A stretch of DNA of 64,000 nt from Thiohalospira halophila DSM 15071 (GTDB taxonomy: Bacteria; Pseudomonadota; Gammaproteobacteria; Thiohalospirales; Thiohalospiraceae), in contig NZ_FOMJ01000001.1 of NCBI RefSeq assembly GCF_900112605.1, positions 86,577 to 150,576 on the forward strand, read 5' to 3'. Below are positions 1 to 64,000 of the stretch, in pieces. Position numbers and translations under genes: made by a program. The notes beneath the pieces were generated by a model, which was given only the letters and a program-made list of their open reading frames with translations, was not told where the DNA came from and ran no database searches. Numbering within the stretch: position 1 is the stretch's first letter; the number at the start of each line of letters is the position of its first letter.

Positions 1-13
1 CGGCATTCATCAA

Positions 14-79
14 CCCCACTGGGGGCATATCGCCCCCGGTGGGGGTGGTGTGCCCCCAGTTTTCGTAAGGAGGCACACC
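14..79 (+). promoter_or_regulatory. Leader hairpin L1 with sequestered RBS
   Basis: A 13-bp stem (14-26 with 32-44; one G-T pair) is formed by CCCCACTGGGGGC and GCCCCCGGTGGGG around the loop ATATC. Directly after it, GGTGTGCC (47-54) is the exact reverse complement of GGCACACC (72-79). The latter overlaps the Shine-Dalgarno GGAGG (69-73) and abuts the ATG at 80. First of ten such leaders in the element; role inferred to be translational or attenuation control. Confidence 0.75.
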
Positions 80-673
80 ATGTCTGTTCTTTCCTACGTC
101 ACCACCGCCGCCGGGCGGTGCTACGAGTACCTTCTGCTCTCGGCCCTGGTCCTCACGGTCGCCCTCTTCGGGGCGGCCACCGAGGCCGAGGCCCGGGAAG
201 TCACCGGCGAGTACGTCACCGAGGACTTCCACCTGGAGTGGCACGGGGACGACGGGGTCCGCGAGACCTTCGTCCGCGTGACCATGATCGGGGCTCGGCC
301 CTTCAACCTCCTCCTGGAGGGGAAGCCGACCACCGATCCGGTGGAGGTCCGGGAGCGCGTCGAGGCGAAAATCGGCGGTGCTCTGGATGAACGGCCGCGG
401 CAGGTCCGACTGGACGGCAAGAACGGTGTGGAGGTCACGCTTACCCAGATCGTGGGCTCGGACATCGTCCAGATCGCCGTCCAGCAGGGCCGGCGGAAGG
501 TCTCCGCGGATCTCGATCCGTGGCAGCCCATCCCCTATGCGGTGCAGTCCCGCGTCCGTCGCATGGGCGTGGAGCTGGCCACCCAGGACGGCCAGGTTCT
601 CGTGAAGGGTCGGGCCATGGGCCTGCCCGTGAACGCGAACCATCGGCTGCGTCTGGCGGGGATGCCGCAATGA
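80..673 (+). CDS. Exported or membrane-anchored hypothetical protein (197 aa)
   Basis: The protein starts at ATG 80, which has a strong Shine-Dalgarno (GGAGG) 6 nt upstream; the longer in-frame extension from 50 runs through the leader hairpin and is unlikely. Residues about 18-37 form a hydrophobic segment ending in ATEAEA, which looks like a signal peptide or single N-terminal anchor. The rest (about 160 aa) is soluble, charged and without a motif I recognise. Its stop overlaps the start of the downstream exonuclease gene (ATGA), so the two are translationally coupled. No function can be assigned from sequence; the coupling suggests a job linked to the same element module. Confidence 0.7.
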   Translation: MSVLSYVTTAAGRCYEYLLLSALVLTVALFGAATEAEAREVTGEYVTEDFHLEWHGDDGVRETFVRVTMIGARPFNLLLEGKPTTDPVEVRERVEAKIGGALDERPRQVRLDGKNGVEVTLTQIVGSDIVQIAVQQGRRKVSADLDPWQPIPYAVQSRVRRMGVELATQDGQVLVKGRAMGLPVNANHRLRLAGMPQ

Positions 674-1794
674 CGGCCGCAACCCAAGCCATGCGTGTCG
701 CCAACGTCCAGCAACGGACACCGGATTGGCACGTCTGGCGGAGGCAAGGGGTGTCGGCCTCGATGGCCCCGGTGCTCACCGGGCGGTCGAAGCAGCGGTC
801 CCCGTGGGACTACAACACCCCCTGGGGGTTGTGGGCCGCGGCCATCGGGCTGCTCCCCGAACCCGATCTCTCCGGGAACCCGAATATCCAGCGCGGCATC
901 AAGCTGGAGCCCCAGGCCCGGGAGACGGTGGAGTGGGAGCTGAAGAACCCCGACAGCTCGATGTTCAGCGATGGGCTCCTCCTGGAGCCGGGGGAGCACG
1001 ACCTACTCCCGGTCTGCGGGGAGTCCGTCGAGGAGCCCTTCATGCGGGCCAGCCTGGACGGCCTGGTCGGGGACATTCCCTTCGAGCTCAAGTGCCCGTC
1101 CCAGAACGTCTGGGACGATGTCGTCTTGAACCGCGAGCGGTCCGAGACGGTGAAGATGTACTGGGCTCAGCTCCAGCACCAGCTCTTCGTCACCGGTGGA
1201 CTGCAGGGTGTCCTGTGCTTCTACCGGGACGCGATGCAGTACCGGCTGTTCGTGTTCGATCGGGATGACTCGTTCATCCAGAACGAGTTGCTCCCGGCGG
1301 CCCGCGACCTGTGGAAGAACATCCAGGACTGCACGGAGCCGGACAAGGATCCGGATCTGGATGTCTGGCACCCCGAGGGGGAGGACCTGTTTCGGTGGGC
1401 CGAGGTGTCCAACCGCTACAAGGTTCGCCGCCAACGGGTGAAGGAGCTGGAGCAGGAGCTCAAGGCCCTCAAGTCGTCCATGAAGGACGATGAGCAGGCG
1501 CTGGAAGAGCTCATGGGCTCGTGGGCCGCGGCGGAAGCCGATGGTCTGCGTGTCCGCCGCGGATACCGCCGAGGGTCCGTGGACTGGAAGGGGGTCGTCG
1601 AGGAGCTCCACCCCGACGGGGTGGAAGAAGAGCTCCAGGAGCGCCACCGCCGGCCTGGATCTCCCCAGGTCACGGTGACCGTTCAGGGCGACAAGACGAG
1701 TTCGGCAGCCGCCGGCCCCGCCGCCCCCCAGGTGTCCGGTCAGGACGCCAATGAAGAGCCCGAGGAGTCGTTCGACTTCGAGTGGTTCTTCTGA
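670..1794 (+). CDS. YqaJ-family (lambda exonuclease-like) recombination nuclease
   Basis: This 374-aa protein has the layout of YqaJ/lambda-exonuclease nucleases of the PD-(D/E)XK fold. Near the N terminus is QQRTPDWHVWRRQGVSAS, typical of the family's substrate-binding start, then a conserved GIKLEPQARE helix. The catalytic core follows as ASLDGLV...PFELKCPS (D and E-x-K of the metal site). Such enzymes resect double-stranded ends 5'->3' to make single strands for a partner annealase, which is not in this window. The C terminus carries a coiled-coil-like Glu/Lys/Leu stretch, a disordered Ala/Pro/Ser linker and the tail SFDFEWFF, which resembles that of the DUF3150 protein at 14030. ATG 670 overlaps the previous stop. 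Confidence 0.85.
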   Translation: MTAATQAMRVANVQQRTPDWHVWRRQGVSASMAPVLTGRSKQRSPWDYNTPWGLWAAAIGLLPEPDLSGNPNIQRGIKLEPQARETVEWELKNPDSSMFSDGLLLEPGEHDLLPVCGESVEEPFMRASLDGLVGDIPFELKCPSQNVWDDVVLNRERSETVKMYWAQLQHQLFVTGGLQGVLCFYRDAMQYRLFVFDRDDSFIQNELLPAARDLWKNIQDCTEPDKDPDLDVWHPEGEDLFRWAEVSNRYKVRRQRVKELEQELKALKSSMKDDEQALEELMGSWAAAEADGLRVRRGYRRGSVDWKGVVEELHPDGVEEELQERHRRPGSPQVTVTVQGDKTSSAAAGPAAPQVSGQDANEEPEESFDFEWFF

Positions 1795-1800
1795 CGGTGA

Positions 1801-1868
1801 ACCCCCGCTGCCCCGGGGAGGTTGAACAGCACCTCCCGGGCAGGGGAGGTGCGTCTAGGAGGAAAAGC
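1801..1868 (+). promoter_or_regulatory. Leader hairpin L2, two competing folds
   Basis: CTGCCC-(CG)-GGGAGGT pairs with ACCTCCCGGGCAG downstream. The same 3' arm, as GCACCTCCC, can instead pair with GGGGAGGTGC just after it. The folds are mutually exclusive. The Shine-Dalgarno AGGAGG lies immediately downstream, 6 nt before the ATG at 1869. Sequence differs from the CCCACC type but position and size match the other leaders. Confidence 0.55.
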
Positions 1869-2039
1869 ATGTTGAACGGTACTTTCTTGCTGGAAGGACT
1901 CCGTGACATGGGTAAACTGACCATAGTAGCCAGCTTTATTGGTTACTTCATCGAGGGAGCGAGGTTGGCTGGCTGCATGTTTGCCCTGATCTCTGGGGGT
2001 ATCATCTGGCTGGTTGGCTGCATGGAGAAGGAGAGCTAG
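1869..2039 (+). CDS. Small membrane protein (56 aa)
   Basis: ATG 1869 is preceded by AGGAGG at good spacing, below leader L2. The 56-residue product has one or two hydrophobic stretches (about residues 16-30 and 33-50, including GYFIEG and SGGIIWLVG) and a short charged end (MEKES). It opens a run of six very short membrane-protein genes packed head to tail up to 2586. It is not obviously a paralogue of the following five. Function unknown; holin-like or signalling roles are possible but nothing in the sequence decides this. Confidence 0.55.
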   Translation: MLNGTFLLEGLRDMGKLTIVASFIGYFIEGARLAGCMFALISGGIIWLVGCMEKES

Positions 2040-2040
2040 T

Positions 2041-2160
2041 ATGGATACCATGAGCATCATTGATTACATGATCCACAGCGGTCTCTTCGTCGCTTTCGGT
2101 ATTGGGGTGGCTCTGTATGTCCGCCACCAGGAACGAAAGAAGGGCGATAAGCAGGGATAA
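2041..2160 (+). CDS. Micro membrane protein, type A (39 aa)
   Basis: ATG 2041 follows the previous stop by one base and has GGAGAAGGAGAGC upstream. The product has an N-terminal segment with IHSGLFVAFGIGVALYV (one transmembrane helix) and a basic tail rich in Arg, Lys and Gln. It matches the protein at 2384 in the pattern (I/L)H(S/N)GLFVA...(A/V)L(Y/V)VR, so the two are paralogues. It is too short for most gene callers. Supported by tight packing, start signals and the paralogue; function unknown. Confidence 0.6.
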   Translation: MDTMSIIDYMIHSGLFVAFGIGVALYVRHQERKKGDKQG

Positions 2161-2164
2161 GCCG

Positions 2165-2263
2165 ATGGAATGGTTTGAGATCCTGCAAGGTGTCATTTTT
2201 CTAGCGGTCGCCATCTGGGGCGGGTGGTACGCCCATCGCCAGAAGAAGCAGCGGCACCAATAA
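2165..2263 (+). CDS. Micro membrane protein, type B copy 1 (32 aa)
   Basis: The protein begins MEWFEI, has a helix ending AVAIWGGWYAHR and a basic tail QKKQRHQ. It is the first of three near-copies (2165, 2263, 2482) that share MEW at the start and W-G-x-WYAHRQK before a basic tail. The TAA stop overlaps the next ATG (TAATG). Single-pass with a cytoplasmic basic C terminus by the positive-inside rule (inference). Function unknown. Confidence 0.6.
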   Translation: MEWFEILQGVIFLAVAIWGGWYAHRQKKQRHQ

Positions 2264-2367
2264 TGCCGATGGAATGGTTGCCGATAATTCAAACCGTAAT
2301 CTTGGTGGTAGTAGCCATCTGGGGCGGATGGTACGCCCATCGCCAGAAGCGGCAGCGGCGTCAGTAG
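2263..2367 (+). CDS. Micro membrane protein, type B copy 2 (34 aa)
   Basis: Starts MPMEWLPIIQ, continues as one hydrophobic helix with VILVVVAIWGGWYAHR and ends in the basic tail QKRQRRQ. Overlaps the upstream stop by one base, so it is coupled to copy 1. At DNA level the segment coding WGGWYAHRQK is nearly identical to copy 1, which points to recent tandem duplication. Confidence 0.6.
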   Translation: MPMEWLPIIQTVILVVVAIWGGWYAHRQKRQRRQ

Positions 2368-2383
2368 TTCTACCGTGAGCCTC

Positions 2384-2482
2384 ATGGGATACTACCTGCT
2401 TCACAACGGGCTTTTCGTTGCTATCGCCGTCATCATGGCGCTGGTGGTGCGAAGCCAGAGGAAGCGGCAGCGGCACCAATAA
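2384..2482 (+). CDS. Micro membrane protein, type A copy 2 (32 aa)
   Basis: Reads MGYYLLHNGLFVAIAVIM then ALVVRSQRKRQRHQ: one helix plus a basic tail. ATG 2384 is assumed; an in-frame GTG at 2375 would add three residues. It is paralogous to the type A protein at 2041, and its tail (QRHQ) is the same as that of type B copy 1. Its stop overlaps the next start (TAATG). Confidence 0.55.
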   Translation: MGYYLLHNGLFVAIAVIMALVVRSQRKRQRHQ

Positions 2483-2586
2483 TGCCGATGGAATGGTTGC
2501 CGATAATTCACGGTTTAGCTTTGCTGGCGCTCGGTGCCTGGGGCGCATGGTACGCCCATCGCCAGAAGCGGCAGCGGCGTAAGTAG
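2482..2586 (+). CDS. Micro membrane protein, type B copy 3 (34 aa)
   Basis: Starts MPMEWLPIIHG like copy 2, then LALLALGAWGAWYAHR and the tail QKRQRRK. The first and last thirds are almost identical in DNA to copy 2 while the helix centre has diverged. It ends the micro-ORF run; the next leader hairpin (L3) begins 18 nt after its stop. Confidence 0.6.
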   Translation: MPMEWLPIIHGLALLALGAWGAWYAHRQKRQRRK

Positions 2587-2603
2587 AAGACACCACGACT
2601 AAA

Positions 2604-2664
2604 CCCACCAAGGGGCTCTCTCCCTTGGTGGGGGGCGCCCCTGCGTACGCACAGGAGGTGCCCT
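2604..2664 (+). promoter_or_regulatory. Leader hairpin L3 with sequestered RBS
   Basis: Perfect 11-bp stem CCCACCAAGGG (2604-2614) / CCCTTGGTGGG (2622-2632). A second, imperfect helix pairs GGGC...CCTG (2633-2643) with CAGG...GCCC (2652-2663), covering the Shine-Dalgarno AGGAGG in front of ATG 2665. Confidence 0.75.
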
Positions 2665-3087
2665 ATGCCTACCTTCACGGTATGGCGATTAGCCCCCGAT
2701 GATCCCCTCATCGGGGAAGAGCCGGTCAGGCTCAATACGGCGTTGATCGATGGGAGAAGCACCGGCGCTGCCGGCCAGTACCATCGACGCCAGCCCCTGA
2801 AACTCCGCAATCCGGCCAACGGCCGTGGCGCCCTCGGCTATGCCATGGGTGGTCGCGTCGGCAGGCAGGACATCCGGATCGGCTACGAAACCCTGAATCA
2901 GCTCGCCCTCCAGGAGGGGGAGCCGGTCGAGGTTCGTCCGGCGACCTGGACGGAGATGCTGGGGCATTACCTGCGCCACCCCAAGGGCCACGTCCGTCTG
3001 TCCATGCAGCTCGCGCTGCTGGGCGTCGTGCTGGGTCTCATGGGGCTGGTGACCGGGATCCTCTCCCTGGTGGTCTCCTTGCTGTAG
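2665..3087 (+). CDS. C-terminally anchored hypothetical protein (140 aa)
   Basis: The first 110 residues are soluble and basic, with a GYAMGGRVGRQDIRIGYE stretch followed by LALQEGEPVEVRPA, a strand-turn-strand look that recalls small beta-barrel domains (a weak resemblance only). Residues about 113-140 are a long hydrophobic segment (LALLGVVLGLMGLVTGILS) ending in LVVSLL, so the protein is probably tail-anchored in the inner membrane. It has its own L-type leader and AGGAGG Shine-Dalgarno. I do not recognise the family. Confidence 0.7.
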   Translation: MPTFTVWRLAPDDPLIGEEPVRLNTALIDGRSTGAAGQYHRRQPLKLRNPANGRGALGYAMGGRVGRQDIRIGYETLNQLALQEGEPVEVRPATWTEMLGHYLRHPKGHVRLSMQLALLGVVLGLMGLVTGILSLVVSLL

Positions 3088-3095
3088 GCCGGGGA

Positions 3096-3192
3096 GGGGA
3101 GGGCGGTTGCCGCGGTTCGCCGCGGCGGCCTCCCTACTGCGTCTGCCCACGACGACGGGCGCAGCAGGAAGGCGGCCCGACCTCGGTCGGGC
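3096..3192 (+). promoter_or_regulatory. Hairpin-rich untranslated region
   Basis: Three strong hairpins stand in a row between the gene ending at 3087 and the RNA motif at 3196: GCCGCGG-TTCG-CCGCGGC with an outer GGGAGG/CCTCCC stem; CTGCG..GCCC/GGGC-GCAG; and GCCCGACC-TC-GGTCGGGC (to 3192). None has a following U tract, so they look like structured mRNA leader rather than simple terminators. Confidence 0.5.
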
Positions 3193-3195
3193 AAC

Positions 3196-3254
3196 CGGGC
3201 AACGATGAGACTCTGCCGCGCCTGCGAGTAGAGCCAGCCTTCGGGCTGAGGCGC
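3196..3254 (+). ncRNA. Candidate structured RNA element, copy 1 (pseudoknot motif)
   Basis: 59 nt, 47 of them identical to 12842-12900. Stem P1 pairs TCTGC (3212-3216) with GTAGA (3228-3232). Stem P2 is CAGCC-TTCG-GGCTG (3235-3248). GCGCC in the P1 loop (3218-3222) can pair with GGCGC at the end (3250-3254), giving a pseudoknot. Differences between the copies fall largely in paired positions and keep pairing. It sits upstream of leader L4. Confidence 0.55.
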
Positions 3255-3264
3255 ACATAATCCA

Positions 3265-3330
3265 CCCACCACGGGGATGACCAATCCCCGGGTGGGGGCT
3301 GGTGCATCCCCTTCACGAAGGAGGTGCACC
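3265..3330 (+). promoter_or_regulatory. Leader hairpin L4 with sequestered RBS
   Basis: CCCACC-(A)-CGGGGAT (3265-3278) pairs with ATCCCCG-GGTGGG (3284-3296), one bulged A. Then TGGTGCA-TCC (from 3300) faces GGA-GG-TGCACCA (3320-3331), covering the Shine-Dalgarno GGAGG and the start codon. Confidence 0.75.
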
Positions 3331-3675
3331 ATGCTGGCACTGGGCAGCGTCATTTACTGCCGCTTCCCCTTCGATGAAGGGGGAAGCAAGAACCGGTACG
3401 GCCTCGTCATCGAGGTTGGGCCGGAGGAGCGGGTTGGCCGGTCGCGCTACGTGCGGGTGGCCTACGCCAGCTCCAAGGAGGTAACCCGTGGCGGTTGCCT
3501 CAAGGGTGAGTTTGTCCTGGACCAGCCCGGCGAGCTTCGCAAGGCCGGCCTCGACCGTCCCACCCGTTTCGATCTCGGACGTGTCCGCACCTTGTCCTAC
3601 GATCAGGTGCTGGAAGTGACCGGGGAAATCAACCTTCGCCATCCGGAGATCATCCGGGCGGCGAAAAGCCTGTAG
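3331..3675 (+). CDS. PemK/MazF-like protein (114 aa)
   Basis: The N terminus GSVIYCRFPFDEGG-SKNRYGLVIEV follows the beta-barrel opening of PemK/MazF-type toxins and their relatives (G-x-V-x-x-x-x-FPF...K-x-R-x-x-LV). Length suits the family. Classical members are mRNA interferases paired with a small antitoxin usually encoded upstream. Here no antitoxin precedes it; two small acidic paralogues follow (3687, 3907). The residues usually needed for RNase activity cannot be assigned by eye, so it may be a non-toxic family member. Start ATG 3331 has GGAGG at 7 nt. Confidence 0.55.
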   Translation: MLALGSVIYCRFPFDEGGSKNRYGLVIEVGPEERVGRSRYVRVAYASSKEVTRGGCLKGEFVLDQPGELRKAGLDRPTRFDLGRVRTLSYDQVLEVTGEINLRHPEIIRAAKSL

Positions 3676-3686
3676 GAGGTGTCGCG

Positions 3687-3872
3687 ATGGATGCTGTATG
3701 GGCAGAGAAACGGTCGCGGATGCTCAAGGCGATAGCCTCTGAGATGAACGTGACCGAGGAGAAGGCGGATTACATGGCCGTGAGCCGCATGCACCGGGAC
3801 CTGTTCCCGGGAGATGACGGCGATCATGGCGGTACCCAGCCTCACGAGATCCTTGACGAGGATCTCGAATAG
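3687..3872 (+). CDS. Small hypothetical protein, paralogue 1 (61 aa)
   Basis: ATG 3687 lies 8 nt after TAGGAGG, which overlaps the stop of the previous gene. The helical, acidic protein contains KADYMAVSRMHRDLF, matched by AEYMAVSRLHSDLF in the next gene, so the two are paralogues joined in one transcript with the MazF-like gene. No known domain recognised. The conserved motif could be a binding peptide; an antitoxin role is possible only by position. Confidence 0.65.
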   Translation: MDAVWAEKRSRMLKAIASEMNVTEEKADYMAVSRMHRDLFPGDDGDHGGTQPHEILDEDLE

Positions 3873-3906
3873 ATAGCCGGCCTAGAGCCGGCACTTCGGA
3901 GGCGTT

Positions 3907-4098
3907 ATGCAGACAGAGCGCGAAGAAGCAAAAAAGGCGATGGATCGAGTCTATCAGTGCCAGAGCTTCGCTGAGGCGAAGGCGCAGATGCTTGAGAACA
4001 TCGCCTCACACCTGAAGCGGAGTACCGACGAGGCCGAGTACATGGCGGTGAGCCGCCTGCACTCGGATCTGTTCGTGCACCCGTTCCAGGACAACTAA
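3907..4098 (+). CDS. Small hypothetical protein, paralogue 2 (63 aa)
   Basis: A charged, probably all-helical protein with the AEYMAVSRLHSDLF motif at residues about 43-56, preceded by a Lys/Glu-rich helix (QMLENIASHLKRSTDE) that parallels RMLKAIASEMNVTEE of paralogue 1. CGGAGG precedes ATG 3907. The pair suggests tandem duplication with divergence. Function unknown. Confidence 0.65.
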   Translation: MQTEREEAKKAMDRVYQCQSFAEAKAQMLENIASHLKRSTDEAEYMAVSRLHSDLFVHPFQDN

Positions 4099-4173
4099 GA
4101 GGAAGGCCCGGAGCTGTTGTCCGCTGAGGACGACACTCAGGCCACCTAGCCGGTAACAACCGGTTCATCGAAA

Positions 4174-4321
4174 CCCCACCGGGGGCGCATCACGCCCCGG
4201 TGGGGGTGGTGTGCCCCTGGTGGATACCAACCACGCCCTGGCCGGGGCCTCCCAGAGCATCCCCGGGCGGGGTGCTGCGGGAGGTCCCGGTCGGGACGTT
4301 TTCCAGCGCAGGAGGTACACC
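4174..4321 (+). promoter_or_regulatory. Leader hairpin L5 of nrdJ
   Basis: CCCCACCGGGGGCG (4174-4187) pairs with CGCCCCGGTGGGG (4193-4205), one bulged G. GGTGTGCCCCTG follows at once and is largely complementary to CAGGAGGTACACC, the ribosome-binding region just before ATG 4322, but about 90 nt separate them. No conserved cobalamin-riboswitch sequence is visible although the enzyme should need adenosylcobalamin. Confidence 0.65.
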
Positions 4322-7300
4322 ATGCACATGCAGGATGTTTCCAACGAAATCTTCGCGGCGAAGTACGCGAAGGAAGGTGAGACTCGTAGCCAGGTCTTCA
4401 GCCGGGTCGTCCAGGGTCTGGCTCGGACCCCGGAGGAGGCCGCCCACTTCCAGTACGCACTGGAGAGCGGCGGGATCCTTGCCGGTCGCGTGATGAGCGC
4501 GGCCGGGTCTCAGCTGGAGACCACCCTCATCAACTGCTTCGTGCAGCCGGTGGGGGATTCGGTCACCGACATGGTGGATAGCAAGGCGTCCATCTACCAG
4601 GCCGTGGCCGAGGCCGCCGAGACCATGCGTCGTGGCGGTGGGGTCGGCTACGACTTCTCGAAGATCCGGCCGGCCGGGGCCCGGGTGCGGCGCACCCAGT
4701 CCCGCGCCAGCGGCCCGCTGTCCTACATGCGGGTCTTCGACCGGTCGTGCGAGACCGTGGAGTCGGCGGGAGCCCGGCGGGGTGCCCAGATGGGTGTCCT
4801 GCGAGTGGACCACCCCGACATCTTCGACTTCGTGGACGCGAAGAAGAACGGCGACTTCACCAACTTCAACCTCTCGGTGGGCGTCACGGACGCCTTCATG
4901 GAGGCCCTGGAGTGGGGAGAGCGGTTCGAGCTCGTCCACGACGCCGAGCCCTTCCCGGGCGACTTCCCCGAGGCGTACCAGCGGGACGATGGGCTGTGGG
5001 TCTACCGCACCATCGACCCGCAGGAGCTCTGGGATCGGATCATGGAGAACACCTACAACGGCGCCGAGCCGGGGGTGCTCTTCATCGACCGGATGAACGA
5101 GGAGAACAACCTCCACTACGTGGAGCGAATCGAGGCCACCAATCCGTTGCAACGCGGCCCGCCCTGGTAACAGGGCGCGGACACACCGGCTCTGATCGAC
5201 GTGGAAGCCCCGGCGGGGGCGACACGGGGCAAGCAGGCGTCCCTCGCGGACGCTGGGCAGCCTGAACGACCAAGTGAGCCGGCCCCGGGACTCCCCGGGT
5301 GATGCGATGGTCTGAGCTCCCCCATGACGCGCCCGGCCTGGCCGGGAAGAAAGGGGAGAGGGTCGCGGAGACGCGGCCCCGCCAGGGGAAGGCCCTGGTC
5401 ACAAGCCGCCAATGAGCGGTGAAGCAACAGCCTGGTGGTGAGCAGCCGCTCCCGGACTACGGGTGCTGCTGCCTGGGCTCGATTAACCTCGCTCGATTCA
5501 TCCGGGAACCCTTCCAGGGAGGGGATGCGTCGGTGGATTACGACGGTCTGAAGAAGGTCGTCCCCACCATGGTGCGGATGCTCGACCGGGTCTTGGACAC
5601 CACCTACTGGCCGCTGGAGCAGCAGCGGCAGGAGGCGATGAACAAGCGCCGGATCGGGCTCGGCATCACGGGCCTGGGCGATGCCCTGGCCATGCTGGGG
5701 GTGCGGTACGACTCCGATGACGGCCGTGCGCTGGCCGGCTCCATCCAGCGGTACATCACGGTGGAAGCCTACAAGGCGTCCGTCGAGATGGCCCGGGAGT
5801 ACGGGGCGTTCCCGCTGTTCTCGCAGGAGTACCTGAAGTCGCCGTTCATCCAGCGGCTGCCGAAGGAGGTCCGGGAGGGGATCGCCGAGCACGGGATCCG
5901 CAACTCGCACCTCATCTCCATCGCGCCCACGGGCACGATCTCGCTGGCCTTCGGGGACAACGTCTCCAACGGCATCGAGCCGGCCTTCGCCTGGCACTAC
6001 AACCGCAAGGTGCGCCAGGACGGCGGGTCGTGGGTGGACAACCGGGTCGAGGACTACGCCTTCCGGCTCTACCGGGAGATGTTCGGCGAGCCCGAGCGCC
6101 TGCCGGCGTCCTTCGTCTCCGCCCTGGAGATCAGTGCGGAGGACCACAAGGCCATGGTGGAAGCCGTGGCCCCGTGGGTGGACTCGTCGATCTCGAAGAC
6201 GGTGAACGTGCCGGAAGACTATCCCTACGAGGACTTCAAGGACCTGTACGTCTCGGCGTACCGGGCCGGCCTCAAGGGGATCACCACCTTCCGGCCCAAC
6301 GCCGTCACGGGATCGGTGCTGTCCACCTCGGACAGTGGGAGTGCGGAGACCAGCCCGGAGGACCTGGACCAGTCGAACCCGGATCGCCGGGTGCAGCTGG
6401 ATCGGGTGCCGGAGCCGGCCCTGGCTTCCCTGCGGTGGCCCTCGCGGCCGGAAACGCCGGCGGGCAACCCGTCGCAGACCTACCTGGTCGATGACGGGGA
6501 AGCCGGGGTGAAGTTCGCGGCCGTGGTCGGCCACATCAAGAACGGGCGCAATCATCCGTTCGAGGTGTGGACCCTCGGCAACGAGCAGCCCCGGGTGCTC
6601 TCGGCGGTGGCCAAGCTGCTGTCCATGGACATGCGGTCCTCGGACAACGCCTGGCTGGCGTACAAGCTCGACGCCCTGGAGCGGGTTAATGGGCAGCCGA
6701 TGCGGCTGGCCATGCCCCCGGAAGGGGAGCGGGTGCCGGTACGCAGTCCGGTGGCGGCGCTGGCCCGGCTCGTTCGCTATCGCTGCGAGGAGCTGGATGC
6801 CATGGCCACCGACGACCCCACGCCGGTGATGGACGCCCTGATGTCCCTGAAGGAGCCCAAAGCGGGTCCGGACGGGACGATGAGCTGGACCGTGGACGTG
6901 ATGAACCCCGCGACCGGGGATGACTTCATCGTGGTCCTGAAGGAGCTGACGATGCCCGATGGGCAGCGTCGGCCCTACTCGGTCTGGGTCAGCGGGGAGT
7001 ACCCGGCGGCCCTGGATGGCCTCTGCAAGGTCCTCTCCCTCGACATGCGGGTCATCGACCTCGCGTGGGTCGGGGAGAAGCTGCGGCAGCTGCGCGACTA
7101 CCCGGAGCACCAGGGCGATTTCCTGGCGCGGATCCCCGGGAAGGAGAAGCAGCGGTCGTATCCCTCGACGGTGGCCTACATGGCCGAGCTGATCCTGCAT
7201 CGGTTCGTCATGCTGGGCCTGCTCGACGAGGACGCCCGGCCGGTTGCCCCGATGGGGGTGGTCGAGTCGGTGTCCGAATCGGACGGCGAGGGCGATCAGG

Positions 7301-7434
7301 CCGAGGTCCGACAGGGTCAGGGCGGCGGCATTGTGGCCGGGAAGCAGTGCTCGCACTGCGGCCACTACGCCGTCATTCCGCGGGATGGGTGCGACTACTG
7401 TACCGCCTGCGGCGCCATCGGCCATTGCGGCTGA
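4322..7434 (+). CDS. nrdJ: Class II (adenosylcobalamin-dependent) ribonucleotide reductase, intron-split
   Basis: Reduces ribonucleotides to deoxyribonucleotides using adenosylcobalamin. Exon 1 is 4322-5147 and exon 2 is 5435-7434; removing the 287-nt intron gives one 941-aa frame. Exon 1 ends ...RIEATNP plus one base and exon 2 restores Cys then GEQPLPDYG, the family signature NPCGEQPLPxYG. The restored Cys (residue 276) is the thiyl-radical position; NCFVQP (Cys72) is the expected redox partner region. The catalytic barrel runs to about residue 580, followed by a linker and two related-looking domains (TYLVDDGEAGVKF..., MSWTVDVMNPATGDDF...). The end has six Cys in C-x2-C, C-x2-C-x2-C and a final HCG, like the zinc/redox tail of NrdJ. 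Without splicing, translation stops at 5170. Confidence 0.92.
5148..5434 (+). ncRNA. ORF-less group I intron in nrdJ
   Basis: Splice sites fit group I rules: exon ends in U5147 and the intron ends in G5434. P1 pairs UCCGU (5143-5147) with guide GCGGA (5177-5181), giving the required U-G pair. P3 is CCGGCTC (5186-5192) with GAGCCGG (5276-5282). P7 is GACCA (5268-5272) with TGGTC (5308-5312), within R- and S-like cores CTGAACGACCAAG and GATGGTCTGAG. P5 (GCCCC/GGGGC), P6 (GCGTCC/GGACGC), P8 (CCCGGG/CCCGGG, 5284-5299) and P9 (CTCCCC/GGGGAG) are also visible. No homing-endonuclease gene is inside. Splicing restores the NPCGEQ signature exactly. Confidence 0.92.
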
Positions 7435-7444
7435 TGGTTCATGC

Positions 7445-7462
7445 GGGGCGCTCCGGCGCCCC
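7445..7462 (+). terminator. GC hairpin after nrdJ
   Basis: GGGGCGC-TCCG-GCGCCCC, 11 nt after the nrdJ stop. No U tract follows, so it may be a weak terminator or an mRNA-stabilising stem. The rest of 7463-7577 shows nothing I can assign and marks the drop in GC content. Confidence 0.35.
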
Positions 7463-7577
7463 GGGTGGGAGTTCCTTCGGGACCCCTGCCTCGTGGAGAT
7501 CCCTGGAAGGGGTATTCAGGAGGGAGGAGTCTTTCGTTTCCCAAGGCATGTCAAGCAATAATCACCGTTGCGATGGA

Positions 7578-7970
7578 TTATGGGAGTTGCAGTTCATCAT
7601 CCGCCCGGACCGTTCGGGCGAGAAGCCCTAGCTCATCCGCCAAGGCAATCTCCCCTTCCTCCAGCCCAACTGGAACCTCCTTTTTCCCGGCCTGGAGTAG
7701 CCATCTTGTTCGGTGGCGTCCATTAGTAAAAGAAATAGCATATCCGTGTGTATCCAGTTCGATGTTTAAATGCGGAACATAGAAGGCGACCCTTTCTTTT
7801 TTTGGACGGCTCCGCCGAAACCAAACGCTTTTAGGCTCGCCTTGCCATTGGCGAATGTACAACGCATCCTTCCGCCATAACTGCTCCAGTTTGGCAGAAT
7901 AAACAAAGTATGGGATTAAATAATCTCGGGTTGCTTCTGCTTCTATCTTCATCGGACTCTGCATCTCCAT
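7578..7970 (-). CDS. Hypothetical protein (130 aa)
   Basis: Last gene of an AT-richer minus-strand run. The sequence is soluble, aromatic-rich and basic (SVWFRRSRPKKERVAFY, HRTRWLLQAGKKEV) with several predicted beta strands. No domain recognised. The start is uncertain because three in-frame ATG codons lie in the first seven codons. Its base composition differs clearly from the element core genes, suggesting separate acquisition. Confidence 0.5.
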   Translation of the reverse strand: MEMQSPMKIEAEATRDYLIPYFVYSAKLEQLWRKDALYIRQWQGEPKSVWFRRSRPKKERVAFYVPHLNIELDTHGYAISFTNGRHRTRWLLQAGKKEVPVGLEEGEIALADELGLLARTVRADDELQLP

Positions 7971-8001
7971 ACAACGAGCATGCTAGGCACTCTGGTTAGG
8001 T

Positions 8002-8634
8002 TTATATGCTATCCTCATTGGGTATCTGGAGAATAAAATTGTCGACGAGCTGGGGAAGTATGGTCTCTCTATATTCCGCGACCAGTCGCTCATAATTCTT
8101 GGCGATATCTTTTCTGGTCGTCGCTGAGCCCTCAATAGTTATCTCTCTTTCGGCTGGATAGCTTATGACCTCTTCCCCGTTCTCCATAAGCGACGCGGTG
8201 AGTGCAATGTTCATAACGAAAGTTCTTTCGCGGGCAGCCATAAACAAACCAACAAAGGGAAGGTTTTCAGCTTTGCTCTTTTTCCAGAATGCCTCGGCTC
8301 GCCGGAGTGTGATGATTATGGATTGGTCTGCGTTTTGGTTTATCGTTACCGTTTGTGCAAAAAGGAGCTCAAGATCAGATTCGACTGTATCACTTAGAGG
8401 TCTTTCTGGGTTGATCGGTATTTGCGTCGGGCCAAGGACGCCGTTGTCTCCGTCAGGAGGTGGCGCCCGGTTTATGATTGTGTGAGAAGTTATTTGGGGA
8501 GGTTGCTTTGTAACGGATGCAGTGGGTTTATATTCCGATCCCGAAATATCTACTTTAAGGGGCGGGGCGCAGCCAAACAATACAAGGGTAGCAACCCCAA
8601 CAAGCAGGCCTTTCGCGTAACCAGCATATAACAT
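8002..8634 (-). CDS. Predicted lipoprotein (210 aa)
   Basis: The N terminus has a short basic start, a hydrophobic stretch (GLLVGVATLVLFGC) and a lipobox Cys at residue 22, so it should be lipidated and exported. A Pro-rich linker follows, then a mixed domain of about 130 aa (SDLELLFAQTVTINQNADQSIIITL...). GAGGT precedes the ATG. It probably shares a transcript with the genes on either side. No family recognised. In a Gram-negative host it would sit on the inner or outer membrane facing the periplasm. Confidence 0.65.
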   Translation of the reverse strand: MLYAGYAKGLLVGVATLVLFGCAPPLKVDISGSEYKPTASVTKQPPQITSHTIINRAPPPDGDNGVLGPTQIPINPERPLSDTVESDLELLFAQTVTINQNADQSIIITLRRAEAFWKKSKAENLPFVGLFMAARERTFVMNIALTASLMENGEEVISYPAEREITIEGSATTRKDIAKNYERLVAEYRETILPQLVDNFILQIPNEDSI

Positions 8635-8653
8635 GTGTGACCTCGGATATTTC

Positions 8654-9166
8654 CTATCTTCCTTTCACGGTTACCTTCATTTCGACTCTTGAATTGAATG
8701 GCTCGTGCTCAGGGTTAAGTGAGTCTATGGTAACTGTCAGTTCGTCGTTGCAAAGCTTGCTAAGCTCTTCAGAGAAGGCAGTTTCGATGTCGGTGAGCGG
8801 AATTGATTTGATTGATTCATATGGCTTTGTCGTTCTGAGATCGAAAGAAAAGAAGTCGTCATCGAAATTTGGCGAGTTGTTTTTCCGCGTCTCGCCCTCG
8901 GCTTTTCTTGCCTCTTCCTCTTTTGTCTTTTGTTCGTCAAGCTCTTTTTTTGTTTTCTCGATGAGTTCGCAATTTCTTTCAGAGAACTCCTTCACCAAGT
9001 CTTGATCTGCATAATGAGTGAGTGTGGATAAGATAGACTCAACGCTAGGGTATAATCGTTTTTGGACCTTTAACATTGCCGGCGTTACCGGCAGGCGGTC
9101 ATCTTTCGATAGCTCTCTCAGAAGGTTGATTGCTTCGTCTTGTAGAGGATGAATGTCCTTGTTCAT
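8654..9166 (-). CDS. Hypothetical helical protein (170 aa)
   Basis: An acidic, Lys/Glu-rich protein with a long coiled-coil-like centre (residues about 60-100, ELIEKTKKELDEQKTKEEE). The N terminus HPLQDEAINLLRELSKDD looks like a small helical module. No membrane segment or signal peptide. It lies 19 nt upstream of the lipoprotein gene and is likely co-transcribed. The IS30 element lies just upstream and may have separated it from a promoter. Confidence 0.5.
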   Translation of the reverse strand: MNKDIHPLQDEAINLLRELSKDDRLPVTPAMLKVQKRLYPSVESILSTLTHYADQDLVKEFSERNCELIEKTKKELDEQKTKEEEARKAEGETRKNNSPNFDDDFFSFDLRTTKPYESIKSIPLTDIETAFSEELSKLCNDELTVTIDSLNPEHEPFNSRVEMKVTVKGR

Positions 9167-9228
9167 TTTTGACCTTATTTTTGACTGTCAGGAGCGATAA
9201 AAAGAGTATGGCTGCAAGGAGGGCTGGT

Positions 9229-10305
9229 CTCAAGAATCAAGTGCAACAGTTTTCGAGAACTGAGCCAGCTCCTCTTCCCAGGCCTCTTGGGGGGTCTGGA
9301 AGTCCAGCGCCTTGCGGGGTCGCTGGTTGAGGAGTCGTGCGATGTCATTGAGTTCGGTCTGGCTGGCTTCGCCGATATCGGTGCCCTTGGGCAGGAACTC
9401 GCGTAGCAGGCCGTTGGTGTTCTCGTTGCTGCCGTGCTGCCAAGGGGCATACGGGTCCGCGAACCAGATATCGAGCTTCAGGCGGCGCGCCAGCTCCGCA
9501 TGCCGAGCCATCTCGCTGCCCCGGTCATAGGTCAGGCTCTGGCGCATCTGGGCCGGCACGTGTTTCATCTGGCGGGTGAAGCCCTCCAGGGCCGCCTCCG
9601 CCGAGCTGTCGCGCATCCGGCTGAGGACGACATAGCGAGTCTTGCGCTCGACGATGGTGCCCACGGCCGAGCGATTGCCGGCGCCCTTGATGAGGTCCCC
9701 CTCCCAGTGGCCGGGCAACAGGCGCGAGTCGATGTCCTCGGGCCGGTAGGCGATGCTCAGCTCCTCCGGCGCGATGGAGCCGCCCTTGGTGGCGCTGCGG
9801 CGCCGCCGCCCGCGGGTGGGCTTCTCCTGGCGCAGGGCCTCGGTCAGCGCCTTACGCAGCTCCCCCTTAGGGTGGGCATAGATGGCGGCATAGATGGTCT
9901 CGTGGCTCACGTGGCGACTCGGTTGCTCGGGATACCGTCGCCGCAGTCTGCCGGCTATCTGCTCCGGAGACCAATGGAACAAGCAGAGACGGTCCTGAAC
10001 CCACTGGTGGAGCCAGGTGCCCGGCACCAGCTTGCGAGGCCGGCCAGTGCGACGACGCCCATGCCGGTAGGCCTCCGCAGCCCGGGTGGCACAATAGGAG
10101 CCGACCTCTTTCTGACCCCGCGCCAGCTCACGGCTCACCGTCGAGACATGGCGGCCGAGACTTCGGGCAATGGAGCGGGCGCTATGGCCTTCACCGGCCT
10201 GGATCATGATAGCGGCGCGTTCCTGATCACTGAGGTGCTGGTAGCTTCGTTCCATCGCAACATCCTACACGCTGGGTGGGGCCGGTGTTGCACTTGAAGA
10301 TTGAG
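9229..10305 (-). mobile_element. IS30-family insertion sequence (about 1.08 kb)
   Basis: Bounded by imperfect 20-bp inverted repeats, CTCAAnnnTCAAGTGCAACA, at 9229-9248 and (as reverse complement) 10286-10305, differing only at the three central positions. Contains one full-length transposase gene on the minus strand whose stop codon lies inside the left repeat. Inserted in the AT-rich minus-strand gene run. I could not define a convincing target duplication. Confidence 0.85.
9230..10255 (-). CDS. IS30-family transposase (341 aa)
   Basis: Catalyses IS transposition. Residues 1-50 hold a helix-turn-helix (LSDQERAAIMIQAGEG...ARSLGRHVSTVSRELAR) typical of IS30, then a second DNA-binding region. 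The DDE integrase core starts near ATRYVVLSRM-type strands with D in YDRGSEMARH and E in NTNGLLREFLP, with the family's DPYAPWQHGSNE signature. Length matches intact IS30 transposases and the frame is uninterrupted, so the copy may be active. The gene has higher GC than its AT-rich surroundings, consistent with recent arrival. Confidence 0.95.
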   Translation of the reverse strand: MERSYQHLSDQERAAIMIQAGEGHSARSIARSLGRHVSTVSRELARGQKEVGSYCATRAAEAYRHGRRRTGRPRKLVPGTWLHQWVQDRLCLFHWSPEQIAGRLRRRYPEQPSRHVSHETIYAAIYAHPKGELRKALTEALRQEKPTRGRRRRSATKGGSIAPEELSIAYRPEDIDSRLLPGHWEGDLIKGAGNRSAVGTIVERKTRYVVLSRMRDSSAEAALEGFTRQMKHVPAQMRQSLTYDRGSEMARHAELARRLKLDIWFADPYAPWQHGSNENTNGLLREFLPKGTDIGEASQTELNDIARLLNQRPRKALDFQTPQEAWEEELAQFSKTVALDS

Positions 10306-10481
10306 TCTAAGCTCCCGTGCCTAGGGTAGCGCCGGCATCATCAATCTCTGATAAAGTATTTGATGGCCCCTTCAAATCCGATGAGTCACCTTCTTATTTC
10401 GGCAGTTCTCTAGGCCGGGAAAGTTCAACTGCATCAGCTCGCTCGTTCGAACGATATCACGAGAAGAGGCCGGTTTCGGGT

Positions 10482-10892
10482 TCAGTTATTCCCAGATGGT
10501 GCATAGTTACTGACCTTTTCGGGAGGAAATCGGGAGCAAAAATACCGTTTTAGTTGGTCGCTCGTGAAGACTTCTTTTACGATTGACCTGTGGGTTTTCC
10601 ACCGATTCAGAACCGGAAAGCCTTCCTTTACCGTGACTCTCACCCACTCCGTCTCCGATAGTAGTGAGTCCTCCTCGGTACCTTTTACGTCAACGACCTC
10701 AAATATGGGGTCGTATCCCTCAGACAGTAAAAGCGTGAGATAAACATTCAAATCGAAAGTTTTTGTCTTGGGCAAGGGCTTTCTTGCTAGCCGCAAGTGC
10801 ATGTCTTTTCTTTGTTCGAAATCCCTTGATTGGCCAACATAAAATGGAACGCCATCTCTGGGATCTTGTAGGCGGTAAATGGTGTATTCCAT
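10482..10892 (-). CDS. GIY-YIG nuclease-domain protein (136 aa)
   Basis: The N terminus carries the GIY-YIG pattern: YTIYRLQDPRDGVPFYVGQS, then the conserved Arg (FEQRKDMHLR) and further on a Glu (SLLSETEWVRV). The domain fills nearly the whole protein, so it is a stand-alone single-domain nuclease, as seen in some mobile-element and homing-type proteins. No second DNA-binding domain is visible. It lies downstream of the channel gene in the same orientation. Possible roles are DNA repair, anti-phage defence or mobility; context does not decide. Confidence 0.75.
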   Translation of the reverse strand: MEYTIYRLQDPRDGVPFYVGQSRDFEQRKDMHLRLARKPLPKTKTFDLNVYLTLLLSEGYDPIFEVVDVKGTEEDSLLSETEWVRVTVKEGFPVLNRWKTHRSIVKEVFTSDQLKRYFCSRFPPEKVSNYAPSGNN

Positions 10893-10924
10893 GCGCGTCC
10901 TCGATGCCTTAAGAGTTATCTTTC

Positions 10925-11674
10925 CTAATCATTGCTATTTCGGTGTTCGTTAGAGGGAGACGAACCACGACCGGCATATATGGCGAAGCTTACTACTATC
11001 AGAGAAAATCCTGTTAAAACCTCATGTATTGTTAGCATCTGGGGAATCCAGTGAGAGGGTGAGAAATCTCCATAACCTGTTGTGGTTATGGTCGCACCGC
11101 TGAAATAAATGGCGTCAAGGATCGTATTGAATGAATCATCGCCAAACCACTCACGAGGTAGGATGAAGTAAATTAGGGCGTAATTTAGCATTAGCTCGAT
11201 ATAACTCAGCAAGGAGAGGCTTATTCTTTTTCGGTAGGTGAGATTGGTCTTGTGGGTGACGCCACCGTCTTCTGGTGAAGTTGTCTTCTCTAGAGCATCC
11301 AAAATAAACGCGAATAGTATTTCGTTGCACCGACTAAATGGTACCGCAAAGGCAAACAGATAAAATGCTACGGTGAGGCATATTGGAAACGTTTCGGCTG
11401 GATTGTTTTCAAGTAAGTATCCTAGTGAGGCGGTAAAGAATATCGCGCAAGCCAAGTAGAAATAGTTTCTTGCGATAATTCCCTTTGTTCTTGCGCCTCT
11501 GGAATCTTTCTTTTTTTCGTTCTCGGCAAGCCACCATGTAGGAGAAAGCAGACGAATGCTTAAGGCGACTACGAAATTAAAGGCGGGAGAGAGGTACTGG
11601 CTTGATCGATCGAAGATCAGTTGGTGGCCTGAATCCTCTTTTTTGGTGGCGGAATTTTCGGGTTCCAATGTCAC
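10925..11674 (-). CDS. Potassium-channel-like membrane protein (249 aa)
   Basis: Contains the K+ selectivity filter TITTTGYGDFSP in a pore loop (about residues 206-217), flanked by a preceding helix (LSYIELMLNYALIYFIL) and a following one (GFSLIVVSFAIYA). Three further hydrophobic segments occur earlier (LACAIFFTASLGYLL, ICLTVAFYLFAFAV), so it is a multi-pass member of the two-pore-helix ion channel superfamily. The C terminus is short, without a RCK or cyclic-nucleotide domain. The listed start is GTG 11674; a TTG six bases downstream has better spacing to GGGAGG. AT-rich codon use unlike the element core. Confidence 0.8.
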   Translation of the reverse strand: MTLEPENSATKKEDSGHQLIFDRSSQYLSPAFNFVVALSIRLLSPTWWLAENEKKKDSRGARTKGIIARNYFYLACAIFFTASLGYLLENNPAETFPICLTVAFYLFAFAVPFSRCNEILFAFILDALEKTTSPEDGGVTHKTNLTYRKRISLSLLSYIELMLNYALIYFILPREWFGDDSFNTILDAIYFSGATITTTGYGDFSPSHWIPQMLTIHEVLTGFSLIVVSFAIYAGRGSSPSNEHRNSND

Positions 11675-11884
11675 CTCCCAAGTTGGTGTATAGTATAAAA
11701 TCTTTGCAGGACGGAAGTTTTGGGCTCTGTTGGTTGTGGCTTAGGCAGTAAACTCCGGCCCCCTAAGTCGGATTGCAACGTTGGGTGAATATGCTTGGGA
11801 GTTTTGGTGCGGTGAGCCACTTTATGGTTGTCTAGATTATGTTGCTTTCGCGTTGAACTGTAAATTTTTTGGCTCGATTAATTA

Positions 11885-12175
11885 TTACCCGCTGGTCTTG
11901 AGGTCCCAAAGGGAGGCGTGTGTAGTCCTTCCCCCAATCACAACGCGTACGTTGGCCGTTTGTTCTGAAATTCCAAAGGTTTCGCTGTGTGCTTTTAAGT
12001 ATTTTCCGAACTGAGCATTCCAGGAGTCGCGGACTGGAACGCTCCTGTTAGAATGGAATCCTCCCATATATTCATTGATGATCTCGGTGGTCAGAGCTGT
12101 TTGCTTCCCCGTTTCGCGCATTCCGTCTAGTACCTGTTGGAGGCGGTCTCTGTTTATTCCGATTTCGTTGTCCAT
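11885..12175 (-). CDS. Hypothetical protein (96 aa)
   Basis: A soluble basic protein starting MDNEIGINRDRLQQVL. The middle (WNAQFGKYLKAHSETFGISEQ) and the end (VRVVIGGRTTHASLWDL) are compatible with a small DNA-binding or helical fold, but no family is recognised. It is the first gene of the AT-rich minus-strand run. The 210 bases downstream, before the channel gene, hold a possible -10 element (TATACT, complement of 11692-11697) for that gene. Confidence 0.5.
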   Translation of the reverse strand: MDNEIGINRDRLQQVLDGMRETGKQTALTTEIINEYMGGFHSNRSVPVRDSWNAQFGKYLKAHSETFGISEQTANVRVVIGGRTTHASLWDLKTSG

Positions 12176-12487
12176 AGCTTAATCCAGAGTTATTGGTTGG
12201 GCTGGTGGGGGAGGCGCCTATTTAGAGGTTTCTGAAGGTGTATTGAGTGGTGAATTTTTTCTTTTTAGAAGGCATCTTGGCTGCGATCTTTTTTGGTTGG
12301 TGCATGAAGGGCTTGGTTGAGTCTCCGGCGAGAGTCACCGGGTAATGCTAGGGGACGGTATCTGTTTAAATGGGATCTCGCAATGGCTGTTGGACTGCAT
12401 GTGATAACGGGGCTGGATGACCTATTTGCGTATGGGACGGGTTGTGAAGTCGGCTTCTTGGGGCAAAAAGCCGCGGATAGGTAAGGG
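12176..12487. other. Intergenic region, AT-richer, no gene seen
   Basis: 312 bases at the right edge of the AT-rich segment. I see no coding frame with start signals, no RNA gene and no inverted repeat worth naming. It marks the return to high GC near 12480. Confidence 0.5.
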
Positions 12488-12676
12488 TTAACGCGGTCGG
12501 GGAACCACGGCCCAATGTGCCCGGCCAGAGCGGGCCGGCGGAGGGGCGGCATCCGGACGGCCTCCATCAATGACGGTCAATCGAGAGCGCCGCGGGAGGC
12601 TGTCGTATAAGTCGTCCAGTGCTTGCTGGTTACGGCGGATCGCCTCCTGGACGATCCGGGACTCAATGGTGCGCAT
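12488..12676 (-). CDS. Small hypothetical protein (62 aa)
   Basis: ATG (complement of 12674-12676) has GGAGAG at good spacing. The first 40 residues (IESRIVQEAIRRNQQALDDLYDSL) form a plausible amphipathic helix, then a Pro/Arg-rich end. It is high-GC like the element core but faces the opposite way. No homology recognised; it may be spurious. Confidence 0.4.
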   Translation of the reverse strand: MRTIESRIVQEAIRRNQQALDDLYDSLPRRSRLTVIDGGRPDAAPPPARSGRAHWAVVPRPR

Positions 12677-12841
12677 GAAGCTCTCCGGTTCGCAGTTCGG
12701 GGACAGGGTATCCCGGAACCCGGACAGGGCAAGTGAGCGCCAACGTGACGCCTTAGGGTCATCTTGGCGGAAGGCGCCGGCGGGAGGGCGTTTTTCGGTA
12801 TGGGCGGGGGTTTACGGCCGCCGGAAGCTGCGCCAAGATTA

Positions 12842-12900
12842 CGGGCAATGTTGAGATCCTGCTGCGCCTGCGAGCAGGGCCGTCCTTCGGGACGCGGCGC
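12842..12900 (+). ncRNA. Candidate structured RNA element, copy 2 (pseudoknot motif)
   Basis: Second copy of the element at 3196. P1 pairs CCTGC (12858-12862) with GCAGG (12874-12878); P2 is CGTCC-TTCG-GGACG (12881-12894); GCGCC in the P1 loop matches GGCGC at 12896-12900. Compared with copy 1, both changed P2 base pairs and the first P1 pair are compensatory. It lies upstream of leader L6 and the CobS-like gene, the same place it has at L4. The preceding 12677-12841 stretch has a few GC hairpins and no gene. Confidence 0.55.
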
Positions 12901-12933
12901 CTTTTCTCCAGCCTCTTCCGAGGCAACTACCAA

Positions 12934-12998
12934 CCCACCAGGGGTGTACTTCTCCCCTGGTGGGGCGTGGTGCACCCCTTTTTCATGCGAGGTGCACC
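12934..12998 (+). promoter_or_regulatory. Leader hairpin L6 with sequestered RBS
   Basis: Perfect 11-bp stem CCCACCAGGGG (12934-12944) / CCCCTGGTGGG (12954-12964). Then TGGTGCACC (12968-12976) is the reverse complement of GGTGCACCA (12991-12999), which abuts GAGG and includes the first base of ATG 12999. The clearest start-site sequestration of the set. Confidence 0.78.
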
Positions 12999-13943
12999 AT
13001 GGCTGATTTCTTCATCCGCGAGACGTTCTCGGTAGACGTTCCCGAGGGGATGACCTTCCCCGGCAACGACACCCCGGGGCTCTACACCCCGGAAGCGGAC
13101 CCTGGCTACCTGTTCCGAAAGGAGATCCTGAGCGATTTCCTGCTCGGACTCAGGAACCGCGAATCCGTGTACATCGCGGGCCCCACCGGGGCTGGCAAAT
13201 CTTCCCTCGTTACCGAAACGGCGGCGCGCCTGAACCTCCAGGTTCAGGAGATCACCGCCAACGGGCAAATGGAGTTGGCTGACCTGATTGGGCAGCACGT
13301 TCTCCAGGAGGGAAGTCTGGTCTTTCAGGATGGCCCCCTGACCCGCGCCATGCGGGAGGGGCATATCTTCCTGCTCGACGAGATCGACTACCTCGATCCC
13401 GGGGTGGTCGCCGGCCTCAATGGCCTGCTCCAGGGGCAACCCCTGGTGCTTGCCGAGAAGGGCGGCGAGGTCGTGCCTCGCCACCCGGACTTCGTCTTCG
13501 TCGCCACCGGCAATACCGCCGGTGGCGGTGATGATACCGGGCTCTACCTGGGCACCCAGCGCCAGAATCTGGCGTTCATGGATCGCTTCTTCCTCATGGA
13601 GGTGGACTACCCCTCCCGGGATGAAGAGATCCAGCTGGTCACCCAGGCCATTCCCAATCTCCCGATGACCTATGCCGAGAAGCTCGTGGACTTCGCAGTC
13701 CACGTGCGACGGCTGTTCACCGGGGAGGAGATGGACGGTCCGCAGATGGACTTCACCATCTCCTCGCGTGTCCTGGTCCGCTGGGCCAAGTACACGCTGT
13801 TCTTCAAGGGCGTAAGCAAGCAGGGCAAGAGCCCCATGCACCACGCCTTTGATAGGGCGGTCGGCTTCCGGGCCGATCCGGCCACCCGCACCGCGCTGCA
13901 TGAGCTTCTGCAGCGGGTCACCGGGGAAGGCGAGACCGTCTAA
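12999..13943 (+). CDS. CobS-like AAA+ ATPase (MoxR group)
   Basis: This 314-aa ATPase has Walker A GPTGAGKSS (about residues 66-74), Walker B IFLLDEIDYL and the sensor region ATGNTAGGGDDTGLYLGTQ, which closely follows the CobS signature ATANTxGxGDTTGLYxGT. CobS is the AAA+ subunit of aerobic cobaltochelatase, but CobS-like proteins of plasmids and phages usually travel with DUF3150 and VWA partners instead of the chelatase. Exactly that trio follows here (14030, 15150) and no CobN is present. I infer a MoxR/VWA-type remodelling complex acting on element DNA transactions. ATG 12999 is preceded by GAGGTG inside leader L6. Confidence 0.88.
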   Translation: MADFFIRETFSVDVPEGMTFPGNDTPGLYTPEADPGYLFRKEILSDFLLGLRNRESVYIAGPTGAGKSSLVTETAARLNLQVQEITANGQMELADLIGQHVLQEGSLVFQDGPLTRAMREGHIFLLDEIDYLDPGVVAGLNGLLQGQPLVLAEKGGEVVPRHPDFVFVATGNTAGGGDDTGLYLGTQRQNLAFMDRFFLMEVDYPSRDEEIQLVTQAIPNLPMTYAEKLVDFAVHVRRLFTGEEMDGPQMDFTISSRVLVRWAKYTLFFKGVSKQGKSPMHHAFDRAVGFRADPATRTALHELLQRVTGEGETV

Positions 13944-13964
13944 CGGTCCCACCATCCCTTTTCT

Positions 13965-14029
13965 CCCCACCGGGGCACACATCGCCCCGGTGGGGGAGGT
14001 GTGTGCCCCTCCACCATCTGGAGGTACCC
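13965..14029 (+). promoter_or_regulatory. Leader hairpin L7 with sequestered RBS
   Basis: Perfect 12-bp stem CCCCACCGGGGC (13965-13976) / GCCCCGGTGGGG (13984-13995). The following CCTCC-ACCATCT-GGAGG folds the Shine-Dalgarno GGAGG (14020-14024) into a small hairpin before ATG 14030. Confidence 0.75.
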
Positions 14030-15073
14030 ATGAGCCACACCTACAGCACCTACGAAGAGGTCCTGCAGGACGTTTCCTGCGTCATGCTCGATTCGGCCAT
14101 CTGGTCGGGTCGGAAGAAGCTCCGCCCGGAGGATCTGCGGATCTCCGGCGGGGAGCTGCCCCCGGAAGAGGTCGCCAGCCTCGGGTCGAAGAAGACCATC
14201 GACCCGTCGCACCTGCGCCCCTTCCACCGCCTGCGCAAGCAGGCGGAGCGCAAGCTCTCGGAGTACGGCACCCGCTTTCTCGGCGGGTACGCCGTGCCCC
14301 GGGAGAAGGTCGATCAGCTCGCCGGCGAGCTGGAAGACATCAAGCGGGAGTTCGACGTGGCCAAGCATGACCTCATCGACAACTACGCCCGCCTGGTGGA
14401 CGAGTGGGTGGCCGAGTATCCCGCATGGGAGCAGGCCATCCGTTCGGCCGTGGCGCCGGTGAGCGAGGTGGAACGCGGCATGTCGTTCCACTTCCGGGTG
14501 TTCAACATCCAGCCGGCCAGCGACGACGTGCATGCCACTGATGGCCTTCTGGAGGCCGTGCAGGGGCTCGATGGTGGGCTGCTGCAGGACGTGGCCCGCG
14601 AGGCCGATGACTGGTGGGAACGCTCTTTGAGCGGGAAGACCAGCGTCGGGCAGCGGGCTCTTCGGCCTCTGAAGGACATCCGCGAGAAGCTCTCCGGGTG
14701 GACCTTCGTGGCCGAGTGGCCGCAGCCGCTGGTGGATCAGATCGACGCGGTCCTGGAGCAGATGCCCAAGACCGGTTCCGTCGAGGATCCCCAGCTCTCC
14801 GAGCTCCACGGGCTGGCCCTGCTCTTGTCCCGGGCGGACAAGGCTAAGGCCCACGCCCAGGAGGTCTTGCGGTCCGGTCCGCAGTCCCTCGCCCCGTCCG
14901 GGTTCGACTACGGCGCCATGCTGGCGTCCGGATCGGACTTGGCCGACGAGGGTAACCCGGTGCCGGCTTCACAGCCGGACCCGGCTCCGCAGCCGGCCCC
15001 GGCCCCGGCCTCGGCGCCTGCGCCGGTGGCAGAGACCGTCGAAGAAGTCGAAGAGCTGGACTGGTTCTTCTGA
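14030..15073 (+). CDS. DUF3150-family protein (347 aa)
   Basis: The layout and the position between a CobS-like ATPase and a CobT-like VWA protein fit DUF3150, a family known from phages and conjugative elements. Residues 1-120 include SCVMLDSAIWSGRKKLRPED and FHRLRKQAERKLSEYGTRFLGGYAVP, then long helices. After residue about 290 comes a low-complexity Ala/Pro linker and the acidic tail VEEVEELDWFF. That tail resembles FDFEWFF at the end of the exonuclease at 670, suggesting both dock on one partner. No catalytic motif seen. Confidence 0.75.
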   Translation: MSHTYSTYEEVLQDVSCVMLDSAIWSGRKKLRPEDLRISGGELPPEEVASLGSKKTIDPSHLRPFHRLRKQAERKLSEYGTRFLGGYAVPREKVDQLAGELEDIKREFDVAKHDLIDNYARLVDEWVAEYPAWEQAIRSAVAPVSEVERGMSFHFRVFNIQPASDDVHATDGLLEAVQGLDGGLLQDVAREADDWWERSLSGKTSVGQRALRPLKDIREKLSGWTFVAEWPQPLVDQIDAVLEQMPKTGSVEDPQLSELHGLALLLSRADKAKAHAQEVLRSGPQSLAPSGFDYGAMLASGSDLADEGNPVPASQPDPAPQPAPAPASAPAPVAETVEEVEELDWFF

Positions 15074-15086
15074 CCCATCATCCCCG

Positions 15087-15149
15087 CCGTCCCGGGGTGT
15101 CTGCTTTACGCAGCCCCGGACGGGGGGGCTGTGTGTCTGGAGGTGCATC
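15087..15149 (+). promoter_or_regulatory. Leader hairpin L8
   Basis: CCGTCC-(C)-GGGG (15087-15097) pairs with CCCCGGACGG (15114-15123); the inner loop adds CTGC/GCAG. This variant lacks CCACC. CTGGAGG lies downstream before ATG 15150; RBS pairing is less clear than in the other leaders. Confidence 0.6.
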
Positions 15150-17027
15150 ATGCGCAGCGTCTTCGACGCCTTCCCCATTGTCGCCGCGGCGATGGGGGAA
15201 CAACGGGGTGTCCGGATCACCCAGGACCCCGGCGGGGCCTGGACGACCGGGACCACCATCAACGTCCCCCCCATCAAGGACGAGGCCGATCCCGGCCTGG
15301 TCCGGAAGGCGTGGGGTTTTCTGGACCACGAGTCCGCCCACGTTTTGTTGACCGACTTTCCGGTCTACCAGCAGTGGGCCCGTAAGGTGGGGGCCTCCCT
15401 CATCAACATCGTCGAGGACATCCGGATCGAGGCCGCCCTGATAGGGCGGTATCCGGGGGCTCGACGGAACCTGGACCACCTGTGCCAGTGCAGTGTCGAT
15501 GACGGCTCCTTCGAGGCGCCGTCGGCTGATCTGCCGGTCTCGTCCCTGGTTCTCGGGCACTGCCTCTACCGGGGGCGTTCCCGGGGGCTAGGGCAGTCCG
15601 CGCTCGATGGCTATGCCGCCGAGATCGAGCGGCTGCTCCGGCAGGCTGCCGGGGACGACCTGGTCGATAAGCTCAACGAGCAGATCGACCGGGCCCCGGC
15701 CGCGGCCACCACGGATGAAGCCGGTTGGATTGCTTTCGACATCTACCGGCTCCTCCAGGACACGGAAGAGCAGCAGGACCAGCCCTCCGGCGGGGACTCC
15801 TCGGACGCCCAGTCCGGCCAGCAGGCCGGGGAGGGTGAGCCCGGGGATGCTTCGTCCGAGTCCGACGAGGAGTCCGATTCGAGTGATGGTGCTGGCGACA
15901 GCGCCGGCGGCTCGGAAGAGGGCACCGAGGAGGATGCCCAGGAGGACACCCAAGGGGGGTCCGACGGGAGCTCGGAGGAGGGCAATGGCTCAGCGTCGGC
16001 TTCCGGCGACGAGCCCGGCCAGGAAGAGGATGCCGGCAACGGCGCCGCTTCTGGTTCGGGTGCGGACTCGCAGGATGACGACCAGGGCCAGGCCGACTCG
16101 TCGGCCGGCAGTGGTTCCGGTGGAGAGGTTTCCCTGGACGGGCTGCTGCAGGCCATCAAGGAGGCCGATCCGGACGCCGTGGACATCACCGCGGCCGTTC
16201 GGGAGGCACTCAATGCGGCAAAGGACGGGCACGACAACATGCTGCCCGAAATGGCCGAAGAAGGTCGGTATCTAGCGGTACCGGACTGGCTGAGTGCCGA
16301 GCTGAAGGCCGATGCCAAGACGGCCACTCTGGGCCTTCGCAAGCGCCTTCAGGGGCTTCTGGAGGCGCAGGCCCGGACGCGGAAGACCCATTCCCGTTCG
16401 GGGCGGCGGCTCGATGCCCGTCGTGTCCACCGGCTGAAGGTGGGTGATACCCGCCTGTTCGAGCGCAAGCGTTCCGAGCAGGGGGTCAACACCGCCATCA
16501 GCATCCTGGTGGATGCCTCGGGGTCCATGGCGGACGCGGTCGAAGGCAAGTTCCTGTCGTCCGGTGGTCCCGTGCAGCGGATCAATCTGGCCTGTCAGGG
16601 CGCCTGGTCGGTCACTGAGGCCCTCAAGGGGGCCAAGGGGGTCTCCACCGGCGTCATTGCCTTCGGCTCGCAGGCCCAGGAGCTCAAACCGCTGGGTCAG
16701 GATGGGAAGTACCGCCATGGACCGTTCGTGCTCCAGGGCGGATCGACCTGGACCGATAGCGGCGTCATGCGGGCCATGCGGCAGCTTCTCCCGGCCCGTG
16801 AGGACCGGAAGATCCTGCTCGTGCTCACGGACGGCGATCCGAATGATCCCTGGCAGGCGCGCGACGCATTCCGGCTGGCTCGCCAGTCCGGCGTCGAGAC
16901 CCTGGTTCTGGGGATCGGCGAGCTGAGGCTCTCTCTGGGGGCCGACGAAGAGGCCATCCTCGATGACATCAGCCAGCTGCCCCAGACCATGCTCCGCATG
17001 CTGGAACGCCGGCTGAAGGCCGCTTAA
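15150..17027 (+). CDS. CobT-like protein with HExxH and VWA domains
   Basis: A 625-aa protein in three parts. Residues about 1-200 hold HESAH (60-64, an HExxH zinc site) and, 25 residues on, IVEDIRIE (Glu89), as in gluzincin-type metallopeptidases. Residues about 210-350 are acidic, Ser/Gly/Glu-rich and surely disordered. The C-terminal VWA domain has a complete MIDAS: DASGS, the Thr of GGSTWTDSG and LTDGD. CobT is the VWA partner of CobS, so this should pair with the ATPase at 12999. The N-terminal zinc site suggests proteolysis rather than cobalt chelation. Tandem with DUF3150, each gene with its own leader. Confidence 0.82.
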   Translation: MRSVFDAFPIVAAAMGEQRGVRITQDPGGAWTTGTTINVPPIKDEADPGLVRKAWGFLDHESAHVLLTDFPVYQQWARKVGASLINIVEDIRIEAALIGRYPGARRNLDHLCQCSVDDGSFEAPSADLPVSSLVLGHCLYRGRSRGLGQSALDGYAAEIERLLRQAAGDDLVDKLNEQIDRAPAAATTDEAGWIAFDIYRLLQDTEEQQDQPSGGDSSDAQSGQQAGEGEPGDASSESDEESDSSDGAGDSAGGSEEGTEEDAQEDTQGGSDGSSEEGNGSASASGDEPGQEEDAGNGAASGSGADSQDDDQGQADSSAGSGSGGEVSLDGLLQAIKEADPDAVDITAAVREALNAAKDGHDNMLPEMAEEGRYLAVPDWLSAELKADAKTATLGLRKRLQGLLEAQARTRKTHSRSGRRLDARRVHRLKVGDTRLFERKRSEQGVNTAISILVDASGSMADAVEGKFLSSGGPVQRINLACQGAWSVTEALKGAKGVSTGVIAFGSQAQELKPLGQDGKYRHGPFVLQGGSTWTDSGVMRAMRQLLPAREDRKILLVLTDGDPNDPWQARDAFRLARQSGVETLVLGIGELRLSLGADEEAILDDISQLPQTMLRMLERRLKAA

Positions 17028-17039
17028 CCCAACCCACCG

Positions 17040-17105
17040 CCCCGGCGGGGATTCATTCCCCGCCGGGGGAGGGATCCCTCCGGGGCCTTAACCCTGGAGG
17101 TGACC
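17040..17105 (+). promoter_or_regulatory. Leader hairpin L9 with sequestered RBS
   Basis: 12-bp stem CCCCGGCGGGGA (17040-17051) / TCCCCGCCGGGG (17057-17068). Downstream, CCTCCGGGG (17077-17085) pairs with CCCTGGAGG (17092-17100), hiding the Shine-Dalgarno before ATG 17106. Confidence 0.7.
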
Positions 17106-17444
17106 ATGGAGCAGTTGTCGCTGTTCTACGAGGCGGCACCCATGCCGCCGATGGCTCCGGACCCTCCGGAGCTCGATCCCGTCCTCGACATCGCGTCGTG
17201 GACGGACGAAGAGGTCGAACGGTTCGCGTGGGGTCTGCTGGAGCGGACCCTGGAGCAGCTGTTCGCACCGCAAGCTGGCCCGGCCACGCGCCGGGACATC
17301 CTCGAATGGGTCCAGGAGGAGGGAAGCCATGCGCTTTCCTTCGAGGGGCTCGTGCGGGGCCTGGGGCTCGACCCCGACGCCATGCGCGAGGCCATCTTCG
17401 AGGCCATCCATCTCGTCGATGACGGATGGGCGGCCTCGGCCTGA
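17106..17444 (+). CDS. Small protein with N-terminal sliding-clamp motif (112 aa)
   Basis: Residues 3-7 are QLSLF, an exact match to the bacterial beta-clamp-binding consensus QL(S/D)LF, placed at the extreme N terminus as in Hda-type clamp binders. A Pro-rich spacer follows (MPPMAPDPPELDP), then a helical domain (residues about 30-105, WTDEEVERFAWGLLERTLEQL, RRDILEWVQEEGS) that resembles a winged-helix or small DNA-binding fold. It sits between the CobT-like and primase genes, which supports a replication role. Family not recognised. Confidence 0.72.
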   Translation: MEQLSLFYEAAPMPPMAPDPPELDPVLDIASWTDEEVERFAWGLLERTLEQLFAPQAGPATRRDILEWVQEEGSHALSFEGLVRGLGLDPDAMREAIFEAIHLVDDGWAASA

Positions 17445-17458
17445 CCCGAATCTTTCCA

Positions 17459-17590
17459 CCCCACCGGGGGGAGTACACCTCCCCCGGTGGGGGTGTGCTC
17501 CCTCCATCTACCCATGCCCGGTCGGGGCACCCGAAAGCGCCTCGACGGGGCGTTTTCGGGTGTCCCGGCTGGACGAAGGAGGAGAGCACT
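17459..17590 (+). promoter_or_regulatory. Leader L10 with a second long hairpin
   Basis: CCCCACCGGGGG-(G)-AG (17459-17473) pairs with CTCCCCCGGTGGGG (17479-17492). Uniquely, a second long hairpin follows at 17524-17566, centred on CACCCGAAA and TTTCGGGTG plus GCGCC/GGCGT. Shine-Dalgarno AAGGAGGAG lies before ATG 17591. Confidence 0.72.
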
Positions 17591-18736
17591 ATGAGCAATC
17601 GACCCCTCGACAAGAGCCAGGTCTTTGCAGCGGCTAACGGCCGCTGGGATGAGGTCTTCGCCCAGCTCGCACCCGAGCTGTCGGAGGCCATGGAGCGGGC
17701 AGGGCGGCATGTTGCCTGCCCCCACCCGGAACACGGTGGGGCAGATGACTTCCGCCTCTTCACCGACTTCAAGGACACCGGTGGCGGGATCTGCAACTGC
17801 GGCGGCGGCCGGGACGGCATTGCCGTTCTGCGCTGGCTCCACGGTTGGAGCTTCCCGGAAGCCATCGAGCAGGTGGGTCTGGCCCTGGGCCTGGAGCGGG
17901 AGCAGGGGTACGTGCGGGACGAGCGTGGCCGTTCGCGGCCGCGGTTTGCTCCGCAGGTCTCCACCCCTTCCCCTTCGTCGGTCAGCGACGAGGAGAACCT
18001 TCGCCGCCGGCGGAAGCTCAAGGAGGTCTGGCAGGGCGGGATCCCGGTGGACTCGGATGACGCGGAGCCGCTGCTTCGCTACTTCGAGCACCGTGGTCTC
18101 GACCCGCTCCAGGCCATCTTTGCGCTCGACCAGGAGGCCCGCTTCCACCCCTCGCTCCCCCTGTGGGAGAAGGGCGAGAAGCCGGGCGAGCCGCCCCAGA
18201 AGCTCGGGGACTTCCCCGCGCTCCTGACCCTGGTGCGGGATGCCGAAGGCCGTCCGGTCTCGGTGCATCGCACCTGGTTGGCCGAGGATGGCCAGGGCAA
18301 GGCGCCGGTGAGCAAACCCCGCAAGATGATGGCCTTCCCTTCCGACCGCAGTGTCGAGGGTGGCCATATTCGGCTGGGGGCCGTGCCTGAAGATGGGGTC
18401 ATCGGCGTAGCCGAGGGCCTGGAGACGGCGCTGGCTGCCATGCAGGCCACCGGCATGCCGGTCTGGCCGTGTCTGGCGGAGCGGATCCTCCGGGGCTTCG
18501 AGCCTCCGGAGGGGGTCACCGGGGTCGTGGTCTTCTGTGACCGCGACACCAGTGGCATCGGGGCTGAAGCTGGCGAAGAGCTGGTCGGAAAGCTCCGGGA
18601 AGCCGGTCTTCAGGCGCGAGCCGTGGTGCCGCCGGCACCGTCCGAAGGGGACAAGGCCGACTGGCTGGACACCCTCAACGAGTACGGCGCGGACGCCTTT
18701 CCGAAGCGTCGTGCTCAGCGTCGCAGTGCGGCGTAA
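17591..18736 (+). CDS. Zinc-finger/toprim DNA primase
   Basis: A 381-aa protein. Residues about 38-90 form a primase-type zinc site (CPHPEHGGADDFRLF... then ICNCGGGRDGIAVLRWLHG) as in P4- and plasmid-type primases. The C-terminal half holds a toprim fold, with VAEGLETALAAMQATG (the catalytic Glu) and VVVFCDRDTSGIG (D-x-D). No helicase domain is fused, unlike T7 gp4, so a separate or host helicase must be used. It synthesises RNA primers for element replication by family knowledge. Together with the clamp-motif protein and exonuclease it gives the element its own replication/recombination functions. Confidence 0.85.
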   Translation: MSNRPLDKSQVFAAANGRWDEVFAQLAPELSEAMERAGRHVACPHPEHGGADDFRLFTDFKDTGGGICNCGGGRDGIAVLRWLHGWSFPEAIEQVGLALGLEREQGYVRDERGRSRPRFAPQVSTPSPSSVSDEENLRRRRKLKEVWQGGIPVDSDDAEPLLRYFEHRGLDPLQAIFALDQEARFHPSLPLWEKGEKPGEPPQKLGDFPALLTLVRDAEGRPVSVHRTWLAEDGQGKAPVSKPRKMMAFPSDRSVEGGHIRLGAVPEDGVIGVAEGLETALAAMQATGMPVWPCLAERILRGFEPPEGVTGVVVFCDRDTSGIGAEAGEELVGKLREAGLQARAVVPPAPSEGDKADWLDTLNEYGADAFPKRRAQRRSAA

Positions 18737-18747
18737 GGAGGGTGGCC

Positions 18748-19008
18748 ATGCAGTCTGTCGGCCTGCTCCACCTGGCCCACGTGGACACCCGTCCGGGTGG
18801 CCACGGGCCCTTTGCTCCACCGTCTGACTGGTCCGGGGACGAGGCGGCATACCGCGTGCTGATGCGCGAGCGGTACTGCCACCCCGGCCTGAGCCAGCAG
18901 ATGGTCGTCACTGCCCGGCGCTACCGGGACGAGGCGGCCATGGCGGAGCCCATCCGCTTCGAGGGACCGTGGGCCGACGAGGCCCGTCGGATCCTGGAGG
19001 CACTATGA
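18748..19008 (+). CDS. Small hypothetical protein (86 aa)
   Basis: Follows the primase stop by 11 nt with AAGGAGGGTGGCC before ATG 18748, so it is in the same transcript. Soluble; a DEAAYRVLMRERY helix and ARRYRDEAAMAEPIRF are the main features. No domain recognised. It is the last gene before a strong terminator. Confidence 0.65.
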   Translation: MQSVGLLHLAHVDTRPGGHGPFAPPSDWSGDEAAYRVLMRERYCHPGLSQQMVVTARRYRDEAAMAEPIRFEGPWADEARRILEAL

Positions 19009-19015
19009 CCCACCA

Positions 19016-19054
19016 CCCCCGGGTGCTCACTGCGGTGAGCCTCGGGGGTTTTTT
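19016..19054 (+). terminator. Intrinsic terminator of the primase operon
   Basis: CCCCCGGGTGCTCAC-TGCG-GTGAGC-CTCGGGGG stem-loop followed by TTTTTT, 7 nt after the preceding stop. A textbook rho-independent terminator closing the plus-strand core of the element. Confidence 0.92.
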
Positions 19055-19162
19055 ATGCCCGCTTCTCAGAGGCCGCTGGCAAGGATTTCGGCAGGGCGGA
19101 TGAGGCACTGGTCATCCCTGACCCAGAAATCGGCGGAGAGAGGCGCTGTGGCAGCGAGAGGG

Positions 19163-19987
19163 TTACTCGGGGCTTGCCTTGCGGCCGGTGATCTCGACCT
19201 CCACGACCACTCGGCCGTCCTCCCGGCGCATGTCGCTGTCGAGCATGGTGGTCTCGATCTCGGCGGCCGTCTCGCGAGTGATCTGGGTATCCGTGTCGCG
19301 CTCGGAGCCGGACGCCTGGGCCTGCACGGAGGAGACGCCGAGCTCCTCGGCCAGCTTGGCGGTTGCTGTATTGATGGCCGCTGCGCGGGCACGCCGTTCG
19401 GCCTTCTTCCAGCCGGGCGTATCCCGGGTCTCCGGCTCGGCAGACCCCCGGCCGGTGGCGGTGACCTCCCAGTCGTCGCCCATGAGGTCCTTCATGGCGA
19501 AGGCATCAGAGATGTGCTCGCTGATGGACTCGGAGCTGTCGCGGAGGCGCTGCATGTCGGTCCGGCGCAGGGACGCCTTCACGTAGGCGTCCAGGCCGCC
19601 GTCGTCCCGCTCCCGGATGGCCATGTCTCGAAGCTCCATGCTGCGCAGCTTGCCGTAGGCGGTCTGCTGGCTGAGTTCCACGATCCGACGGCGGTGCTCC
19701 TGGTCGCCGGCGTCCACCTCGGACTCGCGCAGGGAGGAGCCAAGCCGCACGCCGGCCTGGAGGAGGTACTGGTACTGGGCATCCTCGATGGCCGCGTCCC
19801 GGGCTTCGCGCCAGTCGCCGTCAGGGGAGCGGCCGTGGCCGACCACCTGGTAGTAGCCGTCCTCCTGGCCGGTATGGGTCTGGACCCAGCCGGGGGCTCC
19901 GGAGTCGGGCGAGGAGGCGCAGCCGGTGAGCAGGGTGCCTGCCAGGGCTGTCGCGGCAAGCAGTGTGCGAAGGCTGGTGGGGGTCAT
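19163..19987 (-). CDS. LPP20-like lipoprotein (274 aa)
   Basis: The signal ends LAATALAGTLLTGC, a clear lipobox (Cys about residue 22). The mature part starts WVQTHTGQEDGYYQVVGHG and has a repeated pattern of charged helices with REARDAAIEDAQYQYLL, reminiscent of LPP20-type envelope lipoproteins that begin with W-x and G-x-G strands. The start ATG (complement of 19985-19987) has AAGGAG upstream. It stands alone between the element's terminator and the tRNA scar, transcribed against the core genes. Function unknown. Confidence 0.75.
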   Translation of the reverse strand: MTPTSLRTLLAATALAGTLLTGCASSPDSGAPGWVQTHTGQEDGYYQVVGHGRSPDGDWREARDAAIEDAQYQYLLQAGVRLGSSLRESEVDAGDQEHRRRIVELSQQTAYGKLRSMELRDMAIRERDDGGLDAYVKASLRRTDMQRLRDSSESISEHISDAFAMKDLMGDDWEVTATGRGSAEPETRDTPGWKKAERRARAAAINTATAKLAEELGVSSVQAQASGSERDTDTQITRETAAEIETTMLDSDMRREDGRVVVEVEITGRKASPE

Positions 19988-20202
19988 GGCACGCTCCTTC
20001 GTGGGCCTGGATCCATGAGACCACATTGCCGGAACGGGGCAAGCCTGTACGGTTCTGAACGGTCTGGTTGCACGAGGATGCACGGATCAAAACTCTTGTG
20101 TAACCTATTGATTAAACAGAGTCGGAAAGGGCCTTAAAGGGCCACCGACGGACGGCAAAAAATCGAGACAAATCAAGGCGGAAGGCGCTTCCTTGGGCCA
20201 TT

Positions 20203-20247
20203 CTGGGGGTGTGGGGGTCGTAGGTTCAAATCCTGCCGTCCCGACCA
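20203..20247 (+). other. Truncated tRNA-Pro 3' end: attachment-site scar
   Basis: Reads as the 3' part of tRNA-Pro from the anticodon loop (GGG) onward: GGGTGTGGGGGTCG, T arm GTAGG-TTCAAAT-CCTGC, then CGTCCCG-A-CCA ending at 20247. It matches the proline tRNA pattern (GGGGUCGGAGGUUC...CCGACCA in E. coli). The sequence upstream does not contain a D arm or 5' acceptor strand. A 3' fragment followed by the native terminator is what tRNA-targeted integration leaves at the far end, so this is the right border of the element. The integrase and intact tRNA should lie left of the window. Confidence 0.85.
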
Positions 20248-20261
20248 GAATTATCAGGAAG

Positions 20262-20302
20262 TGCATCAAGAGAGCCGCTTTTCGAAGCGGCTTTTTTGAT
20301 GG
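20262..20302 (+). terminator. Terminator behind the tRNA-Pro remnant
   Basis: GCCGCTT-TTCG-AAGCGGC followed by TTTTTT (20274-20297), with an outer CATCAA/TTGATG arm. Most likely the original terminator of the tRNA-Pro gene, left in place when the element integrated. Confidence 0.88.
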
Positions 20303-20443
20303 GTATCATGAATGCCCCATTGCGCCATGCCTGAGGACTTCTGACTGGAAAGGTGAGCGCGACCCCATCGGGCCTGCCGACGCAGTGTCATCCATCACCG
20401 CTTCGGCCGAGGCAGAAAGAGCAAGGGCTGGTTCGAGCCCAGC

Positions 20444-20785
20444 GTGACCAACATCGAGAACGAGATCATCGAGCGCAACCGCGATTTCGTCCGCTTTCTC
20501 CGTACCTTCCAGTCCAGCGACAATTGCCTGGTCGTCAATATAGAGCGCCCGGGGGCGCTAGACTTTGTGGCGGACCATTTGGGATTGAGCCGGCTCGAAA
20601 TCGGGAATTCCCCCCGCCAGAACTGGCGGGAGAAGGACCTTGCAAAGATCGACCGGGCCTTTCAGGGCCTGGGCATCGGCGATAGCCGCGAAGAACCCCT
20701 TGTCATCGACTCCCTCCTGGATGAGGAAGAAAAGGCCTTGTCGCGACGTTTCCTGGAGGCGAACCATGAGCGGATCCGCCTCTGA
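20444..20785 (+). CDS. Hypothetical protein (113 aa)
   Basis: Starts at GTG 20444. A soluble acidic protein with NIERPGALDFVADHLGLSRLEIGN and LLDEEEKALSRRFLEANHERI; no domain recognised. It stands just outside the element border. The Shine-Dalgarno is poor and the neighbourhood is decaying (see 20883), so it could itself be a remnant, but the frame is open and composition coding-like. Confidence 0.45.
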   Translation: MTNIENEIIERNRDFVRFLRTFQSSDNCLVVNIERPGALDFVADHLGLSRLEIGNSPRQNWREKDLAKIDRAFQGLGIGDSREEPLVIDSLLDEEEKALSRRFLEANHERIRL

Positions 20786-20882
20786 ACGGCGGATAGTCCG
20801 GCTCTCGCCAGGGTGTTTTCGGCGGGCGATCGAGAAGGAGCCGCAGCAGCATGGGTGCACCAACGGCAAGGGATGGCAGGAA

Positions 20883-20960
20883 ATAGGACGCGGCAAGGCC
20901 GTGGGGACCCGCTCCAACGAGTAAGTGGAGTACGTCGGGTGGGCCATCATCGCCCATCAA
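20883..20960 (+). pseudogene. Relic of a psiE-like gene start
   Basis: About 75 bases closely match the 5' end of the psiE-like gene at 26457 (shared CGCGGCAAGG, CCGCTCCA, GTGGAGTACGTCGG and GGCCATCATCGCC). Here the start ATG has become ATA (20883-20885) and a Trp codon is TAA, so the copy is dead. The remaining 20786-21115 holds only this relic and a GC hairpin (about 21062-21097, TCAGCC...GGCTGA with CCCCTCC/GGAGGGG) that may terminate dsbD. Confidence 0.7.
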
Positions 20961-21115
20961 CTCGTGGAACGTTGGCCGAGCGGGGTGCGGCAGATGGCTG
21001 GCCACGCCGGCAGTATCTCGGGCCTCGGCAAATCCGTCGGAGAGCGCCCGTAGGGTCACGGTCAGCCGCCCCCTCCCCGAAAGGAGGGGACTGGCTGATG
21101 ATGCAGGAGAGGGCG

Positions 21116-23008
21116 TTAGCCGTCGCCGAGGTGGTCTTTTACGTGCGTAGTGAAGGCCTCGGGCGCCTTGTATCCAGCGATACGGGCAGAGCAGATTTCC
21201 TCTCCTTCGGCGTTGAAGAAGGAGATGGAAGGTGGCCCGATAATGTTGAACCGGCTCTGAAGCTCCTTGTCGGCGTCACTCTGCTCGGTGACGTCGGCTT
21301 GCAGGAGCACGGCATCCTGGTTGGCCAACGCCTGGTGGACTCCGGGGTCCTCAAAGGTAGTGCGCTCGTAGCGCACACACTCGATACACCAATCGGCGTA
21401 GAAATCAAGCATTACCGGGCGTCCTGCCGCAGCGGCTTCGTCCAGGGCGGCCTGTAGCTCGCCTGGACCGTCGACCTTGCGGAAGTCCAGGTGCGTTCCC
21501 TCCGCACCCTCTGGGCTGGTAGCCAGCAGGCCGTCCAGGGGATCCAGGGGATCCTCGCCGCCGCTGAAGGCCCCCACGATCTGCAGGCTTCCGATGAGCA
21601 CCAGGACCAGGCCGAGGCCCTTCCAGAGGCGTTGCCAGCCACCGTGTTCGGAGGACAGGCGGTCAAACGCACCGAGGTAGACGGCACTCACGATCAGCAG
21701 CAGGCCCCAGAGGAGAAGCGTGACGGCCCAGGGGACCACGCGCCCGAGCAGGAAGATGGCCATGCCCAGGAGGAGGACACCGAAGACGTACTTGACCGTG
21801 TTCATCCAGGCGCCCGCACGCGGCATTACCGAGCCGGCCGTGGTGCCGACCACCAGCAGGGGGATCCCCATGCCGAGGGACATGGCGAACAGGGAAGTAC
21901 CGCCGAGGAGCATGTCGCCGCTCTGGCCGATATAGAGCAGGGCACCGGCCAGGGGCGGGGCCACACAGGGGCCGACGATAAGGGCGGAGAGCACGCCCAT
22001 GACCCAGGTTCCAGCCAGACTGCCGCCCTTCATTCGCTGCTGGGACTGCTGCAGGCGGCTCTGCAGGGAGCTGGGAAGCTGCAGTTCGTAGAAGCCGAAC
22101 ATGGACAGGGCGAGGGCCACGAATAGGGCGGCGAAGGCACCGATGACCCAGGGGTTCTGCAGAGCGGCCTGGATGGCGGCCCCGGTGGCTCCGGCGATGA
22201 CGCCGAGGAGGGCGTAGGTGATGGCGACGCCCAGAACATAGGCCAGGGAGAGGCTGAGGGCACGGGTCCTGCTCATCCCGGGTCCGCCCTCGCCACCGCC
22301 GGAGCCGACGATGATGCCGGACAGGATGGGCACCATGGGGAAGATGCACGGGGTAAAGGCGAGGCCGAGGCCGGCGAGGAAGAAGATTCCCAGGGCCAGT
22401 AGGCCGCCTGACTCCAGAGCGTCAGCAAACTGGCCCTGCTCGGAGGTGGAGCCGCCAGAGGTGGTGGTGCCCTCGCTGGTTTCACCGGCCGCACCACCGC
22501 CGTCACCGCTGCCGGTTCTCGACCCGCCCGCGGTGGTCGCCGGGGCATCGGTCAGGGAGACCGGGAACTCATGGGTCTGCGGTGGGTAGCACACCCCGGC
22601 GTCGGCGCAGCCCTGGTAGCGGGCCTCCACCACCACCTCGTCGGCGCCGTCGAGGCCGCTGAATTCGGCGGTGAGGGTGGCCTCGCCACGGAAGACCTCC
22701 ATTACCTGGTCGAAGGTCTCGTCGTACTTCTCTTTGCCCGCGGGTACCTCAGTGGCGACTACTTCGGCCCCCTCCGGCTCGACCACGGAGAGGTCGAGCC
22801 TGTCGCGGTAGAGGTAGGTGTCATCGCCGATGTCCCAGGTGACCCGCACCGTGTCGGGTCCCACCGCCTCAGCGCTGGGCTGGAAGGCCTGCTCGGGCTG
22901 CGGGATGTTCTGGGCCTGGACGGGCATGCTGGCCAGAGTTCCCGTGAGCAGCACGAGAAGAAACAGCAGGAGCCCTGGTGAGGCAGGGCGGGGTACGAAC
23001 TTACGCAT
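21116..23008 (-). CDS. dsbD: Thiol:disulfide interchange protein DsbD
   Basis: Moves electrons from cytoplasmic thioredoxin across the inner membrane to periplasmic isomerases. The 630-aa protein has a signal peptide, an N-terminal DsbD-alpha domain with the CADAGVCYPP Cys pair, a Pro/Gly/Ser linker, a multi-helix membrane domain with FTPCIFPMVP and VGPCVAPPL (the two membrane Cys), and a C-terminal thioredoxin domain with WCIEC. The start at the complement of 23006-23008 is chosen over a longer frame because it gives a proper signal peptide and has AAGGAG 9 nt upstream. Last gene of a three-gene thiol operon; DsbG is the natural partner. Confidence 0.95.
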   Translation of the reverse strand: MRKFVPRPASPGLLLFLLVLLTGTLASMPVQAQNIPQPEQAFQPSAEAVGPDTVRVTWDIGDDTYLYRDRLDLSVVEPEGAEVVATEVPAGKEKYDETFDQVMEVFRGEATLTAEFSGLDGADEVVVEARYQGCADAGVCYPPQTHEFPVSLTDAPATTAGGSRTGSGDGGGAAGETSEGTTTSGGSTSEQGQFADALESGGLLALGIFFLAGLGLAFTPCIFPMVPILSGIIVGSGGGEGGPGMSRTRALSLSLAYVLGVAITYALLGVIAGATGAAIQAALQNPWVIGAFAALFVALALSMFGFYELQLPSSLQSRLQQSQQRMKGGSLAGTWVMGVLSALIVGPCVAPPLAGALLYIGQSGDMLLGGTSLFAMSLGMGIPLLVVGTTAGSVMPRAGAWMNTVKYVFGVLLLGMAIFLLGRVVPWAVTLLLWGLLLIVSAVYLGAFDRLSSEHGGWQRLWKGLGLVLVLIGSLQIVGAFSGGEDPLDPLDGLLATSPEGAEGTHLDFRKVDGPGELQAALDEAAAAGRPVMLDFYADWCIECVRYERTTFEDPGVHQALANQDAVLLQADVTEQSDADKELQSRFNIIGPPSISFFNAEGEEICSARIAGYKAPEAFTTHVKDHLGDG

Positions 23009-23042
23009 CGGGGCAAACTCCTTGGGCGTCGGCGCGCCGGGG

Positions 23043-23654
23043 TCAGAGGTACTGCTGGAGGTCAGGATCCTCGATGGGCTGCTCCGGCAGTCGCAGGATG
23101 TCCGGTAGGGCCTCCAGCGGCGGCATCCCTGCAATACGCTGCACGGAACCATCACCGTCGCGGTAGAACAGGGTGGGGGTGGCCCGGGCACCAAGCTCCT
23201 GCATGAGCTGCCGGTTGGTTTCGAGCTGGGAGCGTGCCTCCGGATCGGGGTTGTCCGCGGGTTCGATGCCACCGTCCTCGTAATTGCGCTCGTGTTCGTT
23301 GAGCGTCCGGGCGGGGTCGTCGGCCCCCAGGATGGCGGCGGCCTTTCCGGGACTGCTGGGCCGCAGGATCCCCACCAGGATGTGGCGTACCTGTAGCCCT
23401 TCCTGGTAGTACGGCCGAGTAGCCTTCCAGAGGTCGTGGCAGTAGGGGCAGTTGGGATCGGAGAAGACGTAGATGATCCGTTCAGGATCCTCCGCGCCGG
23501 TGGCGACCCAGTGGGCCTTCTCTTCCAGCAGTGACCAGGTTTCCGGCTTCGCCTGGGCGTTCGCCGTCGCTGCGTAGAGGAGCACCGTCCCTGCCACGGC
23601 CAGAGCGGTAAACAGGGAACGCCGGCTGCTGGTCCGCGGTCTACCACGCCACAT
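23043..23654 (-). CDS. dsbG: DsbC/DsbG-type periplasmic disulfide isomerase
   Basis: A thioredoxin-fold protein of 203 aa with a signal peptide (LFTALAVAGTVLLYAATANA) and the active site CPYCHDLW (C-P-Y-C as in DsbG). Later ATPTLFYRDGDG supplies the cis-Pro loop. It is shorter than DsbC/DsbG of E. coli and seems to lack most of the N-terminal dimerisation domain. The start overlaps the upstream gene by 14 nt with AGGAGGG before it. Would be kept reduced by the adjacent DsbD. Confidence 0.85.
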   Translation of the reverse strand: MWRGRPRTSSRRSLFTALAVAGTVLLYAATANAQAKPETWSLLEEKAHWVATGAEDPERIIYVFSDPNCPYCHDLWKATRPYYQEGLQVRHILVGILRPSSPGKAAAILGADDPARTLNEHERNYEDGGIEPADNPDPEARSQLETNRQLMQELGARATPTLFYRDGDGSVQRIAGMPPLEALPDILRLPEQPIEDPDLQQYL

Positions 23655-24129
23655 AGGAATATCCCTCCTGTTGCAGTTGGGCCATTTCCAGGACGCCGGC
23701 GGGCACGGGGGAGACACCATCCAGTAGCTCCTCGTCGGTGAGGCCCATGGCGTCCATGGTGTTGCGGCAGGCCCGGAAATCGGCGTCATACACCATCAGG
23801 CTGCGGATGCGGTCGCTGAGCTCGCCACTCACCGTTTCCGGCGGATCCTTGAGCAGCATCCGCAGGCCGGGGCCGAAACCCACTGCTACGAGCCGGGCCT
23901 GATTGTCCAGCTGGCGCAGTATCTCCCCCATGCTGAAAAGAATCTGGCCGTAATAGTCGGGATCGTCGCGGTTGATCTGGAAGACGATGCGCACCTCCGG
24001 ATCCTCCCCGGGGAAGCTGGGGCGGTCCTCCGCCGCGCGGACGGTGGGGGTGAGGACAAGCGCGCCAGCGAGACCTCCCGCGCCGGCCAGGAACTGCCGA
24101 CGGGTGGGGTCGTTCGAATCTTTCGCCAT
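23641..24129 (-). CDS. Tat-exported DsrE-family protein
   Basis: The N terminus PTRRQFLAGAGGLAGALVL is a twin-arginine signal, so the 162-aa protein is exported folded. The mature domain (RIVFQINRDDPDYYGQILFSMGEILRQL, then VVGFGPGLRMLL-type strand and YDADFRACRNTMDAMGL) follows the DsrE/DsrF fold, small sulfur-relay proteins with a conserved Cys (ACRNTM). In a periplasmic thiol operon it may carry sulfur or act as a thiol partner; this is inference. First gene of the operon, divergent from a response-regulator gene with two PmrA-like boxes between. Confidence 0.8.
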   Translation of the reverse strand: MAKDSNDPTRRQFLAGAGGLAGALVLTPTVRAAEDRPSFPGEDPEVRIVFQINRDDPDYYGQILFSMGEILRQLDNQARLVAVGFGPGLRMLLKDPPETVSGELSDRIRSLMVYDADFRACRNTMDAMGLTDEELLDGVSPVPAGVLEMAQLQQEGYSYVAW

Positions 24130-24173
24130 GGTTTCCTCCTGGTTGGATGCTGCGTGCAGTATGGCCGGGAAGG

Positions 24174-24232
24174 CTTAAGGCCCCATTAAGGCGATGGGGC
24201 CGATTCGAGGCATCCCTTAAGGCGCGTTTAAG
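24174..24232. promoter_or_regulatory. Two PmrA-type direct-repeat boxes
   Basis: CTTAAG-N5-ATTAAG at 24174-24190 and CTTAAG-N5-TTTAAG at 24216-24232. The second fits the PmrA-box consensus (Y)TTAA(K)-N5-(Y)TTAA(K) exactly, the first with one base off. They lie between the divergent DsrE-dsbG-dsbD operon and the OmpR-family regulator at 24271, the obvious candidate binder. Confidence 0.7.
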
Positions 24233-24270
24233 GCGGCTGTGCCAGGCTCGTGCAAGAGGAGGACAGGGTC

Positions 24271-24930
24271 ATGCGGGTCTTGATCGCCGAAGACGACGCC
24301 CTGCTCGGGGATGGCATCCAGGCCGGTCTGCGGGCGAAGGGATTTACCATCGACTGGGTAACGGACGGTGCGGCGGCGGAACATGCCATCCGGAGCGAGC
24401 CCTTTGACCTGGCAGTGATGGACTGGCGGTTACCCCAAAGGTCAGGAGTCGAGGTGATTCGGTCTGTCCGCAAGGCTGGTATCACGCTGCCAGTACTGCT
24501 GCTGACGGTCCGGGATGCCGTGGACGACCGGATCGAGGGCCTTGATGCCGGGGCCGACGACTATCTGACCAAGCCCTTTGACCTGGAAGAGCTGGCCGCC
24601 CGCCTGCGTGCGCTTGCTCGCCGGCGGGCGGCGCCGTTGGAAGAGCGACTGGTAGCGGCCGGGGTGGAGCTGGATCCGAACCGCCTCCAGGTCCGGGTCG
24701 ACGGGGAGGAAAAGCCCCTGGGGCGACGCGAGGCGGCGGTTCTGGCCATGCTCATGGAGCGTGCGGAAGGCGTGGTACCCCGGGAGCATCTGGAGGACCG
24801 GCTGTACGGCTGGGACGAGGCGGTCGCCAGCAACGCCCTGGAGGTGCACATCCACCATTTGCGGCGCAAGCTGGGCAATCACCGTATCAAGACTGTGCGA
24901 GGGGTGGGGTATCGGTTTGCTGCGGGATAG
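24271..24930 (+). CDS. OmpR-family response regulator (PmrA/QseB-like)
   Basis: Receiver domain with acidic pocket (EDD near residue 8), phospho-Asp in VMDWRLPQRSG and Lys in YLTKPFD; C-terminal winged helix with RREAAVLAMLMERAEGVVPREHLEDRLYG and NALEVHIHHLRRKLG. 219 aa, a full-length OmpR/PmrA-type regulator. ATG 24271 has GAGGAGG upstream. It overlaps the sensor kinase gene by 14 nt. PmrA-like boxes in its own promoter region suggest autoregulation and control of the divergent thiol operon. The inducing signal is unknown. Confidence 0.92.
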   Translation: MRVLIAEDDALLGDGIQAGLRAKGFTIDWVTDGAAAEHAIRSEPFDLAVMDWRLPQRSGVEVIRSVRKAGITLPVLLLTVRDAVDDRIEGLDAGADDYLTKPFDLEELAARLRALARRRAAPLEERLVAAGVELDPNRLQVRVDGEEKPLGRREAAVLAMLMERAEGVVPREHLEDRLYGWDEAVASNALEVHIHHLRRKLGNHRIKTVRGVGYRFAAG

Positions 24931-26305
24931 GGCGCCTTCTCTGCGCCGGCGATTGTTCTGGATCATCGGGGGGACGCTGGCGCTGGTATGGACGGTGGCA
25001 GCTGCCTGGATCTTCGTGTCCCTTCGGGCCGAGGTGAACGAGGTGCTCGATACCAAGCTGGCGGAATCCGCCCACATGGTCCAGAACCTCTGGGAGGAGG
25101 GTGCCGCGGCACGGGACAGCCTGGCAGGCATTCTTGGAGCCCGGGAGGGCAAGGGCCTCGCGGGGCGCCGTTCCGAGGAGCTCGCGGAAGGTATGGCGTG
25201 CCAGGTCTGGTCCCTCGATGGCGAACTACTGTCGCGCTCGGACGGAGCGCCGGAAAGGCCCCTCGGTCAGTTATCGCGGGGCTTCGCCGACGTTTCAGCT
25301 CAGGGGACCGACTGGCGGATCTTTGCCGCTAAGGCAGAAGAGGGGGCGCCGCGTGTGCTGGTCGGAGAGCGGCAGGCCCTTCGAGACCGGCTGGCCAATC
25401 GCATCGCCGCAGGCCTGTCGATCCCGTTCCTGCTGGCGTTACCGGCGCTGGCCCTGGCCATCGGTTTTGCCGTGCGGCGGGGCCTGATCCCGTTGCGCGA
25501 GGCGACCGAACGGGTGGAATGCCTGGATACGGAGAGCCTGGAGAGCCTGGACGACAGCGGGCCGGCCCCGCGCGAGGTGGCTCCGTTGATGGGTGCCATC
25601 GATGGTCTTCTGGTACGGCTTCGCCATACCGTGGCCCGGGAGCGCCGCTTCCTGGCCGATGCCGCCCACCAGCTGCGAACGCCCCTGGCTGCCCTCAGGA
25701 CCCAGGCGCAGGTGGCCCGGGAGGCGCCCGACAAGGAGACCCGGGAGCGTGCCCTGGATCAGGTGGTGCGTGGTACCGATCGGGCGGACCGGCTGATGCG
25801 CCAGCTGCTGACCCTGGCCCGGTTCGACGAGGATGCCGAGCATCCGGACCAGGACGTGGATCTGGGCAGTGTGGTGGCGGATGCGGTGGCTGCGGTGCGT
25901 CGGGAAAATGAACCGTTCGCAGGGGGTATCGAGCTCCACCCGCCCGATCATCCTGTCCGGATCCGCGGCGATGGGCCCGCCCTGGAAGAGATGGTGCGGA
26001 ATCTTCTGGAGAACGCCGTGCAGTACGGCTCTTCGGAGCGGCCGATCTCGGTGCGGTTGGAGGCGAGCCCCCTGCGGGTCACCATCACCGACCACGGCCC
26101 CGGCCTTCCGCCGGAGGAGCGGAAGCGGGTCATGGAGCGCTTCTACCGTCCGGAGGGGAGTCCCGGTTCGGGCTCCGGGCTCGGGCTCCCTGTCGCCAAC
26201 CGGATGGCCGCCCTGCACGGGGGGCGAGTCAGGCTGGAGGTCAATCCCGAGGGCCACGGTCTGATGGTGGTCGTGGATCTGGCCCCGGCGCCGTCCAAGG
26301 GCTAG
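24917..26305 (+). CDS. Sensor histidine kinase (PmrB/QseC-like)
   Basis: 462 aa from a TTG start at 24917 (no in-frame ATG nearby; coupling with the regulator gene favours this). TM1 is LFWIIGGTLALVWTVAAAWIF, a periplasmic sensor region of about 130 aa follows, then TM2 IPFLLALPALALAIGFAV. HisKA has FLADAAHQLRTPL (phospho-His), and the ATPase domain has NLLENAVQYG (N box) and GSGLGLPVANRMAALHGG (G boxes). Phosphorylates the regulator at 24271. Confidence 0.9.
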   Translation: MLRDRAPSLRRRLFWIIGGTLALVWTVAAAWIFVSLRAEVNEVLDTKLAESAHMVQNLWEEGAAARDSLAGILGAREGKGLAGRRSEELAEGMACQVWSLDGELLSRSDGAPERPLGQLSRGFADVSAQGTDWRIFAAKAEEGAPRVLVGERQALRDRLANRIAAGLSIPFLLALPALALAIGFAVRRGLIPLREATERVECLDTESLESLDDSGPAPREVAPLMGAIDGLLVRLRHTVARERRFLADAAHQLRTPLAALRTQAQVAREAPDKETRERALDQVVRGTDRADRLMRQLLTLARFDEDAEHPDQDVDLGSVVADAVAAVRRENEPFAGGIELHPPDHPVRIRGDGPALEEMVRNLLENAVQYGSSERPISVRLEASPLRVTITDHGPGLPPEERKRVMERFYRPEGSPGSGSGLGLPVANRMAALHGGRVRLEVNPEGHGLMVVVDLAPAPSKG

Positions 26306-26310
26306 GGGGT

Positions 26311-26385
26311 GACCACCCGGTCTGCCACCCACCCGGGTTCGCCGGCCGGATCCCGGACGGCAGACGCCCGGAGCAGGGGGTGGTC
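26311..26385 (+). terminator. Long hairpin after the two-component system
   Basis: Nested arms GACCACCC/GGGTGGTC (26311-26318, 26378-26385) and GTCTGCC/GGCAGAC (26320-26326, 26359-26365). No U tract, so only a tentative transcription terminator or mRNA end. Confidence 0.4.
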
Positions 26386-26456
26386 GGTACAGCCGGCTGG
26401 CGGCCAGGAGGGCACCAAAGTAGCATGGGGCCCATCGCAAGAAAGGGGAGCAGCCG

Positions 26457-26897
26457 ATGAGGCGCGGCAAGGAACTGGGGATCCGCTCCATCGAGTGGGT
26501 GGAGTACGTCGGTCTGGCCATCATCGCCATCGCGACGGTGGTGGCCATCGGCCAGGAGGTCGAGGTGATGGTCCTGGCGCGCGAGGTGCGCCTGGGTGAC
26601 CTCCTGCTGCTCTTCATCTACCTCGAGGTCCTCACCATGGTCGGGCTCTACGTGAAGTCCGGCCAGCTCCCCGTGCGCCTGCCCATGTACATCGCCATGG
26701 TGGCCCTGGCGCGCTATCTCATCCTGGACATGAAGGATCTGGAGAGCTGGCGGATGCTGGCGGTGGCGGCAGCGATCCTGTTTCTGGCCATCGCCGTGCT
26801 GGTGATCCGCTACGGCCACGTGCGCTACCCCTACGACGAACAGCTGGACGGGACGCCCCGCACCAGGGAACAGGAGGGGACCCATGGTCAACGGTGA
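26457..26897 (+). CDS. psiE: PsiE-family membrane protein
   Basis: The 146-aa protein has four hydrophobic helices (VEYVGLAIIAIATVVAIGQ, LLLLFIYLEVLTMVGLYV, LPMYIAMVALARYLIL, LAVAAAILFLAIAVLVI), the PsiE pattern including the charged RYLILDMK. PsiE is phosphate-starvation-inducible in E. coli; function poorly understood. GGGGAG precedes ATG 26457. A dead copy of its 5' end lies at 20883. It overlaps prmB by 14 nt. Confidence 0.85.
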   Translation: MRRGKELGIRSIEWVEYVGLAIIAIATVVAIGQEVEVMVLAREVRLGDLLLLFIYLEVLTMVGLYVKSGQLPVRLPMYIAMVALARYLILDMKDLESWRMLAVAAAILFLAIAVLVIRYGHVRYPYDEQLDGTPRTREQEGTHGQR

Positions 26898-27789
26898 CGA
26901 GGAGGCGATGAGCCATCTCACCACGGCGCGGGACTGGATCCGCTGGGGGGCCAGCCGCTTCCGCGAGGCGGGGCTGCACTTCGGCCACGGGACCGCAGAT
27001 GCGGTGGACGAGGCGGCCCAGCTGGTCCTCCACGGTCTGAACCTGGCGCCGGATACCCCCGATTTCTACCTCGCCGGCACGCTGACCCCGGCGGAGCGCG
27101 AGGTGGTCCACGAGCTGCTGGTCTCCCGGATCACCACCCGGCGGCCGGCCGCCTACCTCACCCACCAGGCCTGGTTCGCCGGCCTGGAGTTCTATACCGA
27201 CGAGCGGGTGCTGGTGCCGCGCTCGCCCATCGCCGAACTCATCGAGGCGCGCTTCGAGCCCTGGCTGGATCCGGACGGCGTGGAGCGGGTGCTGGACCTG
27301 GGCACCGGGGGCGGCTGCATCGCCATCGCCTGTGCCTACGCCTTCCCCCAGGCGCTGGTGGACGCCAGCGACATCGATGCCGGCGCCCTGGAGGTGGCGG
27401 AGGAGAACATCCGCCGCCACGAGCTGGAGGGGCAGGTCCGGACCGTCCGGGCCGATGTCTTCCACGGCCTGGAGGGGGCGACCTACGACCTTATCGTCTC
27501 CAACCCGCCCTACGTGGATGCCGATGCCATGGCCGCGCTGCCCGAGGAGTTCCGCCACGAGCCGGAACACGCCCTGGCCGCCGGCCATGATGGCCTGGAG
27601 ATCGTCGCCTGGATACTGGACGAGGCGGTGGAACACCTGAATCCCGGTGGCCTGCTGGTGGTGGAGGTCGGCGCCAGTGCCCCCGCCGTCGCCCGCCGCT
27701 GGCCCCATCTGCCGCTGACCTGGCTGGCCTTCGAGCGGGGCGGCGAGGGCGTCTTCGCCGTTACGCGGGAGGAGCTGGAGGCAGCGTAG
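26884..27789 (+). CDS. prmB: Ribosomal protein L3 glutamine methyltransferase PrmB
   Basis: Methylates the glutamine of ribosomal protein L3. Has the SAM-binding motif LDLGTGGGCIAIACAYAFP and the NPPY motif (IVSNPPYVDADAMAALP) of glutamine N5-methyltransferases; the N-terminal helical domain (WGASRFREAGLHFGHGTADAVDEA) with FYLAGTLTP is PrmB-like rather than PrmC-like. 301 aa, full length. ATG 26884 has AGGAGGGG upstream inside the psiE end. Confidence 0.92.
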   Translation: MVNGDEEAMSHLTTARDWIRWGASRFREAGLHFGHGTADAVDEAAQLVLHGLNLAPDTPDFYLAGTLTPAEREVVHELLVSRITTRRPAAYLTHQAWFAGLEFYTDERVLVPRSPIAELIEARFEPWLDPDGVERVLDLGTGGGCIAIACAYAFPQALVDASDIDAGALEVAEENIRRHELEGQVRTVRADVFHGLEGATYDLIVSNPPYVDADAMAALPEEFRHEPEHALAAGHDGLEIVAWILDEAVEHLNPGGLLVVEVGASAPAVARRWPHLPLTWLAFERGGEGVFAVTREELEAA

Positions 27790-27866
27790 TCGGCCCGCCT
27801 TGATCCGGGTCAGGGAAGACCGCCGGCCGGCGCGTCAGACTGCGCCCACATTCGCAGGAGGTTGCC

Positions 27867-29243
27867 ATGACCGACGCCCTGTTCAACGAGGAGCTCATCC
27901 GCCGCTACGACACCTCCGGGCCGCGGTATACCTCCTATCCCACCGCGGTGCAGTTCCACGAGGGCTTCGGCGAGGCGGAGTATCGCGCCGCCGCCCGGGC
28001 GACCAACGCCGGCGGGGCGCCGCTCTCCCTCTACGTCCACATCCCCTTCTGCGACACCGTCTGCTTCTACTGCGCCTGCAACAAGGTGGTCACCAAGGAC
28101 CGCAGCCGCGCCGGCGCCTACCTGGATCGGGTGGAGCGGGAGCTGGCCCTGCAGGGGGGACTCTTCGACGGCCAGCGGCCGGTGGACCAGATGCACTGGG
28201 GCGGCGGTACGCCGACCTTCCTCTCCCACGGCGAGATGGAGCGGCTCATCGAGGCCACCGCCCGCCACTTCCGCCTGCGCGATGACGACACCGGGGAGTA
28301 CGCCCTGGAGATCGACCCGCGCGAGGTGGGGAAGGACACCCTCCACCTCCTGCGCCAGCTCGGCTTCAACCGGCTGAGCATCGGGATCCAGGACCTGGAT
28401 CCCGAGGTCCAGAGAGCGGTGAACCGGGTCCAGCCCGATGCCGATACCTTCGGCGCCCTGGATACCGCCCGGGCCGAGGGCTTCCGCTCGGTGAGCGTGG
28501 ACCTGATGTACGGCCTGCCCTTCCAGGACCGGCAGCGCTTCGCCCGGACGCTGGACCGGATCATCGAGGCGGCGCCGGACCGGATCGCCGTCTTCAACTA
28601 CGCCCACATGCCGCACTACTTCAAGCCGCAGCGGCGGATCCGGGAGGAGGACCTGCCCAGCCCGCAGGAGAAGCTGGCCATCCTCCACGAGACCATCGAC
28701 CGGCTCACCGGCGCCGGCTACGTCTACATCGGCATGGACCACTTCGCCCGGCCCGACGACGAACTGGCCCGCGCCCAGGCTGATGGGACTCTGCACCGCA
28801 ACTTCCAGGGCTACTCCACCCATGCCACCTGCGATCTGGTCGCCATCGGCGCCACCGGCATCGGCCAGGTGGGGAATACCTACAGCCAGAACGTCCGCGA
28901 GCTGGACGACTACTACGCCGCCCTGGACGCCGGGCGCCTGCCGGTCTTCCGCGGCCTGGAGCTCACCTTCGACGACCGTCTGCGCCGGGCAGTGATCACC
29001 GACCTCATCTGCCACTTCCAGCTGGATACCGCCCGGGTCTCGGCCCAGTGGGGGATCGACTTCGACGACTACTTCGCCGCCGAGCGGGCGGCCCTGGAGC
29101 CCATGGCCGCCGACGGGCTGGTGGAGCGGGAGGGGGCGATCCTGCGGGTCCGCGAACCCGGCAAGCTCCTCATCCGCAACATCTGCATGGTCTTCGATGC
29201 CTACCTGGAGCGGGCCGAGGGGCGCCACTCCAGGGTGATCTGA
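27867..29243 (+). CDS. hemN: Oxygen-independent coproporphyrinogen III dehydrogenase
   Basis: Radical-SAM enzyme of haem synthesis under low oxygen, decarboxylating coproporphyrinogen III. 458 aa with YTSYPTAVQF near the N terminus and the HemN-type cluster motif CDTVCFYCACNK (C-x3-C-x2-C-x-C, three of which bind the 4Fe-4S cluster). HWGGGTPTFLS and the HemN-specific NYAHMPHYFKPQRRI region support HemN over the shorter HemW. GGAGG precedes ATG 27867. Suggests an organism that lives at low oxygen at least part of the time. Confidence 0.95.
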   Translation: MTDALFNEELIRRYDTSGPRYTSYPTAVQFHEGFGEAEYRAAARATNAGGAPLSLYVHIPFCDTVCFYCACNKVVTKDRSRAGAYLDRVERELALQGGLFDGQRPVDQMHWGGGTPTFLSHGEMERLIEATARHFRLRDDDTGEYALEIDPREVGKDTLHLLRQLGFNRLSIGIQDLDPEVQRAVNRVQPDADTFGALDTARAEGFRSVSVDLMYGLPFQDRQRFARTLDRIIEAAPDRIAVFNYAHMPHYFKPQRRIREEDLPSPQEKLAILHETIDRLTGAGYVYIGMDHFARPDDELARAQADGTLHRNFQGYSTHATCDLVAIGATGIGQVGNTYSQNVRELDDYYAALDAGRLPVFRGLELTFDDRLRRAVITDLICHFQLDTARVSAQWGIDFDDYFAAERAALEPMAADGLVEREGAILRVREPGKLLIRNICMVFDAYLERAEGRHSRVI

Positions 29244-29246
29244 GCG

Positions 29247-30740
29247 CTACGCGCTCCATGTTGCCGCCGCCCGGGCGGCGACGGCATCCCGCAGTTCCCG
29301 GGCCGCCTCGCGGCTGTCCGCCTCCACGTAGATTCGTAGCACCCGGGCATTGCCGGAGGCGCGCAGATGGACCACCGAGCCGTCCCCCAGTGTCGCCCGG
29401 ATCCCGTCGTAGGTATCGATGGCGGTGACGGGGGCGGGCAGATCCAGGGCGGCCCCGAGCTGCTGGCGCGCCTCAGCGCTCCCCGACTTGAAGTCCTCGG
29501 CCAGCTCGGCCACCCACTCCCGGGTGAAGCCGGTGAGCTTGGTGCTGTCGGTATGGCGGTCCGGAAGCTCCCGGTCCAGGGCGGCCAGGGAACAGCCTCG
29601 CCTGGCGGCGGCCTGGAGCGCCAGCAGGGCGGGAAGAACGCCGTCGCGGCTGGGGAGCGGGGGGAGGGTGCGCCCCTCCATCGCCAGGGGGCTGGCCGTG
29701 AGCAGGCCGCCGTGGGCGGCGAAGCCCACCACGGCGTCGTCTCCCCGACCCGCCCGGGCCGCCTCCTGATGGAGCGCGGCCCCCAGTTCCGGGGAGGGCA
29801 CCCGGGTACGGTGGACGACCTCGAACCACTCGCTGGCCTCGATGGCCGCGGTGCTGGTTACCGGGGTAACCACCGTGGATGCCCCGAGCTCCCGGGCCGC
29901 CAGGGCACCGATCCGGTCCCCGCGCAGCCAGGTTCCCTCGGCGGTGGCCAGCAGGGGGCGATCGCCGTCCGCGTCGGCGGAGATCAGCGCATCCAGGCCG
30001 TGCTTGCGGACCCACAGGGGCCCGGCCTCTTCCCAGGCCGAGGGCAGGTCCTCGGTATCCAGCGCAAGGAAGGTCTCGCGTCGCCCCAGGCGAGTGACCC
30101 CGGTGCCAAGGGCCTCGAGTAGCGCCACCAGCGGCTCCCGGGCGGTGGTGCTCTGTTCCACCACGCCGACCTTCCAGCCCGTCAGGCCCTCCGGGCGCAG
30201 GAAGGTCTTCAGCCGCTCGCGCCAGCCACTCTCGATGGTGCGGTCGGTCTCACCCAGCGGCACGCCCCCGTGCATGCGAGCCTGCTGGTCAAAGCGGTGC
30301 GAGGGGAGGACCACCGGCTGTCGGCGCAGGGCCGTCTCGTCGGCGCGGCCCGCATCCCCATCGGGGCGGAAGAACTTGAGCCCGTTACTCTCGCCGGACA
30401 TGTGGCTACCGGTGACCAGTACGGCGGGCACGTGGTGGTGCAGGGCGTACCAGGCCAGTGCCGGGGCGGGCAGGCGGCCGGCATTCACGGGGAAGAGCCC
30501 GGAATCCGCGATGGCCGCCGCGGCTGCCCGCATGATGGCGGTGGAGGAGGGGCGGAGATCGCCCCCCACCGGGACCTGGCGGACCCGGTCCAGGTGGCCG
30601 GCCTGGCGGAGGTGGTCGAGAAAGGCGTGGGTGAAGGCGTAGACCACCGCGTCGCCGAGTTCCGTCGCCGGGGCCCGGATCCCGCCGTTGCCGAAGCCGA
30701 CGCCGGTCCGGTGCATGAGGTCGGCGATGCTATGGGGCAT
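29247..30740 (-). CDS. Phosphohexomutase (phosphomannomutase-like)
   Basis: An alpha-D-phosphohexomutase of 497 aa. The active-site loop is VTGSHMSGESNGLKFF, where the usual TASHNP is replaced but the Ser-His pair stays; the metal loop is DADGDRPLL. The sugar loop is unusual (FAAHGGLL in the region where GE(M/E)SGH is expected), and the C-terminal phosphate-binding region RASGNARVLRIYVEA is intact. Adjacent to galU, so it probably supplies a hexose-1-phosphate for exopolysaccharide or LPS. Substrate (mannose or glucose) undecided. Confidence 0.85.
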   Translation of the reverse strand: MPHSIADLMHRTGVGFGNGGIRAPATELGDAVVYAFTHAFLDHLRQAGHLDRVRQVPVGGDLRPSSTAIMRAAAAAIADSGLFPVNAGRLPAPALAWYALHHHVPAVLVTGSHMSGESNGLKFFRPDGDAGRADETALRRQPVVLPSHRFDQQARMHGGVPLGETDRTIESGWRERLKTFLRPEGLTGWKVGVVEQSTTAREPLVALLEALGTGVTRLGRRETFLALDTEDLPSAWEEAGPLWVRKHGLDALISADADGDRPLLATAEGTWLRGDRIGALAARELGASTVVTPVTSTAAIEASEWFEVVHRTRVPSPELGAALHQEAARAGRGDDAVVGFAAHGGLLTASPLAMEGRTLPPLPSRDGVLPALLALQAAARRGCSLAALDRELPDRHTDSTKLTGFTREWVAELAEDFKSGSAEARQQLGAALDLPAPVTAIDTYDGIRATLGDGSVVHLRASGNARVLRIYVEADSREAARELRDAVAARAAATWSA

Positions 30741-30773
30741 GCGTTCTCTCCACCGGGTGGCGAAGGCCGTCGC

Positions 30774-31658
30774 TCAGAGGGCCATGTCCCGGAGATAGGC
30801 GCGGAAATCGTCGCCCAGTTCCGGGTGCTTCAGGGCGTAGCGCACCGTCGCCTCCAGGTAGCCGAGCTTGCTGCCGCAGTCGTAGCGGGTGCCGGCGAAG
30901 CGGTAGGAGAGGACCTGCTCCTCGCGCATGAGGGCGGCGATGGCGTCGGTGAGCTGGATCTCGCCGCCGGCGCCGGCGGGGGTCTGCTCCAGGCGGTCGA
31001 AGATCCGCGAGGAGAGGATGTAGCGCCCCACCACGCCGAGGTTGGTGGGGGCCTCCGCCGGGGCCGGTTTCTCGATGATGTCGTGGACCCGGCCCACGCG
31101 GTCGTCCACGGGGCTGGAGCTGACGATGCCGTACTTGTGGGTCTCCTCGGGCGGGACCTCCTCCACGCCCAGGACGCTGCCGCCGTGGTAGCGGTAGATA
31201 TCGCTCATCTGCTTGAGGGTGGACTCGTTGCCCTCGGGGTCGATGAGGTCGTCGGCGAGGATGACGGCGAACGGGTTGTCGCCCACCAGCGGCTTGGCAC
31301 AGAGGACGGCGTGGCCCAGGCCCAGTGCCTCCGGCTGGCGGACATAGACCGACGCGACCCCCTTGGGGACCATGCCCCGTACCATCTCCAGCAGCTCCGT
31401 CTTGCCCTTCTTCTCCAGCTCCGACTCCAGCTCGTGGTTCTTGTCGAAGTGGTCCTCGATGGCGCGCTTGGCGCTGGAGGTGACGAAGATGAGTTCCGTG
31501 ATGCCGGCGGCCAGGGCCTCCTCCACGGCGTACTGGATGAGCGGCTTGTCCACTACCGGCAGCATCTCCTTGGGGTTGGCCTTGGTAGCGGGCAGAAAGC
31601 GCGTCCCCAGCCCGGCGACGGGGAAGACGGCCTTGGTCAGTCGACGTTGGTTCGGCAT
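30774..31658 (-). CDS. galU: UTP-glucose-1-phosphate uridylyltransferase
   Basis: Makes UDP-glucose from UTP and glucose-1-phosphate. The nucleotide-binding start [23 protein letters not shown] is diagnostic, as are [13 protein letters not shown] and LADDLID. 294 aa, usual length. It lies 33 nt upstream of the phosphohexomutase gene in the same direction, a natural pathway pair. Confidence 0.95.
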
Positions 31659-31939
31659 GGATCTCCAGTCCTTCGATGCGGGGTCCCGGGAACCATTATG
31701 GTGGTGCCGGGCAGCGGCTTAAAGTAACCGGGGCGGGTGGGCGGCGTGTGCCCGGGTTGACCGCGCTCAAGAACCAGTGGGGCGTTCGGGGCGACGCGCC
31801 CCGTACTGATGATCTAGAATGAGTACAAACCCCGGAAGGGGTTCGGGGGGTGGAAAGGTAACGACGCCACACCGGGCCAGAACAGCAAGGCCTTCGAGGC
31901 CGATAGCGGCCCACTGTCATGCAAACGGGAGAACCAACC

Positions 31940-32263
31940 ATGTCCAACAACAGCAGCGATTTTTCGCGTCGTAAGTTCCTCAAGGCCGGCGCCGCCGCCG
32001 TGGCTGCTGCCCCGGTGGCTGCCCTGGTTGGCGGTGGTACCGCCTTCGCCGCCGAGCGGCTGACCAAGGACGACCCCCAGGCCAAGGCCATGAAGTACGT
32101 CCACGACGCCGCCAACTCCGACCAGGCCGGTGACGGCGAGAACTGCGCCAACTGCGCCCTCTATACCGGGGACCGCAGTGCCGACTGGGGCGGCTGCTCC
32201 ATCTTCGGCGGCCGTGAGGTCAACACCAAGGGCTGGTGCACCGCCTGGGCTTCCGCCGGCTAA
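31940..32263 (+). CDS. High-potential iron-sulfur protein (HiPIP)
   Basis: Small periplasmic electron carrier with a 4Fe-4S cluster. The precursor has a Tat signal (FSRRKFLKAGAAAVAAAPVAAL) and a mature domain with four cluster Cys: C-x2-C in GENCANCALY, then GGCSIFGG and GWCTAWASAG. 107 aa from ATG 31940, chosen over an upstream ATG because it starts the Tat peptide properly. HiPIPs are typical of purple sulfur bacteria and of some halophilic or sulfur-oxidising gammaproteobacteria. Monocistronic; a TAGAAT -10-like element at 31815-31820 is a weak promoter candidate. Confidence 0.95.
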   Translation: MSNNSSDFSRRKFLKAGAAAVAAAPVAALVGGGTAFAAERLTKDDPQAKAMKYVHDAANSDQAGDGENCANCALYTGDRSADWGGCSIFGGREVNTKGWCTAWASAG

Positions 32264-32287
32264 CGACTGCGCGGTTCAGGTCGGTAC

Positions 32288-32321
32288 AAGGGGCTGGGCC
32301 AGCAGGTCCAGCCCCTTTTTT
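32288..32321 (+). terminator. Intrinsic terminator of the HiPIP gene
   Basis: AAGGGGCTGG (32288-32297) pairs with CCAGCCCCTT (32308-32317), running into TTTTTT. Clear rho-independent terminator 25 nt after the stop. Confidence 0.9.
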
Positions 32322-32368
32322 GTGTGCCGGACCGGCCGCGGGGTAATGCGCCGTCAGGTGTGTCGATG

Positions 32369-32400
32369 TTCAGCCCTGTTTCAGGTGGCGCCGGTAGGGT
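32369..32400 (+). promoter_or_regulatory. Direct-repeat promoter, cytochrome/PepSY/TCS operon
   Basis: TTCAG (32369-32373), N6, TTCAG (32380-32384), N10, TAGGGT (32395-32400). The 11-bp repeat period and the position before a -10-like element resemble PhoP/OmpR-type activator sites. The same arrangement with the same spacings occurs at 35487-35518. Confidence 0.6.
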
Positions 32401-32433
32401 GTTGTAAGACCCTGAAACCGGAAGGAGCCTGCC

Positions 32434-33093
32434 ATGGTTGGTACAAGTAAGCACGCCGAATCGCAGACGCGAGTCTGGGACCCCTGGGTCCGGATCTCCC
32501 ACTGGACCCTGGCAGCAGCCTTCTTCGGCGCCTACTTTATCGTGGAAGAACCGCTGGCCGTTCATGTCTGGCTGGGCTACCTGGTGGGAGCACTGCTCCT
32601 GATCCGAGTCATTTGGGGTGTGATCGGGCCGCGCCACGCCCGTTTCAGCCATTTTATCCCTTCGCCGCGAATTTTTCTGGACTATTCCGGCAAGCTGCTG
32701 CGGGGCCGGGCACCGCGCTATCTTGGCCACAACCCCGCCGGTGGAGCCATGATCGCCGCCCTGTTGCTGGCGCTGACGGGGACCGTGACTACCGGGCTCA
32801 TGGTCTACGGGGCCAAGGAGAAGGCGGGGCCGCTGGCCGGCTGGTACGCTGCTGCCGAGCCGGGGCCCTCCCTGATCGCCCGGGCCGATGATGGTAGCGA
32901 GGCGGAGGATGGTGAGCATGAGGAGGCCGAGGTGCTGGAAGAACTGCACGAATTCTTTGCCAACCTGACCCTGATCCTGGTGGGCCTGCACGTCCTGGGC
33001 ATCCTTGTTTCCAGCATCGCCCACCGAGAGAACCTGGTCCGGGCCATGGTCACCGGCCGCAAGCGGGCCAAGGGACCGGGGGACCGCTCATGA
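32434..33093 (+). CDS. Cytochrome b561-family membrane protein
   Basis: 219 aa with four transmembrane helices; paired His in the first (RISHWTLAAAFFGAYF), second (HVWLGYLVGALLLIRVIWG) and last (LILVGLHVLGILVSSIAH) helices could ligate b haem. Short acidic loop (DDGSEAEDGEHEEAEV) before the last helix. Such proteins shuttle electrons at the inner membrane. First gene of an operon with a PepSY protein, response regulator and kinase, each overlapping the next, which hints at metal- or redox-linked control. Confidence 0.85.
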   Translation: MVGTSKHAESQTRVWDPWVRISHWTLAAAFFGAYFIVEEPLAVHVWLGYLVGALLLIRVIWGVIGPRHARFSHFIPSPRIFLDYSGKLLRGRAPRYLGHNPAGGAMIAALLLALTGTVTTGLMVYGAKEKAGPLAGWYAAAEPGPSLIARADDGSEAEDGEHEEAEVLEELHEFFANLTLILVGLHVLGILVSSIAHRENLVRAMVTGRKRAKGPGDRS

Positions 33094-33437
33094 GCCGCAG
33101 GCAGGCCTTTTTCCTGGCCTGGGTCGCCCTGCTCCTCCTCTCCCTGGGGATCGTGCTTGGGGCCAACCAGGCCCGGGCCGGGGAGGGGCTGGAGGAGCTG
33201 CGCGAGCTCCACCAGGAGGGGGCGATCCAGTCCCTGGAGGTGGTTCTGGAACGGGCCCGGGAGCGGGTGCCCGGGGGGCGTCTGGTGGAGGCGGAACTCC
33301 ACCGAGAGGGGGACCAGCTCCTGTACGAGGTGGAGTTCATCGATCAACAGGGCGTGTTGCGGGAGCTGTTCTTCGATGCCCGGGATGGCACCTATATCCC
33401 CGGCGAGCCGGTCCGGGAAGAGCAGGAGGACCACTGA
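33090..33437 (+). CDS. PepSY-domain exported protein
   Basis: 115 aa with a signal peptide or anchor (FFLAWVALLLLSLGIVLGANQARA) and one PepSY-like unit: LERARERVPGGRLVEAEL, YEVEFIDQQGVLRELFFDARDGTYI. PepSY proteins are periplasmic and often accompany two-component systems, perhaps as signal modulators. ATGA overlaps on both sides show tight coupling. Confidence 0.82.
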   Translation: MSRRQAFFLAWVALLLLSLGIVLGANQARAGEGLEELRELHQEGAIQSLEVVLERARERVPGGRLVEAELHREGDQLLYEVEFIDQQGVLRELFFDARDGTYIPGEPVREEQEDH

Positions 33438-34099
33438 TGCGAGTCCTGGTGGTGGAAGATGACTCCGAGCTGGGCGCTCACCTCCGGGATGCCCTGCGCG
33501 AGGCCGGCTATGCCGCCGATATCACCACCGACGGTGAAGAGGCGGCCTACCTCGGGCGCGAGGAGCCCTACGATGCGGTGGTGCTGGATCTGGGCCTGCC
33601 GGGCCGCTCCGGGCTGCAGGTGCTCGAGGAGTGGCGGCAGGGCGGGGTGGAGCTGCCGGTGCTCATCCTCACCGCCCGCGATGCCTGGTACGAGCGGGTG
33701 GAGGGGTTCGAGGCCGGAGCCGATGATTACCTCGGCAAGCCGTTCCACACGGAAGAGCTGCTCGCCCGGTTGGCCGCCCTGCTTCGGCGCCATCACGGCC
33801 GGGCCGGGGGCCCCCTGGCGGTGGCCGGCCTGCGCCTGGACGAATCCCGTCAGGTGGTGGTGACCTCCGACGGTGCCGAGCACGAGCTGACCGGGACGGA
33901 GTTCCGGCTGCTGCGCTATCTCATGCTCAACCCCGGCCGCGTCCTGTCCAAGACCGCGCTTACCGAGCATGTCTACGAGTACGACGCCGAGCGCGACAGC
34001 AATGTGGTGGAGGTCTACATCCGCCGTCTGCGCTGCAAGGTGGGCAGTGATCGCATCCGTACCCGCCGCGGCCAGGGCTACGAACTGGTAGTGGACTAA
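33437..34099 (+). CDS. OmpR-family response regulator
   Basis: 220 aa. Receiver: VVEDDSELG acidic pair, VVLDLGLPGRSG (phospho-Asp), YLGKPFHTEEL (Lys). Effector: winged helix with LTGTEFRLLRYLMLNPGRVLSKTALTEHVY and NVVEVYIRRLRCKVG. PhoP-like layout, and partner of the PhoQ-like kinase next door. It is the best candidate to bind the TTCAG repeats upstream of its own operon and of the efflux operon. Confidence 0.92.
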   Translation: MRVLVVEDDSELGAHLRDALREAGYAADITTDGEEAAYLGREEPYDAVVLDLGLPGRSGLQVLEEWRQGGVELPVLILTARDAWYERVEGFEAGADDYLGKPFHTEELLARLAALLRRHHGRAGGPLAVAGLRLDESRQVVVTSDGAEHELTGTEFRLLRYLMLNPGRVLSKTALTEHVYEYDAERDSNVVEVYIRRLRCKVGSDRIRTRRGQGYELVVD

Positions 34100-35457
34100 T
34101 GCTTTTCCCGTCCCTCTCCCTCAAGGTCCGCCTCTCCCTGGCCTTGTCCGTCAGCCTGCTCCTGCTGCTGGGGACGCAGTACTGGGTGGTCAGTGGGGCC
34201 ATCCGCGCTACCGCCGAGGACTACGTGGCCAGCCGCCTGCGCCACGATACCGAGGGCCTGCTAGCCGCTCTGCAGTGGGAGGCTGACGGTCCGTTGTTGC
34301 GCGACATCGGCGATTCCATCTACCGTCGACCCTACTCGGGCCACTACTATCGCGTCCGGACCGACGGGCAGGACCTGCGCTCGCGCTCCCTGTGGGATGC
34401 CGAGCTGCCGCTGCCCGAGGTCTCGGTGGGCGAAACCCGCCGGCTCCATCGGGCGGGGCCCCAGGACCAGCCCCTGCTGGTGCGGGTGGCGGCCTTCCGC
34501 AAGGAAGGGCGCGCTGTTCGCATGGCGGTCGCCGAGGACCTTTCCCCGCTGCAGGCGGACCTGCGGACCTTCCAGTGGCACTACGGCCTGGTCTCCCTGG
34601 GAATAGGCCTGGGGCTGCTGGCCCTGCAATGGGGGGTGGTGGCCCTGGGGATGCGCCCGCTCCGGCGCCTGGGCACCCAGATCCAGCGACTGGAGGCGGG
34701 GGAGCAGGAGTCCCTTTCCGGGGACGTGCCCGGCGAGGTACGGCCCCTGGTGGGCGAGGTTAACCGGCTGATCGGGGTGCTCGGCGGCCGCCTTGAGCGC
34801 TCCCGCAATGCCCTGGGCAACCTGGCTCATGCCCTGAAGACTCCCCTGACCCAGTTGTTCCAGGCAGCCGAGGATCCGGGGACCGTCCCGGATCCCGAGC
34901 GGCGCCAGCGGATCCTGGAGCCCGCCGAGAACATACGGGGGCGTATCGAGCGGGAGTTGAAACGGGCCCGCCTGGCGGCTGGCGCTCCCGGCCAGCGCTT
35001 CCTGCCAGACCGGGAGATCCCCGCCCTGATCCGGGTCCTGAAGCGCACCCATGCCGACCGCGACCTGGACTTTACCTATGCCGGGCCGGCGGATGAGCGC
35101 CCCTTCGGTGACCGCGAGGACCTCCTGGAGCTGACCGGCAATCTCCTGGATAACGCCGCCAAATGGGCCCGCTCACGGGTCCGGGTCGGTGTCGACCAGG
35201 CGGCGGGCCTCGCCCTGACCGTGGAGGATGATGGCCCCGGCGTCCCCGCCGAACGGGCCGGGGAACTGACCCGCCGGGGAGCGCGGCTCGACGAGGAGCG
35301 GGAGGGTCATGGCCTGGGCCTGGCCATCGTCCGCGATATCGTCGATGCCTACGGTGGCGATCTCCACTTCGGCTCTTCCGAGCCCCTGGGTGGCCTGGCC
35401 GTTACCGTCTCGCTGCCCCAGCAGGAGGGGGATCCGAACCGGGTTGCCTCCCTGTAA
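34099..35457 (+). CDS. PhoQ-like sensor histidine kinase
   Basis: 452 aa. TM1 VRLSLALSVSLLLLLGTQYWVV, a periplasmic loop of about 130 aa, TM2 YGLVSLGIGLGLLALQWGVVAL, a HAMP-like region, then HisKA with NLAHALKTPLTQLF, the ALKTP form typical of PhoQ relatives. ATPase boxes: NLLDNAAKWARS, DDGPGVP, GHGLGLAIVRDIVDAYGG. Starts at the stop of the regulator gene (TAATG). Confidence 0.92.
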   Translation: MLFPSLSLKVRLSLALSVSLLLLLGTQYWVVSGAIRATAEDYVASRLRHDTEGLLAALQWEADGPLLRDIGDSIYRRPYSGHYYRVRTDGQDLRSRSLWDAELPLPEVSVGETRRLHRAGPQDQPLLVRVAAFRKEGRAVRMAVAEDLSPLQADLRTFQWHYGLVSLGIGLGLLALQWGVVALGMRPLRRLGTQIQRLEAGEQESLSGDVPGEVRPLVGEVNRLIGVLGGRLERSRNALGNLAHALKTPLTQLFQAAEDPGTVPDPERRQRILEPAENIRGRIERELKRARLAAGAPGQRFLPDREIPALIRVLKRTHADRDLDFTYAGPADERPFGDREDLLELTGNLLDNAAKWARSRVRVGVDQAAGLALTVEDDGPGVPAERAGELTRRGARLDEEREGHGLGLAIVRDIVDAYGGDLHFGSSEPLGGLAVTVSLPQQEGDPNRVASL

Positions 35458-35486
35458 TACCCCTGGCAACCCGAACGCCCCGCCTT

Positions 35487-35518
35487 TTCAGCTTCGCTTC
35501 AGGGTCCTCCTTTAGGCT
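35487..35518 (+). promoter_or_regulatory. Direct-repeat promoter, efflux operon
   Basis: TTCAG (35487-35491), N6, TTCAG (35498-35502), N10, TAGGCT (35513-35518), 28 nt before the efflux operon's first ATG. Same repeat, spacer and -10 distance as at 32369, so the two operons are probably co-regulated. Confidence 0.62.
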
Positions 35519-35546
35519 TCTCTCCATGCCTATTTCGGAGGGTTCC

Positions 35547-36866
35547 ATGTCCCCGTTTCCTGTCACATCCCGACCCCGCCAACGGCCCCTTGCCGTCACC
35601 CTGGTGGCCCTCTGCCTCGCCTCCGGGCCGGTTTCTGCCGCTTCCTCCAACGGTGCGGGCGATGCCCGCTTCGACCCGCTCGCCAGCGATGCCGGCCTGA
35701 GCCTGGGCCAGGTGGTCCGGTGGGCGGCCGATCGTCATCCGGAGAAGGAGCAGTCCCGGGCTGGCCAGCGGGCGGCGTCCGCCCTGCGCGGGCGCGCCGA
35801 CGCCTGGCTCTCCGGCAATCCGGCGGGCGTCCTGTCCCACTACAACGACGCGGGGGCTACCGCTGCCGGTAACCGCGAATGGGAAGCCGGGGTTGAACTC
35901 CCATTGTGGCACCTCGGCCAGCGCGCCGCTCGCCGGTCCCTGGCCGAGGCGGCGGAGGAGCAGGCCCGCTCGATCCCAGAGGCGGTGCGGCTCCAGGCCG
36001 CCGGCCGGGTGCGCGAGACCCTGTGGGCCATCGCCCTCCAGCGCAACCGGGTGGCCCTGGCGGAGACGGAGCGGGCCCATGCCCGTGCCCTGGCGGACAA
36101 GGTCCAACGGCGGCTGGAGCTCGGGGATCTGGCCCGGACCGCTCGGCTGCTGGCCCGGGAGCGGGTGGTGGAGAAAGAGACCGCGCTGGAGAGTGCGCGC
36201 TCCCGCCTCCGGGTCCTGCGCGCCGACTATCGCCGTATCACGGGCCTGGATCGGACGCCGTCGCAGTGGCGCGAAGACCGGGCCCGGACCCTGTCGGACC
36301 AGACCATTCCGGTGAAGGACCATCCCTTCCTGCGTCGGGCCGCCCTGAAAGTGGAGCAGCTGCGGGCGCGGCGCCGCCTGGCCGGTATCCAGGCCGCGGA
36401 ACCGCCCTCCCTGGTCCTGGGGACCCGGCAGGAGCGGGCCGCCGATGGGTCCGCGGTGAACAGCCTGCACGCCTCCCTCCGTATCCCCTTCGGTATGGCG
36501 GAACAACGCGAGGGTAGGCGGGCCGCGGTGGGAGTGGAACTCGCGGCGGCCCGGAGTCGGCTGGACCGACAGCGTCGGGAGGTGCTCACCGCCCTGGATG
36601 AGGCCCGGCAAGGGATCGCCGTTGCCCGCCGTACCCTGCGCCAGGCCCGGCATCGCGAGGAGTTCGCGACGCAGAGCCGGACCCTGGCGCGCAAGGCCTT
36701 CGATGCCGGCGAGTACGGCCTCATGGACCTGATCCGGGTCCAGGACAAGTACGCCGCCGCCCGCCGCGATCGTGCCCAGCGTGAACTGAAGCTGGAGCGT
36801 GCCGTCGCTCGATTCAACCAAGCAGCCGGAGTAATCCCGTGGCCCCGTTCCGAATCCTCGCAATAG
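35547..36866 (+). CDS. CzcC-type outer-membrane factor (TolC family)
   Basis: 439 aa with a signal peptide (LAVTLVALCLASGPVSA) and two halves of long alpha-helical repeats rich in Arg/Ala/Glu (EQARSIPEAVRLQAAGRVRETLWAIAL; DEARQGIAVARRTLRQARHREEF), with GEYGLMDLIRVQDKYAAAR near the end, typical of TolC/CzcC proteins. Forms the outer-membrane duct of a tripartite efflux pump. ATG 35547 is preferred over 35526 because GGAGG precedes it. Confidence 0.87.
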   Translation: MSPFPVTSRPRQRPLAVTLVALCLASGPVSAASSNGAGDARFDPLASDAGLSLGQVVRWAADRHPEKEQSRAGQRAASALRGRADAWLSGNPAGVLSHYNDAGATAAGNREWEAGVELPLWHLGQRAARRSLAEAAEEQARSIPEAVRLQAAGRVRETLWAIALQRNRVALAETERAHARALADKVQRRLELGDLARTARLLARERVVEKETALESARSRLRVLRADYRRITGLDRTPSQWREDRARTLSDQTIPVKDHPFLRRAALKVEQLRARRRLAGIQAAEPPSLVLGTRQERAADGSAVNSLHASLRIPFGMAEQREGRRAAVGVELAAARSRLDRQRREVLTALDEARQGIAVARRTLRQARHREEFATQSRTLARKAFDAGEYGLMDLIRVQDKYAAARRDRAQRELKLERAVARFNQAAGVIPWPRSESSQ

Positions 36867-37939
36867 CCTGCCTGACGGCCTGGACGGTCTCCGCCCAGGC
36901 CGCCCACGAGATCACCTTCAGCCCCGCCCAGATGGAGCGCCTGGGGGTATCCACCGCAGAGGTCGCCCCCGGCAAGGAGGTCCAGACCGAGACCCTGCCG
37001 GCCCGGGTGGTCATTCCCCCCGAGCAGGAGCGGGTGGTGAGCGCTCCCCAGGGCGGCCTGGTCACCGCCCTGCACGCGGCCAGGGAGGAACCGGTCCGGG
37101 AGGGCGCGGTCCTGGCCGAGATCCGCAGCCCGGAACTGGTGAAGAACCAGCAGGAATTCCTGGGCGCCCGCTCGGCCAGGGATCTGGCAGCGGCGAGCCT
37201 GGAGCGGGACCGGCAGCTGTCCGACGACGGGGTCATCCCCCAGCGCCGGTACCAGGAAACCCGCAGCCGCTTCAAGCAGGCCCGGGCGGCCCTGGAGGCA
37301 CGGCGTCAGGCCCTGGTGCTCGCCGGCATGAGCGAGGCCGGTGTGGAGCGCCTGGCGGAGACGGGTGAGCTGTCTGGCCGGCTCCGGGTACGGTCGCCCA
37401 TGGACGGGGTGGTTCTGGAGAAGATGGTCCGCTCCGGGCAGCGCCTGCAACAGGCGACACCCTTGTACCGAATGGCCCGGCTCGATCCCCTGTGGCTGGA
37501 GATCCGGCTGCCCCTGGACCGCCTGCAGGGGGTGGCCGCGGGTGTCCCGGTGAGCGTGCCCTGCGCCGGCCTGGAGGCCACCGTCTCGCGGGTGGGGCGC
37601 ACCGCCGAGGCCGAGAGCCAGACGGTGCTGGTCCGGGCCGAGGTGGCGGGCGGTGAGCCCTGCCTGCGGCCGGGGCAATACGTGGAGACCCGCCTGGAGG
37701 TGGGCGCCGGTGAGGGCCGCTTCCGGGTCCCGGAAGGGGCCGTGGTCCGCAACCAGGGCAAGCCGTGGGTGTTTGTGCGCCAGGCCAGCGGGTTCATGCC
37801 GGTGGCCGTCAGTGTGCACGGGCACCGGGAAGGGGACACCGCCGTGATCAGCGGCCCGCTCCAGGCCGGGCAATCCGTGGCGGTCAGCGGCCTGGCAGCC
37901 ATCAAGGGCGCCTGGTCCGGCTACGGCGGGGGTGAATGA
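36839..37939 (+). CDS. CzcB/CusB-type periplasmic adaptor
   Basis: 366 aa from GTG 36839 (GGAG 7 nt upstream), overlapping czcC. Signal peptide ILAIACLTAWTVSAQA. Family segments: HEITFSPAQMERLGVSTAEV, two lipoyl/barrel-sandwich halves (VVSAPQGGLVTALHAAREEPVREGAVLAEI and LRVRSPMDGVVLEKMVRSGQRL), helical hairpin between them and the beta-barrel RLDPLWLEIRLPLDRLQGV. Connects the RND pump to the outer-membrane factor. No N-terminal metal-binding His/Met extension is visible. Confidence 0.9.
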   Translation: MAPFRILAIACLTAWTVSAQAAHEITFSPAQMERLGVSTAEVAPGKEVQTETLPARVVIPPEQERVVSAPQGGLVTALHAAREEPVREGAVLAEIRSPELVKNQQEFLGARSARDLAAASLERDRQLSDDGVIPQRRYQETRSRFKQARAALEARRQALVLAGMSEAGVERLAETGELSGRLRVRSPMDGVVLEKMVRSGQRLQQATPLYRMARLDPLWLEIRLPLDRLQGVAAGVPVSVPCAGLEATVSRVGRTAEAESQTVLVRAEVAGGEPCLRPGQYVETRLEVGAGEGRFRVPEGAVVRNQGKPWVFVRQASGFMPVAVSVHGHREGDTAVISGPLQAGQSVAVSGLAAIKGAWSGYGGGE

Positions 37940-40900
37940 TGCTCGGTCGATTGATCCAGTTTGCCCTGACCCAGCGGGTCTTCATGCTCCTGGCAGTGGT
38001 GGTGCTCGTGGGGGCGGGGGTGTCGGCCTTCCGCGGCCTGCCCATCGACGCCTTCCCGGACGTCTCTACCACCCAGGTGAAGGTCATCATCAAGGCCCCG
38101 GGCATGACCCCGGAGCAGGTGGACCAGCGCATCACGGCCCCGGTAAGCGTGGAGATGCGCGGTATCCCCCACCAGGAGGTCCTGCGCTCCGTGGCCAAGT
38201 ACGGGGTCACCGTGATCACCGTGGACTTTGCCGAGGGCACGGACCTCTACTGGGCCCGCCAGCAGGTCTCGGAGCGGCTGTCCGGGCTGTGGGGGGACCT
38301 GCCGCCGGATGCCAGCGGGGGCATGGCGCCGGCCACCACCCCCCTGGGCGAGATGTTCATGTTCACCGTGGAAGGCGGCGACCTCTCCCTCGCGGAGCGG
38401 CGTACCCTGCTGGACTGGACCATCCGCCCGGCCCTGCGCTCGGTGGAGGGCGTGGCCGAGGTCAATGCCCTGGGGGGCAAGGTGGCCACCTACGAGGTGA
38501 GCCCGGACAACGCCCGCCTGAATGCCCGCGGCCTCTCCCTGGCCGAGCTGCGCCGGGCACTGATGACCAATAACCGCAACGACGGCGCCGGCCGCCTGGT
38601 GAGCGGCGAGGAGACCCTGCTGGTTCGAACCCGGGGCCAGGTAACCGGCCTGGCGGATCTGGGCAATATCGTGGTCCGCGAGACCGACGGCGTGACCGTG
38701 CGCGTGAAGGACGTGGCGGAGGTACGCACCGGGCACCTGACCCGGTACGGCGCCGTGACCGCCGACGGTCGGGGCGAGGCCGTGGAGGGCCTGATCCTGG
38801 GTCTGCGCGGGGCCAATGCCCGCAAGGTGGTCGAGGGAGTGAAGGCCAGGCTGGCAGCGATCCAGCCTACGCTCCCCGAGGGCGTCCACGTGGACGTATT
38901 CTACGACCGCAGCCACCTGGTGGACCGGGCGGTGGAGACCGTCTCCGGTGCCCTCATGGAGGCGGTGATCCTGGTGCTGGTGATGCTGGTTCTCATGCTG
39001 GGCAACCTGCGCGCCGCCCTCACGGTGGCCCTGGTCCTGCCCCTGGCGGCCCTGATGACCTTCCTGCTCATGGGCTGGTTCGCCCTGTCCGCCAATCTGA
39101 TGAGCCTGGGTGGCCTGGCCATTGCCATCGGCATGCTGGTGGACGCGGCCGTGGTGGTGGTGGAGAACGTGGTCGCCCATCTGGAGGACCCGGGGTCCGG
39201 ACGCCGGCGGCTGCCCCGTCTCCACCTGATCTATCGCGCCGTGCGCGAGGTGGCGGTGCCCGTGACCTCCGGAATCCTCATCATCGTCATCGTCTTCCTG
39301 CCCCTGCTCACCCTGCAGGGCCTGGAGGGCAAGCTGTTCATCCCGGTGGCGCTGACCATCGTCTTCGCCCTGACCGGCTCCCTGCTGCTCTCCCTGACCG
39401 TGATCCCGGTGCTGGCCAGCTTCCTTATCGGCAAGGTCAGCCACCAGGACCCCTGGCTGGTGCGCCAGCTCCATCGCCTCTACCAGCCCAGCCTCGACTG
39501 GAGCCTGCGCCACGGCGGCTGGGTGGCCGGGGGCGCGCTGGTGCTGCTGGCGGCCACGGTGGCGGTGTCCCCCTTCGTGGGCAAGACCTTCATGCCCACC
39601 ATGCAGGAGGGGACGGTGGTGGTGCAGCTGGCCAAGCTGCCCTCCATCTCCCTGGAGGAATCCCTGGCCATCGACCGTCGCGTGGAACGGGCCCTCATCG
39701 AGGAGATCCCCGAGGTGACCGGGGCCGTGGCCCGCACTGGCTCGGACGAGCTGCGCATGGATCCCATGGGCCTGAACGAGACCGACATGTTCCTGGAGAC
39801 CCGTCCCCGCTCCGAATGGGAGGTGGCGACCAAGGCGGCCCTGCTGGACAGGCTGCGCGCGGTCCTGAACGGCTTCCCGGGGGTAGCCTACGCCTTCACC
39901 CAGCCCATCGAGATGCGCGTCTCGGAGATGCTCACCGGCGTGCGCGGCGATGTAGCGGTGAAGCTATTTGGTCCGGAGCTTTCGGTCCTGAACGCGAAGT
40001 CGGCGGCCATCGCCGAGACCCTGAAGGGGATCCGCGGCAGCCAGGATGTCTACTACACCGACAACAGCGGCCTGCAGTACCTGGAGGTGGAGGTGGACCG
40101 CCAGGCCGCCGGCCGCTTCGGCCTCTCCGTGGCCGAACTGTCGGCCCGGCTCCGGGCCCAGCTGGAAGGGGCCGAGGTGGGTACGGTGTACGAGGGCCGG
40201 CGGCGGATCCCGCTGACGATCCGCGGCGGACCGGAGGTGCGCCGCTCACCGGCGGCGATCGGGAACCTGCGCCTCACCCTGTCGAGCGGCAAGCAGGTGC
40301 CCGTCTCCGCCTTGGCCGATGTGCGACGCACCGAGGGGCCGGTGAAGGTCAACCGGGAGGGCGGCTCACGCCTGTCCGTGGTCCGCTCCAACGTCTCCGG
40401 GCGGGATCTGGTCAGCTTCGTCCAGGAGGCTCGCCTGACCGTGTCCGAGCAGGTGGATCTGCCCCAGGGCTACCGCGTGGCCTGGGGCGGCGAGTTCGAG
40501 AACCAGCAGCGGGCGGCCCAGCGCCTGTCCATCGTGGTCCCGGTGGCCATCGGCCTGATCTTCGTGCTGCTGTTCACCACCTTCCGCTCGGTGCGCCAGG
40601 CGGTGCTGGTGCTGCTCAATGTCCCCTTCGCCCTCATCGGCGGCGTGTTCGCCCTTGGGGTGACGGGGGCCTACCTGTCGGTGCCGGCCTCGGTGGGCTT
40701 CATCGCCCTGCTGGGCATTGCCGTGCTCAACGGGGTAGTCATGGTGACCTACTTCAACCAGCTCCATGCCCTCGGCCTGCCCATGGCCCGCGTGGTGGAA
40801 GAGGGCGCCCGGCGCCGGCTGCGGCCGGTGATGATGACCGCCAGCATCGCCGCCCTCGGCCTGGTGCCCCTGCTGTTCGCCTCGGGGCCGGGGTCGTCGG

Positions 40901-41025
40901 TGCAGAAGCCGCTGGCCATCGTGGTCATCGGCGGGCTGGTAACCTCCACCCTGCTGACCCTGTTCCTGCTTCCCGTGCTCTACCGTCGCTATGGTCAGCC
41001 CAAGGAGGCCCGTCTTGTCGGATAA
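37936..41025 (+). CDS. CzcA/CusA-type heavy-metal RND efflux pump
   Basis: Inner-membrane proton-driven pump of 1029 aa. Start LIQFALTQRVFMLLAVVVLVGAG and DAFPDVSTTQVKV are signature segments; the proton-relay helix reads LVDAAVVVVENVVAHLED (Asp and Glu), and the repeat LRPVMMTASIAALGLVPLLFASGPGS closes the second half. Substrate cannot be told from this; heavy-metal type is clear. ATG 37936 overlaps the adaptor stop. A DUF3240 gene follows, a pairing common next to CzcA genes. Confidence 0.93.
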   Translation: MMLGRLIQFALTQRVFMLLAVVVLVGAGVSAFRGLPIDAFPDVSTTQVKVIIKAPGMTPEQVDQRITAPVSVEMRGIPHQEVLRSVAKYGVTVITVDFAEGTDLYWARQQVSERLSGLWGDLPPDASGGMAPATTPLGEMFMFTVEGGDLSLAERRTLLDWTIRPALRSVEGVAEVNALGGKVATYEVSPDNARLNARGLSLAELRRALMTNNRNDGAGRLVSGEETLLVRTRGQVTGLADLGNIVVRETDGVTVRVKDVAEVRTGHLTRYGAVTADGRGEAVEGLILGLRGANARKVVEGVKARLAAIQPTLPEGVHVDVFYDRSHLVDRAVETVSGALMEAVILVLVMLVLMLGNLRAALTVALVLPLAALMTFLLMGWFALSANLMSLGGLAIAIGMLVDAAVVVVENVVAHLEDPGSGRRRLPRLHLIYRAVREVAVPVTSGILIIVIVFLPLLTLQGLEGKLFIPVALTIVFALTGSLLLSLTVIPVLASFLIGKVSHQDPWLVRQLHRLYQPSLDWSLRHGGWVAGGALVLLAATVAVSPFVGKTFMPTMQEGTVVVQLAKLPSISLEESLAIDRRVERALIEEIPEVTGAVARTGSDELRMDPMGLNETDMFLETRPRSEWEVATKAALLDRLRAVLNGFPGVAYAFTQPIEMRVSEMLTGVRGDVAVKLFGPELSVLNAKSAAIAETLKGIRGSQDVYYTDNSGLQYLEVEVDRQAAGRFGLSVAELSARLRAQLEGAEVGTVYEGRRRIPLTIRGGPEVRRSPAAIGNLRLTLSSGKQVPVSALADVRRTEGPVKVNREGGSRLSVVRSNVSGRDLVSFVQEARLTVSEQVDLPQGYRVAWGGEFENQQRAAQRLSIVVPVAIGLIFVLLFTTFRSVRQAVLVLLNVPFALIGGVFALGVTGAYLSVPASVGFIALLGIAVLNGVVMVTYFNQLHALGLPMARVVEEGARRRLRPVMMTASIAALGLVPLLFASGPGSSVQKPLAIVVIGGLVTSTLLTLFLLPVLYRRYGQPKEARLVG

Positions 41026-41317
41026 TCAAATTCTCACCATCCTGATACCACCCGAGGTCCGGGAAGACCTGACCGATTGGCTGCTGGGCATCGACCCGGA
41101 GCTGACCTTCACCACACAAGTGGTGGAGTATCATGGGGCTGAACCCTCGGCCCTGAAGACCGCTGAGCAGGTCACGGGCCGTCAAGGCCGCTTGCGGGTC
41201 GAGGTCCAGGCTGGTAGTGAGCGGTTGAGTGCCATGCTGGAAAAACTGCGGGGGGATTTCCCGGCGTCTGGATGGCCCTACTGGATCCAGGACATTGCCG
41301 ATCGGGGTCGACTGTAG
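41015..41317 (+). CDS. DUF3240-family protein
   Basis: 100 aa from TTG 41015, which has AAGGAGG 6 nt upstream and overlaps the pump's end by 11 nt. Fold pattern ILTILIPPEVREDLTDWLL ... FTTQVVEYHG ... LRVEVQAGSERLSAMLEKLR resembles PII-like ferredoxin-fold sensors. DUF3240 genes often accompany czcA, suggesting a cytoplasmic modulator of the pump. Function not established. Confidence 0.8.
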   Translation: MSDNQILTILIPPEVREDLTDWLLGIDPELTFTTQVVEYHGAEPSALKTAEQVTGRQGRLRVEVQAGSERLSAMLEKLRGDFPASGWPYWIQDIADRGRL

Positions 41318-41375
41318 AGCCGGCCAATCCACCACGAATAGTCACGGACACCCGACCCAACAAGAGGGCCTCTGC

Positions 41376-41867
41376 TTGCGCGACAGCCTCAAGACCGGAC
41401 TGAACTTCGGCATGACCTCGGGCGTGATCACCACCCTGGGGCTGATGGTCGGCCTGAACTCGGGGACACACTCCGTGGCGGCCGTCATCAGCGGCATTCT
41501 CACCATCGCCGTCTCCGACTCCCTTTCCGATGCCATGGGCGTCCACGTCTCCAAGGAGGCCGAGGGAGGGCACAGCGATAGCTACCTCTGGCTGGTCATG
41601 GCCGCGACTTTTGTTACCAAGCTGGTGGTCGCATCAACGTTTGTGGTACCCGTCCTGCTGCTGGACCTGGGGTCCGCCATGGTCGCCGCCGTGGCCTGGG
41701 GTGCCGTTCTGATCACCGTCATGAGCTGGCGCATCGCCCGGGCGCAGGGCTCCGACCCCGGGAAGGCGATCCTGGAACACCTGTTCGTGGGCGGGGTGGT
41801 GGTGGTGGCCACCCACTACTCCGGGCAATGGATTGGCGGGTATTTCGGGGGCGGGGCCATCGCCTAG
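41376..41867 (+). CDS. VIT1-like membrane protein (163 aa)
   Basis: Multi-pass protein with G-rich helices (LNFGMTSGVITTLGLMVGLNSG, VAAVISGILTIAVSDSLSDAMGVHVSKEAEGG) that follow the VIT1/CCC1 superfamily pattern of metal transporters, then LVVASTFVVPVLLLDL and HLFVGGVVVVATHYSGQWIGGYFGG. Start is probably TTG 41376, since no in-frame ATG gives the expected N terminus. Lies just after the efflux operon; it may be co-transcribed and serve metal handling (inference). Confidence 0.65.
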   Translation: MRDSLKTGLNFGMTSGVITTLGLMVGLNSGTHSVAAVISGILTIAVSDSLSDAMGVHVSKEAEGGHSDSYLWLVMAATFVTKLVVASTFVVPVLLLDLGSAMVAAVAWGAVLITVMSWRIARAQGSDPGKAILEHLFVGGVVVVATHYSGQWIGGYFGGGAIA

Positions 41868-41892
41868 ATACCCCTGGTGAGCCCCAAACGAA

Positions 41893-41921
41893 AAAGGCCA
41901 CCCCGGGGAGGGGTGGCCTTT
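41893..41921. terminator. Bidirectional intrinsic terminator
   Basis: AAAGGCCACCCC (41893-41904), loop GGGGA, GGGGTGGCCTTT (41910-41921). A-rich and T-rich flanks on the two sides allow termination on both strands, between the convergent VIT-like gene and tRNA-Asn. Confidence 0.8.
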
Positions 41922-42008
41922 ATGCTTTCGCTTCCCTCGCCCGATGGGACGAGATTGTGACTCGGGCCAGGGAGCGAGGAGGGGGCCGTTCGTAACCCCC
42001 TGATTGTT

Positions 42009-42084
42009 TGGCTCCCCGGGCCGGACTCGAACCAGCGACAAGGTGATTAACAGTCACCCGCTCTACCAACTGAGCTACCGGGGA
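42009..42084 (-). tRNA. tRNA-Asn (GTT)
   Basis: 76 nt on the minus strand. Acceptor TCCCCGG/CCGGGGA, discriminator G and encoded CCA (complement of 42009-42011). D arm TAGCTCAGTTGGTAGAGC, anticodon arm with loop CTGTTAA (anticodon GTT), T arm CGCTGG-TTCGAGT-CCGG region. All arms are complete, so it should be functional. Confidence 0.95.
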
Positions 42085-42127
42085 ATTGTTCTACAGCGGC
42101 GCATGATACCGGCAGCCCCCCGGGGGG

Positions 42128-43396
42128 TCAAATCCCCTCGGCCGGGGCCAGACGGGCGGTGCCAGCGGCGGGTTCGGCGGCCGGGCGGGTGGCGACGGGG
42201 ACGCCCAGGGCCCGCTCCCGGATCCGGCTCCAGGCCGGATTCCGGGCCCCGCCGCCCAGGGTCATTACTCGCCGCGGGGTCGGCGCACCCAGCTCCCGCA
42301 GGCGGGTGTAGCCGGCGGCCTCGATGGCGGCCATGCCCTCCAGCAGCCCCTGGAGGAAGCGGGCATCGTCGTCCGGCCGGGGCGCCATGCGCGGCTCCTG
42401 TTCCGGGTCGTTGACCGGGAAGCGTTCGCCCCGGGCCGGCAGCGGGTAGTAGTCCAGGCCGGTGGGCATCTCCGGATCCAGGGACGGGGTCAGGGCGGCC
42501 AGCCGGTCGTCGTCGAAGAAGGCCCGGAGGGTCGAGCCGCCGCTGTTGGAGGCGCCGCCGGCCAGCCAGTACCGGCCGAAGGGCTGGCTGTAGACGCCGG
42601 TCTCGGCATCGGCCACCGGCTCGGCGCACACCACCTTGAGGACCAGGGTGGAGCCGAGCACGGTCACCGCGTCCCCCGGCTCGCTGGCGCCGGCGGCGAG
42701 GACGGCGGCGGTGCTGTCGGTGGTCCCGGCCCCCACGCGGGCGGTGGCCGGCAGGCCGAGATCGGCGGCTACCGCCGGGTCCAGCGGCCCGAGGTCGGCG
42801 CCGGCCGGGTGGACCGCCGGCAGCCGTTGCGCGTCCATTCCGGCCCGGGCCAGCCAGGCCGGCCATTCTCCGGCCACCGGGTCCCAACCCGTTTTCAGGG
42901 CATTGTTGGGATCGCTGTGGCCGAAGCGACCGGTGAGCCGGCCGGCGATCCAGTCGGCCTGGTGGAGCAGGTGGGCGGCCTCCGGGTGCCGGGCCAGCAG
43001 CCACAGCGCCCGGGCCAGGCCGCTGCCGGCGCCCCGGGCAGGGCTGTCCGGCGGCGCGACGGCGTCGATGGCCGCCCCCTCGGCGGTGGCGCGGGCGTCG
43101 TTGTAGAGCAGGGCGGGGGCCAGCGGTTCCCCTTCTGCATCGGTGACCAGTACCGTACCGGAGGTGCCGTCCACGGCGAGGCCGGTGATCGCCGCCGCGT
43201 CGATGCGGCCGGTGAGGCCGCGCACGGCGGCGCGGACCCCCTCCCACCAGCGGGCCGGGTCCTGTTCCACGGCGGCGCTGTCCCGGCGCGGCTCGGCTAT
43301 GGCTACCCGCTCGCTGTCCACCGTCTCGCCGGCGGCGTCGATGGCGGCGGCGCGGCAGCCGGAGGTGCCGATGTCGATGCCCAGCCGCAGGCCCAT
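42128..43396 (-). CDS. FGGY-family carbohydrate kinase
   Basis: 422 aa, ASKHA fold. N-terminal phosphate motif LRLGIDIGTSGCRAAAID, substrate Asp region AVDGTSGTVLV and ALLYNDAR, adenosine motif MTLGGGARNPAWSRI. Shorter than xylulokinase or glycerol kinase and close to the small FGGY kinases annotated as D-ribulose kinases; the exact sugar is not decidable. Three bases separate it from queF upstream, so the two share a transcript. Confidence 0.85.
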   Translation of the reverse strand: MGLRLGIDIGTSGCRAAAIDAAGETVDSERVAIAEPRRDSAAVEQDPARWWEGVRAAVRGLTGRIDAAAITGLAVDGTSGTVLVTDAEGEPLAPALLYNDARATAEGAAIDAVAPPDSPARGAGSGLARALWLLARHPEAAHLLHQADWIAGRLTGRFGHSDPNNALKTGWDPVAGEWPAWLARAGMDAQRLPAVHPAGADLGPLDPAVAADLGLPATARVGAGTTDSTAAVLAAGASEPGDAVTVLGSTLVLKVVCAEPVADAETGVYSQPFGRYWLAGGASNSGGSTLRAFFDDDRLAALTPSLDPEMPTGLDYYPLPARGERFPVNDPEQEPRMAPRPDDDARFLQGLLEGMAAIEAAGYTRLRELGAPTPRRVMTLGGGARNPAWSRIRERALGVPVATRPAAEPAAGTARLAPAEGI

Positions 43397-43398
43397 GG

Positions 43399-43797
43399 CT
43401 ACTCCCGGGGCGGCAGCTGCACCGGTGCCGCCGGCTGCCAGCCCTCGGCGCGGTGCTCGGTGGTGACGTCGGTGTAGATCCCGCCGCGGACGTTGAAGCG
43501 GCCGGTCACCCGCAGGAAGCGGGGAACGATGGCGGTGACGAGATCATCGGTGATCCGGTTGGTCACCGCCTCGTGGAAGGCGCCCTCGTCGCGGAAGCTC
43601 CACATGTAGAGCTTCAAGGACTTCAGTTCCACGCAGGTAGTCCCCGGGATGTAGTCGATGTAGAAGGTCGCGAAGTCCGGCTGACCGGTCTTGGGGCAGA
43701 GGCAGGTGAACTCCGGGATGACGAAGCGGACGGTGTAATCGCGCTCCGGCGTGGGGTTGGGGAAGGTCTCCAGATCCCGGCTGGGCTGGGTGGTCAT
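43399..43797 (-). CDS. queF: NADPH-dependent 7-cyano-7-deazaguanine reductase QueF
   Basis: Reduces preQ0 to preQ1 in queuosine synthesis. Short, 132-aa type I QueF: catalytic Cys in [16 protein letters not shown], then the QueF signature [20 protein letters not shown] with the NADPH/substrate Glu and a following RGGIYTDV strand. Divergent from smc. Confidence 0.95.
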
Positions 43798-43903
43798 GAA
43801 CCGCTCTCCGGTTGGCTTGGAATGGGCCGCATTTTAACGCAAAATCGACCGATTCCGGGGATCCCGGCAGGCCCCTCACGGTACGGCAACGGCAGGCAGG
43901 CGC

Positions 43904-46900
43904 ATGCGGCTGAGCAGGATCAAGCTGGCCGGGTTCAAGTCCTTCGTGGACCCCACGACCATCCCGCTCCCCGGCAACCGGGTGGGCGTGGTCGGCCCCA
44001 ACGGCTGCGGCAAGTCCAACGTCATCGACGCCGTGCGCTGGGTTATGGGCGAGTCCTCCGCGCGCCACCTGCGCGGCGAGGCCATGTCGGACGTCATCTT
44101 CAACGGCTCCTCCTCGCGCAAGCCGGTGGGGCAGGCCTCCATCGAGATGGTCTTCGACAACAGCGAGGGCGGCCTCACCGGGCAGTACGCCCACTACAAC
44201 GAGCTCGCCGTCCGCCGCACCGTCACCCGTGAGGGCCAGTCCACCTACTACCTCAACGGCACTCGCTGCCGCCGCCGGGACATCACCGACATCTTCCTCG
44301 GCACCGGTCTGGGGCCGCGCTCCTACGCCATCATCCAGCAGAACACCGTCTCCCGTCTCATCGAGGCGCGCCCCGACGAGATGCGGACCTACCTGGAGGA
44401 GGCCGCCGGGATCTCCAAGTACAAGGAGCGCCGGCGGGAGACCGAGAACCGGATCCGCCACACCCGGGAGAACCTGGAGCGGCTGGAGGACCTGCGCGAG
44501 GAGCTGGACCGCCACCTGGAGCACCTGGAGAAGCAGGCCCGCACCGCCGAGCGCTACAAGGAGTTGCGCGCCGAGGAGCACACCCTGCGCGGCCAGCTCC
44601 AGGCCCTGCGCTGGCGGATCCTGGATGCCGAGTGCGCCGCCCACGACCGCGCCGTCTCCGAGAAGGAGACCGCGCTGGAGGCGGAGATCGCCGGCCAGCG
44701 CCGCATCGAGGCGGAGATGGAGGAGCGCCGTTCCGAGCAGGCCGAGGCCTCGGATGCCTTCAGCGAGGTCCAGGAGCGCTACTACGCCGTGGGCGCCGAC
44801 ATCGCCCGGCTGGAGGAGGCCATCGAGCAGGCCCGGGCGCGTCGGCAGCAGCGCGAGGAGGAGCGCGAGCAGCTCGATACCGCCCTCGCCGAGACCGACC
44901 AGCGACTGGAGACCGATCGCGCCCGGCTGGCGGAGCTGGATGGCGCCCTGGCCGAGGGCGAGCCGGAGCTGGAGCGGCTGGAGGCCGCCGATACCGAGGC
45001 CGGTGAGGCCCTGGCCGCGGCCGAGGAGGCCCGGCGCCAGTGGCAGCAGGAGTGGGAGCGCCTGAACCAGGCCCTGGCCGACCCCACCCGGGAGGCGGAG
45101 GTCGCCCGGAACAACCTCACCAACCTCGAGCGGCGTGCCGACGATGCCGTCCGCCGCCGGGAGCGGCTGGAGCGCGAGCGCGCCGAGCTGGATCCCGACG
45201 CCGCCACCCGCGCCGCCGAGGAGGCGGAGACCGCCCTGGCCACTGCCGACGCGGATCGCCAGCACCGGGAGGCGGCCCTGGCTGAGCGCCAGCAGACCCT
45301 GGAGACCCAGCGCCAGGCGACCCGGACCGCCGCCGAGCGCCGGGATGCCGCCCGGGACGAACTCCAGCAGGCCCGCGGCCGCCATGCCTCCCTGGAGGCG
45401 CTGCAGCAGGCCGCCCTGGGCAAGGACGACGATAGCCGCAGCCAGTGGCTGGAGCGCCAGGGCCTGGCGGACGCCCACCGGCTGGCGGAGCTCATCGAGG
45501 CGGAGCCCGAATGGGCCCCGGCCGTGGAGGCCGTCCTGGGCGAGGCGCTTGAGGCGGTCCGGACCGACCGCCTCGACGACCCGGCGGCAGCGCTGGCCGA
45601 CCTGGCCGGCGCCGACCTCACGCTTCTGGAGGCGCGGGCCGGCGGTTCGCCGGCGGCCGATTCCCTGGCCGCCCGGGTCCGCGCACCGGTGGACCTGGCC
45701 CCGCTACTGGCCGGCGTCTTCACCGCCCCGGATCGGACCACCGCCCTGGCGCGGCGCACGGAGCTGGGGCCCGGCGAATCCTGGGTCACCCCCGATGGGA
45801 TCCAGGTCGGCACCAACTGGCTGCGCGTGCGCCGGGGCGACGACCAGGGGGAAGGCGCTGGCGTCCTGGCGCGCGAGGAGGAGATGCGGACCCTCGCCGA
45901 GCGCATTGCCGAGCTGGAGTCGGCGGCCGCCGAGGCGGAGGCCGAGGTCGAGACCGGCCGCAGCCGGGAGGCCGAGCTGGAGACCGAGCGCGAGGCCGAT
46001 CAGCAGGCGGTGGCCGAGCTGCAGCAGCGCTGCACCGAGCTGGCCGGCGAGCGCGACCGCCAGCGCGCCCGGAGTGAGGAACTGGCCGGCCGACGCGAGG
46101 AGCTCTCCGAGCAGATCGCCGAGCTGGAAGAGGAGAGCGAGGCGGTGGCCGAGGAGCAGGAGACCGAGCGCGAGCGGCTGGCCGAGGCCCTGGAGCGCTC
46201 CGAGAGCCTGGCCGCCGAGCGCGATGACCACGCCACCCATCGCCAGGAGCGCGACGAGGCGGTGGAGGCCGCCCGCCAGGCCCAGCGCGAGGCGACCCGG
46301 GCCGTTCAGGACCACCGGCTGGCCCTGGAGCGCCAGCGTACCGAGCGCGCCTCCCTGCAGCAGGCCCTGGAGCGGCTGGAGCAGCAGCACGCCCAGTATG
46401 TCGAACGGCGCGACGCCCTGGCCGGGGAGCTGGCGGCCGAGGAGGATCCGGTGGCGACCCGTCAGGCCGAGCTGGAAGAGCGCCTGAACGAGCGGCGCGA
46501 GGTGGAGGCTGCCCTCGCCGCCGCGCGGGAGCGCTCCGAGGCGGTGGAGGCCGCCCTGCGCGAGCTGGATGGCCAGCGCGCCGAGGCCCGGACCAATGCC
46601 GAGCGCCTGCGCGAGGAGGCCGAGCGCGCCCGGGGCGATGCCCGGGAGCTGCGGGTCCGCCGGGAGACCCTGCGCGAGCAGATGGACGAGGCCGGCCACG
46701 ACCGCGAGGCCCTGCTGGCCGAGCTGCCCGAGGAGGCCTCCGAGGAGGCCTGGCAGAAGCGGCTGGAAGAGGTGGAGGCGGCCATCAAGCGGCTGGGCGC
46801 CATCAACCTCGCCGCCATCGATGAGTACCAGCAGCAGTCCGAGCGCAAGGAGCACCTGGATCAGCAGCGCGAGGACCTGCTGGGCGCCCTGGAGACGCTG

Positions 46901-47410
46901 GAGGAGGCCATCGACCGTATCGACCGGGAGACCCGCAACCGCTTCCGGGAGACCTTCGACGCCGTCAACGCCGGTCTGGGAGAGCTCTTCCCGCGCCTGT
47001 TCAACGGCGGCCACTCCTACCTGCAGCTGGTGGGGGACGACCCCCTGGATGCCGGGATCGGCGTCATGGCGCGCCCCCCGGGCAAGCAGAACAGCTCCAT
47101 CCACCTGCTCTCGGGGGGCGAGAAGGCGCTCACGGCCGTGGCCCTGGTCTTCGCCTTCTTCCAGCTCAACCCCTCGCCCTTCTGCCTGCTGGACGAGGTG
47201 GATGCCCCGCTGGACGACGCCAACGTCGGCCGCTTCTGCGAGCTGGTGCGGGAGATGTCGGAGAAGACCCAGTTTATTATCATTACCCACAACAAGGTGA
47301 CCATGGAGATGGCCGACCAGTTGAACGGGATCACCATGAACGAGCCGGGCGTCTCCCGGCTGGTGACCGTCGACGTGGACGAGGCCGCCTCCCTGGCACG
47401 GACCGCGTGA
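43904..47410 (+). CDS. smc: Chromosome segregation protein SMC
   Basis: 1168 aa. ATPase head halves at both ends: Walker A VGPNGCGKSN (31-39) and signature LLSGGEKALTAVAL with Walker B FCLLDEVDAPLDD (about 1067-1105). Between them two long Ala/Glu/Arg coiled coils flank a hinge near residues 500-640 (ADLTLLEARAGG, GESWVTPDGIQVG). Condenses and organises the chromosome. Gammaproteobacteria with SMC rather than MukB are typical of the older lineages of the class. No scpA or scpB here. Confidence 0.97.
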   Translation: MRLSRIKLAGFKSFVDPTTIPLPGNRVGVVGPNGCGKSNVIDAVRWVMGESSARHLRGEAMSDVIFNGSSSRKPVGQASIEMVFDNSEGGLTGQYAHYNELAVRRTVTREGQSTYYLNGTRCRRRDITDIFLGTGLGPRSYAIIQQNTVSRLIEARPDEMRTYLEEAAGISKYKERRRETENRIRHTRENLERLEDLREELDRHLEHLEKQARTAERYKELRAEEHTLRGQLQALRWRILDAECAAHDRAVSEKETALEAEIAGQRRIEAEMEERRSEQAEASDAFSEVQERYYAVGADIARLEEAIEQARARRQQREEEREQLDTALAETDQRLETDRARLAELDGALAEGEPELERLEAADTEAGEALAAAEEARRQWQQEWERLNQALADPTREAEVARNNLTNLERRADDAVRRRERLERERAELDPDAATRAAEEAETALATADADRQHREAALAERQQTLETQRQATRTAAERRDAARDELQQARGRHASLEALQQAALGKDDDSRSQWLERQGLADAHRLAELIEAEPEWAPAVEAVLGEALEAVRTDRLDDPAAALADLAGADLTLLEARAGGSPAADSLAARVRAPVDLAPLLAGVFTAPDRTTALARRTELGPGESWVTPDGIQVGTNWLRVRRGDDQGEGAGVLAREEEMRTLAERIAELESAAAEAEAEVETGRSREAELETEREADQQAVAELQQRCTELAGERDRQRARSEELAGRREELSEQIAELEEESEAVAEEQETERERLAEALERSESLAAERDDHATHRQERDEAVEAARQAQREATRAVQDHRLALERQRTERASLQQALERLEQQHAQYVERRDALAGELAAEEDPVATRQAELEERLNERREVEAALAAARERSEAVEAALRELDGQRAEARTNAERLREEAERARGDARELRVRRETLREQMDEAGHDREALLAELPEEASEEAWQKRLEEVEAAIKRLGAINLAAIDEYQQQSERKEHLDQQREDLLGALETLEEAIDRIDRETRNRFRETFDAVNAGLGELFPRLFNGGHSYLQLVGDDPLDAGIGVMARPPGKQNSSIHLLSGGEKALTAVALVFAFFQLNPSPFCLLDEVDAPLDDANVGRFCELVREMSEKTQFIIITHNKVTMEMADQLNGITMNEPGVSRLVTVDVDEAASLARTA

Positions 47411-47416
47411 GGGACG

Positions 47417-48547
47417 ATGGACGCACTGCGCTGGATACTGCTCGCCCTTGGCATTGCCCTGCTGGCCGGGATCGCCTGGTGGGGCTATCGCCGTCGCCAG
47501 CAGGGGGATCTGGATGACCTGCTGGACGATACCGACTGGATGGAAGAGATCGCCCGCCAGACCCGGGCTCGCCGTGGTGAGGCCTCCGGCGAGCAGAGGG
47601 AGCCGGCGCCCGAGGAGCTCCAGGAGGCCTTCGAGGAGGCGCTGCATCGGGATGCCCCCCAGGAGCCGCCGCGGGTGGAGCCGGTAGCGCCCCCGGTGTC
47701 GGAGTCTCCCGAAGAGGATCTTACCGGGGCAGTGGCCGGCGAGGGCGCGTCCGAGCCCGCTCGCGGGGCCCGGCCCGAACCCGAACCACAGCCCGAACCG
47801 GCTCCCGAGCCGGCTCCGACCATAGAGACGGAACCCCTCTTCCCCGAGGAGCCCGAACCGGAGCCGGAACCAGAGCCCGCACCGGAACCGGAACCCGAAC
47901 GTGCTCCGGAGCCCGAGCCGTCCCCGCGGCCGGAAGTGCGCACGGAGCCGCCGGGCCGGCCCGGGCCGGAGGGGGAGGACGAGACCCCCACCGGGATCCG
48001 TACCGAGCCCGTGGCCCCGCATCGACGGTCAGCGGCGCCCGAGCCGGAACCCGAATCAGAGCCCGAGCCCGAGCCGGAGGGCGAGCGCCCGCCCCGACCG
48101 CCGGGCGAGGATGACCTGATCCTGGCCCTGTTCGTCACTGCGCCGGAGGGGTCTGCCTTCCCCGGGTCGGCGCTGGCCACCGCGCTGGGCGAAGCGGGCC
48201 TGCGCTTCGGCTCCATGGAGATCTTCCACTGGTACCACGCCGGCGGTGGCGCCGGGGAGGAGCCGGTCTTCAGCGTGGCGAGCATGGTGGAACCCGGGAC
48301 CCTGGAGAAGCTGGACGAGACGTTCGCGACACCGGGACTGGCCTTCTTCTGCCAGCTGCCGGGCCCGCGCCCGGGCATGGAATCCCTCGAGGCCATGCTC
48401 GCTGCCGCCCGCCGGGTCGCCTACGATCTCGGCGGCGAGCTGCTGGATGAGCGCCGCTCGACCCTGACCGATCAGACCGTCGGCCATCTCCGCGACCGGG
48501 TACGGGAGCACGAACTCCACCTGCGCACTGCGCGGGGTGGACAGTAG
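47417..48547 (+). CDS. zipA: Cell division protein ZipA
   Basis: Inner-membrane anchor for FtsZ at the septum. N-terminal TM ([24 protein letters not shown]) facing inside, then a very long Pro/Glu repeat linker of PEPEPEP type (residues about 110-220), then the C-terminal FtsZ-binding domain ([41 protein letters not shown]). The smc-zipA-ligA order matches other gammaproteobacteria. The linker DNA is repetitive and may vary in length between strains. Confidence 0.93.
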
Positions 48548-48574
48548 GGGGGAACCCCGAGAACAGACCCGTAG

Positions 48575-50659
<2,085 letters not shown>

Positions 50660-50682
50660 AGGCCCGTAAAACGAGGGCGTCA

Positions 50683-50713
50683 TTCCGGATGGCGCGCTAG
50701 CGCCAGTCCGGAA
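50683..50713. terminator. Palindromic hairpin after ligA
   Basis: TTCCGGATGGCGC-GCTA-GCGCCA-(G)-TCCGGAA. Strong stem 23 nt after the stop without a U tract; may end the smc-zipA-ligA transcript or be a REP-like palindrome. Confidence 0.5.
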
Positions 50714-50835
50714 CCTCGAGAACAGGCCGCGCTGCTCGGTTACGAAGTGGCCCCGTTCTCTGTTTCCCAAGCAAACCGGCAGGGAGCCGGTCTCCATCCG
50801 CCAGGGAGGGTCCATCCCGAACCGGGAGAGCCCGC

Positions 50836-51870
50836 ATGGAGATCGCCGACCTCCTCGCCTTCGCCGTCCGCAACAACGCCTCGGACCTCCACCTCTCCGC
50901 CGGCCTGCCGCCCATGCTGCGCATCGACGGCGAGGTTCGCCGTACCAATCAGCCGGAGCTGGACGCCGAGACCGTTCAGGAGCTGGTCCAGGCGACCATG
51001 ACCGAGGACCAGCGTCGGGAGTTCGAGGAGCGCTGGGAGATCGACTTCTCCTTCGAGCTGCCGGAGGTGGCGCGCTTCCGCGCCAACGTCTTCCAGCAGG
51101 GGCGGGGGCCCGGGGCGGCCTACCGCGTCATTCCCGCCGAGGTGAGCACCCTGGAGGAGCTCAAGGCGCCGGAGGTCCTTTCGCGGGTGTCGGGCTATCC
51201 GCGCGGCCTGGTGCTGGTCACCGGTCCCACCGGCTCCGGCAAGTCCACCACCCTGGCGGCCATGGTGGACCACAAGAACCGCTCCGAGCGCGGCCACATC
51301 CTCACCATCGAGGACCCGGTGGAGTTCGTCCACCAGCCCCAGCGCTGCCTGGTGAACCAGCGCGAGGTCCATCGCGACACCCACGGCTTCAGCGAGGCAC
51401 TGCGCTCGGCCCTGCGTGAGGACCCGGACACCATCCTGGTGGGGGAGCTGCGCGACCTGGAGACCATCCGCCTGGCGCTCACCGCCGCCGAGACCGGCCA
51501 CCTGGTCTTCGGCACCCTGCACACTAGCTCCGCGGCCAAGACCATCGACCGGATCATCGACGTCTTCCCGGCGGGGGAGAAGGGCATGGTCCGCTCCATG
51601 CTGGCCGAATCCCTGCAGGCCGTGGTGGCCCAGACCCTGCTGCCGCGGGTCGTTGGGGGCCGGGTGGCGGCCCACGAGATCCTCACCGGGACCTCGGCGG
51701 TGCGCAACCTCATCCGCGAGGACAAGGTCGCCCAGCTCTACTCCACCATCCAGACCGGCCAGGCCCAGGGCATGCAGACCCTCGACCAGGCGCTGCAGCA
51801 GCTGGTCCAGCAGGGCGTGGTGGAGCGGGAGACGGCCCGTACCGTGGCGGCGGAGCCGGCGGCCTTCTAG
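50836..51870 (+). CDS. pilT: Type IV pilus retraction ATPase PilT
   Basis: 344-aa hexameric ATPase. N-terminal PAS-like part (SDLHLSAGLPPMLRIDGEV), Walker A VTGPTGSGKSTT, Asp box ILTIEDPVEFVH, Walker B DTILVGELRD, His box GHLVFGTLHTSSA and the PilT-type AIRNLIRE motif in the form VRNLIREDK. Drives pilus depolymerisation. It lies next to the MSHA pilus locus but on the other strand; it may serve this pilus or a separate type IV pilus elsewhere. Confidence 0.95.
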   Translation: MEIADLLAFAVRNNASDLHLSAGLPPMLRIDGEVRRTNQPELDAETVQELVQATMTEDQRREFEERWEIDFSFELPEVARFRANVFQQGRGPGAAYRVIPAEVSTLEELKAPEVLSRVSGYPRGLVLVTGPTGSGKSTTLAAMVDHKNRSERGHILTIEDPVEFVHQPQRCLVNQREVHRDTHGFSEALRSALREDPDTILVGELRDLETIRLALTAAETGHLVFGTLHTSSAAKTIDRIIDVFPAGEKGMVRSMLAESLQAVVAQTLLPRVVGGRVAAHEILTGTSAVRNLIREDKVAQLYSTIQTGQAQGMQTLDQALQQLVQQGVVERETARTVAAEPAAF

Positions 51871-51892
51871 TAGTGCGGGCGGAGCGATCGTT

Positions 51893-52318
51893 TCAGTCGC
51901 TGGGACCCAGGCAGCAGGGAGTGGGGTCGTCGAGGCCGCCGGCGGTGGCCGTGATGGTAAAGAAGAACTCGGTATCCGGGCGCTTGCAGCCCGGGCGACT
52001 GTTGGCGGGGAAGGCGACGTCGAAGCGTTCCGGATCGTACTCGGGCAGTAGTCGGGCCAGGGCGCCGTCGGGGCCGTCCAGGTCGCTGCAGTAGTTGAAA
52101 TCGAGTTCGGTACAGTCGCCGCCGGCGGGATTGAGGCGGCAGTTGGCCACATTGACGGCGCTGGCGGCGCGGATGGCGCCGGCCTGGGTACGCGCGGCGG
52201 CGAGTTCGGCGGTTTCACCGGTTCCGGCCAGTTGTGGCACGGCTACGGCGGCCAGTATCCCCAGGATGACCAGGACAAGGACCAGCTCGACCAGTGTGAA
52301 ACCGGGGCTCCTGCCCAA
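51893..52318 (-). CDS. MSHA-type major pilin-like protein, copy 2
   Basis: Class-IV-like leader: TTG start (complement of 52316-52318; GGAGGT at 4 nt) gives MGRSPG-FTLVELVLVLVILGILAAVAV, with Glu5 of the mature pilin. A longer ATG frame would give an unusually long leader. 141 aa. Shares AASAVNVANCRLN with the next pilin and ends DDPTPCCLGPSD, with vicinal Cys as in copy 1. Could be an alternative major pilin or a variable subunit. Confidence 0.82.
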   Translation of the reverse strand: MGRSPGFTLVELVLVLVILGILAAVAVPQLAGTGETAELAAARTQAGAIRAASAVNVANCRLNPAGGDCTELDFNYCSDLDGPDGALARLLPEYDPERFDVAFPANSRPGCKRPDTEFFFTITATAGGLDDPTPCCLGPSD

Positions 52319-52746
52319 GGTGACCTCCGTGTGGGCCAGACTCCCTAGCCGCGAGAGAACAACTTGTGATTCTGCCACGCCACCCCGGTTTCGGGTGTTC
52401 TAGCTGCTCCAATTGGCTGCCATTTGAACAGCCGGATGTCTTTTTCCTAAATATCGAAGACCTGACCCCTTATCACCCCTTATCAAGGCGCGTGGGGAGG
52501 GGGCTTGGGCGCGACTGTTCGAAATTCGAACGGAGGGCTCGGTCAACGACTTATCAGCCAGCGGTTTCCGGGCGCTGTAACAAACTTGCAAGACTCGCCC
52601 CCTGTTCTCGACCCCTGTTGGTCGTACACCGCCCTCACAATTATGCGGAGGATCAATAAACAGCTTCAACTTACACTGCAGGGCTGTGCATGCGCTGAAG
52701 CTGTCTTTCCCGGAAAACCTAAATTCAAATGGTTGGGTTGGGCTTT
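52319..52746. other. Intergenic region between the two pilin genes
   Basis: 428 bases, lower in GC. Contains the likely minus-strand terminator of pilin copy 1 at 52660-52704 (ACAGCTTCA/TGAAGCTGT stem, with TTTATTG following on the minus strand) and presumably the promoter of pilin copy 2. I see no gene, and no clear sigma-54 site. Confidence 0.5.
52660..52704 (-). terminator. Terminator after pilin copy 1
   Basis: 9-bp stem ACAGCTTCA (52660-52668) / TGAAGCTGT (52696-52704) with a 27-nt loop. On the minus strand the 3' arm runs into TTTATTG. It would let the major pilin transcript end before copy 2. Confidence 0.5.
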
Positions 52747-53127
52747 CTAGTTCCGAGTGAGGCAGCACGTGGAAGTAGTGTATGGGTCTCCGCTTGTATC
52801 GGTGATTTCGAAGGTGCCACCACTGTTATCATCGCAAGCGCCATCGGCTACTCCCCAAGTGGTCGTGTCAAAATTGTCCATTAACGAGTTGACCTTTTCT
52901 GCATCACACGAGCTGAGGCCAGTCACACAATCAGTTTCGGAGAGTCGGCAATTCGCTACGTTCACTGAATTAGCCGAGGTGATCGCATTGGCTTGGGCGC
53001 GAACCGAGGTACTTTCCGCTTCCTCTCCAAGGTCACTGAATTGTGGTACAGCCACGGAGGCCAGGACGCCCAGGATGACCAGGACGATGACCAGTTCGAT
53101 GAGGGTGAATCCGGAAGTGCGCTGCAT
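52747..53127 (-). CDS. mshA: MSHA-type major pilin, copy 1
   Basis: Prepilin of 126 aa with a short leader MQRTSG and mature start FTLIELVIVLVILGVLASVAV (Glu5 present). Conserved Cys in VNVANCRLS and GLSSCDAEK plus the C-terminal TSTCCLTRN. Paralogue of copy 2 at 51893. The likely main subunit of the MSHA pilus given its place below mshG/mshF. AGGAG precedes the ATG. Confidence 0.88.
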   Translation of the reverse strand: MQRTSGFTLIELVIVLVILGVLASVAVPQFSDLGEEAESTSVRAQANAITSANSVNVANCRLSETDCVTGLSSCDAEKVNSLMDNFDTTTWGVADGACDDNSGGTFEITDTSGDPYTTSTCCLTRN

Positions 53128-53237
53128 GGTTTCTCCTGACGGGATGCTTGGGCCGCTTCCTGCGACAAGGGTGTTTAAGTGCCTCCTAATCTATGGGCTG
53201 CGTACCGGGCTGTAAAGCGCGGGATGTAAAACCTTCG

Positions 53238-53726
53238 TTACGATTCTTGTCCCCGGTCAGGGCGGCGCCAGGGGCCGACGGGGCGCAGCTGGAGCCGTCG
53301 CCCCTCGGGGGCCACAAGCCGCAGCTGCAGGTGGGGAACGGCCTCGGCCGGCGGTTCATCGACCGGGCGTAACAGTTCCGGATCCTTGGGGCGGTGGATC
53401 AGGACTCCCCGGGACGGATCGTAGTACCAGCTCCCCGGTGGCACCTCGGCGGGCTCCAGGCCGGGCTGTTCGCCGCGGTAGCCGGCGGGGGGCCGGTCGA
53501 GGAGGGCGACGGGGTTGTCGCCGGGGCCGACATCCGCCCGGTTACCCAGGGCCGTGGTGGCGGTGGCGGTCTGCAGCGCCGCCAGGGTCTCGTCCAGGCG
53601 GTAGCCCTCCAGGCGGGAGAGCAGGCGGTTGCCCTCCACCAGGTAGAGGCCGACGACGCTGGCCGCAATCAGGGCGACCAGGGCGAGTTCCAGGCGGTGG
53701 CGCGGGGTGGCGGGGCTGCGCGCCAT
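53238..53726 (-). CDS. MshF-like pilus assembly protein
   Basis: 162 aa with a single N-terminal helix (LELALVALIAASVVGLYLVEG) and a soluble domain with RLDETLAALQTATATTAL. Lacks the prepilin GF-TLIE motif. Sits between mshG and mshA, where mshF lies in Vibrio. Identification rests on position and layout more than on sequence. Confidence 0.65.
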   Translation of the reverse strand: MARSPATPRHRLELALVALIAASVVGLYLVEGNRLLSRLEGYRLDETLAALQTATATTALGNRADVGPGDNPVALLDRPPAGYRGEQPGLEPAEVPPGSWYYDPSRGVLIHRPKDPELLRPVDEPPAEAVPHLQLRLVAPEGRRLQLRPVGPWRRPDRGQES

Positions 53727-53734
53727 GGGACCTC

Positions 53735-54961
53735 CTAGAGGGCCGCTCCGCCCATCTGCCACATGGGCAGGAAGATGGCCAGGGCGAGGATGAGGACCAG
53801 GAGGCCGATGGCGGTGATGACCACCGGCTCGATGTAGGAGGAGAGGCGCTTGAGGTCGGCCTCCACCTCGCGCTCGTAGAAGTCGGCCACCTCTTCCATC
53901 ATCTCGTCCACCCGGCCGGTCTCCTCGCCCACCGAGAGCATCTGCAGCACCAGCGGGGTGAAGAGTTCGGTATTGGTCGCCGCTCGCAGCAGGCCCTCGC
54001 CCCGCTCCACGCCGGTGCGCATCTCCCGGATCCGGGCGGCGACGAAGGCGTTGTCGGTGGCGCCGGCCACCGCCTCCAGGGCGGTGAGCACCGGGACGCC
54101 GGCGCGCAGGGAGATGGCCAGGGTCCGGGCGAAGCGGGCCAGCAGGGCGCGGCGGACGATGGAGCCGATCCCGGGGATGGCCAGCTTCCAGCGGTCGAAG
54201 CGCAGGCGGCCGGCCTCGGTGCGCAGCCAGGCGAGGAAGGCGGCGGTTCCCGCCGCCGCCAGGGCCAGCAGCGCCGGCCACCAGTTCAGGAAGAGGGCGG
54301 AGGTGGTCAGCAGGATCCGGGTGGGCAGCGGCAGCTGCTGATCCATCCCCGCGAAGAGGTCGGCGAAGGCGGGGATGACGAAGATGTTGATGACCACGAT
54401 GGCGATGACGATGGCCACCATGACGAAGCTGGGGTAGCGCAGGGCCCCCTTCACCTGCTCCCGGGTCTCGCGCTCCGATTCCAGGCTGCTGGCGATCCGC
54501 AGGAAGGACTCGTCCAACCGGCCGGCGTTCTCGCCCACCCGCAGCATGCTCACGAAGAGGTTGGGGAAGACCCCCTGGGCGCCGAAGGCGTCGGCCACGC
54601 CGCGCCCGCCCTCCAGCGCCTCGGCCACGTTGCGGATGGCCCGGGCCAGGCGGCGGTTGCGGGTGTTCTGGGCCAGGCCGGTGAGGGCGCGGATGATGGG
54701 GACGCCGGCCCGGGTCAGGGAGTACATCTGCCGGGAGAAGACGGCCAGGTCTCCCAGCTGGACGCGGGGCTCCAGCCAGCGCGCGATCCCCGTGGCGCTC
54801 CCCTCGTTACCGGTCTCGCGAGCCGGGGCCGCCTCGATGCGGGTGGGGGTGATCCCGTCGGCCTGGAGGCTGCGGGCCAGCGCCTCCCGGGAGGAGGCAT
54901 CCATCTCGCCCTGGAGGGCGCGGCCGGTGCGATCCCGTCCCCGGTAACGGAAGGTCGGCAT
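53735..54961 (-). CDS. mshG: MSHA biogenesis platform protein MshG
   Basis: Inner-membrane platform of the GspF/PilC family, 408 aa. Two repeat halves: VQLGDLAVFSRQMYSLTRAGVPI and ALLARFARTLAISLRAGVPVLTALEAV, each followed by membrane helices (VMVAIVIAIVVINIFVIPAF; VVITAIGLLVLILALAIFLPM). GETGRVDEMM is family-typical. Recruits the ATPase MshE to the pilus base. Confidence 0.93.
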   Translation of the reverse strand: MPTFRYRGRDRTGRALQGEMDASSREALARSLQADGITPTRIEAAPARETGNEGSATGIARWLEPRVQLGDLAVFSRQMYSLTRAGVPIIRALTGLAQNTRNRRLARAIRNVAEALEGGRGVADAFGAQGVFPNLFVSMLRVGENAGRLDESFLRIASSLESERETREQVKGALRYPSFVMVAIVIAIVVINIFVIPAFADLFAGMDQQLPLPTRILLTTSALFLNWWPALLALAAAGTAAFLAWLRTEAGRLRFDRWKLAIPGIGSIVRRALLARFARTLAISLRAGVPVLTALEAVAGATDNAFVAARIREMRTGVERGEGLLRAATNTELFTPLVLQMLSVGEETGRVDEMMEEVADFYEREVEADLKRLSSYIEPVVITAIGLLVLILALAIFLPMWQMGGAAL

Positions 54962-54964
54962 GGC

Positions 54965-56821
54965 CTAGTCGTCCTCCAGGGCGAGAGGGGGTGCGCCGCC
55001 CCCCCGGTCGCTGTGGCCGGTCCCATCGGGACCGCCGCCGTGCTCCAGGGTGTAGCCGCTACTGGCCGTCGCCACGGGGGGCGCCTCCTCGACTTCGGAA
55101 GTGCCCTCGACCTCCGCCTCTTCCTCCACTTCCCCGAGGACGCGGAAGACCTCCTCCAGGCTGGTGACCCCGTCCCGGGCGTAGTCCAGGGCGACCAGGC
55201 TCATGGGGCGGTAGTGGGGGTCGCGGCGGCAGGCGGCGGCGAAGTCGGACTGGTCGCCGCGCCGCAGGGCATCGGCCATCTCGGCGTTGATCTCCAGCAG
55301 CTCGAAGACGCCCATGCGGCCGCGGTAGCCGGTGTTGTTGCAGCGGTGGCAGCCGCGGCCCTGGTAGAAGGTGATCTCGTCCGCCCGTTCGCCCAGGGTG
55401 CCGCGCAGCCAGACACTTTCCTGGTCGTCGGGCTGGTAGGGCGTCTTGCAGTTGTCGCAGACCCGGCGCAGCAGGCGCTGGGCGAGGATCCCGCGCAGGG
55501 CGGCGGAGAGCATGTAGGACTCGGCGCCCATGTCCAGCAGCCGGATGGCGGTGGCCACGGCGTCGTTGGTGTGCAGCGTGGAGAAGACCAGGTGGCCGGT
55601 AACCGCCGCCCGCAGACCGATCATGGCGGTCTCCTCGTCGCGCATCTCGCCCACCATGAGGATGTCGGGGTCCTGGCGCAGGGCCGAGCGCAGCACCCGG
55701 GCGAAGGTGAAGCCGATGTCCTCGCGCACCTGGACCTGGTTCACCCGGGCCAGGCGGTACTCCACCGGGTCCTCGGCGGTAATGATCTTCACCTCCGCCT
55801 TGTTGATCTCCGAGAGGGCGCCGTAGAGGGTCGTGGTCTTGCCGGAGCCGGTGGGGCCGGTGACCAGGACCAGGCCGTGGGGCTGGTGGATGCGGCGGCG
55901 GAAGCGGCGCAGGACCTCCTCCGGCATGCCCAGGCTGTCCAGGGAGAGGATCCCCTGGGATTGATCGAGCAGGCGCATGACCACCGATTCGCCGTGCTGC
56001 ATGGGCAGTGTGGACAGGCGCACGTCGATGCTGCGCCCGCGCACCCGGACCTGGAAGCGGCCATCCTGGGGCATGCGCCGCTCGGAGATGTTGAGTCCGC
56101 ACATGATCTTCAGCCGGGAGATGAGGGCGGCGGCGACGTTCTTCTGCTGCATGATGTGCTCCTGCAGCACGCCGTCCACCCGCTGGCGGATGCGCAGGCC
56201 GCGCTCGTCCGGCTCGATATGGACGTCGGAGGCGCCCACCTGCACGGCATCCTCCATGATGGACTGCAGCAGCCGGACCACCGGGGCGTTGGCCTCGCCC
56301 TGATCATCGGCGAGGGTGGCCAGGTCGATGTCGTCCTCGCTGCCCACCTCCTCGCCGAGCTCCTCGGCGAGGTTGGCGATCTCGTCGGTGCGCCGGTAGG
56401 AGGTGTCGATGCCGTTGAGCAGGTCGTCCTCGCTGACCACCGCCAGGCGCACCGGCTTCTTGAGGACGCGGGAGAGCTCGTCGTAGGCGAAGATGTCGGT
56501 GGGATCGGCCAGGCCCACCAGGTAGTCCTCGCCGGTATCCTCCAGGACGATGGCGCGAAAGCGGCGGGCGTGGGTCTCCGGCAGCTTCTGGACGGTCTCG
56601 GGATCCAGGCGGTAGTGGCGCAGGTCCACCCGCGGGATCTTCAGCTGCTCGGAGAGGAGGTCGAGCATGTCCCCCTCGCTGACGAAGCCCATCTCGATGA
56701 GCTGGCGCCCGAGCTTGCGGCCGGTCTTCTTCTGTTCCGCCAGGGCCGACTTGAGCTGCTCGTCGGTGATCCGGCCCTTCTCTACCAGGAGATCGCCGAT
56801 GCGGATGCGCTGCTGGGTCAT
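54965..56821 (-). CDS. mshE: MSHA pilus extension ATPase MshE
   Basis: 618 aa GspE/PilB-type ATPase. The N-terminal domain (RIGDLLVEKGRITDEQLKSALAEQ, repeated motifs with L-x5-L spacing) is the MshEN domain known to bind cyclic di-GMP. Walker A GPTGSGKTT, Walker B ILMVGEMRD, GHLVFSTLHTND, and a C-x2-C zinc pair (VCDNCK, GCHRCNN). The C-terminal tail after the ATPase is long, acidic and variable. Start at complement of 56819-56821 overlaps mshN. Confidence 0.94.
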   Translation of the reverse strand: MTQQRIRIGDLLVEKGRITDEQLKSALAEQKKTGRKLGRQLIEMGFVSEGDMLDLLSEQLKIPRVDLRHYRLDPETVQKLPETHARRFRAIVLEDTGEDYLVGLADPTDIFAYDELSRVLKKPVRLAVVSEDDLLNGIDTSYRRTDEIANLAEELGEEVGSEDDIDLATLADDQGEANAPVVRLLQSIMEDAVQVGASDVHIEPDERGLRIRQRVDGVLQEHIMQQKNVAAALISRLKIMCGLNISERRMPQDGRFQVRVRGRSIDVRLSTLPMQHGESVVMRLLDQSQGILSLDSLGMPEEVLRRFRRRIHQPHGLVLVTGPTGSGKTTTLYGALSEINKAEVKIITAEDPVEYRLARVNQVQVREDIGFTFARVLRSALRQDPDILMVGEMRDEETAMIGLRAAVTGHLVFSTLHTNDAVATAIRLLDMGAESYMLSAALRGILAQRLLRRVCDNCKTPYQPDDQESVWLRGTLGERADEITFYQGRGCHRCNNTGYRGRMGVFELLEINAEMADALRRGDQSDFAAACRRDPHYRPMSLVALDYARDGVTSLEEVFRVLGEVEEEAEVEGTSEVEEAPPVATASSGYTLEHGGGPDGTGHSDRGGGAPPLALEDD

Positions 56822-57357
56822 GGGGTCTCCGGGACGGGGTGCTCGTTGGCGGTCAGCCGCCGCAGGTCGCTGGTGAGGCGCTGCCGCTGCCAGTAGTCGC
56901 GGGAGAGGCGCCGGGCGAGTTCCTCGGGGCCCCGCCGCCGGAGGGCGGCCACCGCTGCGGCCGGCCAGCGGGGCAGGGCGGCGAGCCGGCGCCGTAGCAG
57001 TCGACGGGCCGCTTCGGGGGCCTCCAGGGCGGCCAGGGCGCGGGCGTAGCGGCGCGCCGCGTGGGGCGCCATCTCGGTGTGGGTGCCGGCCCGCAGCAGA
57101 CGGCGGGCGGCCCCGGGCCGGCCGGCGCGCTGCTCCAGGCGGGCCGCCGCCAGGCGCAGGCCGACGTGGCCGGGGTGCGCTTCCAGCCCCTCGTGCAGCA
57201 GCTCCAGGGCCCGCTGTGGCTGCTGGGGAGCCAGCCGCTGGGCCTGGTTGAGGGTGCGCTGGGCGGCCTGTTCGCCGTCGGAGCGCTGCCGCCAGTCGGG
57301 CCCGGCCTGGACGACGGCGGTGCTCAGTGCCAGTAGCAGGGTCACGGCCACGCGCAC
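56818..57357 (-). CDS. mshN: MshN-like TPR protein
   Basis: 179 aa with a signal peptide (VAVTLLLALSTAVVQA) and TPR-like helices (ALELLHEGLEAHPGHVGLRLAAARLEQRAGR). Shorter than MshN of Vibrio and lacks the N-terminal membrane anchor. The place between mshL and mshE is where mshN lies. Coupled to mshE by an ATGA overlap. Confidence 0.7.
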   Translation of the reverse strand: MRVAVTLLLALSTAVVQAGPDWRQRSDGEQAAQRTLNQAQRLAPQQPQRALELLHEGLEAHPGHVGLRLAAARLEQRAGRPGAARRLLRAGTHTEMAPHAARRYARALAALEAPEAARRLLRRRLAALPRWPAAAVAALRRRGPEELARRLSRDYWQRQRLTSDLRRLTANEHPVPETP

Positions 57358-57359
57358 CG

Positions 57360-58985
57360 CTACCGCTCCCGCAGTTCCCCGGCCGCCCCCGAGAAGTCCT
57401 CCAGGGAGTCGCGCCAGGTGTCGGCGCCGACCACGTGGGGCTGGATGAGGATGACCAGCTCGCTCTTGGTGGTGGTGGTCTCCTGGTGGCGGAATAGACC
57501 GCCGATGAGCGGCAGGCTGCCGAGGACCGGGACCCGGGAGGTGGTGTCCTCCTCCCGGTCCTGGATGAGGCCGCCGATGACCACCATCTCGCCATCCCGG
57601 GCGCGGACGATGCTGTCCGAGCGCCGGGTGCTCGAGCGGGCGATGGGGATGGAGATCTCCTGGTCCTGGCCCAGGGAGAAGGAGCGTACCTCACCGGAGA
57701 CCTCGCTCACCGAGGGCTGGACGTGGAGGGTGATGGTGCCCTCGGCATCGATGGAGGGCGTCACGTCCAGGGCGATCCCGGAGAAGAAGGGGGAGAGCTC
57801 GATGTCGCTGATCCGGGTATTGCTGGCGGTGGTACCGGTCGTGGTGTCCCGCTCGGTGGAGAAGTCGGTGACGTAGAAGCTGTCCGTGCCCACCTTGATG
57901 ATGGCCTTCTGGTTGTTGACCGTGGAGACCCGGGGGCTGGACAGCACCTGGACGTCGCCCTGGGTGGAGAGGGCCTCGATGAAGGCGGAGAAGTCGCCGG
58001 CCTGGAAGCCGGCGGCGAACATCCCGCCCAGGCCGGTGGTCTCCAGGGTCCCCTGGGCGACGTCGCCGAGGGTGACGGTCTCACCCTCCAGCCCGCTGCC
58101 GTCGGTCTGCCCGACCTGGAACTCCCGCCCGCTGCTGGAGCCCACGGCGGACCAGTTGACCCCGGTCTGCTGCCCTTTGCTCAGCTCCACCTCCAGGATC
58201 CGCGCCTCCAGGATGACCTGCCGGTTGAGGCTGTTGCGCAGGCGCTGGAAAAAGGCCTCCACCTCGCGCAGGACCCGGCTGTGGGCGCGGACCACGACGG
58301 TCCCGGACTGGGGGCTGAAGGTGGCGGAGGCATCCTCGTCGGCGGCGATGAGGTTGTCGACTGCCGCCTCCACCTCCGCCCAGAGGTCGGAGGTGGATTC
58401 CGTCGAGACGCGGTTACCGCTGGCCGAGCCACCCTCTTCCTCGTCCCCTTCGCTCTCACTCCCCTCGCTGCGGCCGGAACTCACCCGGGTGGAGGAGGAT
58501 CCGGTTCGGGTTATGTTGAGGTAGTTCAGGTGGAAGATCCGGGCATCCTCCCCCGGCGGGCGGACGGTGAAGCCCACCGGCGACTCCTCGAACTCGTAGC
58601 CGTAGACCTCGCGCACCGCCTCCAGGGTCCCGGGGACGGTGACGTCCTCGAGATTCAGGGAGAGGGTCCCGGTGACGTCGGGGTGGACGATGATGTTGTA
58701 GGGGGTGTCCTCCACCAGGCCGTGGAAGAAGTCCCGGGCGGGGACCTCCTCCACGGCGATATTGAAGCGCGGTTCGGGCTCGCCGGCGGGGCTCAGCGGG
58801 GGCAGGACCACCTCCGGTTCGTCCGGGCGGTCGTCCGCCTCCGGCCGGGATTCCGCCGGGGGCTCCTCCACGGTCATGGCCGCCTCCAGGCGCTGATCGC
58901 GCTCGGCGCTGCGCTCCTCCACGGTGCTGCAGCCGGCGGCGGTGACCAGCGCCAGGGCGATGACAGGAACGGGGGTGCGGGTCAT
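57360..58985 (-). CDS. mshL: MSHA outer-membrane secretin MshL
   Basis: 541 aa. Lipoprotein-like N terminus (LALVTAAGCSTV), N domain with VEEVPARDFFHGLVEDTPYNIIVHPDVTG, then secretin domain: VEAFFQRLRNSLNRQVILEARILEVELSKGQQTGVNW, VLSSPRVSTVNNQKAIIKVG, and VPVLGSLPLIGGLFRH (secretin end). A Ser/Glu/Gly insert lies near residue 180. The pilus channel of the outer membrane. The next gene is mshN with no mshM between. Confidence 0.95.
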   Translation of the reverse strand: MTRTPVPVIALALVTAAGCSTVEERSAERDQRLEAAMTVEEPPAESRPEADDRPDEPEVVLPPLSPAGEPEPRFNIAVEEVPARDFFHGLVEDTPYNIIVHPDVTGTLSLNLEDVTVPGTLEAVREVYGYEFEESPVGFTVRPPGEDARIFHLNYLNITRTGSSSTRVSSGRSEGSESEGDEEEGGSASGNRVSTESTSDLWAEVEAAVDNLIAADEDASATFSPQSGTVVVRAHSRVLREVEAFFQRLRNSLNRQVILEARILEVELSKGQQTGVNWSAVGSSSGREFQVGQTDGSGLEGETVTLGDVAQGTLETTGLGGMFAAGFQAGDFSAFIEALSTQGDVQVLSSPRVSTVNNQKAIIKVGTDSFYVTDFSTERDTTTGTTASNTRISDIELSPFFSGIALDVTPSIDAEGTITLHVQPSVSEVSGEVRSFSLGQDQEISIPIARSSTRRSDSIVRARDGEMVVIGGLIQDREEDTTSRVPVLGSLPLIGGLFRHQETTTTKSELVILIQPHVVGADTWRDSLEDFSGAAGELRER

Positions 58986-59338
58986 GGGTGCTCCTTGTCG
59001 TCGACGGGCCGCTTGATGGCGGTCCGCCCTTGCAGGCTGAGTTCCCGGCGCTCGCCATCGTCGCGGACGATGACGCGGCGGCGCTCGATGCGGATCACGC
59101 GCAGTCCGGCGTGCTCCTCCCCGGCGCGCAGCCAGACGCCGTTGATGCGGGCCCGGGACGTCTCTCCGTGGAGGATGGACGAGACCCGGGGTGCGCCGGA
59201 GGAGGTGCCCGGCGACTCGCCGGCGCTAGCCCCCTCCTGTCCCGCCGGCGGCCGAGTGGGGTCACCCAGGGCGAAAGCGGGACCGGAAGCGGCCAGCAGC
59301 AGGCCGGCGATGAGCCAGGGGATCGTGGGGCTAGACAC
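58982..59338 (-). CDS. mshK: MshK-like protein
   Basis: 118 aa from GTG (complement of 59336-59338). Signal peptide WLIAGLLLAASGPAFA then DPTRPP, the PilP-like opening, and a small beta domain (VSSILHGETSRARINGVWLRAGEEHAGLRVIRI). Corresponds to MshK, the periplasmic link to the secretin. Overlaps mshL (4 nt) and mshJ (8 nt). Confidence 0.85.
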   Translation of the reverse strand: MSSPTIPWLIAGLLLAASGPAFALGDPTRPPAGQEGASAGESPGTSSGAPRVSSILHGETSRARINGVWLRAGEEHAGLRVIRIERRRVIVRDDGERRELSLQGRTAIKRPVDDKEHP

Positions 59339-59987
59339 CGAGCCAGTCCTCGTGGCCGCTCAGGGTAAACAGGCGCAGAGTGACCCGCGCCCGGGGGTGG
59401 TCGATCACCTCGTACTCCAGCCGCTGCCAGCCGAAGCGCCAGGGGAGGTCCTCCACGCGCTCCAGCCACGCAGTAGTGGCGCCGTAATCGGCCTCGAAGA
59501 CCAGCTCCACGCCGTGGCGGTAGATCCCCGGTCCCCGCTCGTCGGGCTCCAGTATGGTCTGGGTGGGCCGGGTGCGCAGGGCGATGAGTCGGGTCCCGGC
59601 ATCAGTCCTCAGCAGGCGGCGCAGGACCTGCTTCATCCGGTCCGGCGGGATGAGATCGGCGGTGAGGTCGCGCAGTTCGGCGGTGAGTTCGTCGATGCGG
59701 GCGCGGATCTCGCGGATCTCGGTGCGTACGGCCTCGTCCGGATCCTGCTCCAGCCGGGTGGCCAGTTCGTTTACCTCCTCGGCTACCTGCGCCTGTGCCT
59801 CGCGGGCATCGGCGATCCGGACCTCGGCGGCCGCGGTGCGGTCGACCCAGGCGCTGCCCAGCATCAGCCACCAGATCCCGCCGGTGGCGGCCACCAGGGC
59901 CAGGAGGCCCAGGAGGCGCTCGCGCCGGCCACGACCCTCTACCCAGCCGGCGGCGCGCTCGCCCAGTGCGCGCAGGCGTTCCCTCAC
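59331..59987 (-). CDS. mshJ: MshJ-like (PilO-type) inner-membrane protein
   Basis: 218 aa. One N-terminal helix (LLGLLALVAATGGIWWLML), a coiled coil of about 80 residues (AQVAEEVNELATRLEQDPDEAVRTE) and a C-terminal ferredoxin-like domain (GVELVFEADYGATTAWLERVEDLPW), the PilO/GspM layout. Part of the alignment complex with MshI and MshK. Confidence 0.88.
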   Translation of the reverse strand: MRERLRALGERAAGWVEGRGRRERLLGLLALVAATGGIWWLMLGSAWVDRTAAAEVRIADAREAQAQVAEEVNELATRLEQDPDEAVRTEIREIRARIDELTAELRDLTADLIPPDRMKQVLRRLLRTDAGTRLIALRTRPTQTILEPDERGPGIYRHGVELVFEADYGATTAWLERVEDLPWRFGWQRLEYEVIDHPRARVTLRLFTLSGHEDWLGV

Positions 59988-61540
59988 GGCGCGCCCTCCC
60001 CGTCGGCGTCCCGCTCGGCTTCCGTGAGCAGACTGCGGCTGACCAGGTGGAAGTCGAGGTAGTCGCCGTCCTCGCGCCGCTGGAGGTCCATCCGGGCGAA
60101 GCGGCTGGCGGTGAAGGCGCCGCTGGCCGCCAGCCCCTCCACGAAGGCGGGGACCTGTTCGGCGGCGGTGGCGCTGCCTTCGAAACGGGCAGCCCCCTCA
60201 CCGGCGAGTACGAAGCGGCGCAGCCAGAGCCCTCGGGGCGGGGCATCTGCGAGCCCCGTCAGGAGCGGGGAGAAGCCGCCGTGGCCCATGCCCTCCAGAT
60301 CGTCGAGGGCCTCGCGGAAGCGCTTCTGGCCGGCCAGCTCGGTGCGGGCCCGCTCCAGCTCCGCCTCCAGCTCGGGGTCCACCTCGCGCGCCTCCAGTCG
60401 CTGGTTCAGTTCATCCCTGCGCTCGCGGAGTGCGTTCAACTCCGCCTCCACGGCGACCGCCTGCGCCTCGGCCCGATGGGCCTGCCAGCCCAGGGTCCCG
60501 GAGAGGCCCGTCAGGACTATCAGCCAGAGGAGGAGGGCAGCGGCCAGCGCCCGGGGCGCGAGGTAGTCGCGCTGCTGGCGATGGCCGGTGTGGAGGTCGA
60601 TGGTTTCACCGGTCTCTGCCCGGAGGGCGCCGCCGGCGGCCAGAGTGGCGCGGGAGAGGGTCTCGGCCTCCGCCTCGCACTCGATGTTGAGGACGTGGGA
60701 GAGTTCCAGGGCGCTGGCGGCGATGTTCAGGTTGGTGTTGATGTAGTCGATGAGCGGCCCCCGGTCCATGGGGGTGGGGGCGATGAGGGCGCGGGCCGCC
60801 GGGGCCGAGGCGAGCTGGCGTTCGTAGTAGTCCAGGGAGCGCTGCAGCTCCAGGGCGATCCCCTCCATCTCCAGGGTGCTGCCCTCGGCGAGGCGGCCGG
60901 TACCCGCCTCCAGCCGCCGGGCCAGGTAGAGCCCCTGGTCGTGGGTCAGCAGGATGACGCCGTCTTCCCGGCAGAGATGAAGGGTGGCGGTGCCGCCGGC
61001 CTCGTCGGGGATCCGGGCGGTGAGGTTACGCAGGGCCGATTCGCGCACCTCCACCGCCTCGGGCTGCAGTCCGGCCGATGCAATGGTGTCGATAACCCGC
61101 TGCACCACCGGCCGATGCACGACGAAGGCGAAGACCATGCGGCTGGCGCCCCGGTCGGAGTGCTGGGGCAGGGTGGCGATGACCGCCTCTTCCGGCGGGA
61201 AGTCGACGAGATCGCCCAGGCGCCAGCGCAGGGCGTCGGCCATCTCCTCGGGGGGGACCTCGGGCGCCTCCAGGTGGAGGAGCTGGTAGGCGCCGTCATC
61301 CAGGACCGCTACCGCCGGGCTGCCGCCCAGTCCCAGGCGCTCGACCTCGCGACCCAGCGCCGCGGACGGGGATTCCTCGGCGAAGTCCCCGGCGGCGCAG
61401 GCCACCAGGTTCTCGCCGGTCTCATCCACCGCGGCCAGGCTGAAGGTATCCTCTCCCAGAAAGACGCCCGTGCGCCCCTCATGGCGGGGTTGACGGTGCA
61501 GACGACGTTTCAGGGCCTCGAGGAAGCGAAGACGCGACAT
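59984..61540 (-). CDS. mshI: MshI-like fused PilM/PilN protein
   Basis: 518 aa. N-terminal actin-like PilM part (FSLAAVDETGENLVACAAGDFAEES...; VAVLDDGAYQLLHLEAP), then from about residue 335 a membrane helix (LAAALLLWLIVLTGLSGTLGW), a coiled coil and a PilN-like end (LWLRRFVLAGEGAARFEG). So the cytoplasmic PilM and inner-membrane PilN functions are in one chain, as in MshI relatives. First gene of the minus-strand msh transcript; divergent from the minor pilins. Confidence 0.88.
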   Translation of the reverse strand: MSRLRFLEALKRRLHRQPRHEGRTGVFLGEDTFSLAAVDETGENLVACAAGDFAEESPSAALGREVERLGLGGSPAVAVLDDGAYQLLHLEAPEVPPEEMADALRWRLGDLVDFPPEEAVIATLPQHSDRGASRMVFAFVVHRPVVQRVIDTIASAGLQPEAVEVRESALRNLTARIPDEAGGTATLHLCREDGVILLTHDQGLYLARRLEAGTGRLAEGSTLEMEGIALELQRSLDYYERQLASAPAARALIAPTPMDRGPLIDYINTNLNIAASALELSHVLNIECEAEAETLSRATLAAGGALRAETGETIDLHTGHRQQRDYLAPRALAAALLLWLIVLTGLSGTLGWQAHRAEAQAVAVEAELNALRERRDELNQRLEAREVDPELEAELERARTELAGQKRFREALDDLEGMGHGGFSPLLTGLADAPPRGLWLRRFVLAGEGAARFEGSATAAEQVPAFVEGLAASGAFTASRFARMDLQRREDGDYLDFHLVSRSLLTEAERDADGEGAP

Positions 61541-61688
61541 GGACGGGAACCTTTCCTTGGGGCCCCCATGTTACGGGGCCGGAGGTGGGCGAGGGAAGAA
61601 CACGGTGCGAGGCGGGGATCAAGGTTAACAGGTGTTAAAGATCATCCAGATGGTGACCGTCGTCTCCGCCGGGTTCACAATCCCGGTC

Positions 61689-62165
61689 ATGGGACGCGGA
61701 TTCACGCTACTGGAACTGGTGCTGGTGCTGGTCATCCTCGGGGTGCTGGCCGCCGTTGCCGTGCCCCGGCTGAGCCTTAATACGGGCCTGGAGGCGCGCT
61801 CGGCGGCCACCGACCTGGTGGTGGCCCTGCGCGGGGCCCAGCTGCACGCCATGAACGGGGTGCCGGGGGTAGTGATGGGAGTGGACGGCGCCGGCTGGTC
61901 GGCCACTTCCGAAGGCGATGAGCTCCGTCTGCCCGGCGGTCTCGGCCAGGGCGAGTGGCCGGGCAGTGTTGCAGTGACCCTGGGGGGGTGCGCTCCCGGG
62001 CGATTGGGCTTTGATGGCCTGGGTCGGCCCGAGTGCGACGATACCTCCCTGTCGGACCCGGTCCGGATCCGGCTCCAGGCCGGCGGTTCGGGGCAGACCG
62101 TCTGTCTCCATCCCGAGACCGGCTACACCGAGCGCCGGCCGGGCGATGCGAGCTGCGGGGCGTGA
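61689..62165 (+). CDS. mshC: MshC-like minor pilin
   Basis: 158 aa with prepilin leader MGRG-FTLLELVLVLVILGVLAAVAV (Glu5). ATG 61689 gives the short leader expected for peptidase PilD; longer frames from 61632 do not. The body has two Cys (GGCAPGRLG, ECDDTS) plus TVCLHPETG, as in GspH/MshC-type minor pilins. First gene of the plus-strand minor-pilin operon. Confidence 0.85.
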   Translation: MGRGFTLLELVLVLVILGVLAAVAVPRLSLNTGLEARSAATDLVVALRGAQLHAMNGVPGVVMGVDGAGWSATSEGDELRLPGGLGQGEWPGSVAVTLGGCAPGRLGFDGLGRPECDDTSLSDPVRIRLQAGGSGQTVCLHPETGYTERRPGDASCGA

Positions 62166-62167
62166 GA

Positions 62168-62629
62168 ATGCGGAAGCAGCGCGGCTTTACCCTCATCGAG
62201 ATGGTCGTCTTCATCGTCGTCCTGGGGGTGGGGATCACCGGCACCCTGGCGGCCATCGTCCACGCCACCCGGGATGCCGCCGACCCCCTGATCCAACTGC
62301 GCGCCGCCGAACTGGGCAAGAGTTATCTCGACGAGGTGATGGCCGTGCCCTATGCGAAGAAAGGTGAGCCCTGTGATAACCCCGATGTTCGCGCCGATTT
62401 CGAGCACCTTGAGTGTTACAACGGCCTGAGTGATCAGCCGCCGCAACCCGCAACCGGAGACGAAGAGACCATGGATGAGGTCTATCGCGGTTGGACCGTG
62501 GAGGTGGCCGTTGACAACGAGGATAAGTGGGAAGGAGCGGACGGGCGCCGGGTCATCGTCACGGTGACACCGCCGGGCAATGGGGCTGGCCCCATCGAAC
62601 TGTCCGCCTTTCGGGGCAAGGAGAATTGA
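62168..62629 (+). CDS. mshD: MshD-like minor pilin
   Basis: 153 aa with leader MRKQRG-FTLIEMVVFIVVLGVGITG (Glu5). The mid region AADPLIQLRAAELGKSYLDEVMAVPY is typical of MshD/GspI minor pilins. Follows mshC by 2 nt, so it is coupled. ATG 62168 preferred over GTG 62162. Confidence 0.87.
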   Translation: MRKQRGFTLIEMVVFIVVLGVGITGTLAAIVHATRDAADPLIQLRAAELGKSYLDEVMAVPYAKKGEPCDNPDVRADFEHLECYNGLSDQPPQPATGDEETMDEVYRGWTVEVAVDNEDKWEGADGRRVIVTVTPPGNGAGPIELSAFRGKEN

Positions 62630-62631
62630 GC

Positions 62632-63513
62632 GTGATCCGGCAGTCCGGCTTCACCCTGATCGAGGCAGTCCTGGTCCTGGTCCTGCTCGGCGTCCTGAGC
62701 ATCGGCCTGGCCGCCTTTATCGACAACGCCACCGACCACTACGCCGATACCGCCGAGCGCACCCGGCTGCTGGGCGAGGCGCGGCTGGCCCTCACCCGGA
62801 TGGGGCGGGAGATCGAGAGGGCGCTGCCCTACTCCCTGCGTACCGATTCCGACGGGGATGCCCGATGTCTGGAGTTCCTCCCGACCCGGGACGGGGGGCG
62901 CTATCAGGCCGAGGGTGGCCCGTATCCGGGAGGTGCGGAACGGGAGCCGCTGCCTGTCGGGGAAACGGCGACTTCCTTCCACGTCCTGGGCTTCGAGGGA
63001 GTGAGTGGGGATGGGGATCTGACCCACCTTCGACAGGCCGGGGTCGAGTACATTGCAGTCTATCCCGCTCCGCCGGCCGATACCCATATCTACGGGGAAG
63101 GAGCTGACCCGGCCGCGGGCGATGATGTGGCCCTGCGCCGTTTTGCCAGTGCGGCTGCGACGAGTATCGGGGGTGTCGTGCAGGTGAACCTGGCGAATGA
63201 TACGCGCTTCCCGCGCCACGCTCCGCAGCCGCATCGCTTCTTCCTTGTCGGCTCACCGGTGAGCTTCTGTGTGGAGGGTGGCGACCTGCTCCGCTACGAA
63301 GGCTATGGCTTGCAGGTCGATCAGCCCCTGCCGCCTGGCGGGACCGGCCGCCCGCTGGCGCGGGGATTGGGCGCCGGTTCGACCTTCGAACTGGAGCCGG
63401 CGGGCCTGGAGCGGCGCGGCCTGGTCCGCGCCCGCCTGGAACTGGAGCCGCAGAGCGACGGCGGCGGACCTCTAACGGTGGAACATGCCTTCAGTACCCG
63501 CAACCATCCGTGA
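62632..63513 (+). CDS. mshO: MshO-like minor pilin
   Basis: 293 aa from GTG 62632; leader MIRQSG-FTLIEAVLVLVLLGVLSIG. Large GspJ-like body with LLGEARLALTRMGREIERALPYS, typical of MshO. Cys in RCLEFLPT and SFCVEGG. Overlaps mshP by 29 nt. Confidence 0.87.
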   Translation: MIRQSGFTLIEAVLVLVLLGVLSIGLAAFIDNATDHYADTAERTRLLGEARLALTRMGREIERALPYSLRTDSDGDARCLEFLPTRDGGRYQAEGGPYPGGAEREPLPVGETATSFHVLGFEGVSGDGDLTHLRQAGVEYIAVYPAPPADTHIYGEGADPAAGDDVALRRFASAAATSIGGVVQVNLANDTRFPRHAPQPHRFFLVGSPVSFCVEGGDLLRYEGYGLQVDQPLPPGGTGRPLARGLGAGSTFELEPAGLERRGLVRARLELEPQSDGGGPLTVEHAFSTRNHP

Positions 63514-63889
63514 GCAGACGGGCCTGGGGCTGCCCCTGGCCATCTCCGTCCTACTGCTGCTGGCGGTGGTGGCCGCCGGCGTGACCCAATGGATGGGCGC
63601 CGCCCATGAGGAGGTGGCCGCCGAGGTCACCTCCCTGCGTGCCGAAGCCGCCGCTCGGAGCGGGCTGGAGTGGGCCCGGTACCGGATCGTAACGGACGAC
63701 AGTTGCCCGAACAGCACGACCCTGGATCTGGACAGGGGTTCGGGATGTACCGTCGAGCTGGAAGACGAGGGTTGCCAGGAGGTCTCCGTTGGAGGGGACT
63801 CGATCTACGCCGTGGAGATGGTAGGCCGGTGCCCCCTCTGGGGTGACCTGGAGAGCAAACGGACCCTGCGGATGCGAGTGAGACCGTGA
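63485..63889 (+). CDS. mshP: MshP-like pseudopilin
   Basis: 134 aa. N-terminal helix preceded by an atypical leader (TGLGLPLAISVLLLLAVVAAGV) without Glu5, as in GspK/MshP proteins. Conserved EAAARSGLEWARYRI segment and Cys in CPNSTTLD, GCTVELEDEGC and GRCPLWG. Likely at the pilus tip with MshQ. Confidence 0.8.
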   Translation: MPSVPATIREQTGLGLPLAISVLLLLAVVAAGVTQWMGAAHEEVAAEVTSLRAEAAARSGLEWARYRIVTDDSCPNSTTLDLDRGSGCTVELEDEGCQEVSVGGDSIYAVEMVGRCPLWGDLESKRTLRMRVRP

Positions 63890-63891
63890 AG

Positions 63892-64000
63892 ATGAGAGCG
63901 AAAAGAGGTCGTTTTACCAGCAGTTTCGCGGTCGTTCTCTGCTGGTTTTTTGGGGTTTTTCTCTTCGCTTTACCGGCGGTAGCCAGCGCCGAATGCTCAG
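63892..64000 (+). CDS. Start of a putative MshQ gene (partial)
   Basis: ATG 63892 follows the mshP stop by 2 nt. The 36 residues visible form a signal peptide: basic start RAKRGRF, hydrophobic VVLCWFFGVFLFALPAVASA, then EC at the cut. Position predicts MshQ, the large adhesin-like protein; the rest is outside the window, so the call rests on synteny. Confidence 0.6.
   Translation, partial: MRAKRGRFTSSFAVVLCWFFGVFLFALPAVASAECS

Follow-up and report, generated by a model that had tools for sequence, protein, structure and literature searches.

A repeated predicted pseudoknot RNA precedes selected two-hairpin leaders in an SXT/R391-IncC-like element of Thiohalospira halophila

Introduction

We wanted to understand what kind of element is formed by a 59-nt sequence that recurs in front of different genes of Thiohalospira halophila DSM 15071. 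The DNA analysed, referred to here as the window, is a stretch of 64,000 nt. About 20 kb on its left side make up the right part of a conjugative element that is SXT/R391-IncC-like (MOBH/MPF-F type), and outside this element the window carries chromosomal genes. The element encodes a MOBH relaxase (TraI_2), TraD, TraC, TraU, a GGDEF protein, SSB, a RecT-like protein, a YqaJ exonuclease, CobS, DUF3150, CobT and a primase, and its CobS is nearest to the SXT/IncC types. A sequence at about 20213-20248 that resembles the 3' portion of a tRNA gene (GTAGGTTCAAATCCTGCCGTCCCGACCA) may be the attachment site where the element ends on the right. The papers on SetCD and AcaCD, which are transcription activators, deal with promoters, start sites and regulons (PMC4344509, PMC4207636). 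In open-access papers, we found no description of pseudoknots, leaders or Shine-Dalgarno control in SXT/IncC elements, nor of the IncC/pAQU pseudoknot repeats presented below.

Three copies in one genome

Direct comparison confirmed that the copies at positions 3196-3254 and 12842-12900 have the same length and are identical at 47 of 59 positions (12 differences), as given in a first-pass annotation. The block conserved in both begins at GGGCAA (3197 and 12843), and the elements were delimited on the plus strand as 3197..3254, which includes a single-stranded GGGCAACGATGAGA, and 12843..12900. A third copy is located about 1.8 kb upstream of the window start (L007:18170-18228, equivalent to G000:C1:84746-84804). 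It was first seen when the neighbouring DNA was scanned, and is the sole other strong covariance-model match in the whole genome. All three copies are on the gene strand, end 74, 75 and 97 nt before a start codon, and occupy long intergenic regions, directly 5' of a two-hairpin leader. Other exact-core matches in the same genome were rejected, as they fell in coding-looking sequence reading like rsmE and rpsU.

The gene following copy 1 (3331..3675, plus strand) encodes a protein of 114 aa for which no match was found in Pfam, PHROGs, NCBIfam, PADLOC or PDB, and a search for close relatives gave none. Since it matches no family in these five libraries, its initial description as MazF-like is not supported, whereas the position of both copies before a CCACC leader and the CobS-like nature of the second gene held. 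This second gene (12999..13943, plus strand) encodes a CobS/CbbQ-like AAA+ ATPase that shares 41-45% identity with the CobS proteins of SXT/R391, IncC and related plasmids, with no close relative in viral contigs. Copy 3 is followed by a gene for a 73-aa protein, and the three downstream genes share no pathway. A type III toxin-antitoxin RNA (ToxI-like), which would consist of tandem repeats beside a gene for a ToxN/MazF-fold toxin, was discarded, the copies being single and kilobases apart and the adjacent gene matching no toxin family.

Several other features were seen in this part of the window. Three tandem copies of about 102 nt, 75-77% alike, lie at 2161-2585 and contain small membrane-protein-like ORFs (MEW...WYAHRQK..). 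Two adjacent genes (3687-3872 and 3907-4098) encode small paralogous proteins of no known family with a common YMAVSR.H.DLF motif. At 5147-5434, a ribonucleotide reductase large-subunit gene is interrupted inside its NPCGEQPL active-site motif; the reading frame is recovered when 288 nt, preceded by a T and ending in G, are taken out. This would suggest a group I intron, but the insertion had no Rfam match. Finally, a lower-GC cargo segment at about 7500-12500, between the reductase gene and copy 2, contains an integrase-core (rve) transposase and an ion-channel gene on the minus strand.

Fold and covariation

The proposed fold has 16 pairs per copy, divided between S1/P1 (6 bp), the loop-tail helix S2 (5 bp), which creates the pseudoknot, and P2 (5 bp). 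On the plus strand, copy 1 pairs 3211-3216 with 3228-3233 (S1/P1), 3218-3222 with 3250-3254 (S2) and 3235-3239 with 3244-3248 (P2, with a UUCG loop); in copy 2 the same helices pair 12857-12862 with 12874-12879, 12864-12868 with 12896-12900, and 12881-12885 with 12890-12894, the last one also with a UUCG loop. Between these two copies, two-sided changes affect two pairs of P2 and one of P1, in addition to a G-T that becomes G-C, exactly as first described. Copy 3 forms all 16 proposed pairs, and over the three copies 48 of 48 cells are paired (100%). Its P1 is re-paired as CCTTCC/GGAAGG, its P2 is CGGCC/GGCCG with a CCA triloop in place of UUCG, and its loop-tail helix has changed in a compensatory way from GCGCC/GGCGC to GCGCT/AGCGC. 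The UUCG cap and the GCGCC/GGCGC pairing had been taken as invariant, and copy 3 contradicts this for both. The same change gives the loop-tail pseudoknot, proposed from two copies, covariation support of its own, as expected of an H-type pseudoknot whose helix is kept through compensatory change, by one event only: pair 26-54 is C-G in two copies and U-A in the third, and the other four S2 pairs are invariant.

Altogether, two-sided changes were found in 6 of the 16 pairs over the three copies, against a mean of 2.0 in shuffles, none of 500 reaching 6. When the partner strand was slid by 1-3 columns, pairing fell to 33-46%. A covariance model that had seen only copies 1 and 2 retrieved copy 3 at E=8.4e-14, the next match being at 0.02. 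With a descriptor free of sequence, made of helices and spacings only, 5 matches were obtained in 248 kb on both strands, namely the three copies and two others, for a background of about 0.1 matches per strand in composition-matched shuffles. Compensatory changes thus keep the stems paired across copies, as for a structured RNA, and the further homologue that was found covaries, where homologues devoid of covariation would have spoken against the fold. Only one genome was found to contain the exact sequence, and the covariation therefore rests on three paralogues.

Nested minimum-energy folding gave no excess stability (z -0.2 and +0.6), which is expected if the pseudoknot matters; the support for the predicted fold is comparative and not energetic. 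In copy 1, a nested fold in which the S2 helix replaces P1 is nearly as good energetically, and P1 and S2 might exclude each other instead of forming together.

The strand on which the element folds bears on whether it acts as RNA at all. The copies belong to the part of the conjugative element that encodes SSB, the RecT-like protein and the exonuclease, and since regions of this kind are known to contain folded single-strand sites, a single-stranded DNA element used in transfer (a folded promoter, a priming site or an attC-like site) was considered. On the opposite strand, C-A mismatches would replace the G-U pairs seen in P1 of copies 1 and 2, and for this reason the sense-strand RNA is likely the folded molecule. 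The tight spacing to the start codons also fits a leader RNA, and we judge a DNA element very unlikely. An integron attC site was rejected by inspection, the RYYYAAC / GTTRRRY core boxes being absent from the three copies. Comparison of the three copies shows a repeated sense-strand RNA, predicted to form a pseudoknot, at a fixed place before selected leaders.

Searches for the same RNA elsewhere

With Rfam 15, no family was detected on the whole window at the gathering threshold, and relaxed thresholds gave no match on the element in any of the three copies, in agreement with the initial remark that no known riboswitch or ribozyme was recognised. Sequence patterns applied to IMG/VR and GTDB genome contigs returned 44 and 14 partial matches, which were judged to be due to chance: they retain 0-6 of the 6 P1 pairs, and the sole 6/6 match (L080) is without the pseudoknot. 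Covariance model R1 gave three weak matches in 56 relatives, judged from their alignments to be chance, and no homologue in 369 genomes of the class, 398 of the phylum and 12 of the order, nor in five further CobS-bearing regions. BLAST of the leader regions against plasmids returned chance matches only.

A new small self-cleaving ribozyme was envisaged, given that the size, the pseudoknot and the conserved unpaired bases flanking P1 recall the pistol or HDV-like size class. The absence of any Rfam ribozyme match even at relaxed thresholds, the restriction to one element and, on inspection, the lack of an HDV-like P3 and active-site linker and of a hammerhead core make this reading hardly credible.

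Spacers and two-hairpin leaders

Copy 1 is preceded by a hairpin-rich spacer (3088..3195, plus strand) that extends from the previous stop codon, and whose last hairpin (GCCCGACctcgGTCGGGC) closes 4 nt 5' of GGGCAA. The fold z values of the spacers are -2.2, -1.1 and -5.5 for copies 1, 2 and 3, respectively, those of copies 1 and 3 being hairpin-rich. On the other side, the leader of the gene at 3331 (3262..3331, plus strand) consists of hairpin A at about 3262-3298 and hairpin B at about 3300-3331, and that of the CobS-like gene at 12999 (12934..12999, plus strand) of A at about 12934-12965 and B at about 12967-12999. In the leader of the gene at 3331, hairpin B is predicted to hide the Shine-Dalgarno sequence, and its 5' arm has an alternative partner in the 5' side of A.

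Such two-hairpin leaders, ending at the start codon, with the Shine-Dalgarno sequence inside hairpin B and the same potential pairing between A and B, are present before nearly every gene of the element (for instance those at window positions 2665, 3331, 12999, 14031 and 17107 and at L007:18303 and 18635, among others), and leaders of the same kind were found in the related regions L066, L068, L069, L090 and L093. Only three of the leader-bearing genes of this element also carry the 59-nt element. A and B parts were swapped between leaders, lineage by lineage, in a permutation test. In this element, the own A5:B5 pairing reached -13.9 kcal/mol versus -10.8 kcal/mol for swapped parts, with 2 of 5000 permutations as good. 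The corresponding values were -12.4 versus -8.5 kcal/mol in an IncC plasmid (0/5000), -11.7 versus -7.4 in Methylomonas pFW12EY (0/5000) and -8.0 versus -6.6 in an SXT-like Vibrio alginolyticus plasmid (61/5000). From these predicted pairings, a three-segment translation switch made of A5, B5 and the Shine-Dalgarno sequence is likely to be general in these elements.

In two leaders (window 4229-4310 and L007:17757-17835), a long hairpin overlaps a terminator-like hairpin followed by a T run, an arrangement resembling an attenuator with alternative folds; the terminator-like sequence at L007:17810, inside the operon, reads GCCCCGGTGCGGGGCGTTTTT.

A plasmid-type mRNA leader with a pseudoknot is also found in the IncI/IncB rep leaders, where the loop of a hairpin pairs with a strand further downstream and RNA structure controls the start site. 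These leaders are single-copy and come with an antisense RNA, whereas the 59-nt element has three copies before unrelated genes, and no antisense RNA was seen.

Counterparts in related elements

A different repeat, also of 59 nt, is present in IncC/pAQU-type plasmids and in a Salmonella genomic island belonging to this element family (L066:10804, 11848, 16683 and 20515; L090-L093). It consists of a hairpin followed by GTGCGA-TAGCTGG-TCGCC-AAAAACAAA-CAGC and precedes CobS, DUF3150 and other genes; the CobS-upstream region is matched by 869 plasmid records. The core is an H-type pseudoknot with strong covariation, two-sided changes affecting 4 of 9 pairs with 100% pairing in 13 distinct sequences, and no Rfam family corresponds to it. 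By an exact-core scan, IncC/pAQU plasmids have 5-7 copies per 40-kb stretch. These are found only in intergenic regions of at least 169 nt, at a distance of mostly 69-107 nt from the start codon, the intergenic regions of genes without the repeat being mostly around 60-100 nt, and the spacers upstream of the copies have fold z values of -4.3 to -9.4.

The IncC/pAQU repeats are thus like the 59-nt element in being multi-copy H-type pseudoknots between a hairpin-rich spacer and a two-hairpin leader, before CobS among others and at a similar distance from the start codon. They differ in that their hairpin is 5' of the pseudoknot, whereas that of the 59-nt element is inside the long loop, and in having an AGCUG loop, a CAGC tail and an A-rich loop 3 where the 59-nt element has GCGCY/RGCGC. 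When examined for the features of the IncC-type repeat (loop TAGCTGG, A-rich loop 3 and tail CAGC), the 59-nt element did not qualify; the IncC element profile had no reported match in the window, L007 or L008, and the core pattern is absent there.

Another genome (G320) contains four copies of a hairpin followed by CACGCG-AGCTGC-CGCGTG-TAATCAAGA-GCAGC, one of them before CobS. The fold fits all four copies, with one two-sided change, which alone is not significant, and here too the hairpin precedes the pseudoknot, unlike in the 59-nt element. As the order of helices and the loop sequences differ, we do not claim common descent with the IncC and G320 pseudoknots. Methylomonas pFW12EY (L068:15868, 18629 and 24753) and the genomes G243 (L104, about 13836-19910) and G276 (L100, 4257 and 7719, reversed strand) have their own repeated structured intergenic elements, different in sequence and fold and not shown to be pseudoknots. 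Comparison between lineages shows a predicted, lineage-specific counterpart RNA at the same place in other members of the element family.

This comparison also weighs on the possibility of a small-ligand riboswitch. A compact pseudoknot with invariant unpaired bases would suit such a function, as would its place in a 5' leader beside an expression platform that hides the Shine-Dalgarno sequence, and the topology resembles that of the preQ1-II type, in which the strand joining the two helices of a pseudoknot carries a small hairpin. The 59-nt element differs from preQ1-II by having no Rfam match, no queuosine genes downstream and other conserved bases. Moreover, the same leader occurs without the element at most genes, and no homologue was found in the contigs, genomes and regions searched. 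Because the downstream genes share no pathway and the RNAs at the same place in related elements are unrelated in sequence, a riboswitch is not favoured and seems to us highly improbable.

Discussion

The reading that we prefer, and which could equally well turn out right or wrong, is that of a cis-acting RNA at the heads of gene blocks, acting together with the leader switch and/or RNA polymerase through a lineage-matched factor. A compact pseudoknot, with the P1 loop paired to the tail and P2 in between, would be present in three copies inside polycistronic messages, and would mark the start of gene blocks after long, hairpin-rich intergenic gaps. It would lie directly 5' of the two-hairpin leader that may hide or expose the Shine-Dalgarno sequence of the next gene. 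An RNA that varies between lineages while keeping its position is most simply read as the recognition site of a factor that diversifies together with the element and is most likely encoded by it. By acting on the leader switch and/or RNA polymerase, this factor would reset expression where each block begins. The proposed matching of RNA and factor can be likened to that of nut sites and N proteins.

A related proposal is that of a processive antiterminator RNA, which would either modify RNA polymerase itself (as put and EAR) or recruit an element-encoded antiterminator (as nut/N), and would allow read-through of the long operon. Several copies per element at block heads, GC-rich hairpins before nearly every gene, the terminator-like structure within the operon at L007:17810 and a lineage-specific sequence, as with nut sites, are all consistent with it. 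The put RNAs of phage HK022, of about 60-70 nt with at least two helices, resemble the 59-nt element in being short structured RNAs that occur more than once per mobile element near operon starts. However, put RNAs directly follow promoters, whereas the 59-nt copies are internal: a consensus scan detected no promoter-like sequence upstream of the copies, copies 1 and 3 are reached from the previous stop codon through hairpin spacers, and copies are more numerous in the relatives. Nor did the consensus scan for promoters and terminators rise above chance, with 13 terminator-like sites versus 13.7 in shuffles, and the 5-7 copies per operon region of IncC exceed what put or nut would need. Antitermination is thus a possible function, on the unlikely side.

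The same flanking hairpins could instead belong to a module for mRNA processing and stabilisation, in which ribonucleases would cut them and the pseudoknot would protect the new 5' end, giving blocks a separate stability. The strong tandem hairpins upstream (z down to -5.5 here and -4.3 to -9.4 in IncC) and the location of copies at internal boundaries of co-oriented gene clusters agree with this. As the conserved unpaired GGGCAAYGWTGAGA and TGCGA exceed the needs of a passive block, we regard such a module as improbable.

On a more tentative note, which we would sooner expect to fail than to hold, SXT/IncC elements may have a previously unrecognised two-tier RNA control, with hide/expose leaders on nearly every gene and lineage-specific, multi-copy block-head RNAs, pseudoknots in at least three lineages, served by a lineage-matched reader. 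If true, such a system would be the RNA counterpart of nut/N specificity in lambdoid phages. Both SXT/R391 elements and IncC plasmids are major vehicles of antibiotic resistance. Should their genes be controlled by the pseudoknots and leader switches, a whole post-transcriptional layer in the control of conjugation, recombination and anti-defence functions would have been missed. Lineage-specific RNAs at a fixed position would also offer a clean case of co-diversification between an RNA and its reader.
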